A stretch of 64,000 nucleotides of DNA, taken from positions 64,001 through 128,000 of IMG/VR virus record IMGVR_UViG_3300043444_000502; one strand, 5' to 3'. The notes beneath the pieces are model-generated. The model was given only the letters and a program-made list of their open reading frames with translations, was not told the origin of the DNA and did not search any database. Positions 1 through 64,000 of this stretch are shown one piece after another. The DNA is from a virus. Every line of letters starts with the position of its first letter. Positions within the stretch are counted from its first letter, which is position 1. The translations under genes and the position numbers were made by a program.

Positions 1-2
1 TT

Positions 3-809
3 GATGCATTTAAAAAGTTTATTAATTATACGCTTTATAAAGAAAGAGCAGTATCTAATACTCAATTAGGTAGCGTTAGTGCATTAAATCTAAGTACACT
101 ATTATCTGGTTTAGATGGTGCTAGTAATGTATTTGCAAATCAAGATGTGGATCCTAAACAAATTCAACGTATTAAAGATATGAAATTAAATTTTTCATAT
201 GAATTATTATTAGCTGAATACTTAAGTGGTTCTACAATCCACGTTGATCAATTAAAATCAGTTGTACACTTATTTTTACGCAGATGGTTTAAAGAAATTT
301 TTACAGATAATCGTCAAATGGTATTATTAAATCTTACAAATGAAAGATTCCAAAAAACATTTGATTATACAGAAGATGATTTTAATATTAATGCAAAAAA
401 TCCATTAAGTAATATTTCTGCATTAAAATATTATGCAGATGAAACAATTTGGGATACGCCAACTGACTTATCTAGTGGAGTATATGGTATTTGCAAACTT
501 GAAGATTTATCACAAGATCAAATTAATGGATTACGTGATACTATTTTATCGGTATTCACTAATTTTGAAGGTATGTTAATTGATAATAATAACTTATCAA
601 TTATGAATTGGTTAGAATATGCTGTTGCTGATTCTATTACTAAAGAACAATTAGATCAAATTTTATCACATGTGATTAAACATCCATTTGATACATGTTT
701 AGTTCCTAGATTTGATTTCCAAAATGTTAATTTCCCATTTATTTTAGATTGTCTAAAAAAGAAAAATAATGCTCAAGGAGCTGAGTTATCAGTTTATAAG
801 TTGATTTAA
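3..809 (+). CDS. Hypothetical protein, 5' end outside window
   Basis: The reading frame is open from the first bases of the window, so the true start lies upstream. About 268 C-terminal residues are visible. A GTG at 147 is the first possible internal start but has no clear ribosome binding site, and the codons before it look equally coding. The protein is mixed alpha/beta and rich in Asn, Asp and Leu, with no signal peptide, membrane segment or motif that I recognise. It stops one base before the first radical SAM gene, so it probably heads or belongs to that transcription unit. Confidence 0.75.
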   Translation, partial: DAFKKFINYTLYKERAVSNTQLGSVSALNLSTLLSGLDGASNVFANQDVDPKQIQRIKDMKLNFSYELLLAEYLSGSTIHVDQLKSVVHLFLRRWFKEIFTDNRQMVLLNLTNERFQKTFDYTEDDFNINAKNPLSNISALKYYADETIWDTPTDLSSGVYGICKLEDLSQDQINGLRDTILSVFTNFEGMLIDNNNLSIMNWLEYAVADSITKEQLDQILSHVIKHPFDTCLVPRFDFQNVNFPFILDCLKKKNNAQGAELSVYKLI

Positions 810-810
810 A

Positions 811-1881
811 ATGCGTGATTTTATTATTGAAAAGAAACGTGATCCTGAACAAGAATATACGCTTCATTTATTTGAACATTGCAATCTAAGATGTTCATTT
901 TGCTGGCAAGACCATGAAAATAAAGCAGGGTTGGATACAGTAATTGATAAATTAGATCCTATTGAACTATTCCTTAAAACGGAACAGCGCCACTCTGTAG
1001 TATTCAATGCTATGGGTGGCGAAGTTTTTTCCGATGAAATATTTGATGAAAAACTTTTGCAATCATATAAAGATTTATCATGGGGCATTAAAGAGTTAGG
1101 AAAAAAATATAATAAACTCGTTAAAATTAATTGGGTTACAAACTTAGTAACTCATAAAATTGATTATATTGAAGATTTACTAAATTATTCAAAAACTATT
1201 GGTTTAGAAGCACAATTAGTTACATCATATGATCCGCGCGGAAGATTTAATATAAATCAGTTCGAAGTTTTTAAAAAGAATATGGAATATTTTGGCAAAA
1301 GAATCACATGCATTAGTATGTTATTAAATGCACCAAATATTGAATACATCTTAAAAGATAAAGATTATTATTTCAAAAAGCTTTATAATGAAGGTTATTA
1401 CATATATTTTGATTATTATATGCCAGATGAATCAGCTGAATTTCAAGCTCCATCTGACATTCAATTAAAAAATGTTTTTAAACATTTAATAGATAATTAT
1501 CCTAATGTTCATCCAATATCTGACTGGATTAACAATGATAAAAATTATATTTCATGCAGAACTAGTAAATTGGTTTTAGCTGATGGAACAATCTGTAATT
1601 GCGGTAATTTAGTACAAGACGAAAAAGTTATTAAATTTTATTCATCTAAAATAGAAAAGATGGATAATTCAACCATTGAAAATAATTTTTTACAAAAATA
1701 TAATTGTGCTTCATGTGAATATTTGGATAGATGTACATTAAGTTGTTTTATGCAACATGATTATAAATTTAGGGAAGAACTTGATGAGTGTGTCTACAAA
1801 CTTACGCACAGATATATCGATGATGTTAGATTACAGCGAAAAGCCAACACCTCTATCGATAGTCCCTCCAAATCATATTGA
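811..1881 (+). CDS. Radical SAM protein with SPASM-like C-terminus
   Basis: A 356-residue enzyme with the radical SAM CxxxCxxC motif at Cys24, Cys28 and Cys31 (sequence CNLRCSFCW). These residues bind the [4Fe-4S] cluster that cleaves S-adenosylmethionine. A GGE segment near residue 70 fits the SAM-amino-group motif. The last 110 residues hold clustered cysteines (CNCG, CASC, CTLSC and a late C), the pattern of SPASM/twitch domains that bind auxiliary Fe-S clusters in peptide-modifying enzymes. It starts one base after the previous stop and overlaps the next gene by about 98 bases. The family assignment is firm; the substrate is unknown. Confidence 0.88.
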   Translation: MRDFIIEKKRDPEQEYTLHLFEHCNLRCSFCWQDHENKAGLDTVIDKLDPIELFLKTEQRHSVVFNAMGGEVFSDEIFDEKLLQSYKDLSWGIKELGKKYNKLVKINWVTNLVTHKIDYIEDLLNYSKTIGLEAQLVTSYDPRGRFNINQFEVFKKNMEYFGKRITCISMLLNAPNIEYILKDKDYYFKKLYNEGYYIYFDYYMPDESAEFQAPSDIQLKNVFKHLIDNYPNVHPISDWINNDKNYISCRTSKLVLADGTICNCGNLVQDEKVIKFYSSKIEKMDNSTIENNFLQKYNCASCEYLDRCTLSCFMQHDYKFREELDECVYKLTHRYIDDVRLQRKANTSIDSPSKSY

Positions 1882-2383
1882 AGTATCTTTAGATACTGTA
1901 CCAACAAATTATCCGTATTTACCTAGGATTTGTTCTAGACAAGGATATGTTTTTATGTGGCATACAAATAAAAATGAATATCCAAATTTGTATCAAGTAT
2001 CCCAAAATTGTAAAACTGAATCTCAGTGGTTTACTACTAAAGACCAAAATGGCATCGAATTAGCATTAGCACTTATTCATGAATATGACAATGAAGTAAT
2101 TATTGGATGTGTAAAAACAGCAGGTTATTTAAAAAATGAACCTAAAGAGTTTGTACATACACTTATAAAAAATGTATGGAAAGACATAATTAAAACGTTT
2201 GGACATAAAAAAATTATATGTCCAAGTAGTTCATATCTAGAATACATACATTTATTTTTAAATCAAAAGAGAATTCCACATACTCCATATTGTAAAAAAT
2301 ATATGACTAAAAATAAATTCTATAGAATTGAAAACTATTGGATTAGAGATGGACTTAATAATAAAACCGACAGAAAAGTGTAA
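1784..2383 (+). CDS. Hypothetical protein between two radical SAM genes
   Basis: About 199 residues. I chose the ATG at 1784 over the upstream in-frame 1757 because AGGGAAG at 1771-1777 is a good ribosome binding site for it. A later pair of ATG codons near 1820 is possible. The protein has aromatic and Cys residues but no motif I can assign; its mixed alpha/beta look could fit an acyltransferase-like fold, which is only a guess. Its 5' end lies inside the upstream radical SAM gene and its 3' end inside the downstream one, so it is translationally linked to both and may be a partner or recognition protein. Confidence 0.65.
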   Translation: MSVSTNLRTDISMMLDYSEKPTPLSIVPPNHIEVSLDTVPTNYPYLPRICSRQGYVFMWHTNKNEYPNLYQVSQNCKTESQWFTTKDQNGIELALALIHEYDNEVIIGCVKTAGYLKNEPKEFVHTLIKNVWKDIIKTFGHKKIICPSSSYLEYIHLFLNQKRIPHTPYCKKYMTKNKFYRIENYWIRDGLNNKTDRKV

Positions 2384-3374
2384 TTTTAAATGCACGTTTT
2401 GTTCTTCTACACATATTACTGATGATAAAAGTGTAGAACTTGATCATGCAAAAATCTTTCAGTTCTTAGAAAGATATCCCAATACAAATACTATTATTGT
2501 TAATGGAGGAGATCCATTAATGATGCCTCCAGAATATTATCAAGAAATACTAGATTGGTTAGATGAACGAAATTATAAAACTACCATAAGTTTTACAACA
2601 AATCTTTGGCCGTTTTATAAGAATCCTACAAAGTGGTCAAATATATTTTCACATAAAAGAGTTGGAGTGACTACATCATTTCAATATGGTGGAGGTCGTC
2701 TTAAAGGAGATTTAACAGAATTTAGTGAAGAAGATTTTTGGAATGTTTCGAATTTATTTGTAACATATTTTGCTTATAGACCTAACTTTATCTCAGTTAT
2801 TACAGAAGAAAATGAACATCTTGCAATTAAAAACGTTGAACTTGCAAAAAAGATGAACACAGAATGTAAATTAAATTATGCGATGTCTTCAGGACCTCCT
2901 GTAAAATTTAAAGGTATTATTATGGGTCAAGAAGGTAAACCATATCTTCTTGCAAAGATCTATGAAATTTATGTTGAAATTTGGAAACGCGGATTAGCTC
3001 CTTGGGAGTTTAATACTAAACAAATGATGCAACGATTAAAGGGTCATGCAACATGTTGTCCACAAAATCGTGATTGTGATTCTGGTATCAGAGTTCTTCA
3101 ACCATCTGGAGATTATTATTCATGCGGTGCATTTGGAGATGATAGGCAATATCCAATTAATTTCTACAAAGAAATGAATGGAGAATTTATTCAACCATTA
3201 AAGCATCAGTTTGAATTACAAACAATGACTCCTAATTGTTACGGTTGTTCTATGTTCGATATATGTAATGGTTGTAAAAAAACAATCAAAGATCACAAAG
3301 ATTACAATTTAACAGAAATACATTGCAAAAAAATGAAATCATTAGCTCAGGATATAATTTATGCTAATAACTGA
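2349..3374 (+). CDS. Radical SAM protein with SPASM-like C-terminus
   Basis: A 341-residue radical SAM enzyme. From the ATG at 2349 the cluster motif is Cys11, Cys15, Cys18 (CNFKCTFC), the usual N-terminal place. A TTG at 2328 is less likely. A GGDP motif follows in the first third. The C-terminus holds many Cys (CCPQNRDC, then SCGAF, CYGCSMFDICNGC and a last CKK), as expected for SPASM-type auxiliary clusters. It overlaps the previous gene by 35 bases and the next by 14. It differs clearly from the radical SAM proteins at 811 and 3897, so it is not a recent duplicate. Confidence 0.88.
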   Translation: MDLIIKPTEKCNFKCTFCSSTHITDDKSVELDHAKIFQFLERYPNTNTIIVNGGDPLMMPPEYYQEILDWLDERNYKTTISFTTNLWPFYKNPTKWSNIFSHKRVGVTTSFQYGGGRLKGDLTEFSEEDFWNVSNLFVTYFAYRPNFISVITEENEHLAIKNVELAKKMNTECKLNYAMSSGPPVKFKGIIMGQEGKPYLLAKIYEIYVEIWKRGLAPWEFNTKQMMQRLKGHATCCPQNRDCDSGIRVLQPSGDYYSCGAFGDDRQYPINFYKEMNGEFIQPLKHQFELQTMTPNCYGCSMFDICNGCKKTIKDHKDYNLTEIHCKKMKSLAQDIIYANN

Positions 3375-3900
3375 TATACACAATGAGTTTTTTAATAATG
3401 GTTTTTGCAAATTTAATGATCCAGAAGTATTTAAATTTTTACATGACATAGATTCTTGGGAATGGAAAAACTGGAAAGATCAAGGATTACAATTAATTAA
3501 ACGCAATCATACTATTGAATCTGCCATAATACAAACACAAAAATATATTGGTGAAAAATATATTTGTAAATTGGATGAAAATTATGTTTTGGGTGACGAG
3601 TGCGAAATAGTTAATGGAATGGATGATGCAACATTAACGTGGCATAATGACAATATTGAAGGTTATAATTTGTGTGTTTTATTATATTTTGATTCTATGG
3701 ATGAAGATATCGGTGGCATGACTCGTTTTAGAGATATTAACACTAAAAAATTGACTGGAGAATTTTATCCACAGCAATATGATGTTTCTTTTATGAATCA
3801 TTGTTTAAGATTTCAACACGTTGTAACTCCATTAATTTTAGATATGCCAAGAAGAGTTGCGTTATTTAATTATAAAATAAATGAGATTTTGACAGGATGA
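3361..3900 (+). CDS. 2OG-Fe(II) oxygenase-like protein
   Basis: A 179-residue protein with the layout of a 2-oxoglutarate/Fe(II) dioxygenase. An HxD pair (His95, Asp97 in WHNDN) is followed by beta-rich sequence, a distal His153 (FQHVV) and Arg164/165 before a hydrophobic strand. In this family HxD...H binds iron and the late Arg binds the carboxylate of 2-oxoglutarate. The size matches prolyl/lysyl-hydroxylase-like phage proteins. It overlaps the radical SAM genes on both sides (ATG inside the upstream stop region; its TGA overlaps the next ATG), so it is part of the same operon. Substrate unknown. Confidence 0.75.
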   Translation: MLITDIHNEFFNNGFCKFNDPEVFKFLHDIDSWEWKNWKDQGLQLIKRNHTIESAIIQTQKYIGEKYICKLDENYVLGDECEIVNGMDDATLTWHNDNIEGYNLCVLLYFDSMDEDIGGMTRFRDINTKKLTGEFYPQQYDVSFMNHCLRFQHVVTPLILDMPRRVALFNYKINEILTG

Positions 3901-4829
3901 TACTTTCAATCAATCCATGGTATTATTGTAATTTCAGATGTGAATTTTGTTATCTTACAGAAAAACAATTATCTGATAAAAAGCTTTTATCGCTTGACAA
4001 ATTAGCGAATATATTAGGCGAAATTGTTGCGCATAAACAAATTGATATGGTTGATTTATATGGCGGAGAATTGGGATTATTACCAAAGGAATATTGGAAT
4101 GATTTGATACAATTATTGCATAATTATGGAATATATGATATTAATTTAATTACTAATTTATCAATGATTAATGATATTACTATAGATGAACGAGTTTATA
4201 CATCAGTTAGTTATGATTTTAAAGCTCGTGAAGATTTTTTCAGAGTGTGGAAAAATATGGCTTTAATGAATAAACCATTTTCTATATTAATGTTAGCATC
4301 TCCAGGATTAATTAGCGAAAGCATTGACGATATAGTTTCAATGTTTAATTCTTTAAAAAATCTTGAATCTGTTGAAATTAAACCATACAGCAAAAATCAA
4401 GCCAATCAGTTTTCTATCAAAGATGATATTTACGAAGAATATGTCAAAAAATGGATATTACATAAAGATCGTAAATTTAAATTGGTTAATGAATCTCTCC
4501 TGGAATCTGTAGTAAATAGATCTAGGAATAGTTTTTCTGATGATCATGTTTATATTACACCCAATGGAAAATATGGCGTATTAGAATTTGATTTGAATGA
4601 TAATGAATATTTTTTAGAATATGATACTTTAGACGAATATTTTGCTTGGTGTGAAACTGAAAAAAAGAGAGTTTCTAAAAATAAATTCTGTAGTAGTTGC
4701 AAGTATTTTGGAAGGTGTTTATCAGAACATCTTAGAGATGTTAAAAGTTTAGATAATAGTTGTAATGGATATTATAAATTAATTGATTGGTATGAAAGAC
4801 TGGAAAATAAAACAAGAAATATATCATAG
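3897..4829 (+). CDS. Radical SAM protein
   Basis: A 310-residue radical SAM enzyme with Cys11, Cys15, Cys18 (CNFRCEFCY) close to the N-terminus and a GGE motif near residue 60. The C-terminus has a compact Cys group (FCSSCKYFGRC, then SCNGY), which looks like a short twitch or SPASM remnant binding one extra cluster. It starts by a 4-base ATGA overlap with the preceding oxygenase and overlaps the next gene by 38 bases. It is the third and smallest radical SAM enzyme in the cassette. Confidence 0.87.
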   Translation: MILSINPWYYCNFRCEFCYLTEKQLSDKKLLSLDKLANILGEIVAHKQIDMVDLYGGELGLLPKEYWNDLIQLLHNYGIYDINLITNLSMINDITIDERVYTSVSYDFKAREDFFRVWKNMALMNKPFSILMLASPGLISESIDDIVSMFNSLKNLESVEIKPYSKNQANQFSIKDDIYEEYVKKWILHKDRKFKLVNESLLESVVNRSRNSFSDDHVYITPNGKYGVLEFDLNDNEYFLEYDTLDEYFAWCETEKKRVSKNKFCSSCKYFGRCLSEHLRDVKSLDNSCNGYYKLIDWYERLENKTRNIS

Positions 4830-5190
4830 GTTGAATATTCAACATGATGATGATTTAAGTACTAAAGATATTCAAATTAGTACTAATATTATTGAAGATG
4901 CTATTAAATATTTTAATGAACGAGATCTTGGTTGGTTATATCCAGCTAAAAGTTATATGGTAGCTATATGTTATGCTAAATGGATAGCTAAAGAATTTAA
5001 TGAAAATAGAATGGATCTTTTAAATGATCCAGATTTATTACATGGTAATGATCCATATTTTGTGCCATATACACAAGATCCAGATACATATATCGGAATT
5101 TTTCAAAAGATTAATAGTTGGGATTTTGACGAATCTGCCGGAATGGTGCCAGATGTTAGATCATATTTCGAAAAAGAATTTATGTTATGA
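4792..5190 (+). CDS. Hypothetical protein in modification cassette
   Basis: A 132-residue, mostly helical protein rich in Trp, Tyr and Asp, with a conserved-looking block around GNDPYFVPY. The ATG at 4792 is preferred to an upstream TTG at 4783. It lacks cysteine clusters and an HxD motif, so it is neither a radical SAM enzyme nor an oxygenase. It sits between the third radical SAM gene and two tandem oxygenase genes and overlaps both neighbours. I do not recognise the family. Confidence 0.7.
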   Translation: MKDWKIKQEIYHRLNIQHDDDLSTKDIQISTNIIEDAIKYFNERDLGWLYPAKSYMVAICYAKWIAKEFNENRMDLLNDPDLLHGNDPYFVPYTQDPDTYIGIFQKINSWDFDESAGMVPDVRSYFEKEFML

Positions 5191-5699
5191 AGTTATATGA
5201 TCTGTGGCCAACTCGTGTAGTTAATGTAGATGTTCCATTGGACCTATGCACCAAAATTTATTCACAACATATCAATGTTCAATCTAAAGATTATGAAGAA
5301 GTCCTAGATGATAATGATAAAAGAACGTTGTTAGAATATGTGAATCGTTATTACCTGGCGGAATATGATATATGTGATGGTTGGATTAGAACTCTAACAT
5401 CTAAAGGTCATAATAATTTCGAATTGCACTGTGATAGTCATTATGGCAATCAATTGGTTGGTGTACTTCAATTGTTTGGTGATGAGGATAGAGGCGGAGA
5501 TATTAAATTATATGATCCAGCTTGGAGAAATCCTCAATGGATGTCAGATACTAAAAACAAGAATAGTAACACATTTGTAGTACCATTTAAAGCAGGTCAG
5601 TTTATTATATTCCCAGCTAATGTTTGGCATAGTGTTGAAACTTATTATGGTGAATCAAATAGAGTCACTTTAAATTTAATGTTTAGAAGAATAACATGA
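5187..5699 (+). CDS. 2OG-Fe(II) oxygenase superfamily protein
   Basis: A 170-residue protein starting with a WPTRV strand, as is common in the phage and marine-bacterial 2OG-Fe(II) oxygenase family of the PF13759 type. Likely iron ligands are His81 and Asp83 with the distal His148 (VWHSV); Arg159 (SNRVTLNLMF) would bind 2-oxoglutarate. The RGGDIKLYDP block is also typical of this family. It overlaps both neighbours by 4 bases (ATGA). With the following gene it forms a tandem pair of related but diverged oxygenases. Confidence 0.82.
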   Translation: MKLYDLWPTRVVNVDVPLDLCTKIYSQHINVQSKDYEEVLDDNDKRTLLEYVNRYYLAEYDICDGWIRTLTSKGHNNFELHCDSHYGNQLVGVLQLFGDEDRGGDIKLYDPAWRNPQWMSDTKNKNSNTFVVPFKAGQFIIFPANVWHSVETYYGESNRVTLNLMFRRIT

Positions 5700-6268
5700 T
5701 AAAACAACTTTGGCCAACATATTTCATGCAAGACACTATGGAAACTAGTATTATGCATGAAATGATATATTATCTAACTGTAGAATGTGACTTCAATAAA
5801 CCTCCATCTGATTTTGGATTAGAGAATATATTAGATAGTAAACATCCATCAGTATTAAAGTTCAAACAACAAGTTATTATTCCATCATTTAATAAGTATT
5901 TAAAAAATACCATCAATAAACAAATTGATGATTGGGCTGGATATAAAATGAAAGGTTGGTTAGCAGGAACTGGAAATGATTATAGTTTAAATTACCATAA
6001 TCATAGGGGAGCTCAAATTTCTGCAGTTTTTTATTTGTTATGTGAAGATCATAATAAAGGAGGTAATATTGCTTTTACTGATCCTAGACAAAACGCCAAT
6101 AGAGGATATGATGAAAACTTTACTCCATGGTTTAATGATGAAATTTTAAAGGTAAAATCTGGTGACATCGTAGTATTTCCAAGTTTTTTATATCATTTTG
6201 TCAGCACATATCGAGGATCTATGCGGTTGGCAATGCCTGTAGATTTATTTTTACATACTAACTCCTAG
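5696..6268 (+). CDS. 2OG-Fe(II) oxygenase superfamily protein
   Basis: A 190-residue relative of the preceding gene. It has the same LWPT N-terminus, an iron-binding HxH at His101/His103 in place of HxD, GGNIAFTDPR, a distal His167 (LYHFVS) and Arg177. HxH variants occur in this family. It overlaps the previous gene by 4 bases and is the last gene of the cassette. The next gene begins only after a gap of about 56 bases that carries a late promoter, so this is a clear end of the unit. Confidence 0.8.
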   Translation: MIKQLWPTYFMQDTMETSIMHEMIYYLTVECDFNKPPSDFGLENILDSKHPSVLKFKQQVIIPSFNKYLKNTINKQIDDWAGYKMKGWLAGTGNDYSLNYHNHRGAQISAVFYLLCEDHNKGGNIAFTDPRQNANRGYDENFTPWFNDEILKVKSGDIVVFPSFLYHFVSTYRGSMRLAMPVDLFLHTNS

Positions 6269-6280
6269 CAATAAAAAATA

Positions 6281-6288
6281 TATAAATA
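6281..6288 (+). promoter_or_regulatory. T4-type late promoter box
   Basis: Exact TATAAATA, the T4 late promoter element recognised by gp55-RNA polymerase. It lies 37 bases before the ATG at 6325 in the gap that separates the modification cassette from the fibre genes. Confidence 0.75.
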
Positions 6289-6324
6289 AAGCCAGAATAA
6301 CTCTATTTTTGGATTCACACACAA

Positions 6325-6657
6325 ATGGCTCAATTAGTTAACTTAGTTGTTGATCAAGGATCAGACTTTGTAGCCACCCTAGACGTTGAAGATTCTATTG
6401 GTACACCTATTGATCTTCAACCATATAATGTTAGAGGACAAATTAGAAAGACATACCAATCTTTAAATAAGGTTGAGTTTGGATGCACTAAAACAACTAA
6501 CCAGGGTGAAGTTAAACTATCTCTCACCGCAGCGCAAACTGCAGTTATGAAAGATGGTCGTTACGTTTATGATATTGAAATCGTCCACGCTACTGCAGGA
6601 ACAGTGATTCGTGTAGTAGAAGGCCAAATAACAGTAACACCAAGAGTATCGAGGTAA
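6325..6657 (+). CDS. Small virion-associated beta protein
   Basis: A 110-residue protein that looks all-beta: short alternating strands, a QGSDF start and a regular ending (GQITVTPRVSR). It resembles N-terminal domains of phage baseplate or upper-baseplate/fibre proteins (BppU-like). It is the first gene after a late promoter and starts a run of fibre genes, so it is probably a structural adaptor. The exact role is an inference from fold and position. Confidence 0.65.
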   Translation: MAQLVNLVVDQGSDFVATLDVEDSIGTPIDLQPYNVRGQIRKTYQSLNKVEFGCTKTTNQGEVKLSLTAAQTAVMKDGRYVYDIEIVHATAGTVIRVVEGQITVTPRVSR

Positions 6658-6660
6658 TAA

Positions 6661-6888
6661 ATGTCTACAGCGTTAAGATCCAAGATTAGATTAGATACAC
6701 CAGTAACAGTGCGTACGTTCGCATTGGGTATTACATCGCTTAACTTATTAGACCTTAATGATGTTGACGCTACCGAATTAGAAGACGGTGCCATGATGAT
6801 TTATGATAGTGAAACACAAAAATTTAAGCTTACAGCTTCGTTGGACCATCCAAGAGCAAAGACAAAAATCATCGGAGGAAAGTACTAA
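6661..6888 (+). CDS. Small tail-fibre-region protein
   Basis: A 75-residue protein with a LNDVDATELEDGAMMIYD segment like that seen in connector parts of phage fibre proteins. It starts three bases after the preceding stop and ends three bases before the next ATG. No enzymatic motif. Probably a small structural or connector protein. Confidence 0.6.
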   Translation: MSTALRSKIRLDTPVTVRTFALGITSLNLLDLNDVDATELEDGAMMIYDSETQKFKLTASLDHPRAKTKIIGGKY

Positions 6889-6891
6889 ACC

Positions 6892-8277
6892 ATGGCAACG
6901 ATTATTAAAATTAAAAATTCCGGTACAAGCGGTAACCCTAGTTCCCTTGCAACCGGTGAATTAGCGTATTCATACTTACAACAATTACCTATTGAAGGTC
7001 TAGTTGCCGCAAACGGTGGTGATCGTCTATACATTGGTACAGGTACAGAAGTTGCCGGTGAAGCTACTGATATTGTGGTTATTGGTGGTAAGTATTTTAC
7101 TGATATGTTGGATCACCAAAATGGTATCCTAAATCCAAGTTCTGCAATCGTCACAGATAGCTATTCTAAAATTAATGAAATCTTTATTGATAATATCGCT
7201 ATCGACGGTAATACAATTAACGTTACTCAAACTAACGGAGATTTACACTTAGCTGCTAACGGTACTGGTAAAGTTAAAATTGATTCTGACATTGATTTAT
7301 CAATCATTAACGTAGATACAGTATCATCATCACGCACAGATGGTAAAATTTTTATTGTACCAACTGGAACAGGATATGTTCAAATCTCTGGTCAAAACGC
7401 TCTACGCGTTCCAGTAGGTAATACAGCAACACGTGATGCTGCTCCTCTTGCTGGTATGTTCCGTTTCAACACAACAACAAACGTGTTTGAAGGTTATGAT
7501 GGTATTGCTTGGAACGCGATTGGTTCACGTCTACAAGATATTGACGGTAATACATACGTTTCTCCAGAAAATTCACCTGGTTCAAACAATAACCAATTGC
7601 GTATGTTTACAGACGGTCTAGAAAGATTACGTGTAGATAATGATGGCGGTTCAAAGTTTTCTACTGATTTGACTGCAGCAAGTCCAATCGGTACACGCAT
7701 CTATAATAACAGAATTGAATCATTTGGTTCTGATATTCTTTACCTTGATCCATCAACTGGAGCAGAAAATACTGGTTCTGTTGTTATTGAAGGTAACTTA
7801 ACAATCAAAGGTACTACAACAACAGTATCTTCTTCATCAATGCAATCTAATAATCCAACATTCATTTTGGGTTATATTTCAGATGCTGATGGTTCTGAAA
7901 CACCTTTAACAGCTCCTGATGGTCTTGATAAAGGTATGGAATTTAGATGGCATAATGGCAGTGCACAAAAATCTGGTTTCTTCGGTTATGATTCATCTGC
8001 ACGTCGTTTAACATTTATTGAAGATGCTACTAACTCAAATGATACATTTGCTGGTACCGCTTCTGATGTTCGCTTTGGCAATGCTTTATTAACAAGCTTA
8101 TCATTCTCATCATTTGCAGCAAATTCAGTACCATTCGTTGATGTTAACGGAGATGCATTATTCGCAGCCGGTGATTTCGTATCTGCATATAACACAGGCG
8201 ATGTAACTGGTCAAGTTTTACAAATGAGCGCATCAGGTGTTCCAACATTTGGTCATATTGATTGCGGTACATATTAA
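6892..8277 (+). CDS. Tail fibre protein
   Basis: A 461-residue protein. The N-terminus (ATGELAYSY, then DRLYIGTG) matches the attachment domain shared by many phage fibre and tropism-determinant proteins. The middle has repeated short beta units (GTGKVKID, GTGYVQIS) typical of trimeric beta-helical shafts. A FRFNTTTNVFEGYDG segment near residue 190 is another common fibre element. No S74 chaperone is present. It lies in the late fibre cluster and shares its N-terminal style with the protein at 8504. Confidence 0.8.
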   Translation: MATIIKIKNSGTSGNPSSLATGELAYSYLQQLPIEGLVAANGGDRLYIGTGTEVAGEATDIVVIGGKYFTDMLDHQNGILNPSSAIVTDSYSKINEIFIDNIAIDGNTINVTQTNGDLHLAANGTGKVKIDSDIDLSIINVDTVSSSRTDGKIFIVPTGTGYVQISGQNALRVPVGNTATRDAAPLAGMFRFNTTTNVFEGYDGIAWNAIGSRLQDIDGNTYVSPENSPGSNNNQLRMFTDGLERLRVDNDGGSKFSTDLTAASPIGTRIYNNRIESFGSDILYLDPSTGAENTGSVVIEGNLTIKGTTTTVSSSSMQSNNPTFILGYISDADGSETPLTAPDGLDKGMEFRWHNGSAQKSGFFGYDSSARRLTFIEDATNSNDTFAGTASDVRFGNALLTSLSFSSFAANSVPFVDVNGDALFAAGDFVSAYNTGDVTGQVLQMSASGVPTFGHIDCGTY

Positions 8278-8294
8278 TTTAAATAGGATATATT

Positions 8295-8504
8295 ATGTCA
8301 ATTGAAGCTTCACAAGAATTTGTTAATAAGTTTGTTGAACGTCAGCAAAGAGCAATTGCAGATCTAATGAATAAAGTAGTTTTATTAGAAACACAACTTG
8401 CGATGGCTGCCGATAAAATTGTAGCTTTAGAAAAACTTGTACCAGAAGAAGAAAAAAAATCTGATGGCTTCGAGTCATCAGATATTAAAAAAGATAACGA
8501 GTAA
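8295..8504 (+). CDS. Small coiled-coil protein
   Basis: A 69-residue protein with a heptad-rich centre (residues about 10-52) and a charged EEEKKSDG tail. It is preceded by AGGATAT and overlaps the next gene by one base (TAATG). It may trimerise a fibre or act as a small chaperone; no family is recognised. Confidence 0.6.
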   Translation: MSIEASQEFVNKFVERQQRAIADLMNKVVLLETQLAMAADKIVALEKLVPEEEKKSDGFESSDIKKDNE

Positions 8505-8983
8505 TGTCTAACGGAACTATTATCACATTAAAGAAGAGTACTACTGCAGGCACAGTTCCTGCAGCTTCTTCTTTATATCAAGCTGAATTAGCAATTAATA
8601 CTGCTGATGCAAATCTATTTGCAAAGCGTGATGATGGTACAGTTTTAATTCAATCTATTGGTTCTGTCCAAGCTAATCATGCAGAATTATTAGATACAAC
8701 TACTGATCAACTGCTTGACTCAATGGACGCAAGCGTGTATAGATCAGCAAAATATGTAATTCAATCGAATCATGCTTCTGAAGGATTTCAAACTATTGAA
8801 ATATTATTAATGCATGATGGTGCAAATGCTTATATTACTAGATATGGTTTGATGTATACTGAAAACGAATTAGCATTATTTACGGCATCCTTTGATTCTA
8901 TAAATAACACATTAAATCTATTAACTACTCCACAATTTAATAACGTTTCATATAAGTGGACACGAACAGTAGTGCAGGCATAA
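8504..8983 (+). CDS. Fibre-type structural protein
   Basis: A 159-residue protein whose first 55 residues (TIITLKKSTTAGTVP, ELAINTADANLFAKRDDG) match the tropism-determinant/fibre N-terminal motif, also seen more loosely at 6892. The remaining 100 residues look all-beta. Probably a short fibre or attachment protein. Confidence 0.68.
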   Translation: MSNGTIITLKKSTTAGTVPAASSLYQAELAINTADANLFAKRDDGTVLIQSIGSVQANHAELLDTTTDQLLDSMDASVYRSAKYVIQSNHASEGFQTIEILLMHDGANAYITRYGLMYTENELALFTASFDSINNTLNLLTTPQFNNVSYKWTRTVVQA

Positions 8984-8984
8984 G

Positions 8985-8992
8985 TATAAATA
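8985..8992 (+). promoter_or_regulatory. T4-type late promoter box abutting a start codon
   Basis: Exact TATAAATA just after the preceding stop codon and only 6 bases before the ATG at 8999. Late transcripts begin about 6 bases after the box, so a transcript from here would have almost no leader. Confidence 0.5.
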
Positions 8993-8998
8993 TAATCT

Positions 8999-9289
8999 AT
9001 GGCAACTATTAATAAACCTCTAAGAATTAAAGACGACTTGATTATCGATCAAGCACCAGGTCGTCAAATGGTTATTCCAGTTGGTACAGATAGCGATCGT
9101 CCTGGTGCATTAGGCATGCCTTGGGAAGTAGAAGGTCCTACTACAGGAACTATGCGTTTAAATCAAGATAGAGGCGTTGTTGAAATTTACAATGGATCTG
9201 GTTGGCAATCAGTTGCTCAAGCTGGTGATGCTGTTAACGCTTCAGGTGCTGAAGAGATTGCGCTTGTACAAGCGATTATTTTTGGATAA
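8999..9289 (+). CDS. Small structural protein, possibly leaderless
   Basis: A 96-residue protein containing a fibre-like segment (GTMRLNQDRGVVEIYNGSGW, residues about 50-70) found in tail fibre connectors. There is no Shine-Dalgarno sequence before its ATG; the upstream bases are the stop codon of the last gene and a TATAAATA box. It could be made by re-initiation or from a leaderless late transcript. Probably a minor virion protein. Confidence 0.65.
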   Translation: MATINKPLRIKDDLIIDQAPGRQMVIPVGTDSDRPGALGMPWEVEGPTTGTMRLNQDRGVVEIYNGSGWQSVAQAGDAVNASGAEEIALVQAIIFG

Positions 9290-9296
9290 TAAATAA

Positions 9297-9638
9297 ATGG
9301 CATCAGTTAGTAATATCACAAATAAAGTATATCCAGAAGTTGGTAGAACTCCAGTTACACTAGTAACAACTGCTTTTAATCAAAAGGCTGCAGTTGTCGG
9401 TTTAAATCTGTGTAACGTCGCTGACACTGGTGTTTATGTTTCCGTCACTGTAACAGATGATGCAGGAAACGAAGGTTATTATATTAAAGATATCCTTATT
9501 GCTCCTAATAGTAGCTTGAAGGTTGTCAATGGTGGCGAGAAATTACTTCTTGCACCAAATAATACAATTAAAATCGTATCAAGCTGGGATGCTGGTATTG
9601 ATGCGCTTTTAAGTGTAGTTGTAATTACTTACACATAA
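9297..9638 (+). CDS. Small beta-rich structural protein
   Basis: A 113-residue protein with alternating hydrophobic strands (VGLNLCNV, YVSVTVTDD, ILIAPNSSLKVV), like an Ig or jelly-roll-like virion domain. It follows the previous stop by 7 bases in the series TAATAAATAAATG. No enzyme motif. Probably a head or fibre decoration or connector protein. Confidence 0.62.
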   Translation: MASVSNITNKVYPEVGRTPVTLVTTAFNQKAAVVGLNLCNVADTGVYVSVTVTDDAGNEGYYIKDILIAPNSSLKVVNGGEKLLLAPNNTIKIVSSWDAGIDALLSVVVITYT

Positions 9639-9650
9639 TAGAGGATTTAA

Positions 9651-10019
9651 ATGGCTCATGTAATTGGTGCTAGCGCTGAAGGTTTCGCGAACCTAGATGA
9701 AAGACCACGCTATTATTATGGTCTTCGTCGTGATGAGGAAGGTACACTTTGGTTGGGTAAAGCTGACCTAAAGGATCCTAATGATAACGTGCGTTTATAC
9801 GCACAACCTTTGACGCGTGATGGCGGTTTATCGCCTATTCCATTTCATGAGTTTTTTAATCAAAGAGAACTTTACGATACAGATGCTACTAACCCTGAAG
9901 AAGCATTATACTATCAGCAGTGGCGTATTGATAAAGTTAAAATTTCGTACTACATCGATGACAATGGCGAGTTTGTAGCATCAGTTGGTGCTGACAGAAC
10001 TTATCCAACAGATGTTTAA
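9651..10019 (+). CDS. Conserved-looking structural protein
   Basis: A 122-residue protein, rich in Tyr, Asp and Arg (RPRYYYGLRRDEEGTLWLG), preceded by GAGGATTTA. It lies between small structural genes and the very large S74 fibre. Its sequence is soluble and mixed alpha/beta. It probably belongs to the tail-fibre network; I cannot name the family. Confidence 0.6.
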   Translation: MAHVIGASAEGFANLDERPRYYYGLRRDEEGTLWLGKADLKDPNDNVRLYAQPLTRDGGLSPIPFHEFFNQRELYDTDATNPEEALYYQQWRIDKVKISYYIDDNGEFVASVGADRTYPTDV

Positions 10020-10053
10020 TAAATAAAAATCATATAAAGTAACGAGGACCAAT

Positions 10054-13000
10054 ATGGCAGAGTTTAAACTTGGTAGATTAAAGTTCTGGTGGAAAGGTGA
10101 GTGGCAAACAGGTCATGCTTACGTCAAAGATGATGTAGTTCGCTTTGGCGGTAAGTCATACGTTTGTATCGGCTCACACAATTCCGGAATTAACGATGAG
10201 AGCTTTTATACAGCTCTTGAAACAGCTCCTTTCAAATGGGAGTTAATGACTGATGGTATTCAGTGGCAAGGCGAATGGACAACAGGCACTTACTATAAAG
10301 AAGGTGATGTTGTTAAGTTTGGTTCTGACACATATATCTGCGTCGATGGAAATACAGCTTCTGCTGATTTCATGGCTGACCAAGATGCTGGTAATTGGGA
10401 AAACTTCGTTAATGGAGTTGAACTAGAAGGCGATTGGAATTCTTCACACAATTACCAAGTTGGTGATATCGTACGTTTAGGCGGTAATACATTTATTGCT
10501 AAGCGTGACAATACGAATGCAAAACCGACTGTTAGTACAGACGACTGGGGTGTATTCGTTCATGGTTTAAAGTGGAAAGGTCAATATGCTCCTACCACAA
10601 CATATTTCCCTGGTGATGTAGTTAAAGAAGGTTCTTCTTCATATGTAGCTATTGTAGAAACAATTGGAACTGCACCATCTACAGATTTAGCTAATACTAC
10701 ATGGAATGCAGTTGCTGAAGGCGACACATCTGATGTTTTAACTACAACAGGTGATATCGCTGTTTATGGCACAACAAATATTCAACGCTTACCTGCTGGC
10801 GCCGGTAATGCAGTTCTTCAAATTGATGCAGTTTCTGGTGTTCCTGCTTGGAAGCAAGATGTTGAAATTGCAGGCGATTTGATGGTACAAGGTGATGCAC
10901 ATGTTGTACAAGGCGACGTGTATCAAGGTCCAAATGCTCAAGATTATACACAAGACGTTGATATTTTCGATGTAACATCAGAAATTACTAGTGTTACAAA
11001 ATCGGCGACTCAAGTATTCATCTATTATGCTGTTGGTTCAGCATTAGCTAATGCTAATGGTGGTTATCATATCGATATGTCAGGTGTAGCTGATCCTAAC
11101 ACATTAATGAATTCATCATTCTCTGTTGATAGCAATAATACAACTAATCGTGTAATTACTATTACAGTCGCAGGTTTAACTGGAACTGGTACAGTTAATT
11201 TAACTGGTGCTACAGTTTCTTTATATGGTCCAAATGCATATGCAGGTATGACTGATGCATCTGGCGTATTCGTTGGTAATGCTGATTCATTTGTACAATT
11301 TGCTCTTAAGAATACAAATAACGGCACTGGTGCTTCTACTGACTTAATCGTTTATGCTGATAACGGTGATAATTCATCTGGTTGGATGGATATGGGTATC
11401 ACTTCATCACAATTCGATAATCCTGACTTTACAGTTACTGGTCCAAACGATGGTTATATTTTCATGTCTGCTCCTACTGGAACAGCAGGTAAAGGTGACT
11501 TGATTCTTGGTACTGGTGACGGTGGTCAACACAATGACATTGTAATGTTTACTGGTGGTTTTGATGCTGCTAACGTAAAGATGAGATTGATTGGTACAGC
11601 TCGTCCAGAAATTTCAGAATCAACAGGTATGCCAACTGGTCGTACAATCGAACCAGGCGTTGAAGTATATTTAACTTCAGTCGCAGAAAACTGGGATGAA
11701 GGTGCACTTCGTGTTGTTGGCGGTCTTGGTGTTCAAGGTAATATCATTACGAAGGGTGATCTTCGTGCTGAAATGGGTGTTATTTGCCAAGGTTCAAACG
11801 CTAAGAAATTAACAGAAGATGACTATGTTTACCCAGGTTATGTTGGTTTAACAAATCCTTCTGCAATTATGACAGGTAATGCAAACTCATTTGTACAAAT
11901 GTCATTGAAAAACTTTAGTACTGGCGATTTAGCTTCTACTGACTTAATTCTTTATTCTTCAGCCGGTGATAATAACTCTGGTTGGATCGATATGGGTATC
12001 TGTTCTGAGAACTATGATGATCCATCATTCGGTGTAACAGGTCCTGGTGACGGTTACATTTTTATGTCAGCTAAAGAAGGTTCTACAACTGAATTAGGTA
12101 ACTTATACGTTTCAACATCATCTAATGGTGTTCAAAATGATATCGTATTCTCAACTGGTGGTTTTGAAGATAGTTCGTATGAACGTATGCGCATTATTGG
12201 TTCAGCACGACCAGGCAAACAAGCTGGTGTTGAAATTTATTCTTCAACAAATTCAACAAGTACTACAACAGGTGCTTTACGTGTTAACGGTGGTATTGGT
12301 TTACAAGGTAACTTAAACGTTGGTGGTGATGTTAATATTAATGGTAACACAACTATCCAAGGTACAATTGTTATTGCCGGTGGTTCAACAACTGTTACAT
12401 CTCAAAACTTAGCTGTTCAAGATCCGATGATTTTCTGTGCAGACGGTAACTCTGCAGACATCGTTGATATGGGTGTTGTTGGTTCATATCGTCTTGCGCC
12501 AGATTCATACACAAGCGTTGATTTAGTAGGAGCTACATTTGCTGCTGCAGGAGAAACGCTATATATCACTAAAACTGCTCATGGTGCAACAAATTTAGAT
12601 CGTATGACTATTAGCAGTGCTAATAAAACTGAATATAATGGTACATACGAAACTATTACTATTGTAGACGCAAATACTATCACAGTACAAAAAATTGGCG
12701 CTACATGGAATGGTCCAGTTACAGCAACTGCAACATTAGGCGTATTTGTGAATGGTTTACGTTATGCAGGTTTAGTGCGTGATCACGTTGATGGTCGCTT
12801 TAAGTTATTCACTGCATATCAAGTTTCTAATAAACCTACAACTGTAATTAATCAAACTGATGCTCAAGATGCATTCTTAGAATTAGGTGCAATCAAAGTT
12901 ACTAATACTACAGCGTCATCAAGTTATACAACTGGTGCGGTAATTGTTAGTGGCGGCGTGGGTGTTTCTGGTGCGATGTATGTACAAAATGCATTATATT

Positions 13001-13329
13001 GCGGCAGCGATATTACAGCATGGTATTCATCTGATAGTCGCTTAAAAGATAATGTTAAACCTATTGAAGGCGCATTAGATAAGATTTCTAAAATTGGTGG
13101 TTATGAGTTCGACTGGAACGCAACTGCTAAAGAACAATTCCCAGATCGTGAAACACATGATATCGGTGTGATTGCTCAAGAAATTCAAGCAGTACAACCA
13201 GAAGTTGTTGTTGAACGTGATAACGGTTATTTAGCTGTTAACTATGAGAAGCTTGTTCCACTATTAATTCAAGGTATTAAGGAACTACAAGAGGAAGTTA
13301 AAGCTCTTCGTGCAAAAATTGGAGAATAA
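10054..13329 (+). CDS. Large tail fibre with S74 intramolecular chaperone
   Basis: A 1091-residue fibre. Residues about 10-210 hold four repeats of the form WKGEW...Y..GDVV.FGG..Y.C, like CBM5/12 chitin-type carbohydrate-binding modules. Residues about 390-560 and 600-740 are a diverged internal duplication (each with GWxDMGI and DGYIFMSA). A GALRVxGGxGxQGN block repeats near 550 and 745. The last 100 residues are a peptidase S74/endosialidase-type chaperone: SDSRLK places Ser993 and Lys998 five apart, matching the known Ser-Lys self-cleavage dyad, followed by IGVIAQE and a C-terminal coiled coil. Released after trimerisation in known examples. Good RBS (ACGAGG). Confidence 0.9.
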   Translation: MAEFKLGRLKFWWKGEWQTGHAYVKDDVVRFGGKSYVCIGSHNSGINDESFYTALETAPFKWELMTDGIQWQGEWTTGTYYKEGDVVKFGSDTYICVDGNTASADFMADQDAGNWENFVNGVELEGDWNSSHNYQVGDIVRLGGNTFIAKRDNTNAKPTVSTDDWGVFVHGLKWKGQYAPTTTYFPGDVVKEGSSSYVAIVETIGTAPSTDLANTTWNAVAEGDTSDVLTTTGDIAVYGTTNIQRLPAGAGNAVLQIDAVSGVPAWKQDVEIAGDLMVQGDAHVVQGDVYQGPNAQDYTQDVDIFDVTSEITSVTKSATQVFIYYAVGSALANANGGYHIDMSGVADPNTLMNSSFSVDSNNTTNRVITITVAGLTGTGTVNLTGATVSLYGPNAYAGMTDASGVFVGNADSFVQFALKNTNNGTGASTDLIVYADNGDNSSGWMDMGITSSQFDNPDFTVTGPNDGYIFMSAPTGTAGKGDLILGTGDGGQHNDIVMFTGGFDAANVKMRLIGTARPEISESTGMPTGRTIEPGVEVYLTSVAENWDEGALRVVGGLGVQGNIITKGDLRAEMGVICQGSNAKKLTEDDYVYPGYVGLTNPSAIMTGNANSFVQMSLKNFSTGDLASTDLILYSSAGDNNSGWIDMGICSENYDDPSFGVTGPGDGYIFMSAKEGSTTELGNLYVSTSSNGVQNDIVFSTGGFEDSSYERMRIIGSARPGKQAGVEIYSSTNSTSTTTGALRVNGGIGLQGNLNVGGDVNINGNTTIQGTIVIAGGSTTVTSQNLAVQDPMIFCADGNSADIVDMGVVGSYRLAPDSYTSVDLVGATFAAAGETLYITKTAHGATNLDRMTISSANKTEYNGTYETITIVDANTITVQKIGATWNGPVTATATLGVFVNGLRYAGLVRDHVDGRFKLFTAYQVSNKPTTVINQTDAQDAFLELGAIKVTNTTASSSYTTGAVIVSGGVGVSGAMYVQNALYCGSDITAWYSSDSRLKDNVKPIEGALDKISKIGGYEFDWNATAKEQFPDRETHDIGVIAQEIQAVQPEVVVERDNGYLAVNYEKLVPLLIQGIKELQEEVKALRAKIGE

Positions 13330-13335
13330 TACAAA

Positions 13336-14007
13336 ATGGCAACACGTTTAACACAGACCGGTATCGAATATCCAGACGGTACCGTTCAAATTCAACGCTT
13401 TGATGGCAATGATGATCGTGGCGGTCTTTTACAGATCGCTACGTATACTGGTAGTAGTACGTGGTACAAACCTGATGGAGCACGTCAAATTCGTGTTCTA
13501 GTTATTGGTGGCGGTGGCGGTGGTTGCGGTCACACAGAATCTGGTGGTGCAGGTGGTTTTGCTGAAAAATGGATTGATGTTTCTAGTTGGGCAAATGGTA
13601 CTGCTGTTACTGTAACATGTGGTGGTGCTGGAGATGGTAGAAACTATTTCCAAGGTTGTGGTAATGGCGGAACATCTTCTTTCGGTGGATATTGTTCAGC
13701 TTCTGGTGGTCATGGTGCTAACACACAATGGGGTCATACAGGAGGAACAGGCGGTGTAGGTTCCGGCGGAGATATCAACCTTAGAGGTGGCGGTGGCCAT
13801 GGCCATGATAATGAAGCTGCTTCTCAAGGTGGTACAGGTTATTTTGGTGGCGGTTCATTTGGTAACCACCACAGTTATCGCCCTCACTATGCTGAAGGCA
13901 CAAACCATAATGCACCCGGTGGTGGTGGAGCTGGTAACTGGATTACTAATCACGGTCGCGGAGCATATGGTTCTGACGGTGCTGTCATCGTTTATAGCTA
14001 CGCATAA
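13336..14007 (+). CDS. Glycine-rich adhesin, copy 1 of 3
   Basis: A 223-residue protein. The N-terminus has a TxxGIEYPDGTVQ motif, then a strand-rich part (TWYKPDGARQIRVLVIGGGG), then about 130 residues of Gly-rich loops with His, Cys, Asn and aromatics, and a last strand (GAVIVYSYA). Such polyglycine loop domains form receptor-binding tips in T-even gp38-like adhesins and other phage fibres. It follows the large fibre by 6 bases and is the first of three tandem paralogues of nearly equal length. Confidence 0.8.
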   Translation: MATRLTQTGIEYPDGTVQIQRFDGNDDRGGLLQIATYTGSSTWYKPDGARQIRVLVIGGGGGGCGHTESGGAGGFAEKWIDVSSWANGTAVTVTCGGAGDGRNYFQGCGNGGTSSFGGYCSASGGHGANTQWGHTGGTGGVGSGGDINLRGGGGHGHDNEAASQGGTGYFGGGSFGNHHSYRPHYAEGTNHNAPGGGGAGNWITNHGRGAYGSDGAVIVYSYA

Positions 14008-14019
14008 GGAAAAAGATTT

Positions 14020-14685
14020 ATGTCTATTAAATTAGGTCAAGCAGGTGTAGTATATCCAGATGGCGTAGCACAATCAACTAAATATGATACTTCGCTAGAT
14101 AGAGGTAAGGTTATTAGAGTTGACTTCTGGACTAGTAATGCTACGTGGAATAAACCAGCGGGTTGCAGAAAAATTTTCGTACAAGTAATTGGCGGCGGTG
14201 GTGGCGGTTGTGGCCACTGTGAAGCTGGTGGTGCTGGCGGTTATGCAGAAAAATTAATCGATGTTACTGGTATAGATAGTGTATCAGTAACAGTTGGTGG
14301 TGGTGGAGATGGTCGTAACTATCATCAAGGTTGCGGTGGCGGCGGTACAACATCATTTGGATCATATCTATCAGCATCTGGTGGTAATGGTGCAAATACT
14401 TGGGGTTCTCATACTGGCGGTCATGGCGGTGTAGGTTCTGGTGGTGACGTTAATTTACACGGCGGCGGAGGTCGTTCACATGGTGATCAAGGCCAATCTA
14501 AAGGTGGCGAAGGTTATTTTGGTGGAGCTAGTGCATCAGGACATCATGGCGGCAATTTCTACTCACACTACGCCGAAGGTTTAAATCATTGTCCTCCAGG
14601 TACAGGAGGTTCAGGAGAGTGGACATCACATTCTCGTGGTGCGTATGGTGTACAAGGTTGCTGTATCGTATATAATTATTCTTAA
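14020..14685 (+). CDS. Glycine-rich adhesin, copy 2 of 3
   Basis: A 221-residue paralogue of the preceding protein, with the same plan: YPDGVAQ near the N-terminus, TWNKPAGCRKIFVQVIGGGG, a long Gly/His/Ser-rich loop domain and a closing strand (CCIVYNYS). The frame blocks are well kept while the loops between them differ, as expected if loop variation tunes receptor recognition. Spacing of 12 bases on each side shows co-translation. Confidence 0.8.
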   Translation: MSIKLGQAGVVYPDGVAQSTKYDTSLDRGKVIRVDFWTSNATWNKPAGCRKIFVQVIGGGGGGCGHCEAGGAGGYAEKLIDVTGIDSVSVTVGGGGDGRNYHQGCGGGGTTSFGSYLSASGGNGANTWGSHTGGHGGVGSGGDVNLHGGGGRSHGDQGQSKGGEGYFGGASASGHHGGNFYSHYAEGLNHCPPGTGGSGEWTSHSRGAYGVQGCCIVYNYS

Positions 14686-14697
14686 GAAGATAAAGTT

Positions 14698-15360
14698 ATG
14701 TCAGTAAAATTAGGTCAAACAAATATTACGTACCCAGACGGTACTACGCAAGCAGCTAAATATACATCTGCAGATGATAAAGGTAATTTACTAAGTATTC
14801 AATCATGGACTAGTAATGGTACATGGACAAAACAAGCTGGTGTAAGAAGCATTCGTGTTATGTTAGTTGGTGGCGGTGGTGGTGGATCTGGTCATGGTCA
14901 ATCTGGTGGTGCTGGCGGTTATTCTGAAAAAAGAATCGACGTATCATCTTGGGCTGATGGCACTACAGTAAGCGTCACAATTGGTGATGAAGGCGGTGGC
15001 GCACATTCAAATAACTCAGGCGGTCAAGGTGGCACAACATCATTTGGTTCATATTTGTCTGCAACAGGTGGTCGAGGCGCTAATCAAGATTGGGGTCATT
15101 GCGGTGGTCATGGTGGCGTAGGTTCTGGCGGCGACATCAATCTTCGTGGTGGTGGTGCATCAGGACATGATAACCGCGGAGGTCGCGGTGGTGCATCATT
15201 CTTCGGCGGTTCTAAATTCTCAGGTTGGCCAAATCACCATTTCTCACATCAACATGAAGGACATGTTCCTCCAGGTGCTGGTGGGTGTGGTGAACACGTT
15301 AATCATTCGCGCGGTGCGCATGGTGCAAGAGGTATCTGTATCGTATATAACTATAGTTAA
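14698..15360 (+). CDS. Glycine-rich adhesin, copy 3 of 3
   Basis: A 220-residue third paralogue (YPDGTTQ, TWTKQAGVRSIRVMLVGGGG, GSGGDINLRGGG, ICIVYNYS). It shares blocks with both others; the GVGSGGD[IV]NL block is common to all three. The Gly-rich loops are the variable part. It ends the adhesin cluster 30 bases before the halogenase gene. Confidence 0.8.
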   Translation: MSVKLGQTNITYPDGTTQAAKYTSADDKGNLLSIQSWTSNGTWTKQAGVRSIRVMLVGGGGGGSGHGQSGGAGGYSEKRIDVSSWADGTTVSVTIGDEGGGAHSNNSGGQGGTTSFGSYLSATGGRGANQDWGHCGGHGGVGSGGDINLRGGGASGHDNRGGRGGASFFGGSKFSGWPNHHFSHQHEGHVPPGAGGCGEHVNHSRGAHGARGICIVYNYS

Positions 15361-15390
15361 TAGTTATTTTTTTATTATAAAGGTTATATA

Positions 15391-17013
15391 ATGCAAGTTA
15401 AAAGTGTCTTAATTGTTGGTGGTGGTAGTTCAGGATGGATGACAGCTGCAGCGATTAAAAAACAATTGCCACATATTGATATTACATTAGTTGAATCTGA
15501 TAAAGTTCCAACTATTGGAGTGGGCGAATCAACAATTGGTCAAATCAACAGTTTTATGATGGCTGTTGGTTTAAAAGATAAAGATCATGAATGGATGCCT
15601 AAATGTAATGCTACATATAAAACATCCATTAGATTTACAGATTTCAGAGAAAAAAATGAAAAGCCTAATACTTTTCATTATCCATTTGGAATATTTGATT
15701 TAACTGACAAAGAACGTGGTGCGATGGATTGGTTCTATATGCAATTAGACGATCCATCTATTCCTCCAGAAAATTTTGCTGAATTTTATCATGATCACGT
15801 TATCATGGCAAATCAGATGAAATTTACTGATAACAAAGATCATGAAATTAGAATGTTTAATTTTAAGTTTGATACTGCATATCATATGGATGCAGCGTTA
15901 TTTGGACAATACTTAAAAAATAATATTTGTATTCCTGAAGGTGTTAAACATATTGTTGATGATGTTACAGGAGTAATTCAAAATGAAGATGGTTATGTAA
16001 CTGGTGTTACAACGGTAACAAATGGTGTATTAAAAGCTGACCTATTTGTTGATTGTACTGGTTTTAAATCTATGTTATTAGAAGGTGCTATGGGAGCAGA
16101 GTTTGTTTCTTTCCATGACACGCTAATGAATGATAGTGCAATTGCTACAATTATTCCATATCTAGACAAAGATAAAGAAATGTCTAGTGTAACAAACTGT
16201 ACAGCAATTGATGCTGGTTGGGTTTGGAATATTCCATTATATAATCGAATCGGCACAGGTTATGTGTATTCTTCAAAGTTTGCAACTAAAGAAGAAGCTG
16301 AAGCACAATTTAGAAAACATTTGGCTTCAGATAGAATGGATTATGTCGATGAACGTTCTAAAGAACGTGCTGAACAAGCAGAATTTAGACATATTAAAAT
16401 TAAACATGGATGTCATAGACGTTCTTGGATTAAAAACGTAGTAGGTGTTGGTTTAGCTAATGGGTTTATTGAACCATTAGAATCCACTGGTCTTATGTTA
16501 ACGCATGAAGCAATTATGAAATTAATTGATGTGTTAGACATGAGAGATGGCTATGTAAATCAATATGATATTGATACATTCAATTTTACAATGTTTGATC
16601 AAGTAAATGGATTTAAAGAATTTATTTCTTTACATTATACTCTTTCTAAGAGAAATGATACTCCATATTGGAAACATGTAACTGAAGGTTTTACATATTC
16701 CAATGAAATGATTGAATGGAAACCTAAAATTAGAAATCCATATACAGATTTAGCATATAGAAATTTAGTAAATCACACATATGGTCCAGATCAGGGCGGT
16801 TTAATTTATATTGCAGCTGGTCATGGTTATAATCCATTATCTAAGCGTTGGATTGATGATGAAGCTCAACGCATTAATATAAATATGGGATATGATATAA
16901 AGAAAACTAGGAAGTTGTGGGAAGATCACGTTAAAGAGTTACAAATAACTTTAGACAAACTTCCGACACATTATCAATGGTTAAAACAAAATTATTACAA
17001 TAATCAGGAGTAA
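15391..17013 (+). CDS. Flavin-dependent halogenase (tryptophan-halogenase family)
   Basis: A 540-residue protein with every hallmark of flavin-dependent halogenases (PF04820). These are the FAD-binding GGGSSG at 10-15, the WxWxIP motif as WVWNIP at 277-282, a lysine at 77 in the position of PrnA Lys79, and FIEPLESTG at 359-367 near the chloride/flavin site. These enzymes use FADH2, O2 and halide to make HOX, which passes through a tunnel to the lysine. Its length equals tryptophan 7-halogenases. No flavin reductase gene is visible, so reduced flavin probably comes from the host. A related cyanophage enzyme (VirX1) has been characterised. Substrate unknown. Confidence 0.9.
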   Translation: MQVKSVLIVGGGSSGWMTAAAIKKQLPHIDITLVESDKVPTIGVGESTIGQINSFMMAVGLKDKDHEWMPKCNATYKTSIRFTDFREKNEKPNTFHYPFGIFDLTDKERGAMDWFYMQLDDPSIPPENFAEFYHDHVIMANQMKFTDNKDHEIRMFNFKFDTAYHMDAALFGQYLKNNICIPEGVKHIVDDVTGVIQNEDGYVTGVTTVTNGVLKADLFVDCTGFKSMLLEGAMGAEFVSFHDTLMNDSAIATIIPYLDKDKEMSSVTNCTAIDAGWVWNIPLYNRIGTGYVYSSKFATKEEAEAQFRKHLASDRMDYVDERSKERAEQAEFRHIKIKHGCHRRSWIKNVVGVGLANGFIEPLESTGLMLTHEAIMKLIDVLDMRDGYVNQYDIDTFNFTMFDQVNGFKEFISLHYTLSKRNDTPYWKHVTEGFTYSNEMIEWKPKIRNPYTDLAYRNLVNHTYGPDQGGLIYIAAGHGYNPLSKRWIDDEAQRININMGYDIKKTRKLWEDHVKELQITLDKLPTHYQWLKQNYYNNQE

Positions 17014-17018
17014 TAAAC

Positions 17019-17546
17019 GTGGCAAAATATGCTTTATTTTTAAAAGATGAACCAATTTCACAAGATGGTTTAAAGCGCATTCATGAAGTAGTTAATTCTG
17101 CAGAAGAATGTTTTGAAGTACATGAATCATTTGAGTGGGTACAATGTCCAAATCAAGTATTAAACCGTGATTGGAAATTTAACACACAAACAAATTCTTG
17201 GGTTGAACCGGCTATTCCAGTAACAGAATATGGTATTGCGCGCAGAGTGCATTATGGAGAAGTTGGTGCTCAATTAGATCGCATTTTTCACGCAACTCAA
17301 GCTGGAGCAACTGATCCTCTTGGTGAATGGGCTGCAGAACAAGAAAAAATTAAAGCTGTATTTCCAAAAGATAATGCAGCATACACAAATGAATCTAATG
17401 CAGAAATCGTACGTCGCTGTAATGCTATTTTAGAAGAAGCAGAACGCGAAACTGGTGTTTTTGGCAAATATATCGATATGCGTCAAATGGCATTAGATTT
17501 ATACGATGATATTCAAGCTGGTCGTTGGGTTAATCCAGCAGCTTAA
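17019..17546 (+). CDS. Tail-assembly-chaperone-like protein
   Basis: A 175-residue protein that begins at a GTG with a strong AGGAG 8 bases before it; no nearby ATG fits as well. The centre has RRVHYGEVGAQLDRIFHA, resembling the R..Y...G.QLD motif of small phage tail-fibre assembly/XkdW-like proteins. The rest is helical and soluble. It follows the halogenase by 5 bases and is closed by a strong terminator. A role in fibre assembly is plausible; partnership with the halogenase is only inferred from spacing. Confidence 0.6.
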   Translation: MAKYALFLKDEPISQDGLKRIHEVVNSAEECFEVHESFEWVQCPNQVLNRDWKFNTQTNSWVEPAIPVTEYGIARRVHYGEVGAQLDRIFHATQAGATDPLGEWAAEQEKIKAVFPKDNAAYTNESNAEIVRRCNAILEEAERETGVFGKYIDMRQMALDLYDDIQAGRWVNPAA

Positions 17547-17570
17547 GCTTCAAAAATTTAAAGCATATAT

Positions 17571-17596
17571 AAAGGGAGATTCGATCTCCCTTTATC
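17571..17596 (+). terminator. Rho-independent terminator
   Basis: AAAGGGAGAT, a TCG loop, then ATCTCCCTTT form a perfect 10-bp stem ending in a short T run. It lies 25 bases after the stop of the gene ending at 17546 and before the next unit. Confidence 0.85.
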
Positions 17597-17614
17597 ATTT
17601 GGAATGGAACTATT

Positions 17615-18907
17615 ATGAACTTTGACAAAATTATATCTTTTGGATATCCACAATTTACTGAACAACCGCATTTATATTACACGTATTTAAAAAATGCACA
17701 TCCAAGATATCGTGCTGAAATTCGTGATTTATATTTTTCAGTACCATACAAATATAAATGGAATGGTCATGATTTTATGTATGGTGACGTTATGGCTGCA
17801 TCATCTGATGATAGACATTTTGAATATATGTTAAAAATTCAAAATGAATTTGGAATTGCTCTATCATTAACGTTTAACGAAACATATCCAAATAAAGAAT
17901 TATGCGGTGATAAAGATGTATTAAATGGATTTATTAATCATATTGGTAAATTCTATGAAATGGGTATTAGATCGTGTACAATATCACACGTACACATGAT
18001 GGCTATGGGTATTTTGCAAAAAAACTTTCCAGAAATGAAATGGAAAAATACAGTTAATCATATCATTACTAAACCCCAACAAGTAGTTGACATGTATACA
18101 TTGGGTTATGATGTTATTAATTTAGATCGTTCATTAAATCGCGATATGGATGCTTTAAAAGCAATTCAACCGCTGCGTAAAAAATATCCTGAAATGGAAC
18201 TGAGTTTACTAGTTACAGAAGGATGCATGCCACACTGTCCATTTAAAGTAGAACATGATACCATGAATAAAGAACCTGGTTATCAATATTGGCATAATCA
18301 TGGTAATGTTTCATGCGGGATTTGGAGAAATGTTGAAACAAATGAATTGCCTAGAATTGGCACTGATATGATTTGGGGCGATAAAGAAACTTTTTATGCA
18401 TATGCTGAAATGGTAGATTATTTTAAATTTTCAGGTAGAATGGGAAAACTTCCAGATAATGCAGATGCTGAAAATGATAAATTCGTTTGGTCGATGGTTC
18501 AACCAAAATCAAAAAGGCGTTATACTTACAATCCGTGGTTTTTAAATCATTTAGATCAAGGCACATACGCAACGGCAGATTGTCTACAAGATGTCATTGA
18601 GAATGATTTAGGTCCAATTAGTCCAACATGGGAATTTGGAAGATTTATTAATAAAACACATGATTGTAAAACCACATGGAATTCAATCAATGCATTAAAT
18701 GATGGTAACGTGTGGGCTACCAAAAAGGGTAAAGCTTTAAATCATGTTTTAAAAAATTGTAAAAATGAATGTTGGGATTGCCATGCATGTGAAAGAACGT
18801 TTGGAAGTAAAGATTTTGATTCTCTAATTGAAATCGATAGAGATGTTTCTGTTTTACAAGGTAATTTAGAACATTTTAAAGGCATTCCAATTATCAAGCA
18901 ATTATAA
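17615..18907 (+). CDS. U32-like TIM-barrel Fe-S protein
   Basis: A 430-residue protein. The order of strands and helices (residues 85-200) with NTVNHIITKPQQVVDMYTLG, then INLDRSLNRD, then LSLLVTEGCMPHCPF resembles the TIM barrel of the U32 'peptidase' family (TrhP, RlhA, UbiU/UbiV). Members of that family bind an Fe-S cluster and take part in hydroxylation of RNA or quinones. Cysteines near 200-230 (EGCMPHC, SCG) and a C-terminal group (CKNECWDCHAC) could hold clusters. It stands alone between a terminator and a late promoter. The family call is tentative. Confidence 0.5.
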   Translation: MNFDKIISFGYPQFTEQPHLYYTYLKNAHPRYRAEIRDLYFSVPYKYKWNGHDFMYGDVMAASSDDRHFEYMLKIQNEFGIALSLTFNETYPNKELCGDKDVLNGFINHIGKFYEMGIRSCTISHVHMMAMGILQKNFPEMKWKNTVNHIITKPQQVVDMYTLGYDVINLDRSLNRDMDALKAIQPLRKKYPEMELSLLVTEGCMPHCPFKVEHDTMNKEPGYQYWHNHGNVSCGIWRNVETNELPRIGTDMIWGDKETFYAYAEMVDYFKFSGRMGKLPDNADAENDKFVWSMVQPKSKRRYTYNPWFLNHLDQGTYATADCLQDVIENDLGPISPTWEFGRFINKTHDCKTTWNSINALNDGNVWATKKGKALNHVLKNCKNECWDCHACERTFGSKDFDSLIEIDRDVSVLQGNLEHFKGIPIIKQL

Positions 18908-18910
18908 ATA
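18903..18910 (+). promoter_or_regulatory. T4-type late promoter box
   Basis: Exact TATAAATA overlapping the preceding stop codon, 32 bases before the ATG at 18942. The leader then carries an AT-rich inverted repeat (AAATAGAT at 18906-18913, ATCTATTT at 18923-18930). Confidence 0.7.
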
Positions 18911-18941
18911 GATAAGAAATTAATCTATTTTAGGACATAGA

Positions 18942-19364
18942 ATGTCACATTGGTTAGAACAATTCTTTCAAAGACGCACAGATGGAGGTTTAGTACTTCG
19001 TGATGGTGCGTCTTGTCATCATCAAACATCACAAGGATTATATGTTTATCCAGACAGATTTGTTGTCTTGGATTCTTTTCATATGATCGAAACAATGATT
19101 GCAAAATACACAGTAATTTGCGAATCTCAAGCAGAACGTCCTCATAAACTTGATACTTTTGAACTTACAGTTTTGGCTAATCGCGATAATGTAGTTTTCA
19201 CTGTTTATGGTCGCGTATTCACAGATAGAAAATTAGTTGACATTGAGATTGAACAAGATGCTAGTCTAGTATACCTCAAAGTCAAAGAACATGATTATGG
19301 TACATCAGATCGTGTTAAAGTATCATTAATTAGAAATTATATTGACGCGAGTGGAACATCATGA
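18942..19364 (+). CDS. Structural protein of second fibre cluster
   Basis: A 140-residue, mainly beta protein with an aromatic and His-containing N-terminus (RDGASCHHQTSQGLYVYPDRF) and an even series of strands. It is the first gene behind a late promoter and overlaps the start of the repeat-containing fibre gene by 4 bases (ATGA), so it is probably a connector or adaptor for that fibre. Confidence 0.6.
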   Translation: MSHWLEQFFQRRTDGGLVLRDGASCHHQTSQGLYVYPDRFVVLDSFHMIETMIAKYTVICESQAERPHKLDTFELTVLANRDNVVFTVYGRVFTDRKLVDIEIEQDASLVYLKVKEHDYGTSDRVKVSLIRNYIDASGTS

Positions 19365-20707
19365 GCATAACAAAAAAGTTCTGTGAAGTAGAAGAAGGTT
19401 TAGTAGTAGGTAATGTTACTATCGATGGAGATGGTAGTATTCAACTTACTGGAACAGTTTCCGCAAATTCAATTCAAACAACAAGTGGTGTATTAATTCA
19501 TGCTTCTGGAAATATGGATATTCCAGGTGAAGTCACAATTGATGACTTAACAACATTACACTCATTGCACGTTTTAAACAATACTGAAGTAGATGGTTCT
19601 CTTAGTGTGTTAGATAACGCACACATTTCAGGAGATTTAACTGTCAATGGTATTGTTACAACAAATTCTTCATTTAATCTCTTAAATAAAACTGTTAATA
19701 TAGTTAATTTTGGTGGAGAGGCATCGCAAATTAATATTGGTGCAACTGGTGATAATTGGGTTAAAACAAATTCAAATTTAGAAGTTAGTCGCAATTTAAC
19801 AGTAGGTTATCAATTTGAAGTTGCTGAAGGTAAATTCCAAATTGATGGTACATTTGGAGATCAAGGTGCAACACGTCTTCAAGGTATTTTAGAAGTTGGC
19901 CAAGATGCAACATTCGAATCTGGTTTAGAAGTTCAAGGATTAACATATTTAACCGGTTTATTTAATGTCAATGATAAATTCACAGTAGATCAATTAACTG
20001 GTAATACTGTTGTTTATGGTACACAAAATGTTAAAGGCGCAGTTGATTTAGATTCAACATTAAACGTCGATGGCAATACAATATTAAATGGTACACAAAA
20101 TGTTAAAGGCGCAGTTGATTTAGATTCAACATTAAACGTTGATGGAACAGTAAACATTGAAGGTGCTACTGTTATTGATGACACTCTTCAAGTTACAGGC
20201 GCAGTAGATTTTGACAATAATCTTAATGTAGATGGCACGTTAAATGTAGAAGGCGCTACTACAATTGATGATACATTAAATGTCACTGGCAATACAGATG
20301 TAGACGGTACACTAAATGTTGACGGTAATGTAACACTTCAAGGTACTCTTGAAGTTGATGGAATTTTATATGGATTTTCAGAAGTTCATGATGCTAAAGG
20401 TGAAGTTCGTTTAGTACCACAGAATGAACAAGCATCATCATATACTTTAGTTGCATCTGATCATGGTAAACATATTCTTGCATCAAACACTGTAACCGTT
20501 CCTGGTAATGTATTTTCTGCAGGTCAAACTGTTGTTGTAATTAATTGGACTAGCGGAAATATTACATTATCACAAGGTGCTAGTATGACAATGTATCAAG
20601 TCGGTACATCTAACACTGGTAATAGAACTATTGCACAACGCGGTTTAGTAACATTATTTTTTATTAATGCAACTAATTGTATCGTATCAGGTTCTGGATT
20701 AAGTTAA
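19361..20707 (+). CDS. Tail fibre with repeated beta units
   Basis: A 448-residue fibre. Residues about 30-340 consist of short units of the form LNVDGxxxxxGxxxxDxT, typical of a trimeric triple-beta-helix shaft. Residues 220-340 show the strictest repeat, including two nearly identical 24-residue units. The last 100 residues look globular and Thr/Ser/Asn-rich (SGNITLSQGASM, NRTIAQRGLVTLFFIN). No S74 domain is visible. Overlaps the genes on both sides. Confidence 0.82.
   Translation: MSITKKFCEVEEGLVVGNVTIDGDGSIQLTGTVSANSIQTTSGVLIHASGNMDIPGEVTIDDLTTLHSLHVLNNTEVDGSLSVLDNAHISGDLTVNGIVTTNSSFNLLNKTVNIVNFGGEASQINIGATGDNWVKTNSNLEVSRNLTVGYQFEVAEGKFQIDGTFGDQGATRLQGILEVGQDATFESGLEVQGLTYLTGLFNVNDKFTVDQLTGNTVVYGTQNVKGAVDLDSTLNVDGNTILNGTQNVKGAVDLDSTLNVDGTVNIEGATVIDDTLQVTGAVDFDNNLNVDGTLNVEGATTIDDTLNVTGNTDVDGTLNVDGNVTLQGTLEVDGILYGFSEVHDAKGEVRLVPQNEQASSYTLVASDHGKHILASNTVTVPGNVFSAGQTVVVINWTSGNITLSQGASMTMYQVGTSNTGNRTIAQRGLVTLFFINATNCIVSGSGLS
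20018..20145 (+). repeat. 72-bp-period direct repeat in fibre gene
   Basis: A 56-base unit (20018-20073) returns at 20090-20145 with one silent C/T change. The period is 72 bases, 24 codons. It encodes GTQNVKGAVDLDSTLNVDG twice and is the freshest part of a longer degenerate repeat array. Confidence 0.9.
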
Positions 20708-21636
20708 TGACAATTTATGCAACGATTGGTAGTGGTGGTCAATATAAACCAGTTGTAGCTTCTGGTGGAAGTGAATTTTCATTTACGTGGAATGGAGATC
20801 AATATAAAGGTCATTCATACACATATACCGGTGGTGCACAATCGCTTGTAGTATCTGATGCTGGTGATGATAAAGTAGTTCATTGCATTCTTTGGGGTGC
20901 TGGTGGTGGTGCTGGTGGTCAAAGCGGAAATTCAGGCGGTGGTGGTGGATGTGTTCGACTAATGAATATATCAGTTTCCAATTCTGAAACGCTTAACATC
21001 TCTGTTGGTGGTGGCGGAGGCAATGGTTCAGGTTGTTGTGGTTCATGCGGAGCAGGTAGTAGCGGCGGTGGACCGATCATAGGTCGTGGTGGTCATGGTT
21101 ATTCTTCAGGCGGCGGTGGTTGTTCTGCTGGCGGTGGAGGTGGAGGTGGCGGAACATTTTTACTTCGCTCAAATAATTCTGTAATTTGCGCTGCTGGTGG
21201 CGGCGGAGGCGGCGGTGGTTCTGAAGGATGTGGTGGCGCTGGAAGAGGCGGATCTGGTGGTGGATCAGGTGAAAATGGCGGCAATAGTGCTTGGGGCGGT
21301 GGAGCAGGTCAAGCTGGTGGACAAGGCGATGGTAGTTATAATGGCGGAGATGGATGGAATCCTGGTGGAGATCAATCTGGTCCTGGAGGCGGTGGCGGTG
21401 GTTATGCTGGTGGCACTATGGGTTATGTTGATAATGGTGGAGACTGTCATGGAAAATCTGGTGGCGGGGGTGGAAGAGGTTATCCATCAAGCGCAGTTGA
21501 ATATTTAACATCATATAGCACATCTGCTGCTAATTCAAGCGATGGTACATTTTCTAGTTGGCGTAGTTCATATGGTGATGCTAACGGCACAGGCGGTAAA
21601 TTAGTTGTATTCTATAGAATTAAAAAAGGTTTATAA
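20707..21636 (+). CDS. Glycine-rich tail protein
   Basis: A 309-residue protein. I chose the ATG at 20707, which overlaps the previous stop (TAATG); the upstream frame lies inside that gene. After a short N-terminus (about 70 residues) come roughly 180 residues of Gly-rich sequence with blocks of six or seven Gly, several Cys (GCCGSCG) and Ser, then a last strand (GGKLVVFYRIKKG). The plan resembles the three adhesins at 13336-15360 but without the YPDG start, so it is a separate receptor-binding or tip candidate. Confidence 0.75.
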   Translation: MTIYATIGSGGQYKPVVASGGSEFSFTWNGDQYKGHSYTYTGGAQSLVVSDAGDDKVVHCILWGAGGGAGGQSGNSGGGGGCVRLMNISVSNSETLNISVGGGGGNGSGCCGSCGAGSSGGGPIIGRGGHGYSSGGGGCSAGGGGGGGGTFLLRSNNSVICAAGGGGGGGGSEGCGGAGRGGSGGGSGENGGNSAWGGGAGQAGGQGDGSYNGGDGWNPGGDQSGPGGGGGGYAGGTMGYVDNGGDCHGKSGGGGGRGYPSSAVEYLTSYSTSAANSSDGTFSSWRSSYGDANGTGGKLVVFYRIKKGL

Positions 21637-22115
21637 TGGCTATAGTTACAGTTAAATTCGATTTAGATACAAAAAAATACAACATTAGTAGTTTAGACGC
21701 TGGTAGCGTTCATGATCCTATGGGTGATATTAACTACGATGATTTATACGTTTTATTTGGTTTTACACGTGGTGAAACTAAGCCAGTAGAATTTAATAAT
21801 TTAAAATTTGGATTCAACTTAAGAGATATGGAAACTAAAAAGATTGTTAGTTCTATCGCATATCCTTTAATTGGAATTCAATATATGAGAAGTGATGCTG
21901 ATATATTAGAACACACTAAAGTATCAGTTATTCCCGGAAAGCAGTATCGTTTAGATTTTTGGGTTCAAAACAATTATGAAGAAACAAAGGGATATGCATG
22001 GTTTGTTATTCCGATTTATAGTGATTATGAACTAGATTATAATACAACACATGATGATTCATATCAAGAGTTTTTGACTATGAAAGATGATACGTTAGAT
22101 GGTACAGTTTATTAA
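21636..22115 (+). CDS. Hypothetical structural protein
   Basis: A 159-residue beta-rich acidic protein (many Asp and Tyr) whose ATG overlaps the preceding stop. Segments such as PGKQYRLDFWVQNNY and WFVIPIYSDYEL suggest an Ig-like sandwich. It ends the second fibre cluster. No specific family recognised. Confidence 0.6.
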   Translation: MAIVTVKFDLDTKKYNISSLDAGSVHDPMGDINYDDLYVLFGFTRGETKPVEFNNLKFGFNLRDMETKKIVSSIAYPLIGIQYMRSDADILEHTKVSVIPGKQYRLDFWVQNNYEETKGYAWFVIPIYSDYELDYNTTHDDSYQEFLTMKDDTLDGTVY

Positions 22116-22272
22116 TCCAATATTGGAAAAAGAAAAAGCACAAGAAAGATTTAATATTTGCATTAAATGCGATGAATTTACAAAAATAACAACTATGTGT
22201 AAACAATGTAAATGCATTATGAAAGTTAAATGTAAATTAAAATCAGCAAAATGTCCATTAAATAAATGGTAA
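22099..22272 (+). CDS. Cys-rich zinc-ribbon-like small protein
   Basis: A 57-residue gene that overlaps the previous one by 17 bases. The protein has eight Cys, arranged CIKC, then CKQCKC, then KCKLKSAKCP, and ends KCPLNKW. Paired CxxC groups suggest a zinc ribbon, and similar short proteins occur in other T4-like phages. It fills what would otherwise be a 172-base gap before the ferritin gene. Function unknown. Confidence 0.7.
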   Translation: MVQFINPILEKEKAQERFNICIKCDEFTKITTMCKQCKCIMKVKCKLKSAKCPLNKW

Positions 22273-22287
22273 TAAATAGAGATAACT

Positions 22288-22725
22288 ATGAACGAATTAA
22301 TTAAAAAACTCCGTGAAGTATTAGCATCTAATTTTGCTTTATACTTAAAAACTCAAATGTTTCATTGGAACATCGAAGGTCCAAATTTTAATGATTATCA
22401 TGCATTTTGGGCAACTGTGTATACAGATCTATATGAACAAAATGATTTAATTGCGGAATATATTAGACAAGCAAATGAATATGCTCCAGGTTCATTAGAT
22501 GTTTATAAACAATTATCTGTTATTGATGACGAAGATGGATTTCCAAAATCTGTAGAAATGTTTAATAAATTCTTGAGCAATAATGATTCAATGATTACAT
22601 TATATAATCAACTATATGAACTAGCAGAGAAGAATGAAGAATATCAAATTTCAGACTTTTGTGCACAAAGATTAGCAGCACATAAAAAACACGCATGGAT
22701 GGTTCGTTCTATCCTTAAGGATTAA
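22288..22725 (+). CDS. dps: Dps-like ferritin
   Basis: A 145-residue four-helix ferritin-like protein. His26, His38, Asp53 and Glu57 have the same spacing (12, 15, 4) as the ferroxidase ligands of Dps proteins, inside FHWNIEG and NDLIAEYIR. Dps dodecamers oxidise and store iron and protect DNA from peroxide. The gene is 4 bases upstream of neck gene 13 in the late region, so it may be made late or packaged. The presence of many Fe enzymes in this phage makes an iron-handling role attractive, as an inference. Confidence 0.9.
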   Translation: MNELIKKLREVLASNFALYLKTQMFHWNIEGPNFNDYHAFWATVYTDLYEQNDLIAEYIRQANEYAPGSLDVYKQLSVIDDEDGFPKSVEMFNKFLSNNDSMITLYNQLYELAEKNEEYQISDFCAQRLAAHKKHAWMVRSILKD

Positions 22726-22728
22726 TCA

Positions 22729-23466
22729 ATGGCAACTCCAACAAATAGACAAGAATTAAAAGACTATTGCTTAAGAGCATTGGGTGCGCCTGTACTTGAA
22801 GTTAATATTGATGAAGACCAATTAGACGATCGTGTCGATGAGGCTCTTCAAAAATATTATGATTATCATTATGATGCTACAGAACGCGTATATATCCCAA
22901 TTCAAGTTACAGATATTGATTTAGCAAATGGTTGGTTTACGTTAACAGATGATATCATTTCTGTTACGCGCATTCTTCCACTATCAAATACATGGTCAGG
23001 TGTTAATATGTTTAACATGAAATATCAGATGTATTTGAATGATTTTTATGCATTATATCGTGCAGACTCTATGCAATATTATGTTGAAATGCAACAATAT
23101 CTTTCAACATTAGATTCATTATTAAATGGTGTACAAACTATTCAATATAGTCGTCATGGAAATAGATTGCGTATTGAAGCAAATTTAGAAGAAAAAATTC
23201 AGCCAGGTCAATATATTATGGTTGAAGGATATAGAAGAATTGATAACGCAGAAGTTTGGAATGATTTCTGGTTAAAACGTTATGCAACATCTTTAATTCA
23301 GTTCCAGTGGGGTGCAAACCTTGCTAAGTTCGATGGTATGCAATTACCAGGTGGTGTTACAATTAATGCGCGTCAATATATTGATGATGCAGAAAATGAT
23401 ATTCGCTTATTAGAAGAAGAACTAAGAAGCACACACGAATTGCCAGTAGACTTTTTCTGCGGATAA
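22729..23466 (+). CDS. 13: Neck protein gp13
   Basis: A 245-residue homologue of T4 gp13, which closes the DNA-filled head and joins it to the tail. Recognised by the N-terminus (NRQELKDYCLRALGAP), the DDRVDEALQKYYDYHYD helix and the DNAEVWNDFWLKRYATSLIQ block, and by its place directly before gene 14. Slightly shorter than T4 gp13 (309 residues), as in marine T4-like phages. Confidence 0.93.
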   Translation: MATPTNRQELKDYCLRALGAPVLEVNIDEDQLDDRVDEALQKYYDYHYDATERVYIPIQVTDIDLANGWFTLTDDIISVTRILPLSNTWSGVNMFNMKYQMYLNDFYALYRADSMQYYVEMQQYLSTLDSLLNGVQTIQYSRHGNRLRIEANLEEKIQPGQYIMVEGYRRIDNAEVWNDFWLKRYATSLIQFQWGANLAKFDGMQLPGGVTINARQYIDDAENDIRLLEEELRSTHELPVDFFCG

Positions 23467-23472
23467 TAATAT

Positions 23473-24510
23473 ATGCCAACCAATGTATATTTTAACCCGG
23501 GGGTTATGTCTGAACAACGTTTTTACGAAGACATGATTGAAGAATCTCTTCGCATTTACGGTCAAGACGTTTATTACATCCCGCGCAACTTAAAAAATTT
23601 AGATTCAGTTATGAATGATGCTATTGCATCAGAATTTAATCAAGCGTATTTGATTGAAATGTACATTGATGAAGGTGGTTATACTGGTGAAGGTACAATC
23701 ATGTCTAAGTTTGGTCTTGAAATACGAGATCAAGCAACACTAGTTGTTTCACGCAGACGTTGGGAAAACTTTATTGGTCGTGAAAATACAACGATGATTG
23801 GTGGACGTCCAAACGAAGGCGACTTGATTTATATTCCGCTTTCTGGTACGTTCATGGAAATTAAATTCGTTGAACACGAAGCTTCATTCTATCAGTTAGC
23901 TAACATTTTCGTATATGAGTTACACTGTGAAACATTTGAATATTCGGGTGAAAAATTCAATACTGGTTATGCAGATTTGGATGGTATTGAAGATACATAC
24001 GCATTTGCTCAAACATTGAACTTAGGTTCTGGTAATGGTAAATCGTTTGTAGAAAATGAAGAAGTTCAACAATTCGTTGGTTATGATATGAATAACCAAC
24101 CTATTTTTGTATTTGGTAATTTAGCTAGTGTTGACTTTGCTGGTGGTATTGCTGCAGCTATTACAGTAAATCAGATTAGATCTACTGATGGAAAAGCTAG
24201 ATATTTCCAAGAATCTGGAATTGGTGAAGCTGCAGTAGAACGTCGTATTATTGGTATGTCATCTGGAGCAGCATTCTTAATTAGTACAGCACAAGATGCA
24301 CAAGAATTACCAAATGATGCTAATGCACAAAACGCATCATTTGAAGAATTCGGCGATGATATTCTTGACTTCTCTGAATCAAATCCATTTGGTGAACCAG
24401 GCGGTGATTATCACCAAATGACATTGACATCATACGAACCATCTGCAATTTCAATCGACAATAATCTGTTGCGTTTTGATGAAAATACCGCAACGTGGGA
24501 TGCACAATAA
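23473..24510 (+). CDS. 14: Neck protein gp14
   Basis: A 345-residue homologue of T4 gp14 (256 residues). The first half matches the family (SEQRFYEDMIEESLRIYGQDVYYIPR, shown here only in part, then YIDEGGYTGEG). The C-terminal 80 residues are more variable. With gp13 it forms the head-tail connector ring. Confidence 0.92.
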   Translation: MPTNVYFNPGVMSEQRFYEDMIEESLRIYGQDVYYIPRNLKNLDSVMNDAIASEFNQAYLIEMYIDEGGYTGEGTIMSKFGLEIRDQATLVVSRRRWENFIGRENTTMIGGRPNEGDLIYIPLSGTFMEIKFVEHEASFYQLANIFVYELHCETFEYSGEKFNTGYADLDGIEDTYAFAQTLNLGSGNGKSFVENEEVQQFVGYDMNNQPIFVFGNLASVDFAGGIAAAITVNQIRSTDGKARYFQESGIGEAAVERRIIGMSSGAAFLISTAQDAQELPNDANAQNASFEEFGDDILDFSESNPFGEPGGDYHQMTLTSYEPSAISIDNNLLRFDENTATWDAQ

Positions 24511-24522
24511 TAGGATTCTAAC

Positions 24523-25767
24523 ATGGCAAAACAAGTATTAAACGTAGGTCTAAAAAATAACGATAAAACTGGTGACACATTACGTGCAGGTGGTTTAAAG
24601 ATCAAAGCTAACTTTGATGAAATTTATGCCGCACTAGCTCTTGATAGTGTAAACATTTCAGGCGGTAATTTATTAAAAACCGGTGATTATTCAGATTTAC
24701 GTAATAAACCAGACTTTTCAAATGTTGCTATTTCAGGTTCTTTCTATGATCTAGAAAGTCGTCCTGATATTGGCATTTATGTTGGTGCACCACCTAATGA
24801 TGAAGGCGTTGATGGGCACGTAGCTGCTAATATGGCTTTTGATAGTCAAAATCTTTATGTTTGTTTAGCTGATTATGAAGAACAAGCAGTATTTGGTAAT
24901 ATTACATTTATGCATGAAGAAAATCATGTTGATTTTCCTGTTAGAGCCAAATTTACTAATAATGATGGTGTAATCGCATTATATACAAATACATATAAAA
25001 CTCCATTGGCTGGTTGGTCTATTAGTGATGGTACAAATACTGTTGTAATTACACAAGTTGAATTACAACAAGATATCAATAATCAACCATATTACCTATG
25101 TCATTTAGCATCAAACTTTGTGTCTGTAGCAGAACAATTATATTCTATGCAATATGACGCTCCTTCAAATTCACATGTGATATGTGTACAATGGAAACCA
25201 GAATATCAAGCATTATTAGATGCGCATGAGCAAGGACAAGGTTCACGCTTACGTAACGTTAATGATCAAAATGCTCGCGTAATCACTGACTTAATTCATG
25301 ATTCTATTAATAATGAATTAACTATTGTATATCTTGGTTCTCAAGTTGGTAATTATGTTGGTATGACTATTAAATTAGATCAACCTAAAATTTGGAAATC
25401 AATTCCATGGGCAGATTTTGGGCAGCAGTTTGATGCTCGTTCAAATATTTTATTAACTGCATCTGTAACAGGTGGAGTAGATGAAGTATCAGCCACAGTA
25501 TTAAATGTTAATACTCGTGTACAAAAATTAGGTGATGGAGTATATCGCTTAGGTAATGGTCAAGAAGGTCAAGTAGTTGAATTAGTGTTAAAATCATCAG
25601 CATTAAATCCTTCGGCGATTAAAGTATATTTTGATAATGCTAGAGTTGGTAATACAGAATATCAAAATATTTTTATGAATCCATTTATTGGAAATCCGGC
25701 TATTGGAATAGTTACTTTAATTTTCACCGATGGTGCGTGGCAATCTAATGGCGGCCAATGGGATTAA
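24523..25767 (+). CDS. Virion structural protein between genes 14 and 15
   Basis: A 414-residue protein. The N-terminus contains TGDTLRAGGLKIKANFDEIY, a motif common at the start of phage fibre/whisker-type proteins. The rest is beta-rich with no catalytic motif. Its place between the neck genes 14 and 15 suggests a neck or collar decoration. The exact role is unknown. Confidence 0.7.
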   Translation: MAKQVLNVGLKNNDKTGDTLRAGGLKIKANFDEIYAALALDSVNISGGNLLKTGDYSDLRNKPDFSNVAISGSFYDLESRPDIGIYVGAPPNDEGVDGHVAANMAFDSQNLYVCLADYEEQAVFGNITFMHEENHVDFPVRAKFTNNDGVIALYTNTYKTPLAGWSISDGTNTVVITQVELQQDINNQPYYLCHLASNFVSVAEQLYSMQYDAPSNSHVICVQWKPEYQALLDAHEQGQGSRLRNVNDQNARVITDLIHDSINNELTIVYLGSQVGNYVGMTIKLDQPKIWKSIPWADFGQQFDARSNILLTASVTGGVDEVSATVLNVNTRVQKLGDGVYRLGNGQEGQVVELVLKSSALNPSAIKVYFDNARVGNTEYQNIFMNPFIGNPAIGIVTLIFTDGAWQSNGGQWD

Positions 25768-25771
25768 GTAG

Positions 25772-26545
25772 ATGTTTGGACAATATTTTTATAATTCACA
25801 TTTAAGAAAAGCTGTTGCCATATTTGGTACGCTTTTCAATAATATTAACGTTGTGAAACGTGATGCACAAGGAAATGTACTTTCTACGGTGAAAGTACCA
25901 TTAGCTTATGGCCCTAAACAAAAATTCTTAGCACGTCTACTTGAAGAACCTGATCTTATTGCGCCTGAAGTTTCCATGCGTTTGCCGCGTATGTCATTTG
26001 AAATTACGTCTCTTGCATATGACACACAAGCTAAAGTAAATAAAAATATAAAATTGCAAACTCCTTCAATTCATGGAGTTAATACAATTTATACTGCTGC
26101 ACCATATATCTTAAACATGCAATTGAATATTATTGGTAAAACTCAAGATGAAGTTTTGCAAATTAGTGAACAGATTTTGCCGTTTTTTAATCCTGAATAT
26201 ATCGTAACTGTTAAAGAAATACCAGAAATTGGTTTAATGCGTGATGTCCCAATTGTATTACAAAGCATTGCAATGGCTGATGATTATGAAGGTGAATTTG
26301 AACAACGTAGAACTCTAATTTATACGTTAGATTTTACGATGAAAATTCAGTTTTATGGTCCAATTCAGAAAGATATTGGTGTTATTAAAGATACTACAGT
26401 AAATCTACGCAGTATTGAATCCCATAAAAAAATGGCAACTGTGAATGATCAAGTATCTCCTATTAACGTTGGTCCTGAAGATCCACATCAAGTGATTGAA
26501 ACAATTATCCATTATGATACAGATTTTGGTTTTACTGAAGATTAA
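25772..26545 (+). CDS. 15: Tail sheath stabiliser/terminator gp15
   Basis: A 257-residue homologue of T4 gp15 (272 residues), the hexameric ring that ends the tail and binds the neck. Family features visible are the FYNSHLRKAVAIFGTLFNNI start, VPLAYGPKQKFLARL and the RLPRMSFEI block. It sits in the expected 14-15-16 order. Confidence 0.93.
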   Translation: MFGQYFYNSHLRKAVAIFGTLFNNINVVKRDAQGNVLSTVKVPLAYGPKQKFLARLLEEPDLIAPEVSMRLPRMSFEITSLAYDTQAKVNKNIKLQTPSIHGVNTIYTAAPYILNMQLNIIGKTQDEVLQISEQILPFFNPEYIVTVKEIPEIGLMRDVPIVLQSIAMADDYEGEFEQRRTLIYTLDFTMKIQFYGPIQKDIGVIKDTTVNLRSIESHKKMATVNDQVSPINVGPEDPHQVIETIIHYDTDFGFTED

Positions 26546-26563
26546 ACCAATTAAGTGAATATT

Positions 26564-27025
26564 ATGAAAAATATAGATAGTACTGTAGATAAAAAAACTA
26601 AGATAGCCGAAGCCCTTTCTAAGAATATGCCGATATCGGCAAAACAAGAATCTTCGCAACCGGTCGATGATCTGCAGGTCGACTATGATGTGTCGAGAGA
26701 GACATATAAAGAACTTATTGATAAGGGCAATCAAGCTATTGATTTAATGATGGAGCTTGCAAAAGACTCTCAGCATCCTCGTGCTTTTGAAGTATTAGCT
26801 GGTCTTTTAAAAACACAAGCAGATAATACTGATAAACTTGCAGATCTACAAAAGAAAATGACAGCATTACGCAACCCTAAAGGTGGTAATAATAATGCTG
26901 GAATTCCTTCTACTACGACTAATAATAATGTATTTGTGGGTTCAACTAGCGACCTACAACGTTTTATTCTTTCTCAACAGAATAAACAGGTGATCGATGT
27001 CGACATTAACAAGTCTAACGAATAA
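26564..27025 (+). CDS. 16: Terminase small subunit gp16
   Basis: About 153 residues. I chose the ATG at 26564; a GTG at 26555 is an alternative. The core (DYDVSRETYKELIDKGNQAI, then MMELAKDSQHPRAFEVLAGL) matches T4-type gp16, followed by a helical region and an Asn-rich linker. gp16 forms rings that recognise DNA and regulate gp17. It overlaps gene 17 by 29 bases, as is typical. The first 40 codons are noticeably richer in G/C than neighbours. Confidence 0.9.
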   Translation: MKNIDSTVDKKTKIAEALSKNMPISAKQESSQPVDDLQVDYDVSRETYKELIDKGNQAIDLMMELAKDSQHPRAFEVLAGLLKTQADNTDKLADLQKKMTALRNPKGGNNNAGIPSTTTNNNVFVGSTSDLQRFILSQQNKQVIDVDINKSNE

Positions 27026-28643
27026 CGAATATGGTTACTTAGGTAACCCATTAGTTAAACGTGACGGCGTACAACAAACTTTCTCCCAAGACGAATTAAA
27101 CGAATACATTAAGTGTATGAATGATCCTGCGTACTTCGCAAGAAAGTACATTAAGATCATTAACCTTGATGAAGGCCTTGTGCCGTTTGATCTGTATCCA
27201 TATCAGGAACAGATGTTTAATCATTTTAATAATAATCGTTTTTCTATTGTTCTTGCGTGTCGACAATCTGGTAAATCTATTTCATCTGTTGTATACATTC
27301 TTTGGTATGCAATCTTTAAACCAGAACAAACAATCGCTGTATTAGCTAACAAAGGTGCAACTGCACAAGAAATGTTAGGACGTATTACACTTGCGCTTGA
27401 AAATTTACCATTCTTTTTGCAACCAGGTTGTAAGACATTAAATAAAAAATCAATTGAATTTTCTAATAACTCGCGTATTGTTGCAGCTGCGACATCAGGT
27501 AATTCAATTCGTGGTATGTCAGTTAACTTATTGTTTCTTGACGAGTTTGCGTTCGTTGAAAATGATGCTACATTTTATACATCAACATATCCTGTAATTT
27601 CATCAGGTAAATCTACTCGAGTTATTATTACATCTACTGCAAATGGTTTAGGTAATGTATTTCATAAATTGTGGGAAGGTGCAGTACAAACAACGAATGA
27701 ATTTAAACCATTCCGTGTAGATTGGTGGGACGTTCCTGGTCGTGATGATGAATGGAAGCGACAAACAATTGCTAACACATCTGAGTTACAATTTGACCAA
27801 GAATTTGGTAATAATTTCCATGGTACTGGTAATACTTTAATTAACGCGAATGCTCTATTAGCGTTAAAAGCTAAAGAACCATTATATACAATGAATAATG
27901 TTCGTGTATATGAGACGCCAATTAAGAGAGAAAAAGATTATCCAGAAAGTAAAGATCATACTTATATGATGACGGTTGACGTCGCAAAGGGTCGAGGTCA
28001 AGATTATTCAACATTTACAATTGTCGATGTAACAGTAAAACCGTACAAACAAGTTGTCACATATCGTGATAACTTAATTTCTCCATTATTATTTCCAGAT
28101 GTGATCTATAAATATGCAAATCTATATAATAAAGCATTAGTTGTAATTGAAAATAATGATGCTGGACAAGTCGTATGTAATGGTTTATTTTATGACTTAG
28201 AATATGAAAATGTATACACATCTAATGGTGTTAAAGCAGATGCTATTGGTGTGTATATGGATAAGAAAACTAAAAAGATTGGTTGTTCACATATTAAAGA
28301 TTTAGTAGAACAAAAGAAAATCGAGATCATCGATGCAGATACTATAGTCGAAATGTCGACATTCGTCGCTAAAGGTCAATCGTATGAAGCTATGCCTGGA
28401 ATGCATGATGATTTAATGATGAACTTAGTAATGTTTGGTTGGTTTGCTGCAACACCAATGTTTCAAGAATCAGTAGATGGTACAATGAGAGAGTATATCT
28501 ATTCTCAACAAGTAAAACAAATTGAAGATGAAGTTTTACCATTTGGATTTAATGATGATGGTAGAGAAGATTTAGAACCTATTCACATAGATAACGAAGG
28601 ACAAGTGTGGCGAGAATTTAATTGGCCAGATGAACAAAAATGA
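26997..28643 (+). CDS. 17: Terminase large subunit gp17
   Basis: A 548-residue packaging motor. The ATPase domain has Walker A ACRQSGKS near residue 88, Walker B LLFLDEF near 178 and the coupling motif TSTANG after it. The C-terminal RNase H-like nuclease shows an Asp in TVDVAKG (about 325), Glu in VVIENND and Asp pair in GMHDD. It starts inside gene 16 with AGGTGAT as ribosome binding site and ends with an ATGA overlap to the next gene. Confidence 0.95.
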   Translation: MSTLTSLTNNEYGYLGNPLVKRDGVQQTFSQDELNEYIKCMNDPAYFARKYIKIINLDEGLVPFDLYPYQEQMFNHFNNNRFSIVLACRQSGKSISSVVYILWYAIFKPEQTIAVLANKGATAQEMLGRITLALENLPFFLQPGCKTLNKKSIEFSNNSRIVAAATSGNSIRGMSVNLLFLDEFAFVENDATFYTSTYPVISSGKSTRVIITSTANGLGNVFHKLWEGAVQTTNEFKPFRVDWWDVPGRDDEWKRQTIANTSELQFDQEFGNNFHGTGNTLINANALLALKAKEPLYTMNNVRVYETPIKREKDYPESKDHTYMMTVDVAKGRGQDYSTFTIVDVTVKPYKQVVTYRDNLISPLLFPDVIYKYANLYNKALVVIENNDAGQVVCNGLFYDLEYENVYTSNGVKADAIGVYMDKKTKKIGCSHIKDLVEQKKIEIIDADTIVEMSTFVAKGQSYEAMPGMHDDLMMNLVMFGWFAATPMFQESVDGTMREYIYSQQVKQIEDEVLPFGFNDDGREDLEPIHIDNEGQVWREFNWPDEQK

Positions 28644-29653
28644 CATTTGCATTAATATTATTTCTAACTGCTTTTGCAATTTCTAGCGTAGCTGCATACT
28701 ATTCGGTTGCTGGTTTAGTAACCATTTTTTCATCTGCTTCTATCGCATCGGTTATTATGGGTGGATCATTAGAAGCAGCGAAACTGGTTGCTGCTTCTTG
28801 GTTATATCGTAATTGGCAAGAAGCTCCGAAATTTTTAAAATATTATTTTACAACAGCCGTAATAATATTATCAATTATCACGTCAATGGGTATTTTTGGA
28901 TATTTGTCAAAGGCACATTTAGATCAATCAGTTGTTATTGGTGAGTCTACAAGTAAACTTTCAATTTATGATGAAAAAATTAAAACCGAAAAAGAAAATA
29001 TTGAAATAAACCGTAAGGCACTTAAACAAATGGATGATTCAGTGGACCAAGTACTGGGCCGCTCAACAGATGAAAAAGGTGCCGACAAAGCTGTGGCTAT
29101 TAGAAGGTCCCAGCAGAAAGAACGTGTTAGACTTCAAAATGAAATACTTCAGTCGCAAAAGTCTATCGCGGAACTTAACGATGCACGTGCGCCTATTGCC
29201 GCCGAGACCCGTAAGATTGAAGCCGAAGTTGGACCGATTAAATATGTTGCAGAATTAATTTACGGTGAAAGTAATGAAGAGGTTATTAGTAAAGCTGTAC
29301 GACTAATGATTATTCTTATAATCTTTGTCTTTGATCCATTAGCAATTTTATTGTTGATCGCAGCAAATATGGAAATAAAAAAAGCTACTAATGTTGTCGC
29401 AGAAAAAAAGGAAGAATCTGACGTGATTAATGATATATTACCAGTTGCAACAATTGCACCAATTAAACCTAAAAAACCTAAAAAACCAATTGCGCCTAAA
29501 AAGTCTCCAATTAAACCTAAGAAAAAACCAGATCCTATTAAAAAAACTAGACCAGTAAAACCTCGGAAAAAATCAATTGGTAGTGGAGAAGACGCAGCCA
29601 TTGATGATGTTATTACAATAAAGAAAAATACCGTATATAGATTCGATTCATGA
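28640..29653 (+). CDS. Membrane protein with coiled coil and Lys/Pro tail
   Basis: A 337-residue protein with hydrophobic segments at about 2-22, 25-45, 66-90 and 220-245, a charged coiled coil between (about 98-205), and a C-terminal tail of KPKKP/APKKSP repeats (about 275-320) that is strongly basic. It overlaps gene 17 by 4 bases. Segment 29040-29250, in the coiled coil, is richer in G/C than the rest. Similar membrane proteins follow gene 17 in some marine T4-like phages. A role in the membrane-bound prohead or in DNA binding is possible but unproven. Confidence 0.7.
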   Translation: MTFALILFLTAFAISSVAAYYSVAGLVTIFSSASIASVIMGGSLEAAKLVAASWLYRNWQEAPKFLKYYFTTAVIILSIITSMGIFGYLSKAHLDQSVVIGESTSKLSIYDEKIKTEKENIEINRKALKQMDDSVDQVLGRSTDEKGADKAVAIRRSQQKERVRLQNEILQSQKSIAELNDARAPIAAETRKIEAEVGPIKYVAELIYGESNEEVISKAVRLMIILIIFVFDPLAILLLIAANMEIKKATNVVAEKKEESDVINDILPVATIAPIKPKKPKKPIAPKKSPIKPKKKPDPIKKTRPVKPRKKSIGSGEDAAIDDVITIKKNTVYRFDS

Positions 29654-29665
29654 AAATGATAACTT

Positions 29666-29673
29666 TATAAATA
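29666..29673 (+). promoter_or_regulatory. T4-type late promoter box, distal, gene 18
   Basis: Exact TATAAATA in the gap before gene 18, 92 bases upstream of its ATG. First of two boxes. Confidence 0.75.
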
Positions 29674-29686
29674 TATTAAGAATTGA

Positions 29687-29694
29687 TATAAATA
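29687..29694 (+). promoter_or_regulatory. T4-type late promoter box, proximal, gene 18
   Basis: Second exact TATAAATA, 21 bases after the first. Twin late promoters fit the high demand for sheath and tube proteins. Confidence 0.72.
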
Positions 29695-29757
29695 CTTATT
29701 ATGCTCCATATTATGCTCTCAACAACATATCATCAACTAGAATCGAGGTAGAGAAAA

Positions 29758-31446
29758 ATGGCTTTTCAAGTTTCTCCTGGCGTAGCAGTACGCGAAATCG
29801 ATCTCACTAACGTTGTGCCTGCAGTCTCTACTTCAATCGGAGCTACAGTTGTAAACGGTATCTGGGGTCCAATAGAGGAGATTGTTACCATTACCAACGA
29901 GAAAGAATTAGCTGATGCATTTGGCGTACCTAATGACGACACATTTGCATACTTCTTCAATGCTGCGGCTTTCTTAAAGTACGGTAATAATCTAAAAGTA
30001 GTGCGTGTGGCTGGCACAGGCGCTAAAAACTCAACAGCAGGTGTTAGCGGTGCTGGCACTGGTTTATTAATCAAGAATCGCGACCAATATGAAAATTCAT
30101 ATGTAGATGGTCAAGGTACTGTAGGTATTTGGGCAGCTAAATACGCAGGTGCTATTGGCGATTCATTAAAAGTTTCTTTTGTAACAGCAGGTTCTGCTTA
30201 TTCAACTTGGACTTATGCAGATCAATTTGATTCTGCTCCTGGTACTTCTGCATATGCAGATGCTAAGGGTGGTGTTAATGATGAAATGCATATCATCGTT
30301 ATTGATGAACTAGGTTTAATTTCAGGCACAGCTGGTACAGTACTTGAAAAGTTCGCATTTGTTTCTCAAGCACGCGATGCTAAGAAATTCGATGGTTCAA
30401 CAAACTACTATAAAGAAGTAATTAACGGAACATCAAAATATGTTTGGTGGATGGATCACGAGTCAACTATGTCTAAAGCTGGTTCTCTATCAACAGAAAC
30501 ATTTGTTACATTAGCTTCAGCTATCACTAAGTCTTTAGCAGGCGGTGAAGATGGTGCAGCTATTGATGCGGGTGATATCGATTCAGGTTTCCAACTTTTT
30601 GCTGATGGCGAAACAGTTGATGTTAACTTATTAATCGGTGCACCAACATTAACAGGTTTAGATGGTGTAACACAAACTAATGGTTTAATCGCCGTTGCTG
30701 AAAATCGCAAAGATGTAGTTGCTTTTGTATCTCCTCCAGTTTCTGCAACTGTTGGTACATTAACACCTAAAGAAGATGTTATCGATTTTGCTGATCAAAT
30801 CACATCTACTTCATATGCATTTATGGATTCTACAGCTCTTAAGATTTACGATAAATACAATGACGTTTATCGTTGGATCGTTGGTGCTGGTCACATGGCT
30901 GGTCTATGTGCTAACACAGATGAAGTAGCTGATGCATGGTTCTCACCAGGTGGTTTCACTCGTGGTCAATTATTAGGTATTACAAAAATTGCTTTCAATC
31001 CTAAGAAAGCAGAACGTGATGACTTATATAAGAAGCGTGTAAACCCAGTTGTATCATTCCCAGGTGAAGGTACAGTATTATTTGGTGATAAGACTCTTCA
31101 ATCTAAGCCAAGCGCATTCGATCGTATTAACGTACGTCGCTTGTTTATTGTATTAGAGAAAGCCATTTCAACAGCTGCAAGATATCAGTTATTCGAACTT
31201 AACGATGAATTTACTCGTGCTATGTTCCGTAACATGACAGAACCTTTCCTTCGTGAGATCAAAGGTCGTCGTGGTATTACTGACTTCAAGGTTGTTTGTG
31301 ACGAGACAAATAACACTGGTGAGATTATCGATAGCAATCAATTTGTTGCAGATATCTACATCAAACCAGCACGCTCAATCAACTTTATCTCTCTAAACTT
31401 CATCGCTACTCGTACTGGTGTTGATTTTGCTGAGATCGGAGGTTAA
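29758..31446 (+). CDS. 18: Tail sheath protein gp18
   Basis: A 562-residue contractile sheath subunit (T4 gp18 is 659). The start FQVSPGVAVREIDLTNVVPAVS and the C-terminal domain with NVRRLFIVLEKAISTAARY and FEPN-like ELNDEFTRAMFRN are diagnostic of the family. AGGTAGAG precedes the ATG. It is expressed behind twin late promoters with the tube gene. Confidence 0.95.
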   Translation: MAFQVSPGVAVREIDLTNVVPAVSTSIGATVVNGIWGPIEEIVTITNEKELADAFGVPNDDTFAYFFNAAAFLKYGNNLKVVRVAGTGAKNSTAGVSGAGTGLLIKNRDQYENSYVDGQGTVGIWAAKYAGAIGDSLKVSFVTAGSAYSTWTYADQFDSAPGTSAYADAKGGVNDEMHIIVIDELGLISGTAGTVLEKFAFVSQARDAKKFDGSTNYYKEVINGTSKYVWWMDHESTMSKAGSLSTETFVTLASAITKSLAGGEDGAAIDAGDIDSGFQLFADGETVDVNLLIGAPTLTGLDGVTQTNGLIAVAENRKDVVAFVSPPVSATVGTLTPKEDVIDFADQITSTSYAFMDSTALKIYDKYNDVYRWIVGAGHMAGLCANTDEVADAWFSPGGFTRGQLLGITKIAFNPKKAERDDLYKKRVNPVVSFPGEGTVLFGDKTLQSKPSAFDRINVRRLFIVLEKAISTAARYQLFELNDEFTRAMFRNMTEPFLREIKGRRGITDFKVVCDETNNTGEIIDSNQFVADIYIKPARSINFISLNFIATRTGVDFAEIGG

Positions 31447-31448
31447 TT

Positions 31449-31976
31449 ATGGCGATTTTAGGCGTAGATGATTTTAAGTCTAAATTAATTGGTGGCGGTG
31501 CGCGTCCTAATTTATTCAAAGCTACAATCAATTTTCCAGCAATCGCAGGCGGTGATGTTGAATTAACTTCATTCTTAGTTAAAGCAACTTCTCTTCCAGC
31601 TTCAACAGTTGGCACAATCATGGTTCCATTCCGTGGTCGTCAATTAAAGATTGCAGGTGATCGTACATTTGATCCATGGACAATCACAATCATCAATGAT
31701 ACAGATTTCAAAGTGCGTAATGCGTTTGAACGTTGGATGAATGCTATCAATGAGCATCGTAATAACACTGGTTTAACAAATCCAGTTGATTACCAAGCAG
31801 ACATGCAAGTAGCTCAATTAGATAAAGCTGGTAACGAAGTTAAAGTTTATAACTTCCGCAGCACATTCCCAACTGCAGTTTCTGCTATCGAACTTTCATA
31901 TGAGTCAACAGACCAAATTGAAGAGTTCCAAGTAGAACTACAAGTTCAATATTGGGAATCAAACACAACATCTTAA
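31449..31976 (+). CDS. 19: Tail tube protein gp19
   Basis: A 175-residue tube subunit (T4 gp19 is 163). Family blocks include FLVKATSLPASTVGTI, PFRGRQLKIAGDRTFDPWTI and FERWMNAINEHRN. It starts 2 bases after gene 18. A hairpin terminator follows, so the sheath-tube unit may end here. Confidence 0.95.
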   Translation: MAILGVDDFKSKLIGGGARPNLFKATINFPAIAGGDVELTSFLVKATSLPASTVGTIMVPFRGRQLKIAGDRTFDPWTITIINDTDFKVRNAFERWMNAINEHRNNTGLTNPVDYQADMQVAQLDKAGNEVKVYNFRSTFPTAVSAIELSYESTDQIEEFQVELQVQYWESNTTS

Positions 31977-31992
31977 TTTAGAGTTGGTAAAT

Positions 31993-32018
31993 AGGAGAGA
32001 GGAGAAATCTTCTCTCCT
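31993..32018 (+). terminator. Hairpin after tail tube gene
   Basis: AGGAGAGAGGA, a GAAA tetraloop and TCTTCTCTCCT form an 11-bp stem (one G-T pair). The T run after it is weak (CTTCGTTATT), so it may attenuate transcription into gene 20 and not stop it fully. The GNRA loop would stabilise the RNA. Confidence 0.65.
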
Positions 32019-32042
32019 CTTCGTTATTAGAAAAGGTAAAAA

Positions 32043-33647
32043 ATGGAATTATTCGGCTTCGAAATATCACGTAAGAAAGAGATCGCTGAGCAAGAACGCA
32101 AGCAATCATTTGTCGCACCAGAGACAGATGATGGCGCAACCGTTGTTTCTGAAGGTGGTTATTATGGTCAATACGTTGATATCGAGGGCACTAAGGCTAA
32201 AGATGATGCTGACTTAATTAAAAAGTACAGAGAATCATCGCTTTATCCTGAGTGCGATGCAGCAATTACAGATATTGTTAATGAAGCAATTGTTGCAGAC
32301 GATAATGAAAAAATCATCGATATTAATACAGATGATTTAAAAGAATATAATGATAAAATTAAAAGTCTTATTAAAGGTGAATTTGAAGAAGTTATTCGCT
32401 TATTAAAATTCAATAATAATGCTCATGACATTTTCCGCAAATGGTATGTGGATGGTCGTTTATATTATCATATGATTATTGATGAAAAAAATCCTAAAGC
32501 AGGTATTTTAGAATTACGTCCTATTGATGCATTAAAACTTCGTAAAGTTCGTCAAATCATTGAAGATAAAGATCCAAAAACTGGTGCTAAACTTGTAAAA
32601 GGATTTAATGAATTTTACATTTATCAAGAAGTTTTAGGTACTACTGCTACTGTAATGGGTGGTGGCTCAGGTTCTAGAAGCACACAGGGTTTAAAAATTT
32701 CTAAAGATGCTATTGTATATGCACCATCTGGTTTAGTTGATAGTACATCCAAAAAAGTATTATCATACTTATTTAAAGCTTTAAAACCAGTTAATCAATT
32801 ACGTATGATGGAAGACTCATTAGTCATCTATCGTATGTCACGCGCACCAGAACGTCGTATTTTTTATATTGACGTTGGTAACTTGCCTAAAGGTAAAGCT
32901 GAAGCGTATCTACGTGATATCATGGCACGTTATAAAAACAAGATTGTTTATGACGCATCTACTGGTGAAATCCGCGATGATCGTAAACATATGGCTATGT
33001 TAGAAGACTTTTGGTTACCTCGTCGCGAAGGTGGAAGAGGTACTGAAATTTCTACACTACCTGGCGGAGAAAATCTTGGTCAAATTGAAGATATCATTTA
33101 TTTCCAAAAGAAATTATATCGTTCATTAAACGTTCCTATGTCACGTATGGAATCAGAAAATTCTGGTTTTAACTTAGGTCGTTCTAGCGAAATTTCTCGT
33201 GATGAATTAAAATTTAATAAATTCATTAATCGTTTACGCAAGAAGTTTGCAGATTTATTCTTACAAGCATTAAAAGCCCAATTAATTCTTAAAGGTATTA
33301 TTAATAAAGAAGATTGGGAAATCATGAAAGAAGATATTCGTATCGATTTCATGAAAGACAATTATTTCTCTGAATTAAAAGACGCAGAGATGTTAAGAGA
33401 ACGTATGCAGACATTACAATTAATGGATCCATATGTTGGCAAATATTATTCACAGATGTGGATTCGTAAAAATATCCTTAAAATGAAAGATGAAGAGATT
33501 GAAGAAATCGAAGCTGAAATTGAAGCTGAAGGTCCAACTATGCAAGATCTAGAACTTCAACAGCAGCAACAAGAACTTCAAGCTTCACAAGAACCTGAAC
33601 CTCCAACTCCGGAGAATCCAGGTAATCCGTTTGACCAACAAGGTTAA
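32043..33647 (+). CDS. 20: Portal vertex protein gp20
   Basis: A 534-residue portal (T4 gp20 is 524). Family blocks are YRESSLYPECDAAITDIVNE, FRKWYVDGRLYYH, RIFYIDVGNLPKGKAEAYL and the PMSRMESENSGFNLGRSSEI region. The C-terminus is Gln/Glu/Pro-rich. It is the dodecameric channel for DNA entry and the nucleus for head assembly. Confidence 0.95.
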   Translation: MELFGFEISRKKEIAEQERKQSFVAPETDDGATVVSEGGYYGQYVDIEGTKAKDDADLIKKYRESSLYPECDAAITDIVNEAIVADDNEKIIDINTDDLKEYNDKIKSLIKGEFEEVIRLLKFNNNAHDIFRKWYVDGRLYYHMIIDEKNPKAGILELRPIDALKLRKVRQIIEDKDPKTGAKLVKGFNEFYIYQEVLGTTATVMGGGSGSRSTQGLKISKDAIVYAPSGLVDSTSKKVLSYLFKALKPVNQLRMMEDSLVIYRMSRAPERRIFYIDVGNLPKGKAEAYLRDIMARYKNKIVYDASTGEIRDDRKHMAMLEDFWLPRREGGRGTEISTLPGGENLGQIEDIIYFQKKLYRSLNVPMSRMESENSGFNLGRSSEISRDELKFNKFINRLRKKFADLFLQALKAQLILKGIINKEDWEIMKEDIRIDFMKDNYFSELKDAEMLRERMQTLQLMDPYVGKYYSQMWIRKNILKMKDEEIEEIEAEIEAEGPTMQDLELQQQQQELQASQEPEPPTPENPGNPFDQQG

Positions 33648-33664
33648 GTTGAAAAATTAAATTT

Positions 33665-33672
33665 TATAAATA
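33665..33672 (+). promoter_or_regulatory. T4-type late promoter box, prohead genes
   Basis: Exact TATAAATA 18 bases after the gene 20 stop and 25 bases before the ATG at 33690. It would drive the prohead core, protease, scaffold and capsid genes. Confidence 0.78.
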
Positions 33673-33689
33673 TATTGAAAGAAGGAATT

Positions 33690-33914
33690 ATGAGTGAATT
33701 GTCTAATGCATTACTAGATGCTATTGCTTCTGGTAATAACGAACAAATGAATTCTGCATTTGACGCTGTAATGAATGCAAAAATTAGTGATAGCCTTCAA
33801 GCTAAAAAGATTGAGCTTGCTAACAGCATTTATAATGGTGTTCAAGCAAAAGCTGAAGCCATTGACGATGCAACAGATGGGATAGCATCTGACAATGGAT
33901 CAGAAGAAGTTTAA
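33690..33914 (+). CDS. 67: Prohead core protein, gp67-like
   Basis: A 74-residue protein. The ATG at 33690 has GAAGGA before it; an upstream in-frame codon at 33675 is too close to the promoter. The sequence is helical and acidic at the C-terminus and in the position of T4 gene 67, between genes 20 and 21. The link to gp67 rests on position, size and the acidic helical character. It overlaps the next gene by 20 bases. Confidence 0.72.
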   Translation: MSELSNALLDAIASGNNEQMNSAFDAVMNAKISDSLQAKKIELANSIYNGVQAKAEAIDDATDGIASDNGSEEV

Positions 33915-34101
33915 AAATTTAAGGGAATCAATAACTATTCAGTTATTTGATGCCGGTAAAGCGACAATAGAAGTCAAAAGATCTATTAATTCTTTTGACG
34001 TTTATGTCAATGACTTTATGGTTGAAGCATTTAAAACAGAAAAAATGGCATTAGAAGTTGCTAAAGAAGCAGCAGATGCTATAAGGAATGAATTAGAATG
34101 A
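33895..34101 (+). CDS. 68: Prohead core protein, gp68-like
   Basis: A 68-residue protein (about half the length of T4 gp68) between the 67-like gene and gene 21, overlapping both. It has a beta start (ITIQLFDAGKATIEVKRS) and a helical end. Position supports the 68-like call; sequence alone would not. Confidence 0.6.
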   Translation: MDQKKFKNLRESITIQLFDAGKATIEVKRSINSFDVYVNDFMVEAFKTEKMALEVAKEAADAIRNELE

Positions 34102-34745
34102 AACTAATTTTAGAAAGAATGGATTCTGATATCTCTGTGGTAACAGAATCAAAACAAAACGGTACTAAAGAAGTTTTCATCGAAGGCATCTTTATGATGG
34201 CTGATGCAAAAAACCGTAATGGTCGTATTTACGAATCAAAGATTTTACAACCTGCTGTCGAAAAGTATATCGAAGAGCAAGTTAAACATGGTAGAGCAGT
34301 TGGTGAATTAAACCATCCAGATGGTCCAACTATCAACCTAGATAAAGTATCTCACTTAATTACAGATCTTCGTTTTGAAGGTGCTAATGTAATTGGTAAG
34401 GCAAAAATCCTAAACACTCCTATGGGACAAATCGTAAAAGGTTTACTTGAAGGCGGTGTAAAATTAGGAGTATCATCTCGTGGTATGGGTAGTCTTGAGA
34501 CACGTGAAGGCGTAAACTATGTTGGAAAAGATTTCCACTTAGCTACAGTCGACATCGTTCAAGATCCTTCCGCTCCTTCAGCTTTCGTTAACGGAATCAT
34601 GGAAGGTGTAGAATGGATTTGTGAAAATGGCGTGTTTAAACCTCAAGAAATTGAACAGATTGAGACTGAAATTAAGAGAACACCTAAAGCTCAGCTTGCT
34701 GAAGCTCAAGTTCGTGTTTTCCAACATTTCCTCTCTAAACTTTAA
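34098..34745 (+). CDS. 21: Prohead protease gp21
   Basis: A 215-residue serine protease of the T4 gp21 type. His73 (ELNHPDG) and Ser126/127 (GVSSRG) are the expected catalytic His and Ser, and DIVQDPSAP follows as in the family. It cleaves scaffold and the capsid N-terminus after short (I/L)xE motifs during head maturation. ATGA overlap with the previous gene. Confidence 0.93.
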   Translation: MKLILERMDSDISVVTESKQNGTKEVFIEGIFMMADAKNRNGRIYESKILQPAVEKYIEEQVKHGRAVGELNHPDGPTINLDKVSHLITDLRFEGANVIGKAKILNTPMGQIVKGLLEGGVKLGVSSRGMGSLETREGVNYVGKDFHLATVDIVQDPSAPSAFVNGIMEGVEWICENGVFKPQEIEQIETEIKRTPKAQLAEAQVRVFQHFLSKL

Positions 34746-34763
34746 CACTAAGGAGTGATTTGA

Positions 34764-35837
34764 ATGTCACAAAAAGATCTTAAAAAAGATCAACTAGATG
34801 AACAGCTTAGTGATGAACAACTCGTTGAAGTTTCTGAGGAACAGCTAGAAGAAGGTAACGCTGCTGCAACGATTGATCCAAAGGGAGACGCTAAGTCTGC
34901 CGATTTTGGTCAAGATGCAGATTTCCAAGATGACAAGAAGAAAACTCTTGCAGATCTTGGCGCTACTAAAACTGCTGAAGCACCAAAGACAAAAGCGGGT
35001 ATCATTGCTGCAACTGTTGATAAGTTGAATTCTTTAAAGAAAGAAGATCTTCAAGCTATCTACAGCAAGCTTTTCACAGAAGAGTCTACAGAAGTAAAAG
35101 ATGCTCCAGTTGCTATCGATGTAACAGAAGACTTAGAAGCTTTAGTTGCAGCTGATGCAAACCTTTCAGAAGAATTTAAAGAGAAATCTGCAGTTCTATT
35201 TGAAGCAGCTTTAACATCACGCATTGCTGTTGAAAAACACAAACTTGAAGAACAGTATCAATCTAAGTTACAAGAAGAAGTTGACGGTATTCGTTCAGAA
35301 CTAGTAGAAAAGATCGATGGTTATCTTAACTACGTAGTTGAGCAGTGGATGGAAGAAAATGAACTTGCAGTTGAATCTGGCCTACGTGCTGAGATCGCTG
35401 AAAGCTTTATTGATTCATTGAAGACTGTATTCGTTGAACATTACATTGAAGTACCTGAAGGCAAGGGTGACCTAGTTGACGGTTTAGCTACACAAGTTGA
35501 AGAACTTGAAGAACAATTACAAGCTGCTACTGAGAAATCAGTTAAGCTTGCTGAATCAATTGAAACATTGACTCGTGAAAAGATTGTTATTGAAGCTACT
35601 GAAGGCATGGTTGCAACTGATGCTGAAAAGCTTAAGTCACTTGTTGAAGGTGTGGACTACGAAGATGCAGAAGCTTTCGCTAAGAAAATTTCTATCATCA
35701 AAGAAGCTCACTTCTCAAAATCTGGTTCTACAACTGAAGCATTAGTTGAAGAGACAGAAGAGCAAACTGAACAACAAACAACTTCACCACGTATGGCTGC
35801 ATATTTAAGCGCCATCTCCCGTACTACTAAAAAATAA
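34764..35837 (+). CDS. 22: Prohead core scaffold gp22
   Basis: A 357-residue acidic, Glu/Gln-rich, largely helical protein with coiled-coil regions (about 240-300), in the position of T4 gene 22. It contains several (L/I)xE motifs that gp21 could cut, consistent with its destruction in the head. The C-terminus (SPRMAAYLSAISR) is a conserved end among these scaffolds. Preceded by AAGGAG. Confidence 0.9.
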   Translation: MSQKDLKKDQLDEQLSDEQLVEVSEEQLEEGNAAATIDPKGDAKSADFGQDADFQDDKKKTLADLGATKTAEAPKTKAGIIAATVDKLNSLKKEDLQAIYSKLFTEESTEVKDAPVAIDVTEDLEALVAADANLSEEFKEKSAVLFEAALTSRIAVEKHKLEEQYQSKLQEEVDGIRSELVEKIDGYLNYVVEQWMEENELAVESGLRAEIAESFIDSLKTVFVEHYIEVPEGKGDLVDGLATQVEELEEQLQAATEKSVKLAESIETLTREKIVIEATEGMVATDAEKLKSLVEGVDYEDAEAFAKKISIIKEAHFSKSGSTTEALVEETEEQTEQQTTSPRMAAYLSAISRTTKK

Positions 35838-35849
35838 AGGAACATAAAA

Positions 35850-37187
35850 ATGTTTTTAGCTGAACAAGCACAACAAAAATGGTCTGAGGTTCTCGACCAC
35901 GCTGATCTTCCAAAGATCGCTGATCCATATAAGCGTGCAGTTACTGCCGTTATTCTAGAAAACCAAGAGAAAGCACTTGCTGAAGAGCGTGCACAATCTG
36001 GTTACATCACAGAAACAGCACACGCTAACGCAACTGGTGCTGGTATTTCTAACTTCGACCCAATCCTTATCAGTTTGGTTCGTCGTTCAATGCCTAACCT
36101 TATCGCTTATGACATCGCTGGTGTTCAACCAATGTCAGGTCCAACAGGTTTAATCTTCGCAATGCGTTCACGCTACGGCGCACAAAACGGTGCTGAAGCT
36201 CTTTACCAAGAAGCTGATACAGATTACTCTTCATCAAGCTTCAACGGTTCTACTGGTACTCCTAAGAACGGTACACACGGTGGTTCATCTGATTCTCTTC
36301 CAGGTACAGATGCTAACACTGATGGTGTTTCTGACGCTTTCGGAGTTGGTGGTGGTATGACTACAGCAGAAGCTGAAGCATTAGGTGATTCTTCTGCAAA
36401 TAGCTTCGCACAAATGGCATTCTCTATCGAGAAAGCAACTGTAACAGCTAAGACACGTGCGTTAAAAGCTGAGTACACAATGGAATTAGCACAAGACCTT
36501 AAAGCAGTTCATGGTCTTGACGCTGAAACTGAATTGGCTAACATCCTTTCAGCAGAAATTCTTGCTGAAATCAACCGTGAAGTTATCCGTACAATCAACG
36601 TTAAAGCTAAATTAGGTGCTCAAACATCTAACGTTACAGCTCCAGGCGTATTTGATCTTCAGTCAGATGCTGATGGTCGTTGGTCAGTTGAAAAGTTCAA
36701 GGGTCTTCTAGTTCAGATCGACCGTGAAGCTAACCAAATTGCTAAAGATACACGTCGTGGTAAAGGTAACTTCATCGTTTGTTCAAGCGATGTTGCTACT
36801 GCATTAGCTGCTTCTGGTATGTTAGTTTACAACCCAGCAATGTCTGTTGACTTAGCAGTTGACGACACTGGTAACACATTTGCTGGTGTTCTAAATGGCC
36901 GTATGAAGGTTTATATTGACCCATATGCAACAGCTGATTACATCACTGTTGGTTACCGTGGTACAAACCCATATGACGCTGGTATGTTCTATGCTCCATA
37001 CGTTCCATTAACAATGGTTCGTGCTGTGGATCAAGGTACATTCCAACCTAAGATCGGTTTCAAGACACGTTACGGTATGATCGCTAACCCATTCGCTGTT
37101 CCAGGTCAAACTGCTGCAAGCGATACAGGTGCTAACCGTTCTAACGTTTACTTCCGTATCTTCAAGGTTACTGGCCTATTAGGTTAA
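35850..37187 (+). CDS. 23: Major capsid protein gp23
   Basis: A 445-residue HK97-fold capsid protein (T4 gp23 is 521). Family blocks are QKWSEVLDHADLPKI at the start, SLVRRSMPNLIAYDIAGVQPM, and YRGTNPYDAGMFYAPYVPL near the end. Candidate gp21 cleavage sites follow Glu45 (LAE) and Glu55 (ITE) in the delta-like N-terminus. Strong RBS (AAAGGAA) and a strong terminator after it. Confidence 0.96.
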   Translation: MFLAEQAQQKWSEVLDHADLPKIADPYKRAVTAVILENQEKALAEERAQSGYITETAHANATGAGISNFDPILISLVRRSMPNLIAYDIAGVQPMSGPTGLIFAMRSRYGAQNGAEALYQEADTDYSSSSFNGSTGTPKNGTHGGSSDSLPGTDANTDGVSDAFGVGGGMTTAEAEALGDSSANSFAQMAFSIEKATVTAKTRALKAEYTMELAQDLKAVHGLDAETELANILSAEILAEINREVIRTINVKAKLGAQTSNVTAPGVFDLQSDADGRWSVEKFKGLLVQIDREANQIAKDTRRGKGNFIVCSSDVATALAASGMLVYNPAMSVDLAVDDTGNTFAGVLNGRMKVYIDPYATADYITVGYRGTNPYDAGMFYAPYVPLTMVRAVDQGTFQPKIGFKTRYGMIANPFAVPGQTAASDTGANRSNVYFRIFKVTGLLG

Positions 37188-37235
37188 TCAACCAAAAAGA
37201 ATCTTACATATAATAATAACTATAAGTAAGAATTT

Positions 37236-37263
37236 AAAGAGGGACTTCGGTCCCTCTTTTTTT
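37236..37263 (+). terminator. Strong rho-independent terminator after capsid gene
   Basis: AAAGAGGGAC, a TTCG tetraloop and GTCCCTCTTT form a 10-bp stem ending in seven T. The UUCG loop is one of the most stable RNA loops. It closes the head gene unit. Confidence 0.93.
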
Positions 37264-37276
37264 ATTTGGGCGAAGG

Positions 37277-37284
37277 TATAAATA
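37277..37284 (+). promoter_or_regulatory. T4-type late promoter box
   Basis: Exact TATAAATA 14 bases after the terminator and 25 bases before the ATG at 37309, giving this single tail gene its own late promoter. Confidence 0.8.
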
Positions 37285-37308
37285 GCTTTATCTTTTGGAG
37301 AATTTTAT

Positions 37309-37782
37309 ATGGCAGATCCAATTTTAACACAAAACAAGAATCCGTTAACAGTATCAGACGGTTTTAGATTAATATTTCAGCGTGCACCAAACGTTGAATT
37401 TTTCTTGCAAGAAATTTCATTGCCAGGTGTTTCGGTTAATGAAGTTGCAATTGCAAGACCGCATCTTAATGCTTATGTTCCAGGCGATAAATTAGTTTTT
37501 GAACCATTATCAGTACAAGTATTAGTATCTGAAGATATGGATAATTACAAAGAAATATTTGAATGGTTACAAACTAGTGTTGTAGAAAATGATACACCTA
37601 AAAAATATTCAGATATTACTTTGTATGTTTTAACAAGTAAAAATAATCCTAATAAACGAATTATTTTTAAAAATGCATTCCCTATATCAATTGGTGCAAT
37701 TAATTTTTCTGTGAAAGAATCAGAGATTGTTTATGGTACTATTGACATGTCATTTAGATATGACTACTTTACTTTTGAATAA
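37309..37782 (+). CDS. Tail tube-fold protein in the gene 3 position
   Basis: A 157-residue protein with tail-tube-like blocks (LQEISLPGVSVNEV, VPGDKLVFEPLSVQVLVSED, NYKEIFEWL). It is a diverged relative of gp19 at 31449 and may be a tube initiator (gp48/gp54-like) or the tail completion protein. In marine T4-like phages the gene after 23 is often annotated as gene 3, which argues for tail completion. It has its own late promoter between a terminator and the early-type uvsY promoter. Confidence 0.75.
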   Translation: MADPILTQNKNPLTVSDGFRLIFQRAPNVEFFLQEISLPGVSVNEVAIARPHLNAYVPGDKLVFEPLSVQVLVSEDMDNYKEIFEWLQTSVVENDTPKKYSDITLYVLTSKNNPNKRIIFKNAFPISIGAINFSVKESEIVYGTIDMSFRYDYFTFE

Positions 37783-37796
37783 AACTGTGGTATAAT
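37768..37796 (+). promoter_or_regulatory. Sigma70-like promoter, uvsY
   Basis: TTTACT, 17 bases, TATAAT, with TGTGG before the -10 (extended -10). It overlaps the 3' end of the upstream tail gene. First of eight matching promoters in the replication half. Confidence 0.82.
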
Positions 37797-37824
37797 TAAT
37801 AGTAAAAACTTTGGAATTTATAAC

Positions 37825-38274
37825 ATGCTAACTCTTGAACAAATTTTAGAACAGTGGAAAAAAGATTGCGAGATCGATGATATGGAACTCGACAAATCTT
37901 CACGTGAAACACCAAAACTACATGCAAAATATATTGAACTATTATCATTAGCTAAACTACAAAAGCAACGTAAAGATATGGAATTTAAACGCTTGCTAAA
38001 AGATAAATTCATGTGGTATAACGGTAAAATGGACAAAAATACAATGGATGAAAAAGGTTGGGAATACGATCCATTTGGTGGACTAATTAAACCGTTAAAG
38101 AGTGATATGGATTATTTTTATGAAAGTGATCCACAAATTCAAGCGCTTCAATCTCAAATTGAATATTGGAAGACTATGATAGATACTATATCAGAGATTG
38201 TTTCTAATATTACATGGAGACATCAAACTATTTCAAATATGATTAAGTGGCGACAGTTCACTTCAGGCGTATGA
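37825..38274 (+). CDS. uvsY: UvsY recombination mediator
   Basis: A 149-residue homologue of T4 UvsY (137 residues), which loads UvsX recombinase on gp32-coated single-stranded DNA. The helical layout, a KDKFMWYNGKMDK block and the QALQSQIEYWKTMIDTISEI region match the family. It starts behind a sigma70-like promoter and overlaps the next gene by 4 bases. UvsX itself is not in this window. Confidence 0.88.
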   Translation: MLTLEQILEQWKKDCEIDDMELDKSSRETPKLHAKYIELLSLAKLQKQRKDMEFKRLLKDKFMWYNGKMDKNTMDEKGWEYDPFGGLIKPLKSDMDYFYESDPQIQALQSQIEYWKTMIDTISEIVSNITWRHQTISNMIKWRQFTSGV

Positions 38275-38924
38275 TACCTACAATTGTTATTGATAATTTT
38301 TTCCCTCAACCAGATAATGTGCGAAATTATGCATTATCACTTAAAGAATGGCATGCTGATGAAGAGTTGAGATGGCCAGGAATTCGTACTAATAGTTTAC
38401 ATACCTTTGCGTTAGATAAACATGCAGAATTAGTATGGTCTATCTACAATTGTTTACCTCGTCATTTAGCTATGAAATATGGTTCATTTAAAAAATTTGA
38501 TGCGATGTTTCAAATTGTTAGCGAAGATTATATTGATGGTTGGATTCATGATGATGGTGCAGATTTAGATTTTGCGGGTTTAATTTACTTAAATAAAAAT
38601 CCGTGCGATGATAGCGGAACTTCAATATATCACCATATAACTGATGAATTAGAATATTTTGGTGAAGAAGAACGAGAACTAAAGAAAAAATTTCTATCTA
38701 AACCAGAACACCGCAGAGATTACGATTTATTAAAAAATAATAGACATTCACAGTTTAAAGAAGTTACTAAAATAGAAAATGTGTACAATAGATGTATCAT
38801 TTATGATGCATATGCTTGGCATAGAGCGAATAAATATTTTGGTAAAACAAAGGAAGATTCTAGATTGACACTAGTATTCTTCGGTAAATTTGATGATGGA
38901 CAAACTAACAATATCCAAAGTTAA
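38271..38924 (+). CDS. 2OG-Fe(II) oxygenase-like protein (DUF6445-like)
   Basis: A 217-residue protein. I chose the ATG at 38271 (ATGA overlap with uvsY). The iron site is visible as WIHDDG (His then Asp) and the distal WHRANKYFG, with Arg in SRLTLVFFG for 2-oxoglutarate. It resembles the DUF6445 group of small dioxygenase-like proteins. It sits between uvsY and uvsW, two recombination genes, and overlaps uvsW, so it is co-expressed early or middle. Substrate unknown. Confidence 0.72.
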   Translation: MIPTIVIDNFFPQPDNVRNYALSLKEWHADEELRWPGIRTNSLHTFALDKHAELVWSIYNCLPRHLAMKYGSFKKFDAMFQIVSEDYIDGWIHDDGADLDFAGLIYLNKNPCDDSGTSIYHHITDELEYFGEEERELKKKFLSKPEHRRDYDLLKNNRHSQFKEVTKIENVYNRCIIYDAYAWHRANKYFGKTKEDSRLTLVFFGKFDDGQTNNIQS

Positions 38925-40374
38925 TGATGTATTTTTAAGAATACAGTGTGAAAGCGGAGTTCGACAAGAACTTGCAGATTATTTTACATTTTATGTTCCT
39001 GGATACAAATTTATGCCTGCATTTAAAAATAAAATGTGGGATGGAAAAATTCGTTTGTATGATTTACGATCATTAACACTATATGTTGGTCTATATGAAT
39101 ATGTTAAAAAATTTGCTGAAGAACGCGGTTATCTAATTGAACAAAACTTTAGCGATAAAATTACAGAAGTAAATGAACAAGATTTAAAAACTTTTGTTGA
39201 TAAAGTTCTCCACTTACCATTCCCTCCAAGAGATTATCAGTATAGAGCCGTAACACATGGTTTACGCCATAAACGTTGTATGCTATTATCTCCAACTGCG
39301 AGTGGCAAATCTCTCATCATTTATATTTTAACACGATTTTTCTTAGAAGTACATAAGAATAAACGCATGTTGTTAATTGTTCCAACTACTTCATTAGTTG
39401 AACAAATGCGCACTGATTTTTTACAATATGCTCAAAATGATGACGCGTTTGATGATTCATGGATGCATGTCATTTACAGCGGAAAAGAAAAACAAACTGC
39501 AGCAAAAATTGTAATTACTACTTGGCAATCAGTTTATAAAATGCCTAAAGAGTGGTTTGAACAATTTGGCATGGTTGTTGGTGATGAAGCTCATACATTT
39601 AAAGCAAAATCATTAACAAGTATTTTAGAAAAAATGACAGATTGTCCATATCGCTTTGGTATGACAGGCACATTAGATGGTACATTAACTCATAAACTCG
39701 TTTTAGAAGGTTTATTTGGTACAGTATATCAAGTTACAACTACTAAAGCTTTGATGGATGCAGAACAACTTGCTAAATTAAATATCAATTGTTTAGTTTT
39801 AAAATATTCTGATGAAGAATGCCAATATGTAAAAGATAAAACATATTCTGAAGAAATTGATTTTATAATTGCACATGAAAAACGCAATAGATTTGTACGC
39901 AATTTAGCAGTTGCACAAGAAGGTAATACTCTTGTATTGTTTAATCGTGTTGAAAAACATGGTAAACCATTATTTAATATGATTAGAGAAAAAGCAGCAG
40001 ATACAAGAAAAGTATTTTATGTATCTGGAGAAACTGCAGTAGATGACAGAGAGTCTATTCGTGCTATCACCGAAAAAGAAAAGAATGCAATTATCGTAGC
40101 ATCGCTTGGCACTTTTTCAACTGGTATTAACATACGTAATTTGCATAATATCATTTTCGCATCTCCATCAAAATCTCAAGTTAAAGTGCTCCAATCAATT
40201 GGTCGTGGTTTAAGAAAATCAGATGATGGTAGAGATACTGTGCTTTATGATATTTGTGATGATTTACATTGGAAGACTAAAAAGAACTTCACTTTGGTCC
40301 ATGCTGGTATCAGAGTACAAATATATACTAAAGAGCAATTTGATTATAAAATTCACGAGGTAAAAATAACATGA
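38896..40374 (+). CDS. uvsW: UvsW DNA/RNA helicase
   Basis: A 492-residue superfamily 2 helicase. Two in-frame ATGs (38893, 38896) are possible. The N-terminal domain has KFMPAFKNKMWDGKIRLYD, the UvsW signature, followed by Walker A SPTASGKS (about 131), DEAH (about 229), GMTGT and the motif VI IGRGLRKSDDG. UvsW drives fork regression and Holliday junction migration and unwinds R-loops at T4 origins. Confidence 0.94.
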   Translation: MDKLTISKVNDVFLRIQCESGVRQELADYFTFYVPGYKFMPAFKNKMWDGKIRLYDLRSLTLYVGLYEYVKKFAEERGYLIEQNFSDKITEVNEQDLKTFVDKVLHLPFPPRDYQYRAVTHGLRHKRCMLLSPTASGKSLIIYILTRFFLEVHKNKRMLLIVPTTSLVEQMRTDFLQYAQNDDAFDDSWMHVIYSGKEKQTAAKIVITTWQSVYKMPKEWFEQFGMVVGDEAHTFKAKSLTSILEKMTDCPYRFGMTGTLDGTLTHKLVLEGLFGTVYQVTTTKALMDAEQLAKLNINCLVLKYSDEECQYVKDKTYSEEIDFIIAHEKRNRFVRNLAVAQEGNTLVLFNRVEKHGKPLFNMIREKAADTRKVFYVSGETAVDDRESIRAITEKEKNAIIVASLGTFSTGINIRNLHNIIFASPSKSQVKVLQSIGRGLRKSDDGRDTVLYDICDDLHWKTKKNFTLVHAGIRVQIYTKEQFDYKIHEVKIT

Positions 40375-40781
40375 TTAATTATTTGCCACGCGACATTAGA
40401 CAAATAAAACTTGTTAATGGTGAAGAACTATTAACAGAAGTAGTTGGTGAAGATTCTGCAGAATTGTTGATTCGTAATCCACTAAAAGTACATAGAGAGC
40501 GTATGCAAATAAATGATATTGCCCGCGAAGCAAATATGTTTACTAGATGGATGGGGTTTTCTGATAATGATGAGCATATTCTTAAGAAAGAATTTGTTAT
40601 CATTCAAGATATTGTTAATGATGCGGTAGCGTTGTATTATAATAAAATGACAGCTAATATTCTAGAAGATCAAGTTAATCCAATATCAAGCGCTGATGAA
40701 GCTTCTGATCCAGATTTAGTAAAGAGCACAATTAATTATGTTGAACCAGATGATACTGATGAAGGTCCAACTTATCACTAG
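40371..40781 (+). CDS. Sm-like fold protein
   Basis: A 136-residue protein. The first 55 residues (IRQIKLVNGEELLTEVVGE, then NPLKVH) look like the strand order of an Lsm/Sm domain, followed by an acidic tail. A related protein lies at 54753. Such Sm-like proteins are common unknowns in marine T4-like phages and might bind RNA. ATGA overlap with uvsW. Confidence 0.65.
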   Translation: MINYLPRDIRQIKLVNGEELLTEVVGEDSAELLIRNPLKVHRERMQINDIAREANMFTRWMGFSDNDEHILKKEFVIIQDIVNDAVALYYNKMTANILEDQVNPISSADEASDPDLVKSTINYVEPDDTDEGPTYH

Positions 40782-40790
40782 GATTATATT

Positions 40791-41420
40791 ATGGAATTTG
40801 AACATTATTTTCACGAATTAAAATCACCTGGATATATCACGGCTAAAGTGCCTGCAGAAATTATGCGAGTATTTGATAATGCAGTGAATGATGTAAAGCT
40901 AAACGGCGGTCAAGATATGGCACATAGATTAGCTGGTCATCTCGATAATCAAATCAATTTGATGAATAGAAAAGATTGTGTTGACGCTATCACGCCATTT
41001 GTATATGACTTAGCTCGTTTATATGATATGCGCTTTGATTATATGCGTAGATTTCAAACGCGTGAAGATGATCAATTGCTATATCTACAAGCGCTATGGT
41101 TAAATTTGCAAAAGAAACATGAATTCAATCCATTGCATAAACATGGTGGTGTATATTCATTTGCTATATGGCATACTATTCCATATGATATTAATGATGA
41201 AATAAATATGTTTAAGACAAAACATAGTAAAGCATCTTGCTTTGAATTTGGATATGTTGATGCGTTAGGTTTGCAACAATTTGAAACTATACCAGTCAAT
41301 AAATCGTATGAAGGTGTAATATGTTTCTTTCCAGCAGTACTTCATCACGGCGTATATCCATTCTTTACTAGTGATGACTATAGAATAAGTATTGCTGGTA
41401 ACTTATACTTTAAATCATAA
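40791..41420 (+). CDS. 2OG-Fe(II) oxygenase-like protein
   Basis: A 209-residue protein with FNPLHKHGGVYSFAIWH (metal-site His pair in the HxH style) and a distal AVLHHGVYPF followed by YRISIAGNL, where Arg would hold 2-oxoglutarate. Marine T4-like phages often carry this type. It follows the Sm-like gene by 9 bases and ends the uvsY-uvsW unit. Confidence 0.75.
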   Translation: MEFEHYFHELKSPGYITAKVPAEIMRVFDNAVNDVKLNGGQDMAHRLAGHLDNQINLMNRKDCVDAITPFVYDLARLYDMRFDYMRRFQTREDDQLLYLQALWLNLQKKHEFNPLHKHGGVYSFAIWHTIPYDINDEINMFKTKHSKASCFEFGYVDALGLQQFETIPVNKSYEGVICFFPAVLHHGVYPFFTSDDYRISIAGNLYFKS

Positions 41421-41505
41421 TAAAGGTTATACCTCTGGCCCTGGGGGTAGATAAATTATATCATAAAAATATCCTGTTGTACATAGGCCCCCCGTAAAAA
41501 AATAT

Positions 41506-41534
41506 TGTACTTTTGTTAAAAAATATGTTATAAT
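41506..41534 (+). promoter_or_regulatory. Sigma70-like promoter, gene 55
   Basis: TGTACT, 17 bases, TATAAT. The -10 lacks the TGTGG extension seen in the other copies. It starts the unit 55-47-46-def. A TGTACATAGGCC site lies just upstream (41478-41489). Confidence 0.78.
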
Positions 41535-41576
41535 ACATTATGTGTCCTAATTTTTTAGTTGGAGTGAAATGATAAG

Positions 41577-42179
41577 ATGTCTGAACCTAAGGCTCGTCCC
41601 CATTATGTGGACAACAAGAAGTTTGGCAAAGCATTAGAAGAATACGCAATCGTAGTTAATAAAGCTAAAGCTGACAACAAACCAATCCCTACAGTACCAA
41701 ACTATATCGCAGAATGCTTTCTGAAAATTGCAGAAGGTTTATCACATAAAGTCAACTTCATTCGATACACATATCGAGAAGAGATGGTTATGGACGCGGT
41801 TGAGAACTGTTTACGTGCTATCACAAACTATAATCCAAATGCTGAAACTAGAACTGGTACACAAAATGCCTTTTCTTATTTTACACAAATTTGTTTCTTT
41901 GCCTTTTTAAGGAGAATCGAAAAAGAAAAGAAACAACAAGACATTAAATTCAAATTCATTGAACAGTGTGGTGTTGAAGAGTTTATTGCAAATATTGAAG
42001 GTGATGATACTCATAGCGAACAAGCATTCATAGATTCTTTAAGAGAACGTATTTCAAAAGTTAGAGAAAAAGATGGTGCTATTAAAGAATTCAGTAAAAA
42101 AGAAAAACAAAATAAAGCTTTAGAATTGTTTATGACAGATGAGTTAGTGGAATTTATTAATGAAAATTGCAATTCTTAA
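41577..42179 (+). CDS. 55: Late sigma factor gp55
   Basis: A 200-residue homologue of T4 gp55 (185 residues). The region 2-like block YREEMVMDAVENCLRAITNYNP and the FSYFTQICFFAFLRRIEKEK helix are diagnostic. gp55 directs host RNA polymerase to TATAAATA boxes with the clamp gp45, both represented in this window. Overlaps gene 47 by 20 bases. Confidence 0.93.
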   Translation: MSEPKARPHYVDNKKFGKALEEYAIVVNKAKADNKPIPTVPNYIAECFLKIAEGLSHKVNFIRYTYREEMVMDAVENCLRAITNYNPNAETRTGTQNAFSYFTQICFFAFLRRIEKEKKQQDIKFKFIEQCGVEEFIANIEGDDTHSEQAFIDSLRERISKVREKDGAIKEFSKKEKQNKALELFMTDELVEFINENCNS

Positions 42180-43221
42180 CGATACACATTGTGGTGCTCG
42201 TAATTCATCTGATATCTTTATGGATTATCAGGAAAAATTTTATACAGATGTTTTCTTTCCATATTTGATAGAAAATCATATCACTGAAATTATTCATTTG
42301 GGTGATTATTATGAACATCGTAAATATGTAAACTTTAAAGCATTAGAACACAATCGTAAAGTTTTCTTGGAAAAATTACGTGAACATAAAATTCATATGA
42401 GAATTATTCCAGGCAATCATGATGTATTTTATAAAAATACGAATGAATTATGTTCATTAAAAGAACTAATGGGTTATTATGTTGATTGTGTTACAATTGA
42501 AATGGAACCAATTGTTGTTGAAGAATATGATATACCAATTGCATTAGTGCCATGGATCAATGCAGAAAATTATGCTAATACGATGGAGTTTATTAAAAAC
42601 TGTAAAGCATCGATTATTGGAGGACACTTTGAATTTTCTGGATTCGAAATGTATAAGGGGATTCCTAATCCTCATGGTATGGATACATCTAACTTTGCTA
42701 GATTTGAAACCGTATTATCTGGCCATTTTCACACTAAGTCTTCTCGCGACAACATTCATTATCTTGGTTCTCAAATGGAATTTACTTGGGGTGATTGCGA
42801 TGATCCAAAATATTTTCATATTTTAGATACACAAACACGTGAAATTGTTGCAGTTAATAATCCATATACACTTCATAAAAAAGTAGTGTACAATGATGAA
42901 AAAATGGATTATAATAATTATGATGTAACAAAATTAGATAATCAATTTGTAAAAGTCATCGTTGAAAAGAAAAGTGATTTTTTTGCATTTGATCGTTTTA
43001 TTGATCGTATTCAACAACGTCCAATTTATGAATTAAAAATAGCTGAATCTTTTACAGAATATTTGGGTGATAATGTAGAAGATGATGAAATTGAGTTGGA
43101 TGATACACAAGTTTTATTAGATTCTTATGTTGAAGCAGTTGACACAGAAGCTGATAAAGAAAAATTAAAAACTCTACTAAGAGGTTTATACGTAGAGGCT
43201 CAAACCGCAGAAGTTATATAA
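42160..43221 (+). CDS. 47: Recombination nuclease subunit gp47 (Mre11/SbcD family)
   Basis: A 353-residue metallophosphoesterase. Visible metal-site motifs are LNDTHCG near the start, LGDYYEHR, PGNHD and GHFH. With gp46 it resects double-strand breaks for recombination-dependent replication. It overlaps gene 55 by 20 bases and gene 46 by one. Confidence 0.94.
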   Translation: MKIAILNDTHCGARNSSDIFMDYQEKFYTDVFFPYLIENHITEIIHLGDYYEHRKYVNFKALEHNRKVFLEKLREHKIHMRIIPGNHDVFYKNTNELCSLKELMGYYVDCVTIEMEPIVVEEYDIPIALVPWINAENYANTMEFIKNCKASIIGGHFEFSGFEMYKGIPNPHGMDTSNFARFETVLSGHFHTKSSRDNIHYLGSQMEFTWGDCDDPKYFHILDTQTREIVAVNNPYTLHKKVVYNDEKMDYNNYDVTKLDNQFVKVIVEKKSDFFAFDRFIDRIQQRPIYELKIAESFTEYLGDNVEDDEIELDDTQVLLDSYVEAVDTEADKEKLKTLLRGLYVEAQTAEVI

Positions 43222-44939
43222 TGGCATCTATTATCTTTAAAACTGTACGATGGAAAAATTTCTTAAGTACAGGAGATCAATTTACAGAAATTCAATTGGA
43301 TCGCAACGATAGTACTCTTATCGTCGGTCAAAACGGCGCAGGTAAGAGTACGTTGCTTGATGCGTTATCATTTGGTTTATTTGGAAAACCATATCGTAAT
43401 ATTCTTAAACCACAATTAGTTAATTCTATCAATGGAAAACAGTGTGTGGTTGAAGTTGAATTTAGTGTTGGTGCAGCAGAATTTAAAATTATTCGTGGTA
43501 TTAAACCAAACACTTTTGAGATTTATCAAAATGGTAAAATGATAAATCAAGATTCTAATACACGTGACTATCAAGCATTCCTCGAACAAAATGTTTTGAA
43601 GTTAAATCATAAATCGTTCCATCAAATTGTTGTCATTGGATCTGCTTCTTTTACTCCTTTTATGCAGCTTCCAACTGGACAACGTAGAACTATTATTGAG
43701 GAATTGCTTGATATTCAAGTGTTTTCTAGAATGAACCAAATTCTCAAAGAGAAAATGGCAAGACTGAAGGAACAAATTGCAGATGTTAATACACAACTCG
43801 AGCTTATTGGTGAAAAGATTAGATTACAAAACAAGTATATTTCCGATGTCGAATCACTTGCAAAAGACCAGATTCTTGATAAGCAGAATTCCATCGCAGA
43901 CTACCAGAATAGCATACGGAATTTACAAGACCAAAACTCTGAACTTTCGCAAAAGTTGGAGTTACTTATTCAACGACAAAAAGATCTCAAAGCAGTTACA
44001 AATAAGAAACAAAAAATGGTCGGATTTGGAAGTAAGTTTGAATCTACCCTCAAGACATTGCAAGACGACAGAGCTTTTTTTGTGGAAAATACTTCTTGCC
44101 CAACCTGTTCTCAAGAAATATCTGCCGAAACACGGGAAAGCCACGTGCATCGATGCGATAATAAGATCGGGGAAATTACTCAAGGTATTGAGAAGCTCAA
44201 GGAAGAATTAGAAGTTGTTCTTAACCAAGAAACTTCATTAATGTCAGACATCGAATCATTTCAACAGTCTCAAATGGATATTGTTGCAAATAATGCTTCA
44301 ATTTCTGCGCTGCAAAAAGCCATTGATAAATTAGAAAAAGAAATTTTAAATATTGAAGGTACTGATGGAGATGTTAGTGCAGCTCATGGTGATTTAAAAA
44401 TATTGCATGAACAAAAAGAAAAATTAGCTGAATTGAAGTTATCGCAAATCGATCAACAAAATTACAATCATATTGTAAATGAAATGTTGAAAGATACAGG
44501 TATAAAAACAAAGATTGTTAAACAATATCTACCAGTAATTAATAAATTAGTAAATCAATATTTACAAATCTTAGACTTTTTTGTATTATTCAACTTAGAT
44601 GAATCTTTCAATGAAACAATTAAATCTCGTCATCGCGATGATTTTTCTTATGCAAGTTTCTCTGAGGGCGAGAAACAGCGTATTGATTTAAGTCTACTCT
44701 TCACATGGCGTCAAATTGCCAAAATGAAGAATTCTGCTAATACAAACCTTCTAATCTTAGATGAAACATTTGATTCATCACTAGATAATGATGGTATTGA
44801 TAATCTAATGAAAATTTTAAACACAGTTACTGTTGATACAAATGTGTTTATTATTTCTCATAAAGGTGATGTGCTAGATTCTAAATTTAGACACAAAATT
44901 GAATTTATTAAAGAACGAAACTTTTCAAGGATTAAATAA
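43221..44939 (+). CDS. 46: Recombination nuclease ATPase gp46 (Rad50/SbcC family)
   Basis: A 572-residue SMC-like ATPase. Walker A GQNGAGKST near residue 36, a CPTC zinc-hook motif near 292 flanked by coiled coils, an SFSEGEKQR signature near 475 and Walker B LLILDETFD near 509. The central coiled-coil part (43790-44220) has a clearly different codon choice (more CAG, AAG, GAC) from both ends. Confidence 0.95.
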   Translation: MASIIFKTVRWKNFLSTGDQFTEIQLDRNDSTLIVGQNGAGKSTLLDALSFGLFGKPYRNILKPQLVNSINGKQCVVEVEFSVGAAEFKIIRGIKPNTFEIYQNGKMINQDSNTRDYQAFLEQNVLKLNHKSFHQIVVIGSASFTPFMQLPTGQRRTIIEELLDIQVFSRMNQILKEKMARLKEQIADVNTQLELIGEKIRLQNKYISDVESLAKDQILDKQNSIADYQNSIRNLQDQNSELSQKLELLIQRQKDLKAVTNKKQKMVGFGSKFESTLKTLQDDRAFFVENTSCPTCSQEISAETRESHVHRCDNKIGEITQGIEKLKEELEVVLNQETSLMSDIESFQQSQMDIVANNASISALQKAIDKLEKEILNIEGTDGDVSAAHGDLKILHEQKEKLAELKLSQIDQQNYNHIVNEMLKDTGIKTKIVKQYLPVINKLVNQYLQILDFFVLFNLDESFNETIKSRHRDDFSYASFSEGEKQRIDLSLLFTWRQIAKMKNSANTNLLILDETFDSSLDNDGIDNLMKILNTVTVDTNVFIISHKGDVLDSKFRHKIEFIKERNFSRIK

Positions 44940-45430
44940 TGGATTTACAATATAAACTTATTCCTTTTGATGATGCAATGTTATCATCTCCAGTACAATA
45001 TATTGATATTGAAAATAAACAAGAATTTGCAGAACGTTTAGAAAATGCTTGTAAATTTTTTAAAGGTATTGGATTATCAGCCAATCAAGTGGGTATTAAT
45101 AATAGAGTTTTTTGTGTAGCGTATGAAGGGTTTAATGAAACGTTCTTCGATCCAAAAATCGTTGAATATTCTAAAGAAGAAACTTTATTTGAAGAAGGTT
45201 GTTTGTCACAACCTGGTGTATTCATCAATTTAAAACGTCCTAAGGCAATTAGAATTGAATATACGAATAAAAACAATGAACGCGTTACTACTGATTTTGG
45301 TGGTATCACTGCAAGAATTATTCAACATGAATATGATCATATGGAAGGCACAAATTTTATAAAACGTGCTTCTCCTTTAAAACAAGCATTGGCACTTAAG
45401 AAAGCTAATGCAAAGAAAAGACGTTATTAA
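44939..45430 (+). CDS. def: Peptide deformylase
   Basis: A 163-residue deformylase. Motif 1 is GIGLSANQ (43-50; usual form GxGLAAxQ), motif 2 EEGCLSQP with Cys88, motif 3 QHEYDHMEG with His130, Glu131 and His134. It removes the formyl group from nascent proteins and binds Fe(II) in vivo. Phage-borne deformylases are common in marine T4-like phages, where they may speed synthesis of virion or photosystem proteins. One-base overlap with gene 46. Confidence 0.92.
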   Translation: MDLQYKLIPFDDAMLSSPVQYIDIENKQEFAERLENACKFFKGIGLSANQVGINNRVFCVAYEGFNETFFDPKIVEYSKEETLFEEGCLSQPGVFINLKRPKAIRIEYTNKNNERVTTDFGGITARIIQHEYDHMEGTNFIKRASPLKQALALKKANAKKRRY

Positions 45431-45441
45431 TCATATACTTG

Positions 45442-45454
45442 CATAGGGCCTATG
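45442..45454 (+). promoter_or_regulatory. Palindromic operator candidate
   Basis: CATAGG, one G, CCTATG: a perfect 6-bp inverted repeat that overlaps the first bases of the -35 TGTACA. Related half sites occur before gene 55 and before the MoxR gene. Confidence 0.5.
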
Positions 45455-45481
45455 TACAGCATGTTATTTCTATGGTATAAT
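45453..45481 (+). promoter_or_regulatory. Sigma70-like promoter, VWA gene
   Basis: TGTACA, 17 bases, TATAAT with ATGG before the -10. Closely similar in its whole length to the promoter at 47818. Confidence 0.85.
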
Positions 45482-45507
45482 ATATACATATCAAATGAGG
45501 AAATAAC

Positions 45508-47796
45508 ATGCAAGGTGTCCAACTCGATGCAATCTCAATCAACTTAGATCAGCAGTCTACTTTAGCACGTTTGTTAGCTAGAGAAAATATCACTGTTATT
45601 CACGGTGCTTATAAGACTGCATGGTTCGATCCCACAAAACGTGTACTCGCTTTGCCTATTTGGAAGAATAAGGGTAAAGCAGTCTACGATCTTTTAACAG
45701 GCCATGAAGTCGGTCATGCATTATACACTCCAGCACAAGGATGGCATGATGCAGTTGATGATATTAATGGCGCACCTAAAGCATATCTCAATATTTTAGA
45801 AGACGTACGAATCGAACGTAAAGTTCAAGATTTGTATCCTGGTCTTCGCTTTCAATTTCGCAAAGCTTATAAACAATTGGCTGAAGAAGACTTTTTCGGT
45901 ATCGTAAAAAGTGGAGCAGATGTTAATTTGTTGAAAGTTATTGATAAGATTAATCTATTAGCAAAACTTGGTGATCATATTACTATTGCTTTAGATCCAA
46001 TTGAAATGAATTATTTTACTCGTGCTTATTGTACGGAAACATTTGAAGATGTGATAGCTTTAGCTAAAGAAATTTATGCATATCAAAAATCATTAGAAAA
46101 AGATATTCCACAATCTACAGAAGAAGTTCCAACTATTAATGTGTCTTCGAATGAAATAGAAGAAAGTGAAGACGATAATAGCAGTGATTATGAAAAGCAA
46201 GAGTCTTCTACAGAAGAACCATCATCAGTAGATGAAACACAAGAAGAAGACACAACTGAAGAAGAACCACAATCTGGAAAATCTGGTCGTGGAACTCGCG
46301 ACGTCGAACAAAAAGAACTTGCTAAAGATGATGTAAAAACTGAATCTGATAAAGACAAGCACAAAACTAAAGACATTGATGAAGAAGACATCGTTGATCA
46401 AGAAGCAATGACTGATAAGGCATTTCGCGAAAGAGAAAGTGAATTGGTTGCTGACTCTGAGTTGAATAAGCATATGATTTACACAATCAACAAAGTTCGT
46501 CAACCTGAAATCATCATTGACTATAAAGAATATTACGCTGAATGGCATAAACATTTAAATGCTATCACATCATCAGATGCATGGTATAAAGATCGTATTA
46601 CTGAAAATTTAGTAGAGCTTGAAGACACATTTAAGAAATTTAAATCTGATACAGATCTTGCTGCAGCATATATGGCAAAAGAATTTGAATTGCGTAAAGC
46701 CGCATATCAATATTCTCGCTCGACGTTACAAAAAACTGGTGTTATTAATACCAATCGTTTGCATGCATATAAAACTAGTGAAGATATTTTCTTAAAGTCT
46801 ACTAAACTTGCAAATTATAAGAACCATGGTATGATGTTGTTTATTGACTTCTCAGGTTCTATGTCAGAAAATATTGGTCCTACAATTCGTCAAACATTAA
46901 ATCTTGCAGCATTTTGTCGCATGATTAATATTCCATATGAAGTGTATGCGTTTACAACTCGTGTACGTGATGAAGTTTCTGATGAAATTGATTTATCGTC
47001 ATATAGTGACTGTGAAGTTGTCATGCAAAAGTTCAACTTAATGAACCTAATGTCTTCGCGTATGTCACGTCGCGAATATAATGAAAGTTTCCGTATGCTT
47101 TGGAATTTATCAATGGCATGGGATAATAAACTTCATAACAGTTACATTAATCCGTGGAATCATTTACATAGTACACCATTGAATACATGCATTGTATATG
47201 CTCATGATCTTATTGCTCAATATAAGATTAAACATAATGTCGAAAAAATGACTACAATGTTTTTGACTGATGGAGATTCTGATAGTTTCCAGATTAGAGT
47301 TACTGATGAAGGAAAATCAAATAGCATTTATGCAAACGATGGTTATGGTTATAGAGGACGTAAAGCTATTATTCGTTGTGCAGGCAAAAGCTTCACTGTG
47401 AATAATATTGTTGGTTCAGATATGACAAAGAACTTATTGCTTTCACTTAAGAAAACAACTAATACTAATGTACTTGGTTTTTTCATTAGCGAATATCGTA
47501 ATCAAGCTATTGCTAAAGCAGTTGATCAAGCTCCTGTTGGTCAATGGACTAAGTACAAAGAAAAGTATACTGAGCATATGAATAAAAATCGTTGCTTGAT
47601 TGAAGATAACATTTTTGGTTATGATCGCTATTTTGGTCTATGCACAAAATATATGGATATTGTAGAAGATGAATTTGGTGAAATGGTTGAAGATGGAGCC
47701 AGTAAAGGTAAAATTAAAACAGCATTTGCAAAAATGACTAAGGCAAAGCGAGTAAATCGTATCTTGCTAAATGCATTTGTTGATGCAATTGCATGA
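45508..47796 (+). CDS. HExxH metallopeptidase-like protein with VWA domain
   Basis: A 762-residue protein. An N-terminal domain carries GHEVGHAL (His66, Glu67, His70), the HExxH zinc motif, with a NILEDVRIERK helix downstream that may give the third ligand. A very acidic linker (about 185-305) follows. The C-terminal half has a von Willebrand A domain with MIDAS motif DFSGSMS near 448 and a TDGDS later. This layout (acidic linker then VWA) resembles CobT-like partners of MoxR AAA+ ATPases, and such an ATPase is the next gene. Strong RBS (GAGGAAA). Confidence 0.82.
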   Translation: MQGVQLDAISINLDQQSTLARLLARENITVIHGAYKTAWFDPTKRVLALPIWKNKGKAVYDLLTGHEVGHALYTPAQGWHDAVDDINGAPKAYLNILEDVRIERKVQDLYPGLRFQFRKAYKQLAEEDFFGIVKSGADVNLLKVIDKINLLAKLGDHITIALDPIEMNYFTRAYCTETFEDVIALAKEIYAYQKSLEKDIPQSTEEVPTINVSSNEIEESEDDNSSDYEKQESSTEEPSSVDETQEEDTTEEEPQSGKSGRGTRDVEQKELAKDDVKTESDKDKHKTKDIDEEDIVDQEAMTDKAFRERESELVADSELNKHMIYTINKVRQPEIIIDYKEYYAEWHKHLNAITSSDAWYKDRITENLVELEDTFKKFKSDTDLAAAYMAKEFELRKAAYQYSRSTLQKTGVINTNRLHAYKTSEDIFLKSTKLANYKNHGMMLFIDFSGSMSENIGPTIRQTLNLAAFCRMINIPYEVYAFTTRVRDEVSDEIDLSSYSDCEVVMQKFNLMNLMSSRMSRREYNESFRMLWNLSMAWDNKLHNSYINPWNHLHSTPLNTCIVYAHDLIAQYKIKHNVEKMTTMFLTDGDSDSFQIRVTDEGKSNSIYANDGYGYRGRKAIIRCAGKSFTVNNIVGSDMTKNLLLSLKKTTNTNVLGFFISEYRNQAIAKAVDQAPVGQWTKYKEKYTEHMNKNRCLIEDNIFGYDRYFGLCTKYMDIVEDEFGEMVEDGASKGKIKTAFAKMTKAKRVNRILLNAFVDAIA

Positions 47797-47817
47797 TGGG
47801 CATGCATCTAGGGTCTA

Positions 47818-47846
47818 TGTACAACATGTTAAAAATGTGGTATAAT
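47818..47846 (+). promoter_or_regulatory. Sigma70-like promoter, MoxR gene
   Basis: TGTACA, 17 bases, TATAAT with TGTGG before the -10. Preceded by GGTCTA, close to the operator-like sequence before the VWA gene. Confidence 0.85.
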
Positions 47847-47899
47847 ATAACCTGGATGTATGATTAAATTGTAATGTAAATGTGAAAGGTGTCCAAACC

Positions 47900-49051
47900 A
47901 TGAAGCAAGAAATTAAAACAGCATTCGTCAAAACTCTTGGCGATAAATATCCTGGTCGATCAGTATTCGATGTAAAAGAACTCGTCGATCATGCTGAAGA
48001 AATGGGTCTAGGTTACCCGAACTTTATCACTAAACCAGAAAATCGAGTTGGTCGTGGTAAATACCAAATTCAAATGTTGGCAGCAGTTGTGCCACTTAAA
48101 AAGCCTGTTGCAGAAACGTCTGCACAGAATCAAGTTATTCAAACGGTATTTGATCAAGTGAAAATTGAAGTTCCAGAAAAAGATAAAACTTACGTATCGT
48201 GGGGATTCTTTCGAGACGTAAAGCAAATCATTGAATCAATGGCATTCTATCCTGTGTTTATTGCAGGTTTGTCAGGTAATGGTAAGACAATGATGGTTGA
48301 ACAGGCTTGTGCTCAATCACAGCGCAAATATGTACGCGTTAACATTACAGAAGAAACTGATGAAGATGATCTTATCGGTGGTTTCCGTCTAGTGAACGGT
48401 GAAACTGTTTGGTGTGATGGTCCTGTACCTCAAGCCATGAAGCAAGGCGCAATTTGTCTAATCGACGAGATCGATCGTGGTTCTAATAAGCTTATGTGTT
48501 TGCAAGCTGTACTTGAAGGCAAACCACTATATATTAAAAAGACTGGCGCGGTTGTTCGACCAGAAACGGGTTTCAATGTGATTGCAACTGCCAACACTAA
48601 AGGTCGTGGCTCTGAAGATGGTCGCTTTACAGGTGCACGCATCCTTGATGAAGCTTTCCTAGAACGTTTTGTTGCAACTATGGATCAACCATATCCTACT
48701 ACTGCAGTAGAAAAGAAAATTGTTCTAAACGCTATGGAATCTTATGGCAAATTGGATGGTGAATTTGCAGATAACTTAGTTACATGGTCAGATATTATCC
48801 GTACTACATACAAAGATGGCGGTGTAGATGATTTAATCTCTACACGTCGTCTAGTTCATATCGCTCGTACGTATGGTATTTTTGGTGATCGCAAGAAAGC
48901 GATTGAGCTTTGCATCTCTCGCTTTGATGAAGATACACGTACAGCATTTTTAGATCTGTACACAAAGGTGGATAGTAAAGCTGTACAACCAGTTTCAGAA
49001 AAAGAATTTGTTGAAGCACCAATTCAGAACGATACTGTAACACCATTTTAA
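47900..49051 (+). CDS. MoxR/CobS-type AAA+ ATPase
   Basis: A 383-residue ATPase. Walker A GLSGNGKT near 125, Walker B CLIDEIDR near 187, sensor 1 ATANTKGRG near 230 and an arginine-finger area (LDEAFLERF). These match MoxR and CobS proteins, which act with VWA-domain partners. I prefer the ATG at 47900 (AAAGGTG before it); a GTG at 47882 would give a start resembling that of the upstream VWA protein. A chaperone or remodelling pair with 45508 is the likely role; cobalt chelation is not shown. Confidence 0.88.
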   Translation: MKQEIKTAFVKTLGDKYPGRSVFDVKELVDHAEEMGLGYPNFITKPENRVGRGKYQIQMLAAVVPLKKPVAETSAQNQVIQTVFDQVKIEVPEKDKTYVSWGFFRDVKQIIESMAFYPVFIAGLSGNGKTMMVEQACAQSQRKYVRVNITEETDEDDLIGGFRLVNGETVWCDGPVPQAMKQGAICLIDEIDRGSNKLMCLQAVLEGKPLYIKKTGAVVRPETGFNVIATANTKGRGSEDGRFTGARILDEAFLERFVATMDQPYPTTAVEKKIVLNAMESYGKLDGEFADNLVTWSDIIRTTYKDGGVDDLISTRRLVHIARTYGIFGDRKKAIELCISRFDEDTRTAFLDLYTKVDSKAVQPVSEKEFVEAPIQNDTVTPF

Positions 49052-49062
49052 TTTTTACACCT

Positions 49063-49087
49063 AAGAGGAGTTTTCGCCCCTCCTCTT
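49063..49087 (+). terminator. Hairpin terminator after MoxR gene
   Basis: AAGAGGAG, a 9-base loop and CTCCTCTT give an 8-bp stem 12 bases after the stop. The T run is short, so termination may be partial. Confidence 0.65.
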
Positions 49088-49129
49088 ATTCAAGGTGATA
49101 ATTGGGCGTTTTATTATGGAGCATAAACA

Positions 49130-49393
49130 ATGACAAAGCAAGCAAAACTTTTGGCGTCTTTCGAACAAGGTAATTCACTTACGGCTAAACAAATTAGCTC
49201 AATGTTCGGCTTAAAAGATCCAGCAGCATCAGTTCGCAATCTTCGCGAACAAGGTCATTGCATCTACGCTAATAGCGTTAAGTTGCATGATGGCACTGAA
49301 TCTACTAAGTATCGCCTTGGCAAACCAACACGCCGCATGGTTGCACTAGCTGCACGAATTGCTGGCGCAGGTGCGTTCACACGTAACGTTTAA
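49130..49393 (+). CDS. Winged-helix DNA-binding protein
   Basis: An 87-residue basic protein. Residues 16-45 (LTAKQISSMFGLKDPAASVRNLREQG) form a helix-turn-helix typical of winged-helix regulators, followed by a wing-like strand pair (CIYANSVKLHDG...YRLG). It lies alone between two hairpin terminators and has no obvious promoter of the TGTACA type. It is the only candidate transcription factor of this kind seen here and might bind the repeated promoter sites, as an inference. Confidence 0.75.
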   Translation: MTKQAKLLASFEQGNSLTAKQISSMFGLKDPAASVRNLREQGHCIYANSVKLHDGTESTKYRLGKPTRRMVALAARIAGAGAFTRNV

Positions 49394-49404
49394 TCACGTG
49401 TACT

Positions 49405-49452
49405 GAAGAAGGGCAGAGGGACTGGACACCTACTCTGCCCATTCTTCTTTTT
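49405..49452 (+). terminator. Rho-independent terminator
   Basis: GAAGAA-GGGCAGAG pairs with CTCTGCCC-A-TTCTTC (14 bp, one bulged A) around a 14-base loop, ending in a T run. It closes the winged-helix gene. Confidence 0.85.
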
Positions 49453-49467
49453 GTTTAAGGAATAATG

Positions 49468-49809
49468 ATGGCAAAAAAAGATAATATTGATGTTGTAAAA
49501 GCATCGCAAACTGCCACCACCGGCGGCAGAAAATTTGATGGTAATAAAACAGAATATGGTCTTTTGCCTCCTCTTGCGTTAGAGGAGATTGCAAAAGTTT
49601 TGACATTTGGTGCACAAAAATATGAGCGTGATAATTGGAAACGAGTTCCAGATTCTAAGCGAAGATATTTTGATGCATTGCAACGACATATTTGGGCATA
49701 TAAACGCGGCGAAAAATTAGATCCAGAAACCGGTTTGCATCATTTAGCCCATGCAGGTTGTTGTTTAATGTTCTTATATGAGCATGATGTCGAATATTCG
49801 AAAGAATAA
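49468..49809 (+). CDS. dATP/dGTP diphosphohydrolase-like protein (DUF5664 type)
   Basis: A 113-residue protein with KFDGNKTEYGLLPPLALEEI, LTFGAQKYERDNW, RYFDALQRHIWA and DPETGLHHLAHAGC, the pattern of the DUF5664 / dATP-dGTP diphosphohydrolase N-terminal family in phages. His and Glu/Asp residues would bind metal. It likely shapes the dNTP pool. Two ATGs are in frame; 49468 has the better spacing to AAGGA. It stands just before the clamp gene. Confidence 0.75.
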   Translation: MAKKDNIDVVKASQTATTGGRKFDGNKTEYGLLPPLALEEIAKVLTFGAQKYERDNWKRVPDSKRRYFDALQRHIWAYKRGEKLDPETGLHHLAHAGCCLMFLYEHDVEYSKE

Positions 49810-49810
49810 T

Positions 49811-49839
49811 TGTACAAATTATTTGATTTATGGTATAAT
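49811..49839 (+). promoter_or_regulatory. Sigma70-like promoter, gene 45
   Basis: TGTACA, 17 bases, TATAAT with ATGG before the -10, directly after the preceding stop. It starts the replisome unit. Confidence 0.85.
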
Positions 49840-49866
49840 GTTATTATACAACGTTAAGGATATATT

Positions 49867-50541
49867 ATGAAACTTTCCCAAGAAACAATTGCAATTTTGA
49901 AAAATTTTGCATCTATTCAACCAAATCTAATGTTTAGAGCTGGTTCAGAATTAAAAACAATTGCAGAAGCAAAAAATATTGTTGCTAAAGCAACGATTAC
50001 TGAAACAATTCCACAAGACTTTGGCATTTATGACGTCAATGATTTCTTATCTTCATTGAGTTTGTTTAGTCAACCATCTATGACTTTCTCAGAAGATGGG
50101 AAAAATGTCTTTTTACAAGAAGGTAAATCTTCTCTAAAATATTTCTTTTCAGATGAAGCTTCATTGACATATCCTCAAAAAGATATTACAATGCCAGCAA
50201 CAGATGCATCATTTGAATTGACGGCTGAAGTTCTAAAAAATCTTCAGCGTGCTACATCGCTTTTATCAGTTTCAACAGTTGCAGTTGAAAGCGTTGGTAG
50301 TGGTATTGTTATTCGTGTACAAGATGCAAAAAATTCAACTTCTAATTCATACGGTACAGAAGTAGAAGGTAATAATAATGGCCATAATTTCAAATTCCAT
50401 TTTGATATCTCAAATTTTAAAATTCTTCCGGGAGACTATGACGTATCAATCTCTGGTAAACTCATCTCCCATTTTAAACACAAGACTCTCCCAATTGAAT
50501 ATTGGATTGCTCTTGAAAAATCATCAACATATGAGGCATAA
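49867..50541 (+). CDS. 45: Sliding clamp gp45
   Basis: A 224-residue clamp (T4 gp45 is 228). The N-terminus (LSQETIAILKNFASIQPNLMF), the YDVNDFLSSLSLF strand and the C-terminal LPIEYWIALEKSS are characteristic. It tethers polymerase and, in T4, activates late transcription with gp55. First gene behind its promoter; RBS AAGGATA. Confidence 0.94.
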   Translation: MKLSQETIAILKNFASIQPNLMFRAGSELKTIAEAKNIVAKATITETIPQDFGIYDVNDFLSSLSLFSQPSMTFSEDGKNVFLQEGKSSLKYFFSDEASLTYPQKDITMPATDASFELTAEVLKNLQRATSLLSVSTVAVESVGSGIVIRVQDAKNSTSNSYGTEVEGNNNGHNFKFHFDISNFKILPGDYDVSISGKLISHFKHKTLPIEYWIALEKSSTYEA

Positions 50542-50543
50542 TA

Positions 50544-50729
50544 ATGAAACTATCTGATCTACAAATCGTTGTTCAAATTATTGATCTTGCAGCAGAACGA
50601 GGCATTTATAAAGGTGCTGATCTAAAAACTGTTGGAGAAGTACGTGAACGTGTAATTGAATTTATTAAAGTTAACACACCAAAGGAAGAAGGAGTTAATA
50701 CAAATGAGTCTAGCCAAACAACTGAGTAA
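50544..50729 (+). CDS. Small conserved-looking protein after gene 45
   Basis: A 61-residue helical protein (LSDLQIVVQIIDLAAERGIYKG, then GEVRERVIEFIK) with a polar tail. It starts 2 bases after gene 45 and overlaps dsbA by 26 bases. Similar short proteins occur beside clamp genes in marine T4-like phages. Function unknown. Confidence 0.7.
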   Translation: MKLSDLQIVVQIIDLAAERGIYKGADLKTVGEVRERVIEFIKVNTPKEEGVNTNESSQTTE

Positions 50730-50964
50730 TCCAGCAGATCGTAAAGCTGTATATGATGCTATTGTAGAAATTTCAAATTCTATGACTCGCATGGATGCTG
50801 AGCGTGATCTTATTAAAGAAACCTTAAATATGGTTAAAGATAAGTATGAACTTCCATCAAAATATACACGCACCCTTGCAAAGATTTATCATAAACAAAA
50901 CTTTACTCAACTTAAAGCTGAACAAGAAGAAGTAGAAGATTTGTATGAATCCCTCACGTCGTAA
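50704..50964 (+). CDS. dsbA: DsbA-like DNA-binding late transcription protein
   Basis: An 86-residue helical protein. The C-terminal half (YTRTLAKIYHKQNF, then AEQEEVEDLYESL) lines up by eye with the end of T4 DsbA (89 residues), a double-stranded DNA-binding protein that enhances late transcription. I chose the ATG at 50704; the longer upstream frame lies inside the previous gene. Confidence 0.75.
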   Translation: MSLAKQLSNPADRKAVYDAIVEISNSMTRMDAERDLIKETLNMVKDKYELPSKYTRTLAKIYHKQNFTQLKAEQEEVEDLYESLTS

Positions 50965-51277
50965 ATTCTTTAAAGGATTTGGTGTATTAGGTGCGGTGGT
51001 TGCAGGCGCAACTGCCGTAAAAGTTACGGTTGAAGAAACTAAAAAAACAACTGAGGACATTTCTCACCTAGCCCCAGAACCAAATACAACATTAATGTTG
51101 ACTGGTGATAATAGAACGCCAGAAGAAAAACAAGCAATGATGTCACCACCATCAAATGGATTCATGCTTTACCAACAACCTCAAGTTACTAATCAAGTTT
51201 CATTGGCCGTTGGTAAAGACAACAGGTTGTGGATTAAAATTGATGAGCAATGGAAACGAGTTTCTGTTGACGCTTAA
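50945..51277 (+). CDS. Protein with twin-arginine (Tat) signal
   Basis: A 110-residue protein. Residues 4-10 are SRRKFFK, an exact fit to the Tat motif (S/T)RRxFLK except Phe for Leu, followed by a weakly hydrophobic stretch GFGVLGAVVAGATAV (11-25). The rest is soluble, with a small C-terminal beta part (NRLWIKIDEQWKRVSV). It overlaps dsbA by 20 bases and precedes gene 44 by 16. Export of a phage protein through Tat, or membrane anchoring, is implied but not shown. Confidence 0.72.
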   Translation: MNPSRRKFFKGFGVLGAVVAGATAVKVTVEETKKTTEDISHLAPEPNTTLMLTGDNRTPEEKQAMMSPPSNGFMLYQQPQVTNQVSLAVGKDNRLWIKIDEQWKRVSVDA

Positions 51278-51293
51278 TATTATGGAGTTATGA

Positions 51294-52232
51294 ATGCAAG
51301 ACCAATTTTTGTGGGTAGAAAAATATCGTCCTAAAACTATCGAAGAATGTATTCTTCCAAAACAATTGAAAGATACATTCCAACAAATTATTGATAGCGG
51401 CGAATTACCTAATTTGATGTTTACAGGTACTGCTGGTCTTGGCAAGACTACAGTTGCTCGAGCTCTATGTGAGCAACTTGGAATTGATTACATTGTAATT
51501 AACGGATCTGAAGAAGGTAATATCGATACGCTTCGTACAAAGATTCGTCAATTCGCTTCAACAGTTTCACTTACTGGTGGATACAAATGTGTTATCCTTG
51601 ATGAGGCTGATTATCTAAATCCACAATCAACTCAACCAGCTTTACGCGGTTTCATTGAAGAATTTGCAAATAACTGCCGATTCATTCTAACATGTAACTT
51701 TAAGAATCGTATTATTGAACCACTTCATTCTCGTTGTGGTGTGATTGACTTCAAGTTTGATAAGAAGATTCTTGCAAACTTGTGCGGTCAGTTTATGAAT
51801 CGTTTAAAGTTTATTCTTACAGAAGAAAATATTTCTTTCCAAGAACCAGTACTTGCAGAGCTCATCATGAAACATGCACCAGATTGGCGCCGTGTTTTAA
51901 ATGAAGCCCAACGTTATAGTATTACAGGTTCTATTGATGAAGGTGTATTAGTTACTCTTAATGATAAATCTATTAAAGATCTAATGACAGCTCTTAAAGC
52001 TAAAAATTTTAAGAGTATGCGTGAATGGGTTGTCAATAATATTGACACAGAACCGCATGCAATCTTTAGAAAGATCTATGATAATTTAAACGAGCATTTG
52101 CAACCACAATCTATTCCACAAATTATCATTATCTTAGCTGATTATCAATATAAGAATGCATTTGTCGCAGACCACGAATTAAATGTGGTTGCATGTATGA
52201 CTGAAGTTATGGCAAATGCGGAGTTTAAATGA
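51294..52232 (+). CDS. 44: Clamp loader large subunit gp44
   Basis: A 312-residue AAA+ ATPase (T4 gp44 is 319). WVEKYRPKTIEECILP at the start, Walker A GTAGLGKTT near 44-52, Walker B ILDEADYL near 101, and the SRC motif in HSRCGVIDF. It opens the gp45 clamp with gp62. ATGA overlap with the next small gene. Confidence 0.95.
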   Translation: MQDQFLWVEKYRPKTIEECILPKQLKDTFQQIIDSGELPNLMFTGTAGLGKTTVARALCEQLGIDYIVINGSEEGNIDTLRTKIRQFASTVSLTGGYKCVILDEADYLNPQSTQPALRGFIEEFANNCRFILTCNFKNRIIEPLHSRCGVIDFKFDKKILANLCGQFMNRLKFILTEENISFQEPVLAELIMKHAPDWRRVLNEAQRYSITGSIDEGVLVTLNDKSIKDLMTALKAKNFKSMREWVVNNIDTEPHAIFRKIYDNLNEHLQPQSIPQIIIILADYQYKNAFVADHELNVVACMTEVMANAEFK

Positions 52233-52411
52233 CACGCGCTAATATATACTCTAAAGAAAATTTTTGGTGTGTAGACTATATTGATTCGAATTATGAAATG
52301 TTACCAGCAGTTGGTATGTTCACAGAATTAGAAGCTGCACGCCAATCTGCATTAGAGTGGTGTGAAGGAGTATTAGAAAATGTGGCGATTGTGGGCAAAG
52401 GCTCTTGGTGA
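52229..52411 (+). CDS. Small hypothetical protein
   Basis: A 60-residue protein (ENFWCVDYIDSNYEMLPAVGMF, then AARQSALEWCEGVL) that looks like a short beta-alpha unit. It overlaps gene 44 by 4 bases and the next small membrane gene by 32. Unknown function. Confidence 0.62.
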   Translation: MTRANIYSKENFWCVDYIDSNYEMLPAVGMFTELEAARQSALEWCEGVLENVAIVGKGSW

Positions 52412-52529
52412 AAAGGCAAGTGCGTGTGATAATGAATCTGATAAAGTTGCTCTAATTCGCACGTGCATTGTCCTTTGTTATATAATTACTAACCTGTTCA
52501 TTGTAGCAGGTGTTATTAGGCATTGGTGA
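52380..52529 (+). CDS. Small membrane protein MWRLWAKALGEKAS type
   Basis: A 49-residue gene. The protein starts MWRLWAKALGEKAS, has a charged part, then one transmembrane helix (about 26-44, IRTCIVLCYIITNLFIVAGV) and ends RHW. Very similar short proteins are a known unknown of cyanophage-like T4 viruses. It lies between genes 44 and 62 and ends one base before the gene 62 ATG, so it is co-translated with the clamp loader. Confidence 0.78.
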   Translation: MWRLWAKALGEKASACDNESDKVALIRTCIVLCYIITNLFIVAGVIRHW

Positions 52530-52530
52530 T

Positions 52531-52905
52531 ATGAATCCATTTGATTATGTAAATGCAATATGTGACACTAAACAAAACTTAATTGTAGATGAAGTTTCTG
52601 AAAAAGCTTATAATCCATTTATGATTAATAGATCTTTGTCATACCATTATGACACTGTTTTGCTAGCCAATGAGATGAACACTAGACATCATCTCGATAA
52701 AAAGCTTCAAAACGATTTTCTTATAAATACAGTTAGGAAGAAAAAAAGGTTCTCCAAATGGATCAAACCTTTATCTTCTAGTGATTTGGAAATCGTCAAA
52801 GAGTATTATGGCTACAGCAATGAAAAAGCTCGACAAGTCTTATCCTTACTCAATGACGAACAAATGGGACAATTGAGACAAAGGATTTTCAAAGGTGGAA
52901 AATAA
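52531..52905 (+). CDS. 62: Clamp loader small subunit gp62
   Basis: A 124-residue protein, shorter than T4 gp62 (187) as in marine T4-like phages. It starts MNPFDYVNAICDTKQNLI with NPFMINRSLSYHYDTVLLAN next, the hallmark region, and a basic RKKKRFSKWIKP segment. An upstream in-frame GTG at 52510 falls inside the small membrane gene, so 52531 is preferred. It overlaps regA by 11 bases. Confidence 0.9.
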   Translation: MNPFDYVNAICDTKQNLIVDEVSEKAYNPFMINRSLSYHYDTVLLANEMNTRHHLDKKLQNDFLINTVRKKKRFSKWIKPLSSSDLEIVKEYYGYSNEKARQVLSLLNDEQMGQLRQRIFKGGK

Positions 52906-53320
52906 CGAAAAGAGCGTCGAGTGGACTCCAGCAAGTATGTTGGAAGTTACCCTAAACGAGCCAGATGATTTCTTAAAAGTGAGAGAAACACTTACACGAA
53001 TTGGTGTAGCATCACGTAAAGATAGAAAACTGTATCAGTCATGTCATATCTTGCATAAACAAGGCAGATATTTCATTGTACATTTTAAAGAATTATTTGT
53101 ATTAGATGGAAAACCATCCACTATTACTGAGAATGATATTCAACGTCGCAATACTATTGCAATTTTGTTATCTGACTGGGGATTAGTAACTATAAATAAT
53201 GGCGAACAAGCCAAAGATCGTGCTCCTCTAAGACAGATCAAAGTATTGTCATTTAGAGAACGCGATGAATGGGAATTGTGTCCTAAATATAATATCGGTA
53301 ATACGCGTAAAGATTTCTAA
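52895..53320 (+). CDS. regA: Translational repressor RegA
   Basis: A 141-residue homologue of T4 RegA (122 residues) with an N-terminal extension. Core blocks LNEPDDFLKVRETLTRIG, LYQSCHILHKQGRYFIVHFKE and the RNTIAILLSDWGL region are well kept. RegA binds start regions of early messages to shut down their translation. The 45-44-62-regA order is as in T4, with small insertions. Confidence 0.95.
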   Translation: MENNEKSVEWTPASMLEVTLNEPDDFLKVRETLTRIGVASRKDRKLYQSCHILHKQGRYFIVHFKELFVLDGKPSTITENDIQRRNTIAILLSDWGLVTINNGEQAKDRAPLRQIKVLSFRERDEWELCPKYNIGNTRKDF

Positions 53321-53400
53321 ATCCCTTCGGGATGGGAACTGGCTTTGAGGGTGTGCCAGTTAAGAAACACCTCACTATACGCCTTATGGGTATAGGACAA
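53321..53400 (+). other. Structured leader: three consecutive hairpins
   Basis: Between regA and hsp20 lie three inverted repeats: ATCCC/GGGAT (53321-53333), AACTGGC/GCCAGTT (53337-53361, perfect 7 bp) and TATAC/GTATA (53376-53394). They have no T tracts. They may be part of the hsp20 5' leader, an RNA processing site or a weak regA terminator. Confidence 0.55.
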
Positions 53401-53408
53401 TTTATAAC

Positions 53409-53436
53409 TTTTTAACTCGCTTAATAGGAGCAAAAA
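53409..53436 (+). promoter_or_regulatory. ROSE-like RNA thermometer before hsp20
   Basis: CTCGCT (53416-53421) can pair with the ribosome binding site AGGAG (53426-53430), leaving one bulged G and a 4-base TAAT loop. Outside it, TTTTT (53409-53413) can pair with AAAAA (53432-53436). A UCGCU opposite AGGA with a bulged G is the known signature of ROSE elements, which melt on warming to free the ribosome site of small heat shock genes. The ATG is 7 bases downstream. Confidence 0.7.
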
Positions 53437-53437
53437 T

Positions 53438-53947
53438 ATGAACACATTAGTAAAAGACTTTTTTCAGAAGCCATTTGAAGTTTTAAACGTTTCATCTAAG
53501 GACTTCGACAAATTCTTCGTTGGTTTCGACGAGCAATTCGATCGTATGGCAAAAACTGCCCAAGAACTAACTAAGAACATTCCAGCATATCCTCCATTCA
53601 ATATCAAAAAAGAATCTGATAACAAATACTCTATCGAGATGGCTGTTGCAGGATTCTCTCAATCTGATATTGATATTACTCTTGACGGCAATAAACTTAC
53701 TATTACAGGTAAGACAACTGATGATGCTGAAGGTGGTGAATTCTTATTTAAAGGAATTGCTAATCGCGCATTCACACGCACATTTGCACTAGCTGATAAG
53801 ATTGAAGTTCAATCTGCAGAAATCGTAAATGGTATGTTGAAGGTTGCTCTTGACAAGTTGGCAGAAGTGTCTACTGTTAAGAAGATTGAGGTTAAAGGCG
53901 CTAAAAAGTCTAAGAAAGAATTCTTAGCTGAAGAAGCTGCTGAGTAA
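53438..53947 (+). CDS. hsp20: Small heat shock protein Hsp20
   Basis: A 169-residue alpha-crystallin chaperone of the IbpA type. The core (about 50-135) includes AVAGFSQSDIDITLDGNKLTI, GIANRAFTRTFALAD and NGMLKVALDK. It has a Lys-rich C-terminal tail and lacks a clear IxI end. Such genes are near-universal in marine T4-like phages. Translation is probably controlled by the RNA hairpin just upstream. Confidence 0.93.
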   Translation: MNTLVKDFFQKPFEVLNVSSKDFDKFFVGFDEQFDRMAKTAQELTKNIPAYPPFNIKKESDNKYSIEMAVAGFSQSDIDITLDGNKLTITGKTTDDAEGGEFLFKGIANRAFTRTFALADKIEVQSAEIVNGMLKVALDKLAEVSTVKKIEVKGAKKSKKEFLAEEAAE

Positions 53948-53964
53948 TAATCTTCATCAGAGGT

Positions 53965-53985
53965 AAGGGCGGGCAACCGCCCTTT
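53965..53985 (+). terminator. Terminator after hsp20
   Basis: AAGGGCGG, a GCAA tetraloop, CCGCCCTT: perfect 8-bp GC-rich stem with a GNRA loop and a short T run. It ends 9 bases before the next ATG. Confidence 0.85.
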
Positions 53986-53993
53986 GTGGTTTT

Positions 53994-54575
53994 ATGATCG
54001 TAAGAAAATTAAAAAGCACTAAAGATAAAGAATTAGTTAAACTACATTTATATAGTTTAACTGGTGAAGATCGTCGCCTTAGATTTGGATCTATGGTTAG
54101 TGATACGTATATTAGAGATTATGTTGATTTATCTTGGAATGATGAAAAAAACCAATGGTTTGGTTGTATTGTAAATGGTGCATTAGTTTCCGCATGCCAC
54201 GTAGCCATATATAATAATGAGGGCGAACTCGGATGTTCAGTCGATAAAAACTATCGAGGACATGGATTAGCTCAAGAAATGTTTGATAGAGCTGTTACAT
54301 ATCTACGTACGCAAAATATTAAAGAAGTCTATATGCATTGTTTGACAGAAAATCAGGCAATGAGACACATTGCAAAAAAGCATGACATGGTAGTTGTTAG
54401 TTGTGATGGAGAAACAGACGCTAAAGTCAAGGTTGAACCACCCACTCCGCTTACCATTTATAAAGATGCATACTTAGATCGTGTAGCAATCTACGACATG
54501 GTTATCAGAACACATTCTGAAATCTATGAAAGATGGCTAAACGCGTTTAGGTATGAGCGGAAAAAAGAAATATAA
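53994..54575 (+). CDS. GNAT-family N-acetyltransferase
   Basis: A 193-residue protein with the GNAT acetyl-CoA motif RGHGLA at 88-93, preceded by the beta-4 strand (ELGCSVDKNY) and followed by QEMFDRAVTYL. The C-terminal 60 residues are family-specific. Target unknown; possible substrates are proteins, sugars or small molecules. It overlaps the next gene by 23 bases. Confidence 0.83.
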   Translation: MIVRKLKSTKDKELVKLHLYSLTGEDRRLRFGSMVSDTYIRDYVDLSWNDEKNQWFGCIVNGALVSACHVAIYNNEGELGCSVDKNYRGHGLAQEMFDRAVTYLRTQNIKEVYMHCLTENQAMRHIAKKHDMVVVSCDGETDAKVKVEPPTPLTIYKDAYLDRVAIYDMVIRTHSEIYERWLNAFRYERKKEI

Positions 54576-54756
54576 AATAGTCTCTATGGACACTGTCTTG
54601 CTAGGTGAATGGCAAATAAAAGCTAGTCAAATGGCAGGACAAATATTATTGCTGATGTATAATCAGCATACCCATGAATTTGTTATTCAATATGTCGATG
54701 ACATAAAGAAAGCAAATATTATAGTTGAATATGTGATTGAAAAAGGAACATTATGA
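54553..54756 (+). CDS. Small hypothetical protein
   Basis: A 67-residue protein, basic at the start (SGKKKYKIVS) and beta-like after. It overlaps the acetyltransferase and the Sm-like gene (ATGA). No family recognised; the context implies co-translation with both. Confidence 0.6.
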   Translation: MSGKKKYKIVSMDTVLLGEWQIKASQMAGQILLLMYNQHTHEFVIQYVDDIKKANIIVEYVIEKGTL

Positions 54757-55037
54757 TTAAATGCATTCAGTTAGTAAATGGCCACGATATTATTGGTGAT
54801 ATTGAAGAACATGGTCCTCACTACATTGTAAAAGAACCTGCAGCAATTCATTTAGTACCGCAACAAGGTACATCATTTGGAGTAGGTTTAATTCCATTTA
54901 TGCCATACAGCGAAAGCAATAAAATCGCAGTCGTTAAAGATAAAGTTGTGATTGAATTTGAACCTTCGATTGAGATGCGCAATAATTACAGCAAATTATT
55001 TGGTGCAGGAATCCAAATCGCTAATGTTATGCCTTAA
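54753..55037 (+). CDS. Sm-like fold protein
   Basis: A 94-residue protein beginning MIKCIQLVNGHDIIGDIEE, with VKEPAAIHLVPQ and VVIEFEPS later, the strand pattern of an Lsm-type domain. It resembles the N-terminal part of the protein at 40371 (shared QLVNG/KLVNG start). It could bind RNA; untested. It ends just before the DNA polymerase promoter. Confidence 0.65.
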   Translation: MIKCIQLVNGHDIIGDIEEHGPHYIVKEPAAIHLVPQQGTSFGVGLIPFMPYSESNKIAVVKDKVVIEFEPSIEMRNNYSKLFGAGIQIANVMP

Positions 55038-55044
55038 AAACTAG

Positions 55045-55073
55045 TTTACTTTTTAATCTAGTTGTGGTATAAT
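55045..55073 (+). promoter_or_regulatory. Sigma70-like promoter, DNA polymerase
   Basis: TTTACT, 17 bases, TATAAT with TGTGG. The expected start of transcription, 7 bases after the box, is the A of the ATG at 55080. Confidence 0.82.
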
Positions 55074-55079
55074 ATAGCT

Positions 55080-57596
55080 ATGGAATTCTATACTAATATA
55101 TCTCGTTACGGCAATCAACTCCTTTATCGTGGATACAAGGATGGTCGCCGTATCCAAACAAAAATCCCCTTTTCTCCAACACTTTTTGTCCCAGTAGAAA
55201 AACCTACGGGATGGATAGCTGTCGATGGAAAACATGTTGAACCATACCGTTGCGAAACTATGCGCGACGCAAAAGAATTTATGGAACGTTATAAAGATGT
55301 TTCTAATTTCGAAATCTATGGTAACACTAATTATATTGCACAATTCGTTACTGAAAAATTTCCAGGAATAATTAAATTTGATCCTACAATTGTCAATATT
55401 ACTTCAATCGATATCGAAGTAGCTTCTAATGAAGGTTTCCCAGAACCAGAAGAAGCAAAATATCCAATCATTTCTATCGCAATTAAGAATAATATTGATA
55501 ACACATATTATGTGTGGGGTCTTGGACCTTATGATGTAAGTAAATCTATTATGCAAAATAATAGAGTTGTGTATGTTCAATGCAAAGATGAACAAGAATT
55601 GTTAGTTCGATTTATAAATCATTGGGGTTCAGCTACACATATTCCAGATATTGTTACAGGTTGGAATATTCGTAATTTTGATATTCCATATATCGTCAAT
55701 CGTTGCGCTCGTATCCTTGATGGTGATACTATTAGAAAATTATCTCCATGGGGTAGAGTCGAAGAAAAACTTGTTACAATGCAAAAGAAACAAGTTCAAA
55801 TGTATGATATCATCGGTATTGCACAACTTGACTGGATGGATTTATTTAAAAAGTTTGGTCACACTTATGGTCCACAAGAAAATTATCGTCTAGATACGAT
55901 TGCTAATACTGTGCTTGGTGAACATAAGCTTGATTATGATGGCACACTACACACATTGTACATGACTGATCATCAGAAGTTTATCGACTATAACATTCGA
56001 GATGTTGATCTTGTTGTTCGTATGGAAGAAAAAGTTGGATTGATCGTTCTATGTTTGACTATGGCTTATAAAGCTGGTGTTAACTATAACGATACATTTG
56101 GTACTACTTCTATTTGGGATACATTAATCTATCGTTATCTTACTCCACAAAATATTGCGGTACCTCCAAATAGAGAATCATTCAAAGAAGCTTATGATGG
56201 TGGTTATGTTAAGGAACCGCAATGTGGTGTGCATGATTGGGTTGCATCATTCGACGTAAACTCTCTGTATCCAAACATCATTGTACAATGGAACATGTCA
56301 CCTGAAACTATCGTTAAAGGTCGTCATGATCATCGTGTAAGTCCTGATTCTATTCTCGAAGGTTATGTACCTGAGAAGACTGAATATGGTGTATGTGGTT
56401 CTGGTCAAATGTTCTCTAATGAGAAACAGGGTTTCATGCCTAAGATTATTGAAGAACTATATGATGAGCGTGTTAAAGTTAAGAAGATGATGCTAGCTTC
56501 TAAACGAGAACTTGAATCATGTGATAAAACAAATAAGCAAGAAGTGTATAGAATTGAACGTGATATTGTTCGTTATGAAAATGAACAAACAGCTATTAAA
56601 CTTTTGCTTAACTCACTTTATGGTGCACTTGGTAATAAGTACTTCCGTTACTTTACGATGGAGATTGCAGAAGGCATCACATTATCTGGCCAATCGATCA
56701 TTCGTTGGGCTGAAAAAGCAGTTAATGATTATCTAAATAAAGCACTAAGAAACCAAAAGTACAAAGACTATGTCATCGCTATTGATACTGATTCTGTTTA
56801 TGTTAATCTTGGTGAGGTTGTTAAGGCGTCGAAATTAACAGACAAAACTAAGATCACTAACTTCCTTGATAAGTTGTGCAGTGAAGCATTAGAATCTGTA
56901 TTGGATAAAGCATTCATTCAGATTACAGAAAATATGAATTGCTTTAAGAAGCGTCTAACTATGAAGCGTGAAGCTATTGCAGATCGTGCCATTTGGACTG
57001 CTAAGAAACGTTATATCTTAAATGTACTAGATAACGAAGGTGTACGATATGCAAAACCGAAGCTTAAGATCATGGGAATCGAGGCGATCAAGTCCTCAAC
57101 ACCGGGCACGTGTCGCGAGGCTTTTGAAGAATTGTTTAAAGTGCTCATCTCAGGTACGGAAACTGAAACTCAAACTTTTATTCAATCTTATAGAGAAAAA
57201 TTTGAGTCACTTCCGCCCGAAGATAAAGCGTTCCCGCGCGGGGTTTCACAAGTTAAGGAATACCAATCGCGTGATACGATCTACAAGAAAGGTACGCCGA
57301 TAAATTCACGTGCTGCTATCTTGTATAATCATATGCTTGATAAAAACGGATTGAAGACTTATACACCAATCCGTGGTGGTGACAAGATTAAGTACATTTA
57401 TTTGTATCCAAACAATCCAACAAAAGAAGATGTAATTGGATTTGTAGATATTTTACCACCTGAATTTAAACTAGATAAGTATATCGATAACGATAAACAA
57501 TTTGAAAAGGCTTTTCTTGAACCAGCTAAATTAATTTTAGATGCTATCGGTTGGAAAGCTGAACCAGTTGCAACATTAGAGGACTTTTTTGGATGA
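55080..57596 (+). CDS. 43: DNA polymerase gp43 (family B)
   Basis: An 838-residue family B polymerase (T4 gp43 is 898). Exonuclease motif SIDIEV near 111-116, motif A FDVNSLYPNI near 390, motif B around KLLLNSLYGALGNKYFRY near 510, motif C IDTDSVY near 567. I chose the ATG at 55080; the upstream TTG lies inside the promoter. No ribosome binding site is visible. Around 57040-57300 G/C content rises sharply. It overlaps a halogenase gene by 4 bases. Confidence 0.96.
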   Translation: MEFYTNISRYGNQLLYRGYKDGRRIQTKIPFSPTLFVPVEKPTGWIAVDGKHVEPYRCETMRDAKEFMERYKDVSNFEIYGNTNYIAQFVTEKFPGIIKFDPTIVNITSIDIEVASNEGFPEPEEAKYPIISIAIKNNIDNTYYVWGLGPYDVSKSIMQNNRVVYVQCKDEQELLVRFINHWGSATHIPDIVTGWNIRNFDIPYIVNRCARILDGDTIRKLSPWGRVEEKLVTMQKKQVQMYDIIGIAQLDWMDLFKKFGHTYGPQENYRLDTIANTVLGEHKLDYDGTLHTLYMTDHQKFIDYNIRDVDLVVRMEEKVGLIVLCLTMAYKAGVNYNDTFGTTSIWDTLIYRYLTPQNIAVPPNRESFKEAYDGGYVKEPQCGVHDWVASFDVNSLYPNIIVQWNMSPETIVKGRHDHRVSPDSILEGYVPEKTEYGVCGSGQMFSNEKQGFMPKIIEELYDERVKVKKMMLASKRELESCDKTNKQEVYRIERDIVRYENEQTAIKLLLNSLYGALGNKYFRYFTMEIAEGITLSGQSIIRWAEKAVNDYLNKALRNQKYKDYVIAIDTDSVYVNLGEVVKASKLTDKTKITNFLDKLCSEALESVLDKAFIQITENMNCFKKRLTMKREAIADRAIWTAKKRYILNVLDNEGVRYAKPKLKIMGIEAIKSSTPGTCREAFEELFKVLISGTETETQTFIQSYREKFESLPPEDKAFPRGVSQVKEYQSRDTIYKKGTPINSRAAILYNHMLDKNGLKTYTPIRGGDKIKYIYLYPNNPTKEDVIGFVDILPPEFKLDKYIDNDKQFEKAFLEPAKLILDAIGWKAEPVATLEDFFG

Positions 57597-59071
57597 ACAC
57601 TAGAATTAAAAAAATGATTATTGTAGGAGGCGGTACAGCTGGTTTAGTTGCTGCCATTATTCACAAACGCCTAAATCCCACTATTGAGATTCAAGTTTTA
57701 GAATCATCAGAGATTGGAATTATCGGCGTTGGAGAAGGTAGCACAGAACATTGGAATATGTTTATTGACCAATGCAATCTAAGTCGTGCAGAAGTGATGA
57801 AAGAATGTGCTGCTACCATTAAAACTGGCATTAAGTTTGTAAATTGGAATGGCAAAGGTGATGACGACGTGTATTTTCATTCAGTGATTGGACCATATGA
57901 TTCAGTGTTCATCAATGGAGTGTTTTCATATTGGACTAATGCATTAGTTACAGGTAAGTCATCAGTTGAAATGACATCGCCTAGAATTCCTGTAAGTATG
58001 TTCCAAAAGGGTGATGGTCCAGGAACTAATCAATATCATTTCGATACCTTTAAACTTAATCAATATTTGCATAAAGTAGCAAAGGAACGTGGTGTTATAT
58101 TTACCGATGCAATAGTCAATGAAGTAAAATTAAAAGAAAACGGTTATGTAAAATCTTTAATTGATAATGCTGGAAATGAATACGTAGCAGATTTTTTCAT
58201 CGATGCTAGTGGATTTAATAGAGTTATCATGAATAAACTAGGAGCAAAATGGATTGATTGCAAAAAGTATTTGCCAATGAATCATGCAATTGCTTTCCCT
58301 ACAGAATATCAAGAAGATATTGACGCATTTACGACTGCACACGCTAGAAATGCAGGTTGGTCATGGCGTATTCCAACTCAAGAACGATTTGGTAATGGAT
58401 ACGTTTTCTGTGATGATTATATCACAAAAGAACAAGCACACGCAGAAATGGAACAAATCTTTGGTAGATCTATTGAAATCGGCCGAGATATTAAATTTGG
58501 TGCAGGTCATGTGGATAGACCGATGATTAATAACTGTACTGCTATTGGTTTAGCTGGCGTTTTCGTTGAACCACTTGAAGCTTCTAGTATTGGTGCAACT
58601 ATTCAACAGTGTTTTGCGTTATCAACATCATTGCAAATGTATGAAGAAGGTAATAAAACATTAGAGAATATTCATAACAAGCAAATGCTTAAAATGTTCT
58701 CAAATATTATTGACTACATTCAAATTCATTATTTTACAAAGCGTGATGATACAGCATTTTGGAAAGATAAACCGTTTGAAATTACAGAATTTAATAAAGA
58801 AACTATTGATACAATGAAACGTTCATTGCCTTCTATTCATTATTTCCAAGATCCATATCTTATGTTTAGACATGTAAATTGGTTTATGACTATGGAAGGA
58901 TTAAAGTTATTTGACATTGAAGAAATTAAGCGTATTCACGCTGAACAACCACCACAGGCTTGGGAAGAAGTGAATACATTTTTTGATAACGCAACTATCG
59001 CATTTAGAGAAGGTGCAAAAAACAAACACCGCGATCAATTGCAAGATATCATGAGCGGTATGTACAATTAA
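57593..59071 (+). CDS. Flavin-dependent halogenase, second copy
   Basis: A 492-residue protein of the tryptophan-halogenase family. GGGTAG at 12-17 for FAD, Lys77 in the PrnA Lys79 position, WxWxIP as WSWRIP at 256-261, and FVEPLEASS at 324-332. It is diverged from the halogenase at 15391 and shorter by 48 residues, so the substrates probably differ. Its ATG overlaps the stop of DNA polymerase (ATGA), which ties its translation to polymerase. Substrate unknown. Confidence 0.9.
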   Translation: MNTRIKKMIIVGGGTAGLVAAIIHKRLNPTIEIQVLESSEIGIIGVGEGSTEHWNMFIDQCNLSRAEVMKECAATIKTGIKFVNWNGKGDDDVYFHSVIGPYDSVFINGVFSYWTNALVTGKSSVEMTSPRIPVSMFQKGDGPGTNQYHFDTFKLNQYLHKVAKERGVIFTDAIVNEVKLKENGYVKSLIDNAGNEYVADFFIDASGFNRVIMNKLGAKWIDCKKYLPMNHAIAFPTEYQEDIDAFTTAHARNAGWSWRIPTQERFGNGYVFCDDYITKEQAHAEMEQIFGRSIEIGRDIKFGAGHVDRPMINNCTAIGLAGVFVEPLEASSIGATIQQCFALSTSLQMYEEGNKTLENIHNKQMLKMFSNIIDYIQIHYFTKRDDTAFWKDKPFEITEFNKETIDTMKRSLPSIHYFQDPYLMFRHVNWFMTMEGLKLFDIEEIKRIHAEQPPQAWEEVNTFFDNATIAFREGAKNKHRDQLQDIMSGMYN

Positions 59072-59074
59072 TAA

Positions 59075-59103
59075 TGTACAACAAAGAAAAAATGTGGTAT
59101 AAT
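59075..59103 (+). promoter_or_regulatory. Sigma70-like promoter, pyrophosphohydrolase gene
   Basis: TGTACA, 17 bases, TATAAT with TGTGG before the -10. Drives the gene at 59124. Confidence 0.86.
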
Positions 59104-59123
59104 ATTATTTTAGGAATTATGAA

Positions 59124-59573
59124 ATGAGTGAATTTATGAACAGTAAATGGGTTGGTGATATTGCAGCAATGCATACAAAATTTGGCGTTAATAAAGTATT
59201 GCGTCAACTTGATCGTGATAAGCTTGAGGCATTCCTTAAGTTTCGAATTGACTTCTTGCAAGAAGAACTTGACGAGATGCGTAAAGCTGTAGTTGATCGT
59301 CAAACTGGCAAGATTGATGCAACTACTGCAGCAGATGATACAGTCGATGCATTGATTGATCTTTGTGTTGTTGCTATTGGTACATTGAATGCTTTCGACG
59401 TAAATGCAGATGAAGCATGGAATCGCGTACATCGTGCAAATATGACTAAGGAAGTTGGTATCAAAGAATCTCGACCAAATCCGCTTGGTCTTCCAGATCT
59501 AATTAAACCTGAAGGTTGGACAGCACCAACTCATGCTGATAACATAGGTATGTTGAACAAAGTATTTGAGTAA
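59124..59573 (+). CDS. MazG/PRA-PH-like NTP pyrophosphohydrolase
   Basis: A 149-residue all-helical protein. FLQEELDEMRKAV (about 44-56) and DDTVDALIDLCVVAIG (about 72-87) give the ExxE...ExxD-like metal site of MazG and phosphoribosyl-ATP pyrophosphohydrolase-type enzymes. The end (PNPLGLPDLIKPEGW) is common in phage members. It may remove dCTP or other nucleotides, which would fit a phage with modified cytosine, as an inference. Confidence 0.8.
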   Translation: MSEFMNSKWVGDIAAMHTKFGVNKVLRQLDRDKLEAFLKFRIDFLQEELDEMRKAVVDRQTGKIDATTAADDTVDALIDLCVVAIGTLNAFDVNADEAWNRVHRANMTKEVGIKESRPNPLGLPDLIKPEGWTAPTHADNIGMLNKVFE

Positions 59574-59917
59574 TGGCAATCTCAACACCTATCGGTCAGA
59601 TTAGGTACAACCCAAATACTCTATTTCAAGAGATTTGGGATGGAAAAACTTGGGTAGAAGTGGATGATACAGGCTTTACACAAATGCCTATTCATACCAT
59701 TTCTGCTAATACTATATCTACAACCGCAGCTTCTAATATTGTTAATACTAATTTGACTGACAACGCTAAAGAAGATTTATATCAATTTTTAAAATCAAAT
59801 CTAAGAGTTGGCGAATACTTAGATGAAAATGGTAAAATTGAATATGTTCAATTAGAACTGCGAGAAGGCGAAGGTTGCACTTGGGAAACAATTCAACGTG
59901 TAAGAATTAAACAATGA
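59573..59917 (+). CDS. Small hypothetical protein
   Basis: A 114-residue protein. It starts with a beta motif like that in fibre or virion proteins (QIRYNPNTLFQEIWDGKTWVEV). One-base overlap with the previous gene and ATGA overlap with the next place it in a nucleotide unit, which is an odd home for a virion-like sequence. Function unknown. Confidence 0.62.
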   Translation: MAISTPIGQIRYNPNTLFQEIWDGKTWVEVDDTGFTQMPIHTISANTISTTAASNIVNTNLTDNAKEDLYQFLKSNLRVGEYLDENGKIEYVQLELREGEGCTWETIQRVRIKQ

Positions 59918-60903
59918 AATATTCTTTGACAGCGTTTGAGTCTATTTTTGATAATAAGACTCATCGGCAAATACATCATGAAACTTGGGAAGCATTCGAA
60001 GCTATGCTTTATAAGATGGCTTCTATTCCTGGATATAAATTAAAAAAGGGCGAACGTCGTGCACCGAAAGGTCTAAAGGCTTCGCCTTTAATTACTCCTG
60101 CAGTTTATGCAGAAAATAAAACACGAGCTAATGATAACGTAATTGAATGGGCTGGTTGGGCTGCTATTGACGTAGATGATCATAAGTTCGAAGGAAATTT
60201 AAAGGACGAACTTCATGCTAAGTATGGCAATTATTATTACGTTTGTTATTCTACTAGCTCTAGTACGAGCGATCATCCTAAGTTTCGGCTTGTCTTCCCA
60301 CTTACGAATGGTGTTAGACAGTCATCGATCAAGCATTTCTGGTATGCACTCAACCGGGAATTCGATGGCATCGGAGATCAACAGACTAAGGACTTATCTA
60401 GAATGTACTATGTCCCTGCGACATATCCTAATGCTAATAACTTCATTTTCACTAATGTTGGTAGTTTTATTAATCCAAATGATTTGATGAATAAACATCC
60501 ATTTGTTGTAACGCAATCAAACGTTGCAACATTTATGGATAGACTTCCGCCAGAAGTGCAAAAGAAAGTTACTGCACATCGTGAAGAACTTTTAAAATCA
60601 CTTGCTAATTATGATTTTGAATGGTCATCATATCAAGATTGTCCATTTGTTAATAAAAAATTAGTCAGTGATTATGCATCAATTGCACATGCAGATGGTT
60701 CTGGTCGTTATGCTATGATTTATAAGATCATGTCATCTATTGCATGCAATGCAATAAAGAAAAAATATCCAATTACTGCTGCACAAATTGCAGAATTAAT
60801 TAGACAACTTGATAGAGATACATCTCGTAGATACCAAAAACGTCCTCTTCAAACAGAAGCAGAACGTGCATTAGAATATGCATATAAAACAGTTGAAATC
60901 TAG
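59914..60903 (+). CDS. Primase/polymerase-like (AEP-type) protein
   Basis: A 329-residue protein. WAAIDVDDH near 80-88 fits the hDhD metal motif of archaeo-eukaryotic primases; SSSTSDHPKFRLVFPL (about 112-128) and DLSRMYYVPATYP (about 155-170) fit the later core motifs. The C-terminal 110 residues are helical, like a PriCT domain. T4 makes primers with gp61, which is not in the window, so this could be an extra primase or a repair enzyme. Bases 60050-60420 are GC-rich relative to the surroundings. Confidence 0.58.
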   Translation: MKYSLTAFESIFDNKTHRQIHHETWEAFEAMLYKMASIPGYKLKKGERRAPKGLKASPLITPAVYAENKTRANDNVIEWAGWAAIDVDDHKFEGNLKDELHAKYGNYYYVCYSTSSSTSDHPKFRLVFPLTNGVRQSSIKHFWYALNREFDGIGDQQTKDLSRMYYVPATYPNANNFIFTNVGSFINPNDLMNKHPFVVTQSNVATFMDRLPPEVQKKVTAHREELLKSLANYDFEWSSYQDCPFVNKKLVSDYASIAHADGSGRYAMIYKIMSSIACNAIKKKYPITAAQIAELIRQLDRDTSRRYQKRPLQTEAERALEYAYKTVEI

Positions 60904-60932
60904 TGTACAGCAAGAAATAAATGTGGTATAAT
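60904..60932 (+). promoter_or_regulatory. Sigma70-like promoter, nucleotide-modification unit
   Basis: TGTACA, 17 bases, TATAAT with TGTGG before the -10, directly after the preceding stop. Starts the unit from 60958 to the window end. Confidence 0.86.
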
Positions 60933-60957
60933 ATTATTATACAATTAAGGAAATAAC

Positions 60958-61332
60958 ATGCAAAAACAATATTCACGTCCATCAGCAAATATTTTGCTAG
61001 AAGCAGCCGAAATTCAAGAGAAAAAGGGTCAAGATTATAATAATGCCGTATCAAGTGTTGAACAAGCAGACTATTACCCGCGCGGTGTAACTTCTATTCT
61101 TGATATCATTAACGCAAAATATCTTCGTATGGTATCTGTACTTGAGACTATGCAAGCTGGTGGAAAGGTTAACTTCGAATCAGTCGAAGATTCAGCACTC
61201 GACATGATCAATTATGCGTCATTTGTAGTAGCTTATATGCGTGGTCAAGTACCCGGTCAAAAACCTGGTTATGATATCTTTAATCGTAAATCTGACGGCA
61301 ATCCTGCATTACTTCCATCTTCTAAGGAATAA
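60958..61332 (+). CDS. Nucleotide-modification-associated protein (DUF1599-like)
   Basis: A 124-residue helical protein. KKGQDYNNAVSS, YYPRGVTSILDIINAKYLRM and SVEDSALDMINYASF match the DUF1599 / nucleotide-modification-associated domain 1 family often found beside thymidylate synthase-like genes in phages. It precedes the hydroxymethylase-like gene by 1 base. The biochemical role of the family is not settled. Confidence 0.75.
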   Translation: MQKQYSRPSANILLEAAEIQEKKGQDYNNAVSSVEQADYYPRGVTSILDIINAKYLRMVSVLETMQAGGKVNFESVEDSALDMINYASFVVAYMRGQVPGQKPGYDIFNRKSDGNPALLPSSKE

Positions 61333-61333
61333 T

Positions 61334-62041
61334 ATGATTCGTAATTACGTATATGATATTCAACAAGAATTTGCACGTAAACTTGTTGAACAAGAATTTG
61401 TCACTGATAAAGGTGGTGCAAAAACAATTGAAATTATTAATGCATCTTTTATTGCTGATGAGAAATCTATTTTTGGCGAAGTTAATGAAGACTATGTAAA
61501 ACGTGAACTTGAATGGTATCGTTCAATGTCATTAAATGTTAACGACATTCCAGGTGGTACACCTGCAATTTGGAAACAAGTTGCTGATAAAAATGGCATC
61601 ATTAATTCGAATTATGGTTGGTGCATTTATTCTGAAGAGAATCATCATCAGTTTACAAAAGTTGTTGATGAATTAGTTAAGTCACCATTGTCACGTCGTG
61701 CTACAATGATTTACATTCGTCCAACAATGCATGAAGATTATAAGGCGAATGGTATGTCAGACTTCATGTGTACTTACTCAACTCAATATTATATCCGTGA
61801 TGGTCAACTTCATGCTTCAGTTTTTATGAGATCTAACGATGCAGTTTATGGATACAAAAATGATTATGCATGGCAACGATACGTACAAAAAGAAGTGCTT
61901 CAAGCAATCAACGGTAAGTGTAATACTGTATATGCTCTTGGTGATCTTCACTGGAATGCTGGTAGTCTTCATGTCTATGAGCGGCACTTTGAACTAGTTG
62001 ATAAATGGGCTATTAATGATGGAGACTTCATTGTCAGATAA
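61334..62041 (+). CDS. 42: dCMP hydroxymethylase (T4 gp42-like)
   Basis: A 235-residue thymidylate synthase-fold enzyme. The sequence follows T4 gp42 closely as I know it: ASFIADE, RELEWYRS, GTPAIWKQVA, NSNYGW, SDFMCT, MRSNDA, KNDYAWQ, SLHVY. Glu60, Cys146 and Asp177 correspond to T4 Glu60, Cys148 and Asp179. The Asp, in place of the Asn of thymidylate synthases, selects cytosine over uracil. It makes 5-hydroxymethyl-dCMP. I chose the ATG at 61334 (AAGGA upstream), not the longer frame. Plain thymidylate synthase is the alternative. Confidence 0.88.
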   Translation: MIRNYVYDIQQEFARKLVEQEFVTDKGGAKTIEIINASFIADEKSIFGEVNEDYVKRELEWYRSMSLNVNDIPGGTPAIWKQVADKNGIINSNYGWCIYSEENHHQFTKVVDELVKSPLSRRATMIYIRPTMHEDYKANGMSDFMCTYSTQYYIRDGQLHASVFMRSNDAVYGYKNDYAWQRYVQKEVLQAINGKCNTVYALGDLHWNAGSLHVYERHFELVDKWAINDGDFIVR

Positions 62042-62477
62042 TAAATGGAATGATCGTTATATGGCTATGGCCAAAGAAGTTTCTCTTTGGTCTAAAGATC
62101 CTAATACTAAAGTTGGTGCAGTTGCAGTTGGAGAGAAAGGACAGATTCTATCTCAAGGATATAATGGTTTTCCCCGCGGAATTTTGGATTCTCCTCAACG
62201 CTTAAATGATAGAGAAACTAAATATCGTTTTGTAGTTCATGCAGAAATGAACGTAATTTACAATGCTACATATTCAGGAGTTTCTCTTGATAATGCAAAA
62301 TTATTTGTTTATGGATTACCTGTTTGTAGCGAATGCGCTAAAGGTATTATTCAAGTAGGTATTAAAGAAGTATATGTTGCAAAAGAATGCATTGATTTGA
62401 GACCACATTGGTTTGAATCATTTCAAAAAACTATGGATATGTTTGAAGAAGTTGGAATTAAAGTGTTTGCCGTATGA
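62019..62477 (+). CDS. cd: dCMP deaminase
   Basis: A 152-residue zinc deaminase. His74 and Glu76 (VHAEMN) and Cys103/Cys106 (PVCSEC) form the zinc and proton-shuttle site; NTKVGAVAVGEKGQIL is the substrate strand. It turns dCMP into dUMP. The ATG at 62019 is preferred; 62016 and a TTG at 61998 also fit the frame. It overlaps the hydroxymethylase gene by 23 bases and competes with that enzyme for dCMP. Confidence 0.9.
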   Translation: METSLSDNKWNDRYMAMAKEVSLWSKDPNTKVGAVAVGEKGQILSQGYNGFPRGILDSPQRLNDRETKYRFVVHAEMNVIYNATYSGVSLDNAKLFVYGLPVCSECAKGIIQVGIKEVYVAKECIDLRPHWFESFQKTMDMFEEVGIKVFAV

Positions 62478-63625
62478 CAATTGAAACCACTAAATATTAT
62501 GATGAGTACTTGAGATACTTTGCTCTTGCTACTAAACAGCAAGAGCTTTGTAACTTTGGAACTACGTTACATACTGAATCAAATATAGATGATGATCTTA
62601 TGCATCATGTAGAATTATATGATGTAGTTGAACGTAAGTATGCCGGTTTCTCACAAATCGTTAATGATGCATTTTATGGATGGACAGATAAACATCCGTA
62701 TTGGGACAAGATGCAATCAGGTCATATCACACTTCAACGTGAAGTAGTAGCAAAAGATTGGACAGGTAAACATGCAGACTTTAAACTCGCTGAATGGTTG
62801 TATATCTTTATTCTGCATAGAGTTTGTGGTTCCGCGATTAATTATGCTACTAAGCCAAGCGGTTATTACAATACGTTACTCTTCAACTTGCACAAAGCCA
62901 AGACGATTGAAGGAATGGTTGAGATCGTAAACAAACATCCTAAACCATTCTACACTTCAGTTGGTTATCAGTTCCCATCATTCCCTAAACCACCAGCTGA
63001 CTCTTCATATAAGCGTAGTGGCGATTACTACTTAAGCGAATATGCACCACGTTTAGCTAGAGAGATGGCTGAATGGTTAGAAAAAGGCGGTAAGCGAGAT
63101 CTTCGCGAAATTGGTAGTTTCATGTTAGATTGGAATGAAAAGAATGGATTACGAAAGTATCATTTCCAATATGCAGCTGTTGTTGCAGACGTTGCTGATT
63201 GGTATCCGCAGTATGTTAATAGAGAATCACACTTCTATTATGGTACAAACGCTCGTGAATGTATTTCTTACTTAGCAAAACCAACAAAGAAAATGAAGGA
63301 AGATGAGTTCTTAGATGCAGTAATGACTAAGATCTATGAAGATACAGGCGCAGTACCATATAATGCTGAGGACGTATGTTGTGACTTTATTCGTTGGGTA
63401 GAAAACTATATTCGACCAGGCGCAGATTATAATCACTTAGACTTTGATTCTGTATGGTCATCATGTACGATTAAAGACCATCCATTTGGTAGACAAGAGA
63501 ATATGTTGAAGCTTGGATTGGTAAAGACATTTAATAATATTACTGCTCATCCATCAGATGATACAATTATTAAAGCAGCTGGTTTAACAGTAGAACAATA
63601 TAAAGAAAAATGCAAAACGATTTGA
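62474..63625 (+). CDS. Putative base-hypermodification enzyme (aGPT-Pplase-like)
   Basis: A 383-residue helical protein with many Trp, Tyr and His. Parts such as LRYFALATKQQELCNFG and HRVCGSAINYATKPSGYYN are reminiscent of the alpha-glutamyl/putrescinyl-thymine pyrophosphorylase families, DNA-glycosylase-fold proteins linked to hypermodified phage bases. I recall this only loosely, so the call is weak. It overlaps dCMP deaminase by 4 bases and sits in a nucleotide-modification unit, which supports a role on modified DNA or nucleotides. Confidence 0.5.
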   Translation: MTIETTKYYDEYLRYFALATKQQELCNFGTTLHTESNIDDDLMHHVELYDVVERKYAGFSQIVNDAFYGWTDKHPYWDKMQSGHITLQREVVAKDWTGKHADFKLAEWLYIFILHRVCGSAINYATKPSGYYNTLLFNLHKAKTIEGMVEIVNKHPKPFYTSVGYQFPSFPKPPADSSYKRSGDYYLSEYAPRLAREMAEWLEKGGKRDLREIGSFMLDWNEKNGLRKYHFQYAAVVADVADWYPQYVNRESHFYYGTNARECISYLAKPTKKMKEDEFLDAVMTKIYEDTGAVPYNAEDVCCDFIRWVENYIRPGADYNHLDFDSVWSSCTIKDHPFGRQENMLKLGLVKTFNNITAHPSDDTIIKAAGLTVEQYKEKCKTI

Positions 63626-64000
63626 TGGAATTTATCAGTGAACCATATGTGAACATCACATATGAAGGCACATCTCCAGTTACCTTAAAAAACGGTAAAC
63701 CAACTGAAAGTTGGATGAAAGACTGGACACAAGAACAACGATTCGAAAAGTTCTTTGAGTGGTGCCATGCATTTGATAAACGCGAAGATAAATTATTGCG
63801 AGAAGACTATCAAATCTTCTCGCATCGTCTACATTGGCATGAACATCCATTTGTAGATGTTATGAAGCCAATCACAGATAATAAACTGCGTTTATTCTAT
63901 ACGTTAGTATTCTCATTTAGTAATGAACATTGGGGTACGCTCATGTCATTAATGAATGATGGTATTATAACGACACGCGAACGTTTTAAAACTCAACGAC
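63625..64000 (+). CDS. Hypothetical protein, 3' end outside window
   Basis: An open frame that runs to the window edge (125 residues visible). The ATG at 63625 overlaps the stop of the previous gene (TGATG); an earlier in-frame ATG at 63610 is also possible. The sequence is rich in Trp, His and Phe (SHRLHWHEHPF, FYTLVFSFSNEHWG), with helical character. It continues the modification unit. No family recognised. Confidence 0.68.
   Translation, partial: MEFISEPYVNITYEGTSPVTLKNGKPTESWMKDWTQEQRFEKFFEWCHAFDKREDKLLREDYQIFSHRLHWHEHPFVDVMKPITDNKLRLFYTLVFSFSNEHWGTLMSLMNDGIITTRERFKTQR

Follow-up and report, generated by a model that had tools for sequence, protein, structure and literature searches.

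The 64,000-nucleotide stretch of viral DNA that was analysed (the window, positions 64001-128000 of a 167.6-kb virus record) carries, at 811-6268, the right two-thirds of a larger gene unit. This unit probably forms a RiPP-like maturation system for a putative fibre-associated virion protein, whose modified C-terminal tail would be carried on the fibre and engage the host envelope. A linked multi-step modification pathway acting on a protein or peptide had been proposed by the sequence-only reading and is supported here, and a dedicated candidate target was now found encoded in the same operon.

Gene content of the unit

The whole unit comprises 13 genes at 60,937-70,268 of the parent record and starts 3.9 kb to the left of the cassette recognized earlier (Table 1). 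The genes were ordered as JmjC/cupin, radical SAM A, a 191-aa substrate-like protein, X, Y, and then the eight genes of the cassette. In full, the unit encodes four radical SAM enzymes and a JmjC/cupin protein with an invariant HxD...H triad. The upstream genes from cupin/JmjC to Y run in the same direction with gaps of -23 to +2 bp, and Y ends 1 bp before radical SAM B (811). The sequence-only reading had seen no precursor peptide. However, a precursor-like gene lies inside the operon, approximately 1 kb to the left of where the window begins, and its product ends in ...VCHASCHSSCHSSRGRR-COOH; it was missed because the window edge cut the unit.

Table 1. Coordinates of the unit and its neighbours (L005 is the upstream stretch; L005 coordinate = record coordinate minus 46000)
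Feature	Window	Strand	Record	L005	Evidence or remark
Fibre with fibC domain			59854-60936		Just upstream of unit
JmjC/cupin			60937-61431		Above PF08007 cut-off, HxD...H triad
Radical SAM A			61409-62455		
191-aa substrate-like protein			62455-63030	16455-17030	Ends VCHASCHSSCHSSRGRR
X			63033-63698		
Y, 376 aa			63679-64809	17679-18809	
3' part of partner Y	1..809	+			Whole gene 376 aa
Radical SAM B	811..1881	+			PF04055, phrog_1802, Cys motifs
Partner U	1784..2383	+			C-terminal half GNAT-like by eye only
Radical SAM C, SPASM-like Cys cluster	2343..3374	+			Family matches, Cys motifs
2OG-Fe(II)-type oxygenase	3361..3900	+			HND...H...R, weak family match
Radical SAM D, one C-terminal Cys cluster	3897..4829	+			PF04055, phrog_1802
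Conserved partner phrog_20737	4792..5190	+			Family match
2OG-Fe(II) oxygenase	5187..5699	+			PF13759, HCD...H...R
2OG-Fe(II) oxygenase	5696..6268	+			PF13759, HNH...H...R
TATAAATA, T4-late-promoter-like box ahead of fibre genes	6281..6288	+			

All eight overlapping ORFs of the cassette were present on the + strand as first described, with junctions (gene before 811 included) of +1, -98, -41, -14, -4, -38, -4, and -4 bp. Many viral contigs show the same order of genes, and the cassette is therefore not a chance arrangement. The three radical SAM proteins of the window scored above the PF04055 cut-off (29.8, 33.6, and 32.1 bits) and matched phrog_1802 (E 5e-46 to 3e-56), and the CxxxCxxC motif and C-terminal Cys were intact in each, as had been claimed. 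The start of radical SAM C is probably ATG 2343 rather than TTG 2328. Three oxygenases had also been read from HxD/HxH...H...R sites. The motif was found in all three, but family assignment held for two, i.e., 5187-5699 and 5696-6268, which passed the PF13759 cut-off, whereas 3361-3900, with HND...H...R present, showed a weak match to PF13640 only (E 0.003). Of the two partners without recognized function, the gene at 4792 (phrog_20737) was widespread in the system, whereas U at 1784 was present in only a part of it (35 ORFs in 80 loci) and gave no tblastn match in the isolate phages.

At the late promoter that the sequence-only reading had placed at the cassette end, a T4-late-type TATAAATA lies at 6281, before the fibre genes. 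This box occurs 12 times on the + strand of the window, where approximately 5.6 are expected, and is absent from the - strand. Another copy lies within radical SAM A, 201 bp 5' of the substrate gene, and may be a chance occurrence. The GC content of the cassette (27-29%) is below that of the remaining window (31-41%), which suggests that the eight genes were acquired as one block.

The CH-tailed protein and its distribution

The C-terminal core of the substrate-like protein reads CHx[SN]-CHx[SN]-CHx[SN]-R-G-R-R, i.e., Cys-His-x-Ser repeats followed by Arg-Gly-Arg-Arg. A DNA pattern of the tail retrieved more than 120 viral stretches, nearly all of them ORFs ending exactly at RR; one match (L045) was discarded as a chance low-complexity match. 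Such a search is biased towards the motif, and radical SAM A alone was then used as the query in IMG/VR. One scan returned 361 relatives, and 80 loci were kept, most of the loci being metagenomic and partly near-duplicates. The tailed protein was encoded downstream of radical SAM A in 76/80 loci, and the remaining four contigs end within 250 bp. In 71 of the 76, the substrate starts -26 to +38 bp from the radical SAM A stop. In the reverse test, phrog_1802 radical SAM genes were present in 50/50 motif-bearing records, mostly four in each.

Conservation was assessed in proteins ending RxRR downstream of radical SAM A, selected by that criterion alone. These were 65 distinct proteins, forming 33 clusters at 70% identity and 13 at 50%. 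All three CH pairs were invariant, as were the first Ser and the three Arg, and the third position of each H-x-S was S, N, or A. Mean pairwise identity outside the tail was 28%, and substrate pairs less than 25% identical elsewhere had 84% of the core in common, in a set partly chosen by motif. A near-invariant tail on a variable body, with enzymes tied to it, argues strongly that the tail is the substrate of the unit's enzymes. Because the tail is fixed and does not diversify, strain-specific receptor binding is disfavoured and a universal function is favoured, which may be a structural cross-link, a metal centre, or a conserved envelope target.

The substrates range from approximately 120 to 310 aa, with a folded domain predicted. 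The AlphaFold model of the homologue L161 showed a confident alpha/beta domain (mean pLDDT 85) and a low-confidence tail. Fold searches of the substrate and X gave no match in PDB at E <= 0.001, and sequence profiles of the substrate, X, and U found nothing credible among PDB sequences. In BFVD, the fold search recovered further members of the substrate family together with three phage ctijX18 proteins.

By tblastn, the same seven isolate records were found with radical SAM D as with A, i.e., Sinorhizobium Phosso, Agrobacterium Atu_ph07 (two entries), Pseudomonas pPa_SNUABM_DT01, Burkholderia FLC6, FLC8, and SURPRISE13. The four isolate loci inspected showed cupin, radical SAM A, and substrate, then X, B, C, and D together with additional genes that differ between loci, and their substrates each end CHxSCHxSCHxxR[GS]RR. 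A further 'twin' architecture has two tandem substrates of approximately 127 aa, accompanied by several radical SAM-like proteins of divergent sequence. Scattered, unlinked genes in relatives were named by the sequence-only reading as evidence that would speak against a common pathway. The linkage was kept across T4-like phages, a number of unrelated jumbo phages, and chromosomes of Bdellovibrionota, with rearrangements in Bdellovibrionota and in the 'twin' architecture.

The tail pattern gave 19 matches in 84,980 species genomes, and most of the true ones were accompanied by partner genes. Several were in Bdellovibrionota, and others resemble contigs of phages that were binned together with bacteria. 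Matches L132, L136, L140, and L144 of the genome collection had an internal motif and were rejected as chance low-complexity matches. Radical SAM A was found in 13/129 genomes of one bacterial order, in one case on a 4.15-Mb contig, and the bacterial sequences formed a single clade (support 99/97) among phage lineages. In the bacterial core variants YCHTNVPTPPPCHASRGRR, YCHGNFPPPCHGSRGRR, and YCHSNHCSHSNHGSRGRR, CHx[SN] and the terminal RGRR are retained. In seven Bdellovibrionota loci, one of them on the 4.15-Mb contig, an S74-type fibre gene (with an S74-type chaperone end) and a small partner protein were placed beside the system, and a prepilin-type N-terminus was visible in six of the seven S74-type genes. 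Homology between phage fibC and the bacterial partner protein was not significant (hhalign probability 11%).

Link to the fibre and proposed function

A fibre-like protein with a common C-terminal domain (fibC) was encoded upstream of the unit in 75/76 phage loci with room, and in nearly all 'twin' loci with room the fibC gene lies within 10 bp of the first substrate. The unit itself is located between a VrlC-like protein (phrog_358) and a head-tail adaptor, which places it within the cluster for host recognition in T4-like phages; radical SAM cassettes at this site are mentioned in PMC7029224. The fibre connection suggested by the sequence-only reading is thus borne out by the position inside a host-recognition/fibre island. 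The fibC domain was undetectable in isolate phages FLC6 and DT01, and it is also carried by PA5oct-like and Campylobacter phages that lack the system.

The Atu_ph07 substrate is gp170 (numbering checked), with the C-terminal peptide ...CHSSCHASCHNSR. Because gp170 opens CDS 170-215, an MS-defined cluster of virion proteins (PMC6102473), it is presumably a component of the particle. An ESI-MS/MS annotation is attached to the PA5oct protein that bears the fibC domain. Whether the substrate is homologous to gp360, the PA5oct virion protein encoded after the fibC gene, was also considered, and the profile gave no support. A module swap is seen in the L215 group, where Gly_rich_2 is joined to the N-terminal 46 aa of the substrate (up to 78% identical) and the core-bearing remainder follows as the next ORF. 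Gly_rich_2, a Gly-rich fibre-adhesin-type domain, is also found at 13336-15360 of the window.

In the proposed mechanism, the four radical SAM enzymes, the JmjC-type oxygenase, and one or more 2OG-Fe(II) oxygenases would act on the C-terminal core. The radical SAM enzymes would most likely form His-x-Ser and/or Cys cross-links, and the oxygenases would most likely hydroxylate His, Arg, or Ser of the core. H-x-S resembles three-residue cyclophane motifs. Radical SAM A scores too low against peptide cross-linking maturases for the bond type to be named. X, Y, U, and phrog_20737 may serve as recognition or scaffold partners. The folded N-terminal domain would position the modified tail at the tail fibre or its tip, where the tail would assist the particle in engaging a feature shared by many host envelopes. 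More tentatively, we can picture a fibre with a genetically encoded, enzyme-built chemical tip, i.e., a Cys-His peptide bearing cross-links and hydroxyl groups, which might hold metal in the manner of a metallophore and would engage a universal target on the outer envelope. Such a tip would be used by unrelated large phages and also by predatory bacteria, on pilin-anchored fibres, and would be the first radical-SAM-matured adhesion device.

The precursor-like gene adjoins SPASM radical SAM enzymes related to the antibiotic-peptide maturases PapB and DynA, and the substrates are duplicated in the 'twin' architecture. Both features would also suit a secreted phage RiPP, whose modified core is cleaved from the protein and set free during infection or lysis to serve as a bacteriocin or signal, the N-terminal domain being a mere leader. 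This is unlikely, as no protease or exporter was recognized within the unit, and the N-terminal part is a well-folded domain (predicted, pLDDT 85) rather than a short leader. The position is fixed behind the fibre gene in phages and beside the pilin-S74 fibre in bacteria, and antibiotic cores usually diversify, whereas the CH core is near-invariant. The same constancy of the core, with bodies that vary, is expected for an enzyme recognition site, and it weighs against fibre proteins or host surface glycans as the targets, with the CH-tailed protein as an unmodified metal-binding accessory or enzyme partner. For these targets speak the location in a fibre island, the match of the oxygenases to broad families, and the capacity of unmodified Cys-His repeats to bind metal. 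However, radical SAM A and the tailed protein are linked near one-to-one and no glycosyltransferase was recognized within the unit, so that such targets are quite unlikely. The host-surface glycan named by the sequence-only reading was left without support, the candidate target being a dedicated protein encoded in the operon.

Radical SAM genes of marine phages were earlier read as Fe-S or cofactor metabolism (PMC5332604, PMC7150976), and radical SAM-rich T4-like marine genomes also carry Fe-S assembly genes (PMC5332604). That the present genes serve host Fe-S or cofactor metabolism during infection is very improbable, because no A-type Fe-S carrier was found in the parent record and the conserved dedicated substrate and the fibre linkage would be left unexplained.

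Maturation of a fibre-associated protein is therefore the reading that we prefer. Within the open-access literature covered, no paper was found linking these genes with a precursor or with a protein of the virion, an absence that is no proof, and jumbo-phage papers, in the passages covered, list the genes of the unit without function, substrate, or role. If virion presence and modification are true, they would represent a new kind of virion chemistry, i.e., undescribed peptide chemistry on a virus particle, and phages and predatory bacteria would display post-translational peptide chemistry where the target cell is contacted. Phage radical SAM genes, so far read as metabolic or unexplained extras, become a testable pathway with one substrate and an attachment fibre. 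For radical SAM chemists, the system offers a natural family of considerable size (361 relatives of radical SAM A in one scan), a defined core, four clearly separable enzymes, and cultured phages.

Comparison with known systems

The unit would work like a radical SAM/SPASM RiPP pathway. CxxxCxxC and auxiliary-cluster Cys were present, and a precursor with a conserved core was linked (76 loci with room). With the SPASM model TIGR04085 (threshold 27), radical SAM A passed with 33.1, whereas B (20.8) and C (24.3) remained below. X, Y, U, phrog_20737, and the substrate had no Pfam or NCBIfam match, and no PqqD-like recognition element (RRE) was recognized; a cryptic one may be present, and an RRE does not occur in every RiPP system.

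The unit occupies the same genomic island as the host recognition cluster that T4-like pelagi- and cyanomyophages carry (PMC7029224). The MAT fibres of Bdellovibrio are phage-like and S74-ending (PMC10769870). Neither source, in the passages covered, describes the substrate, the maturation system, or the pilin-S74 link.

The JmjC/cupin protein can be assigned as a putative JmjC-type hydroxylase from its family score and HxD...H Fe ligands, and 2OG-dependent hydroxylation is predicted. Ribosomal-oxygenase-type relatives in PF08007 hydroxylate His or Arg; in the unit, by contrast, the JmjC/cupin is a short stand-alone domain tied to the CH-tailed protein. The maturases of anaerobic sulfatase and quinohemoprotein amine dehydrogenase are SPASM radical SAM enzymes as well, and their target is a genuine protein instead of a small peptide. 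They have other substrates, and similarity to them was distant only (36 and 30 bits).

His-Xaa-Ser systems (HxsABCD) likewise combine two or more radical SAM enzymes with H-x-S repeats in a linked protein. The enzymes of the unit are not HxsB or HxsC orthologues by score (28.4 and 29.7 bits against cut-offs of 370 and 267.9), and the substrate has three H-x-[SNA] motifs and no HxsA family match. Unlike in Hxs, each H-x-S of the phage tail is preceded by Cys, and the end is RGRR.

The best curated matches of radical SAM A were PapB (56 bits) and DynA (55 bits), far below the cut-offs of 340 and 450, so that membership in either family failed by score. The ranthipeptide PapA/PapB and dynobactin/darobactin (DynA, DarE) systems likewise place a SPASM radical SAM enzyme beside a product with a conserved C-terminal core. 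The present unit differs from them in its four radical SAM enzymes and additional oxygenases, in a substrate of roughly 120-310 aa with a folded domain, and in being viral and fibre-linked.

Fibre-region genes and halogenases of the window

Immediately after a run of three Gly-rich proteins of fibre-tip type, the window encodes a tryptophan halogenase, which matched PF04820 at 362 bits. The adhesin-type domain Gly_rich_2 was found in both scanned members of this trio (two of the three proteins were scanned). The halogenase beside these genes points to a further possible modification of fibre proteins. Away from the cassette, two more oxygenase-like proteins were encoded, and the families matched by this pair were DUF6445 and PF13759.

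Coordinates of features in the window and in related loci
Feature	Location	Details
Fibre protein	window 10054-13329	1091 aa; CBM_5_12 matches; Peptidase_S74 chaperone at C-terminus
Gly-rich trio with the halogenase after it	window 13336-15360, 15391-17013	
phrog_1458 protein	window 17615-18907	430 aa; Cys clustered; close to halogenase and fibre genes
Oxygenase-like pair	window 38247-38924, 40791-41420	
Second halogenase	window 57593-59071	308 bits
DTrS copies, twin locus	L042:836-6097 (- strand)	
DTrS copies, phage DT01	L008:10909-12940	
B12-binding radical SAM protein (probable; read by eye)	L230:2572-4311	Halobacteriovoraceae; within bacterial version of system

Bacterial labels

The Rhodobacteraceae Water_Bin34 reference genome (stretches L138, L142, and L148) showed eight Peptidase_S77 matches. 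Because several T4-like phage contigs appear to be included in this genome, its bacterial label is unreliable.

Variant proteins in relatives

A divergent radical SAM-like family, DTrS, was present in several copies per locus, e.g., in twin loci. The single copy scanned, L008:10909-11958, had no radical SAM match in Pfam or NCBIfam, despite the presence of the CxxxCxxC motif. In stretch L125, one substrate carried two full CHxS-type cores in tandem (CHSSCHDSCHSNVVCHSSCHDSCHSARGRR).

Follow-up and report, generated by a model that had tools for sequence, protein, structure and literature searches.

A VirX1-type halogenase encoded among tail-tip adhesin genes of a T4-like phage probably decorates the phage's own receptor-binding tip

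The DNA analysed here (the window, 64,000 nucleotides) is part of a 167.6-kb virus record, and its open reading frames read as T4-like gene content. Reading frames were called by program and given their labels by phmmer (1e-5). A tail-fibre gene immediately precedes three glycine-rich adhesin genes, which stop 30 bases upstream of a halogenase gene (Hal1); a small gene begins 5 bases past the end of Hal1. The features are:

10054-13329, + strand: tail-fibre protein, 1091 aa, with CBM_5_12 repeats and a C-terminal Peptidase_S74 chaperone (PF13884, PF02839, phrog_8215 and several tail-fibre PHROGs)
13336-14007, + strand: glycine-rich adhesin 1, 223 aa, 28% Gly (PF21722, phrog_863; in adhesin alignments A3 and A6)
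14020-14685, + strand: glycine-rich adhesin 2, 221 aa, whose model matches the Pam3 fibre 7ypx
14698-15360, + strand: glycine-rich adhesin 3, 220 aa (PF21722, phrog_863)
15391-17013, + strand: VirX1-type flavin-dependent halogenase, Hal1 (PF04820, phrog_2928, match to 6qgm, catalytic residues kept)
17019-17546, + strand: small cassette gene, 175 aa, probable adhesin chaperone (phrog_1787; homologue between adhesin and halogenase in relatives)
17569-17595, listed by the scan for the - strand: terminator-like 12-bp hairpin, lying past the small gene and ahead of the U32-like gene
17615-18907, + strand: U32-family-like protein, 430 aa (model match to 5d88; invariant Glu and Cys)
57593-59071, + strand: second, divergent flavin-dependent halogenase, Hal2, 492 aa (PF04820, 308 bits; separate phage clade)

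The initial annotation had placed the halogenase directly after adhesins, and the three genes preceding it are indeed glycine-rich adhesin genes. Hairpin-type sites such as that at 17569-17595 are no commoner in the region than in shuffles. The motif ATAAATA occurs at 19 sites in the window, all on the + strand, a total below chance expectation for both strands; it often lies just ahead of gene starts (e.g. 8986-8992, 10019-10025, 18904-18910 and 29688-29694), with one site just 5' of the fibre gene at 10054, and it resembles T4 late promoters. Given these + strand sites, the cassette is likely to be transcribed late, with the virion genes. Sites of TATAAATA number 12 against 10.9 expected by chance, all on the + strand.

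Hal1 starts with ATG and encodes 540 aa. It matches Pfam PF04820 (Trp_halogenase) with 362.5 bits and PHROG 2928 with 495.7 bits, which bears out its original designation as a flavin halogenase, and the family hallmarks reported as intact are all in place: GGGSSG at residues 10-15, Lys77, WVWNIP at 277-282 and FIEPLESTG at 359-367. Among 113 phage relatives, G10, G12, G15, E46, K77, W277 and E361 are invariant (113/113) and E364 is kept in 112. Comparison with a 90%-identical homologue in the relative L017 gives a dN of 0.067 and a dS of 1.01 (dN/dS ~0.07), a low ratio that indicates strong purifying selection and a reading frame that is not a chance one. On these sequence features, Hal1 is a real gene for an intact flavin-dependent halogenase. 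The reductase said to be missing is missing from what we have: no PF01613 flavin reductase was found in the 167.6-kb record, which is possibly incomplete. Nor was psbA found in the record.

The nearest solved relative of Hal1 in phmmer searches is VirX1 of cyanophage Syn10 (PDB 6qgm; 482 bits, ~45% identity over the full length), for which halogenation in vitro, with a preference for iodide, and many small-molecule substrates are described (PMC8407142). The phylogeny that had been proposed as a check on this relationship agrees with it: in a FastTree analysis, Hal1 and VirX1 fall in one phage-only clade of 82 rows (local support 99), whereas PrnA, PyrH and Th-Hal cluster with bacterial sequences, apart from that clade. 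Hal1 and VirX1 also share all catalytic residues. The VirX1 gene of Syn10 likewise lies within a cassette of adhesin, small gene, halogenase and 2OG genes; there it follows the small gene as the second of a tandem pair, whereas Hal1 is single and precedes the small gene. The first genes of such tandem halogenase pairs form a separate clade, every member of which is adhesin-linked. PrnA, PyrH and Th-Hal have in common with Hal1 the Pfam family, the flavin motif, the active-site Lys and Glu and WxWxIP, but Hal1 stands without a biosynthetic cluster. Further, its local alignments to the tryptophan halogenases are weaker and end near residues 429-456, whereas the VirX1 alignment reaches 539; on these local alignments, Hal1 shows no recognisable counterpart of the part of those enzymes that binds free Trp.

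The adhesins belong, by structural prediction, to a known kind of phage tip protein. Adhesin 2, modelled at a pLDDT of 87.9, matches the Pam3 fibre 7ypx (Z 20.9, rmsd 2.3, 179 residues) and, with a Z of 15, the tail tip of Bxb1; the window adhesin is thus predicted to have the TNF-like plus glycine-rich domain fold of the Pam3 gp24 / S16 gp38 kind. Pam3 gp24/gp25 and the window are alike in adhesin fold, glycine-rich domain and a small gene beside the fibre, but Pam3 has a single fibre protein whose N-terminus is alpha-helical, whereas the window carries three tandem adhesin copies. Receptor binding in Pam3 is proposed to occur through distal loops of the glycine-rich domain, fibre assembly requires the small chaperone gp25, and the solved fibre, of the same fold as the adhesin, is described without modification (PMC9608196). 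By analogy of position with gp25 beside gp24 (PMC9608196), the small gene at 17019-17546 is probably an adhesin chaperone. Pfam and PDB searches with it returned no match, including none to Pam3 gp25. The earlier description called this gene tail-chaperone-like; it is homologous to the small gene beside the adhesins of relatives, and the chaperone role itself is our reading.

For the U32-like protein at 17615-18907, a model of low confidence (pLDDT only 67) matches the U32 peptidase Mk0906 (5d88) with a Z of 14.8, the next row having 11.6, and residues E202, C204, C208, C234, C382, C386, C389 and C392 are invariant; a Pfam search with this protein gave no U32 match. The U32 proteins TrhP and RlhA are tied to prephenate-dependent RNA hydroxylation (PMC6599085). 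They resemble the U32-like protein in its predicted fold and in a similar kind of conserved Glu/Cys pattern, but they hydroxylate RNA using prephenate. A U32-like protein fused to a methyltransferase domain (PF13578) occurs at L092:15105-16796 and L097:1-1233, adjoining halogenases and 2OG genes.

We examined the cassette in relatives from both ends. A single-sequence scan of viral contigs yielded only seven loci, and we therefore used an alignment as the query, which gave a halogenase-anchored set of 80 IMG/VR loci; an independent adhesin-anchored set added 75 new loci. Both sets converge on one cassette in which glycine-rich adhesins, two to four in tandem, are accompanied by a homologue of the small gene 17019-17546, by one to three halogenases, often by a U32-like gene, and by runs of 2OG-Fe(II) oxygenases and a JmjC_2 (PF08007) protein. 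A halogenase is present in 69 of the 75 adhesin-anchored loci, and the remaining six are on contigs that stop directly past the adhesins, so that all scorable loci (69/69) carry one. For each query we took the 80 most similar loci, which do not form a random sample (~280 more distant adhesin stretches lie outside the set), and since the records also share ancestry, the counts do not represent independent events.

Linkage is kept while gene order varies. At least ten orders occur, two of them inverted (L098 and L100), with a median gap of 597 bp. The order adhesin-halogenase-small gene is found in the window and four loci; others are adhesin-small gene-halogenase, adhesin-small gene-U32-halogenase, adhesin-small gene-U32-2OG-halogenase and arrangements with tandem halogenases. 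Where at least 4 kb of upstream sequence is available, an adhesin lies within 6 kb of 59 of 65 VirX1-clade halogenases; five of the six without a nearby adhesin have 2OG genes within 2 kb, and L092 has LamG lectins nearby. Whole records holding both genes place them less than 5 kb apart in 16 of 17 cases, and per-record random-placement tests combine to ~1e-8, a value that overstates the case, as these records share ancestry and were selected by their possession of a halogenase. In S-B64, the halogenase is far apart from a distant adhesin. Some halogenase/2OG arrays (L060:15745-18647, L093:13815-16638 and L067:2703-4489) have no glycine-rich adhesin and adjoin a small gene and three paralogues in tandem that are of different kinds, a few of them matching tail-fibre or TNF families weakly; possibly these follow the same logic with other tip proteins. 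Several genes labelled 'DNA endonuclease V' or 'ferrochelatase' match the cassette 2OG-Fe(II) oxygenases by phmmer (L005:10303-10938 and L005:11607-12200), and similar genes occur in cyanophage records L006, L007, L010, L011 and L013, one with a PF13640 match; judged by sequence, these labels look wrong.

Phage isolates give the same picture. The adhesin family was found in 20 of 50,697 isolate records by BLAST, whose low-complexity filter may miss glycine-rich adhesins, and all 20 carry a VirX1-clade halogenase. A low-stringency search of the isolates for adhesin relatives without a halogenase returned short partial matches only. In S-CREM1, one of two adhesins (L004:5832-6629 = 54494-55291) has five internal stops and so looks interrupted. 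Sister isolates of S-RIM44 exchange the whole block between flanks that are ~96% identical, with the fibre genes replaced along with the cassette. Isolate Np_42_0711 carries three adhesins, the small gene, two halogenases and an oxygenase run between tail fibre and gp13, and Np_05_0604 has genes of 294 and 121 aa and a single 2OG oxygenase at the same site; neither adhesin nor VirX1-clade halogenase was found in Np_05_0604 by either search. In Sf-CH11, the S-RIM44 cassette position holds halogenase and 2OG genes adjoining a different tip protein and a LamG protein.

The initial annotation had asked whether the substrate is a virion Trp/Tyr or a host metabolite. Linkage in 69/69 loci, co-occurrence in 20/20 isolate records, the S-RIM44 swap and linkage that persists through varied gene orders together favour a virion adhesin, and the site of Hal1 between adhesin and small gene points to the adhesin itself as the target. 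The enzyme therefore probably acts on the receptor-binding tip of the phage itself and not on host metabolism, and we regard halogenation of this tip, accompanied in relatives by hydroxylation, as the best explanation, at somewhat better than an even chance. As to the residue, Trp is rare in the adhesin family, at 1% of residues. Among 82 linked adhesins, Tyr101 is conserved in 80 and His131 and His154 in all 82 (82/82 each); these three are candidates only for halogenation, and their conservation could be structural.

In this tailoring scheme, Hal1 would be active and co-produced with the adhesins of the tail tip and the probable chaperone. With FADH2 from a flavin reductase of the host, Hal1 would form hypohalous acid from O2 and halide, which would reach Lys77 via the usual tunnel. 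Aromatic side chains of the glycine-rich adhesin may then be halogenated, either ahead of tail-fibre assembly or in its course. The 2OG-Fe(II) oxygenases, the JmjC_2 protein and the U32-family protein of related phages would work on the same tip. The cassette would thereby chemically diversify or harden the receptor-binding tip and be exchanged with it as a unit.

Several observations besides linkage count for tailoring of the tip: the full-length homology of Hal1 to VirX1, active according to the literature, with all catalytic residues; partners (JmjC_2 and 2OG-Fe(II) oxygenases) from families that modify proteins; the receptor-binding Pam3 fibre fold predicted for the adhesin; and the lack of a recognisable free-Trp-binding region in the local alignments of Hal1. 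Against it, no modified adhesin peptide is known, the linkage fits the adhesin, a host receptor or another protein of the locus alike, VirX1 accepts many small molecules in vitro, the Pam3 fibre, which has that fold, is described without modification, and the two genes are separated in S-B64. The cassette is present in both S-SZBM1 and S-CREM1. The S-SZBM1 virion proteome search excluded halogen masses and allowed oxidation of Met only; the S-CREM1 virion proteome comprises 14 proteins. No precedent for tailoring of tail fibres by halogenases or 2OG oxygenases was found in the literature, where our coverage of subscription papers is incomplete.

Papers on phage halogenases treat them as auxiliary metabolic genes or as antibiotic protection, and published annotations prefer pyrrolnitrin-like protection or altered host metabolites; those we found, in an incomplete coverage of the literature, make no mention of the adhesin link. 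Applied to Hal1, such a role would mean that a host small molecule (tryptophan, indole or an antibiotic precursor) is halogenated and the infected cell protected or redirected, as the many small aromatic substrates of VirX1 would allow. However, the neighbourhoods that we read hold no further biosynthesis gene of such a pathway, similarity to the tryptophan halogenases ends before the C-terminal part, and a metabolic role gives no reason for obligate linkage to one adhesin family or for the S-RIM44 swap. We consider it unlikely. A slightly lower probability attaches to modification of the host receptor, the closest rival in kind, whereby halogenase and oxygenases alter the surface structure bound by the adhesin, preventing superinfection or freeing progeny. 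The enzymes would travel with the adhesin because their specificities must match, and linkage and co-swap are accounted for equally well. Nevertheless, protein hydroxylase families (JmjC_2) are among those cassette partners whose type of target is known, we noticed neither an exporter nor a glycan enzyme in the cassette, and the site between adhesin and small gene points at the adhesin.

A shade less probable again is that Hal1 keeps the halogenase fold but catalyses hydroxylation, or that its target is a different virion protein, for instance the product of the fibre gene at 10054-13329. Hydroxylase families are abundant in the cassette and fibre genes swap with it, but the halogenase marks K77, E364 and WxWxIP are retained and VirX1 itself halogenates. 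More improbable still is the absence of any functional link, with the tail-tip region an insertion hot spot in which adhesin and halogenase are merely co-inherited. Wholesale exchange of the region between sister phages and the shared ancestry of the records fit a hot spot; it also predicts many halogenase-free adhesin loci, whereas there are none among 69 scorable loci, and linkage is retained although order is shuffled.

MibH-type halogenases tailor ribosomal natural-product peptides. The cassette resembles such systems in that the gene for a ribosomally made substrate adjoins those for a flavin halogenase and further tailoring enzymes, but the proposed substrate here is a folded virion protein, and no leader peptide, protease or exporter was noted. 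In the broader proposal, to which we give rather less than an even chance, the folded glycine-rich tail-tip adhesin of T4-like phages is halogenated and hydroxylated by the enzymes of an exchangeable cassette, so that host recognition would use post-translationally made side chains; if it is true, the cassette is an enzymatic extension of the receptor-binding alphabet. Phage halogenases have so far been classed with auxiliary metabolic genes, and VirX1 has been studied for biocatalysis, with no natural substrate known for it. Should the adhesin be the substrate, VirX1 would acquire a role in nature, the numerous cyanophage 2OG oxygenases would be explained, and receptor-binding proteins would prove to be chemically tailored, which bears on host range and on proteomics searches that disallow such masses.

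The window encodes a second halogenase, Hal2, additional to the one originally listed. It directly follows the DNA polymerase gene gp43, with a 4-base overlap with the gp43 end, and thus lies outside the window cassette. It has EPLEASS where Hal1 has EPLESTG, and Leu for Trp at position 16. It belongs to another phage clade, with EPLEA replacing EPLES, and in other phages several of its relatives are found within islands of adhesin or 2OG genes. Elsewhere in the window, a reading frame at 20677-21636 (319 aa, 34% glycine, TTG start) matches no Pfam or PHROG family and is perhaps a further glycine-rich tip protein; a ferritin-like (Dps-like) gene at 22288-22725 lies between the tail-tip region and the neck genes; and a DUF6445 protein (38247-38924) and a 2OG-FeII_Oxy_5 oxygenase (40791-41420) are encoded at a distance from the cassette.

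Follow-up and report, generated by a model that had tools for sequence, protein, structure and literature searches.

An apparently working flavin-dependent halogenase (FDH), here called H2, was found by sequence directly behind the DNA polymerase gene gp43 of an aquatic, T4-like phage, in a slot where relatives carry other genes or none. The window, i.e. the whole stretch of DNA that was analysed, comprises 64,000 nucleotides (positions 64,001 to 128,000 of IMG/VR virus record IMGVR_UViG_3300043444_000502). The phage was assigned as T4-like on its major capsid protein, which shows 62-64% identity to its counterparts in Pelagibacter phages Mosig and HTVC008M, OM43 (Methylophilales) phage Melnitz and a Stenotrophomonas phage. 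The replication unit contains the following features.

55045..55073, + strand: early/middle-type promoter 5' of gp43 (TTTACT-N17-TATAAT with extended TGTGG)
55080..57596, + strand: gp43, family B DNA polymerase (PF00136/PF03104; PHROG 262, E=0)
57578..57583, + strand: AGAGGA, Shine-Dalgarno-like, within the codons for the gp43 C-terminus LEDFF, 9 nt 5' of the H2 ATG
57593..59071, + strand: H2, flavin-dependent halogenase with intact catalytic residues (ORF of 492 amino acids)
59075..59103, + strand: promoter of mazG, the next gene after H2 (TGTACA-N17-TATAAT with TGTGG), also present at the empty site of relatives
59124..59573, + strand: MazG-like nucleotide pyrophosphohydrolase (PF01503, PHROG 671), directly after gp43 in halogenase-free relatives

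H2 has the motifs and fold of a flavin-dependent halogenase

Profile searches matched H2 to Pfam Trp_halogenase (PF04820, E=1.5e-91, residues 7-439) and to PHROG 2928 tryptophan halogenase (E=2.3e-93), and PrnA was its top PDB sequence match (E~2e-57). The GxGxxG dinucleotide motif (GGGTAG), the catalytic Lys (K77), WxWxIP (WSWRIP, 256-261) and the catalytic Glu (E329, within FVEPLE) are all present and fall on the catalytic alignment columns of the family. The AF2 model (pLDDT 92.3) has the FDH fold and matched SttH, Xcc4156, BrvH and PrnA with VIA Z 46-49 and about 470 residues aligned, the best being SttH (Z 49.4, rmsd 2.2 across 470 residues). Profiles, motif alignment and fold thus agree with the initial annotation, which had described a diverged halogenase with WSWRIP, Lys77 and FVEPLEASS at 57593-59071. 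Taken alone, the identity of H2 and its position in the gp43 slot are practically certain. Among the three halogenases found in this slot dN/dS was 0.14-0.21, which shows purifying selection.

H2 was compared with characterised halogenases. VirX1 of cyanophage Syn10 (PDB 6QGM), a viral FDH that prefers iodide, has the fold and the catalytic Lys and Glu in common with H2 (VIA Z 37.7), but it belongs to another clade (phmmer E=9.5e-38), and the Syn10 gene closest to H2 adjoins another halogenase, whereas H2 sits behind gp43. The tryptophan halogenases PrnA, RebH and SttH have a similar fold and similar active-site motifs at about 26-29% identity. The C-terminal Trp-binding residues of PrnA are Y443, E450, F454 and W455; the phmmer alignment of H2 with PrnA reaches only to PrnA position 434 and so does not extend to the E450/F454 portion of this site. 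No pyrrolnitrin-type pathway was seen near H2. Among the closest structural matches were also the non-Trp bacterial FDHs Xcc4156 and BrvH (Z 47.9 and 46.8), which are classed as indole halogenases without assigned Trp regiochemistry (PMC8269204). The bacterial relatives that were found often adjoin TonB receptors (10 of 58 neighbours), whereas H2 is phage-borne and part of a replication unit. The closest isolate phage proteins include the PrnA homologues of cyanophages P-SSM2 and S-H38 and Pelagibacter phage HTVC008M (33-40% identity). Their loci are unlike that of H2: the gene follows nrdB in P-SSM2, precedes the large terminase in HTVC008M, and in S-H38 has endonuclease V genes nearby and a tail fibre gene upstream.

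The 3' end of gp43 is a cargo site

The H2 start had been described as overlapping the polymerase stop codon by ATGA, and the coordinates confirmed this, with the gp43 TGA at 57594-57596 and the H2 ATG at 57593-57595. Nine ATGA overlaps were counted in the checked gene set of this phage, so the overlap is by itself ordinary. The listed polymerase ORF of 844 amino acids begins at a TTG at 55062; since this lies inside the promoter, gp43 likely starts at ATG 55080. The LEDFF end of gp43 is conserved, and relatives have GAGGA or GAAGA there whether or not another gene follows.

In halogenase-free relatives with a gp43 77-86% identical to that of the window (11 loci, with the junction sequence inspected in eight), mazG follows about 40 nt after gp43 and is preceded by a TGTGGTATAAT promoter. 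Three phages, represented by the window, L006/L091 and L013, have a halogenase whose start overlaps the gp43 stop as ATGA. In the window and in L013 it is directly followed by the TGTGGTATAAT promoter and mazG; the L006/L091 contig stops within the halogenase gene. The same slot holds an ORF of 66 or 75 amino acids in L100, L101 and L103 and a 2OG-Fe(II) oxygenase in L112, again with ATGA. This variety of genes marks the gp43 3' end as a cargo site, and an exclusive tie of H2 to gp43 was ruled out by the empty sites and the other genes in the slot. The position of H2 therefore tells more about when the gene is expressed than about a tie to the polymerase. Between the window and L006/L091 the two genes have similar dS (halogenase 1.00, gp43 0.91); together with a halogenase dN/dS of 0.14 this indicates that the halogenase has been inherited along with gp43 and kept by purifying selection. 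The genes for mazG, thymidylate synthase and deaminase near H2 also occur in relatives that lack H2. As a separate observation, the slot has a built-in Shine-Dalgarno-like sequence, at the 57596/59124 junction as well as in L100, L101, L103 and L112.

A second halogenase belongs to another lineage

The late half of the window contains another halogenase, H1, next to tail-fibre-like genes.

13336..15360, + strand: three tandem Gly-rich tail-fibre-like proteins beside H1 (the first PHROG 863 tail, the second PF21722, the third by inspection)
15391..17013, + strand: H1, second halogenase, VirX1-like, after the Gly-rich tail-fibre-like proteins

H1 matched VirX1 with E=1.5e-143, has intact motifs and clusters with VirX1 and an S-CREM1 protein in the halogenase tree, and H2 falls outside this VirX1 clade. 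Phylogenetic placement, which the initial annotation had proposed for both copies, thus put H1 and H2 in distant clades; they are old separate lineages, and a recent duplication is ruled out. The whole 167.6 kb record contains no third halogenase. The initial annotation took the two copies to suggest two substrates and two times of action, and regarded a copy without catalytic residues, or relatives at unrelated loci, as evidence against this. Both copies keep the catalytic residues, and putative distinct substrates are plausible. Two or more halogenases in one phage are already known: published cyanophages carry two, a table from 2010 (PMC3037559) lists genomes that have two prnA genes, and the paired halogenases of Syn10 and S-RIM44 are neighbours. 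Gly-rich tail-fibre-like proteins adjoin VirX1-type halogenases both here and at L007:12709-13350, and are candidate modification targets.

The two copies appear to differ in expression class. The motif TGnTATAAT was found at eight + strand sites of the window, spanning 37.8-60.9 kb, and all eight were intergenic (intergenic DNA is 5% of the sequence) and 15-51 nt 5' of a gene. One precedes gp43 and one follows H2, and the promoters flank gp43 and H2 as one unit. In the left half of the window there are several T4-late-like TATAAATA sites 5' of genes; their total in the window was not above chance, so that only their positions are informative and this late-class evidence is weaker. H2 would accordingly be in an early/middle unit, a class assignment drawn from promoter motifs and synteny, and H1 in the late half. 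For the two times of action this means that the motifs place H2 with the gp43 unit and H1 in the late half, the support being that of motifs.

Solitary halogenases recur in replication modules

A separate halogenase clade has its gene between the sliding clamp gene gp45 and the clamp loader gene gp44 at 19 of 19 loci, with gp62 and regA downstream wherever the contig extends that far. The next relative of H2, the L014 halogenase, sits after nrdA-nrdB. Both the gp43/nrd group and the gp45 group are clades with full support, and the test for a single origin of the two gave neither proof nor rejection (p-AU 0.109). Relatives of H2 at unrelated loci do exist, as the isolate homologues lie elsewhere and most close relatives have no halogenase at the gp43 site; on the other side, the two nearest halogenases are in precisely this slot behind gp43, and the gp45-gp44 lineage keeps its own throughout.

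The setting of halogenase genes was surveyed at 55 loci, with oxygenases identified by Pfam; the loci are partly redundant, so the figures are counts and not a test. All nine replication-module loci (gp43 slot, nrd, gp45-gp44) had one halogenase and zero oxygenase-cluster members. Elsewhere 40 of 46 loci had 2-4 halogenases (three in 34), and oxygenase-cluster members were present at 43 of 46. Likewise no halogenase or oxygenase lies next to H2, whose setting differs from the late-region arrays of at least two adjacent halogenases with oxygenases. The newer element thus seems to be the solitary setting within the replication module, and no description of such a lineage was found in the literature searched.

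Some further observations were made on the arrays. In L007:4533-9758, L039, L017/L018, L046 and others, 3-4 distinct halogenase paralogues lie in a fixed order inside 2OG-Fe(II) oxygenase clusters, and two long contigs carry five halogenases apiece. The upstream paralogue in L007, L015, L020, L022 and L024 has its catalytic Glu changed to Gly (FLEPLG) and has lost WxWxIP, beside intact copies; it is possibly a regulatory or non-halogenating partner. The copies of S-PM2 and S-RIM44 have Gln in place of the catalytic Glu. The halogenases of L049/L050/L060 were rejected as polymerase neighbours, the adjoining 843-aa protein being a baseplate hub lysozyme.

Possible function of H2

Phage halogenases are common, and the literature searched gives no natural substrate for them. 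Papers have suggested, as hypotheses, that they give an antibiotic-like protection (PMC2984593, PMC9964418), or that they make a halogenated secondary metabolite or decorate the capsule (PMC7824862). We propose that H2 is an intact FDH captured as cargo between gp43 and the mazG promoter and acting on a host aromatic target in the replication phase, and we give this proposal as a whole about an even chance. The gp43 promoter would drive transcription of H2 and the ribosome site inside the gp43 end would serve its translation, so that H2 would be made in the replication phase. FDHs use FADH2, O2 and halide to form HOX (review PMC8407142). In H2, HOX would load K77, and E329 would orient its attack on an aromatic ring rich in electrons. 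A search of the phage record for a flavin reductase of family PF01613 gave none; the host would therefore supply FADH2, probably through its own flavin reductase. H2 would work by itself, whereas late-region phage halogenases come with 2OG-Fe(II) oxygenases. Its most likely target would be an aromatic small molecule of the host cell or an exposed peptide or protein side chain, rather than DNA or the replisome, and the alteration of this target during replication would favour the infected cell. A halogenase lineage that would be expressed with polymerase and clamp, and that is free of oxygenase clusters, makes early infected cells, and not virions, the place to look for a substrate. The halogenase gene is present in some replication regions and absent from close relatives of them, which offers a clean natural comparison.

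H2 might instead do the same work as the halogenases of the late arrays, i.e. modify phage structural proteins or surface molecules together with oxygenases, and ride behind gp43 for its expression. In the tree H2 falls near the array halogenases, the gp43 slot of L112 carries a 2OG-Fe(II) oxygenase, and the phage itself encodes 2OG oxygenases, radical SAM proteins and Gly-rich tail proteins. The early-type promoter context of H2 and the solitary state of all nine surveyed replication-module loci argue against it, and we find this explanation doubtful. That some halogenase paralogues of phages have lost the catalytic Glu, to Gly or to Gln, brings up a flavoenzyme that no longer halogenates in vivo and, for example, only consumes reduced flavin, O2 or halide. 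For H2 itself this is highly unlikely, as all motifs are kept under purifying selection and the model is close to active FDHs.

The recurrence of this type of halogenase at two replication-module slots could point to a replication-specific target instead. A dedicated solitary lineage in T4-like replisome operons, acting on a nucleotide, phage DNA or a host replication or signalling molecule, is in our view unlikely; if true, such action on a replication-phase target would be a new kind of phage chemistry. More narrowly, H2 could halogenate a nucleotide or its base, for instance at C5 of a pyrimidine, a position open to electrophilic halogenation, and so modify phage DNA or poison host nucleotide pools. 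The two lineages in replication modules, in the gp43 slot and between gp45 and gp44, fit with this, as do the L014 and P-SSM2 copies that come after nrdA-nrdB. However, mazG, thymidylate synthase and deaminase genes are equally present near the site without H2, no co-inherited modification gene was seen, and the pI of 5.8 gives no hint of DNA binding. Moreover, the nucleotide halogenases in the literature searched are Fe(II)/2OG enzymes that act at the sugar C2' (PMC11186838), a class different from that of H2. Halogenation of DNA bases or nucleosides by H2 finds no positive support here, and we rate this explanation as quite improbable.

Other possible modification genes in the window

At 811-6268, before the tail genes, the genes of three radical SAM proteins are interspersed with those of 2OG-Fe(II) oxygenase-like proteins, in what looks like a peptide or protein modification cluster. 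A DUF6445 protein (PF20043) is encoded at 38247-38924; members of this family are also found near bacterial FDHs and in phage oxygenase clusters.

Follow-up and report, generated by a model that had tools for sequence, protein, structure and literature searches.

A four-gene cassette takes the place of DNA glucosyltransferase genes in the dCMP hydroxymethylase operon of a virus with T4-type replication genes

A viral gene for dCMP hydroxymethylase (HMase) raises the question of whether hydroxymethylcytosine (hmC) is the final base of the viral DNA or the precursor of another one. Such a gene was found in a window of 64,000 nucleotides, which corresponds to bases 64001-128000 of a virus record of 167,599 bases (IMGVR_UViG_3300043444_000502, hereinafter G000). 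In the original prediction, the gene was assigned to the T4 gp42 type and hmC was taken to stand in place of cytosine. Here, the enzyme, the genes that follow it and their counterparts in other phages were analyzed. Positions are those of the window unless a record name precedes them (Table 1).

The dCMP hydroxymethylase and its operon

In a phmmer search of PDB sequences, the top match of the window HMase was T4 deoxycytidylate hydroxymethylase (1b49, E 8.1e-80), and the best thymidylate synthase in the same search reached E 6.8e-13, the others being weaker. T4 gp42 was 55.7% identical to the window HMase over 221 amino acids (tblastn, E 5.4e-81), and the full-length protein was nearer to gp42 than to thymidylate synthase, which places it among gp42-type enzymes as predicted. 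Cys146 and Asp177 corresponded to T4 Cys148 and Asp179 in a direct alignment, again in agreement with the prediction, and were invariant in 32 of 32 aligned HMase relatives. The catalogued equivalent of T4 Glu60, by contrast, had been misnumbered: it aligned with Glu58 and not with Glu60 of the window HMase. Position 58 was Glu in all 32 aligned relatives and position 60 in just 12 of them. The Asp proposed to discriminate the enzyme from thymidylate synthase was shared by the window HMase and T4 gp42, whereas Asn occupied this column in the conventional synthases of two cassette-bearing phage records (L186, L187). A plain thymidylate synthase was ruled out because the discriminator Asn is missing. 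The whole record contained a single PF00303 protein and also encoded ThyX; therefore, the HMase is not the thymidylate synthase of this record, and hmU is not an obvious substrate. Judged from its sequence, the window gene encodes a genuine T4 gp42-type dCMP hydroxymethylase, and it is very likely that hmC is made by the phage.

Of the predicted replacement of cytosine by hmC, the synthesis of hmC stands as the obvious consequence of the enzyme. Full replacement is not established, since no homologue of gp56 (dCTPase; best E 2.1) or gp1 (dNMP kinase; best E 3.3) was found by tblastn in the record up to 599 bases from its end. These two proteins define the T4 pathway and not the HMase enzyme itself, and a MazG-like protein encoded upstream may act as a stand-in for gp56. 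The prediction had also pointed beyond the window for genes of a glucosyltransferase, a dCTPase and a gp1 kinase; no member of the T4 glucosyltransferase families was found in the record, and gp56 and gp1 had no homologue in the part just named.

The HMase gene was surrounded by T4-type replication genes. The upstream order was DNA polymerase, tryptophan halogenase, PRA-PH/MazG-like gene, a small ORF, a primase-like gene, Nmad1/DUF1599 and HMase; downstream, HMase was followed by dCMP deaminase, orf383, orf327, orf326, orf320, uvsX, gp41 and ThyX, with uvsX and gp41 identified by eye and from conserved order. The dCMP deaminase, DUF1599-like protein and pyrophosphohydrolase named in the original prediction were thereby all located nearby. 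The Nmad1 gene, 1 nt ahead of the HMase start, adjoined HMase in most relatives. The MazG/PRA-PH-like gene, close to HMase in many relatives, encodes a candidate dCTP-clearing enzyme; according to the available text of PMC8670742, PRA-PH is found together with thymidylate synthase domains in contigs enriched for modification. The genes from HMase through orf320 overlapped by 17 (computed with a deaminase start at 62025, the likely ATG lying a few bases earlier), 4, 16, 4 and 25 nt, which points to one transcription unit. For the deaminase gene, which overlaps the HMase end, the probable start is the ATG at 62019 or 62016, and the listed ORF begins with a TTG at 61998.

Table 1. Positions of the HMase operon, the cassette and other genes in the window and its record
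Feature	Position	Strand	Remarks
Three radical-SAM/SPASM-like genes	811-4829	+	by eye
Small 2OG-oxygenase-like proteins	3361-6268		by eye
Run of about seven ORFs	G000:6376-10625 (L201:6376-10625)		180-216 aa
Second tryptophan-halogenase-like flavoprotein	15391-17013	+	by eye
Tryptophan halogenase-like flavoprotein	57593-59071	+	PF04820 E 1.5e-91
MazG/PRA-PH-like pyrophosphohydrolase	59124-59573	+	PF01503 E 1.2e-7; phrog_671 E 6e-22
Primase-family protein	59914-60903	+	329 aa; phrog_9765 E 7.7e-81
DUF1599/Nucleotide modification associated domain 1 (Nmad1)	60958-61332	+	PF07659 E 5.5e-4, below cut-off
dCMP hydroxymethylase (HMase), T4 gp42 type	61334-62041	+	intact ORF, 235 aa
dCMP deaminase	62019-62477	+	PF00383 E 1.1e-18
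orf383	62474-63625	+	HhH-glycosylase-like protein (predicted)
orf327	63610-64000 (window part)	+	ends at G000:128593, beyond the window
orf326	G000:128590-129570		outside the window, after orf327
orf320	G000:129546-130508		outside the window, followed by uvsX

Several other genes were observed. The primase-family gene was kept near HMase in the closest relatives. A tryptophan halogenase-like flavoprotein gene followed DNA polymerase, ahead of the HMase operon; a role in the pathway was dropped, as relatives L004 and L011 have MazG straight after the polymerase. The record also contained a second gene of this kind and, elsewhere, three radical-SAM/SPASM-like genes not typical of T4, with small 2OG-oxygenase-like proteins mixed among them. 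Several proteins from the run of about seven ORFs had a common N-terminal pattern and are possibly 2OG-Fe(II) oxygenase-like, as judged by eye.

Cassette and glucosyltransferase genes between dCMP deaminase and uvsX

Within the HMase operon, the cassette of orf383, orf327, orf326 and orf320 occupies the slot in which relatives carry a DNA alpha-glucosyltransferase gene (AGT) and T4 carries beta-gt, the T4 order being 42, b-gt, segA, uvsX. Two AGT proteins were tested and matched PF11440 clearly (E 2.5e-90 and 8.1e-101); a C-5 cytosine methylase gene (PF00145) came after AGT. When IMG/VR was scanned with the HMase and the best 80 of 574 stretches were kept, a complete dCMP deaminase-uvsX interval was present in 44 of them: 10 contained the cassette, 10 contained AGT, none contained both and 24 contained neither. 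All 20 loci whose HMase was at least 71% identical to that of the window had exactly one of the two. The cassette and AGT states interleaved in the HMase tree (IQ-TREE), with five changes each, at least three being forced by strongly supported branches; in the uvsX tree there were two changes each, one of them forced. We read this pattern as repeated exchange of glucosylation with another hmC modification. Because the cassette lies in the slot of the relatives' DNA alpha-glucosyltransferase, hmC is more likely a precursor, and it is probably not the final base. A glucosyltransferase elsewhere in the record was ruled out, since no member of the AGT (PF11440) or beta-gt (PF09198) families was found in it.

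In a MAG contig (L215), the order was HMase, deaminase, orf383, orf327, orf320, orf326 and a methylase that was 51% identical to the AGT-linked C-5 methylase. Homologues of this methylase adjoined the slot with either AGT or the cassette (L003:12699-13901, L006:6218-7423, L215:10353-11552); such an enzyme is surprising in phages that should have replaced their cytosine. Ten HMase records in which the slot held neither cassette nor AGT, or was cut off, were also searched. orf383 was found elsewhere in four of them (G003, G026, G030, G031) and orf326 alone in G002; neither was found in the remaining five, each shorter than 55 kb.

The cassette extended beyond the closest relatives. Among the best 80 of 188 IMG/VR stretches with orf327 relatives, orf383 was present in 76, orf326 in 74, orf320 in 61 and HMase in 16; around 39 orf383 loci, orf327 was present in 32, orf326 in 31, orf320 in 35 and HMase in 22, and a contig may contribute loci to each of the two sets. 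A very different polymerase neighbored the cassette in one distant group, and HMase was not seen within the stretch covered. PF00303 matches were obtained in 9 of 16 records searched. In the large distant records G008 (256 kb) and G012 (212 kb), conventional synthases were accompanied by a divergent, HMase-like member of the synthase family whose discriminator is Asp; its gene was split between frames in G012. With this divergent HMase as query, no match was found in the other 16 of the 18 distant-type cassette records, all of them possible fragments. The missing HMase in distant cassette records is the main result against a link of the cassette to hmC; since these records may be fragments, it neither proves nor disproves the link. 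In one distant lineage, a LOG/lysine-decarboxylase-family gene (PF03641, E 3.1e-31) lay inside the cassette (L116:11068-11739). A tblastn search of 50,697 phage records with orf383, orf327 and a distant orf383 relative gave no match.

Predicted functions of the cassette proteins

The AlphaFold2 model of orf383 (pLDDT 88.0, pTM 0.87) had its best PDB match (VIA-align) in 8z2n, the 5-phosphomethyl-dU glycinyltransferase gp46 of phage PaMx11, with a Z of 10.4, an rmsd of 4.0 and 211 aligned residues, values in the chance range for helical proteins. Next came queuosine-salvage DUF2419 and then 8-oxoguanine DNA glycosylases. In BFVD, the best viral model, 67% identical to orf383, bore the name Amino acid:DNA transferase domain-containing, and the HMUDK helical domain of phiW-14 also matched (probability 1.00, E 0.019). 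orf327, modeled via a 94%-identical homologue from L007 (pLDDT 87.9), likewise matched 8z2n best (Z 9.2, rmsd 4.2, 226 aligned; also in the chance range for helical proteins), followed by 8-oxoguanine glycosylase (Z 7.0). Its BFVD matches included a thymine pyrophosphorylase clade 1 model (probability 1.00, E 0.022), and a Foldseek search against PDB gave nothing below E 0.4.

Sequence comparisons of these proteins were largely negative. None of 39 orf383 members matched any Pfam family, and the 32 orf327 members showed scattered weak matches, with no ADDT or HMUDK_hel among them. Two homologues are named Amino acid:DNA transferase domain-containing in BFVD, but no member matched the Pfam model here; ADDT (PF18724) was found in none of six records. 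HMUDK_hel (PF18723), the mark of a partner DNA kinase, was likewise found in none of six records, and no kinase-like P-loop ORF was noticed. The profiles of orf383, orf327 and orf326 had no useful match in PDB. orf383 and orf327 did not match each other (hhalign probability 1%), and close paralogy was rejected. Since Pfam and mutual hhalign matches are lacking and, according to the tool's own note, chance alone can give helical proteins a Z near 10, the models indicate likeness and not membership: the predicted folds of orf383 and orf327 resemble amino acid:DNA transferases, and the proteins may work like them.

orf320 is a candidate PLP fold-type-II relative, with a PALP match below cut-off (E 2e-4), a profile match to cysteine synthases (E 0.001) and a Lys65 invariant in 35 of 35 members. 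A relative of orf320 was fused with an N6/N4 DNA methylase in gp1 of Erythrobacter phage R6L (L204:10780-13202), possibly another PLP-linked DNA modification; an annotated PAPS reductase gene lay a few genes from this fusion.

In orf326, GDSH, G194, I196, D197, H200, H201 and H311 were invariant in 38 of 38 members, and the GDSH, G-x-I-D and His residues may form an SGNH-like motif. Lipase_GDSL matched 5 of the 38 members weakly. T4 beta-gt matched 11 (E 0.0074 to 1), and in those displayed the match lay in the N-terminal region. Homologues of orf326 were found in 43 phage records, all from Aeromonas, Stenotrophomonas or Tenacibaculum phages and mostly annotated as hypothetical; the match to an Aeromonas homologue covered the whole length (hhalign, E 5e-70). 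They occur in the gene-42 Aeromonas phages 44RR, 31 and 25 and their relatives, and all six orf326-positive Aeromonas/Stenotrophomonas genomes tested encoded a gp42-type HMase (56-57%). The available text of Petrov et al. (2010; PMC2993671) reports genes 42 and 56 and no glucosyltransferases in 44RR, 31 and 25, and leaves open a replacement of glucosylation by another modification in such phages, naming RB69 and JS98.

In 44RR (44RRORF233c), AS4 and avDM5, the orf326 homologue had a C-terminal extension. That of avDM5 matched HMUDK_hel weakly (E 0.0037), a likeness that is suggestive only. Compared by hhalign, the extension gave a probability of 0.1% with orf383 and 0.2% with orf327, and a sequence link to either was rejected. 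orf383 was not found in the two orf326-bearing Aeromonas phages tested. Upstream of the orf326 homologue, Aeromonas phage Aes012 and Stenotrophomonas phage IME13 (L207, L212) carried a UDP-galactopyranose mutase gene and a gene of 358 amino acids, hinting at a galactofuranose step in these two HMase phages, and a sugar symporter gene was near orf326 in 44RR and AS4.

These sugar-related neighbors, together with the weak beta-gt and Lipase_GDSL matches, would fit a divergent hmC glycosyl- or acyltransferase in orf326, assisted by the other cassette proteins and yielding glycosyl- or acyl-hmC. We regard this as rather unlikely: orf326 aligned only weakly with T4 beta-gt in hhalign (probability 14%), and this reading gives no account of the two proteins with a transferase-like predicted fold or of the candidate PLP enzyme.

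A possible hypermodification pathway and comparison with known systems

On balance, we favor the reading that the cassette encodes a non-glucose, possibly amino-acid-based, pathway of hmC hypermodification, with appreciable room for doubt. The HMase identity, the single PF00303 protein alongside ThyX, the operon overlaps, the exchange at the slot and the 8z2n fold likeness support a cassette that decorates hmC, as do the PLP-type features of orf320, the orf326 homologues in gene-42 Aeromonas phages and the Asp-type HMase-like protein of G008 and G012. The kinase, gp1, gp56 and relevant Pfam matches that were looked for and not found, the chance-range Z values, the distant records in which HMase was not found and the two Aeromonas phages with orf326 but no orf383 count against it. 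In such a pathway, HMase would make hm-dCMP, which would be phosphorylated by a kinase, perhaps of the host, and incorporated by the polymerase, and MazG may clear dCTP. The cassette would then decorate hmC in DNA, after synthesis, by a route other than glucosylation. With less certainty, orf326 may activate or prime the hydroxymethyl group, orf383 and orf327, both of glycosylase-like predicted fold, may flip the base and join an amino-acid-type nucleophile to the 5-methylene, for which the addition of glycine to 5-phosphomethyl-dU by PaMx11 gp46 serves as a model, and orf320 may tailor or supply the adduct. Cytosine would thus end up with an amino-acid-type hypermodification, which would shield the genome from nucleases.

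It is unlikely that the phage simply carries plain hmC, perhaps in part of its cytosines, with a cassette that does something unrelated to DNA bases. No recognized hmC-glycosylating family was present in the record, and the cassette also occurred in distant phage contigs where HMase was not found, as this explanation would have it; against it stand the swap with AGT at one slot, the overlap of the cassette into the HMase operon and the resemblance in predicted fold of two cassette proteins to DNA glycosylases and a hypermodification transferase. Action of the cassette on nucleotides or another substrate, such as hm-dCMP or a thymine derivative, instead of hmC in DNA is very improbable, as the cassette exchanges with AGT, a DNA hmC enzyme, and the record, which encodes ThyX, offers no further PF00303 protein as a source of hmU, even though the closest fold relative, 8z2n, acts on an hmU-derived base according to its structure title and a LOG/lysine-decarboxylase-family gene is interspersed in the L116 lineage.

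Returning to hypermodification of hmC by the cassette, its extension to other phages is more tentative. Conceivably, in widespread T4-type and larger phages, glucosylation of hmC has been replaced by an amino-acid-derived hypermodification of cytosine via the cassette, a counterpart on cytosine of thymine hypermodification that does without the kinase known there, with orf326 as the likely key to how hmC is modified in Aeromonas phages 44RR, 31 and 25. What modifies hmC in phages that have gene 42 and lack glucosyltransferases, a question left open in the available text of PMC2993671, would become testable.

Whether a given restriction or CRISPR system can cut a phage depends on how its hmC is decorated. 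The decorations in the available text of the cited papers are sugars, a pentose and a carbamoyl group, including arabinosylation in RB69 (PMC6024577) and a pentose in phage Thanatos (PMC12838424); the accessible part of PMC8878043 mentions HMase-encoding Acinetobacter phages that have no known glucosyltransferase. The proposed pathway, if true, would extend the cytosine marks by one more kind of chemistry and would supply new enzymes for DNA labeling. No description of the cassette was found in the literature searched on hmC and hypermodified phage bases, of which little was subscription content.

Among known systems, the gene 42/b-gt module of T4 has a homologous HMase with the Cys and Asp kept, the same DNA polymerase and uvsX neighborhood, and modifying genes between HMase and uvsX. 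The present record differs from it in having four other genes in the slot, no AGT or beta-gt, and no gp56 or gp1 homologue found. Pathways of 5-hmdU hypermodification, as in PaMx11, phiW-14, ViI and M6, use an HMUDK kinase plus an amino acid:DNA transferase or aGPT-Pplase and involve PLP enzymes. The PDB structure that the orf383 and orf327 models match best, with Z values in the chance range for helical proteins, belongs to these systems, and the cassette has its own candidate PLP enzyme in orf320; unlike in these systems, cytosine is the hydroxymethylated base here, and neither an HMUDK or ADDT Pfam match nor a kinase was found. Aeromonas phages 44RR, 31 and 25 share gene 42 and an orf326 homologue with this record, but the homologue lies outside the gene 42 slot, and orf383 was lacking in the two tested. 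In the MetaGPA study, as far as its available text goes, Asp-type synthases stand with PRA-PH and dCMP deaminase in modification-enriched contigs, and an hmC carbamoyltransferase was characterized (PMC8670742). The locus resembles those contigs in its Asp-type enzyme, in its PRA-PH and dCMP deaminase neighbors and in offering an alternative to glucosylation, which is a 5hmC carbamoyltransferase there and the cassette here.
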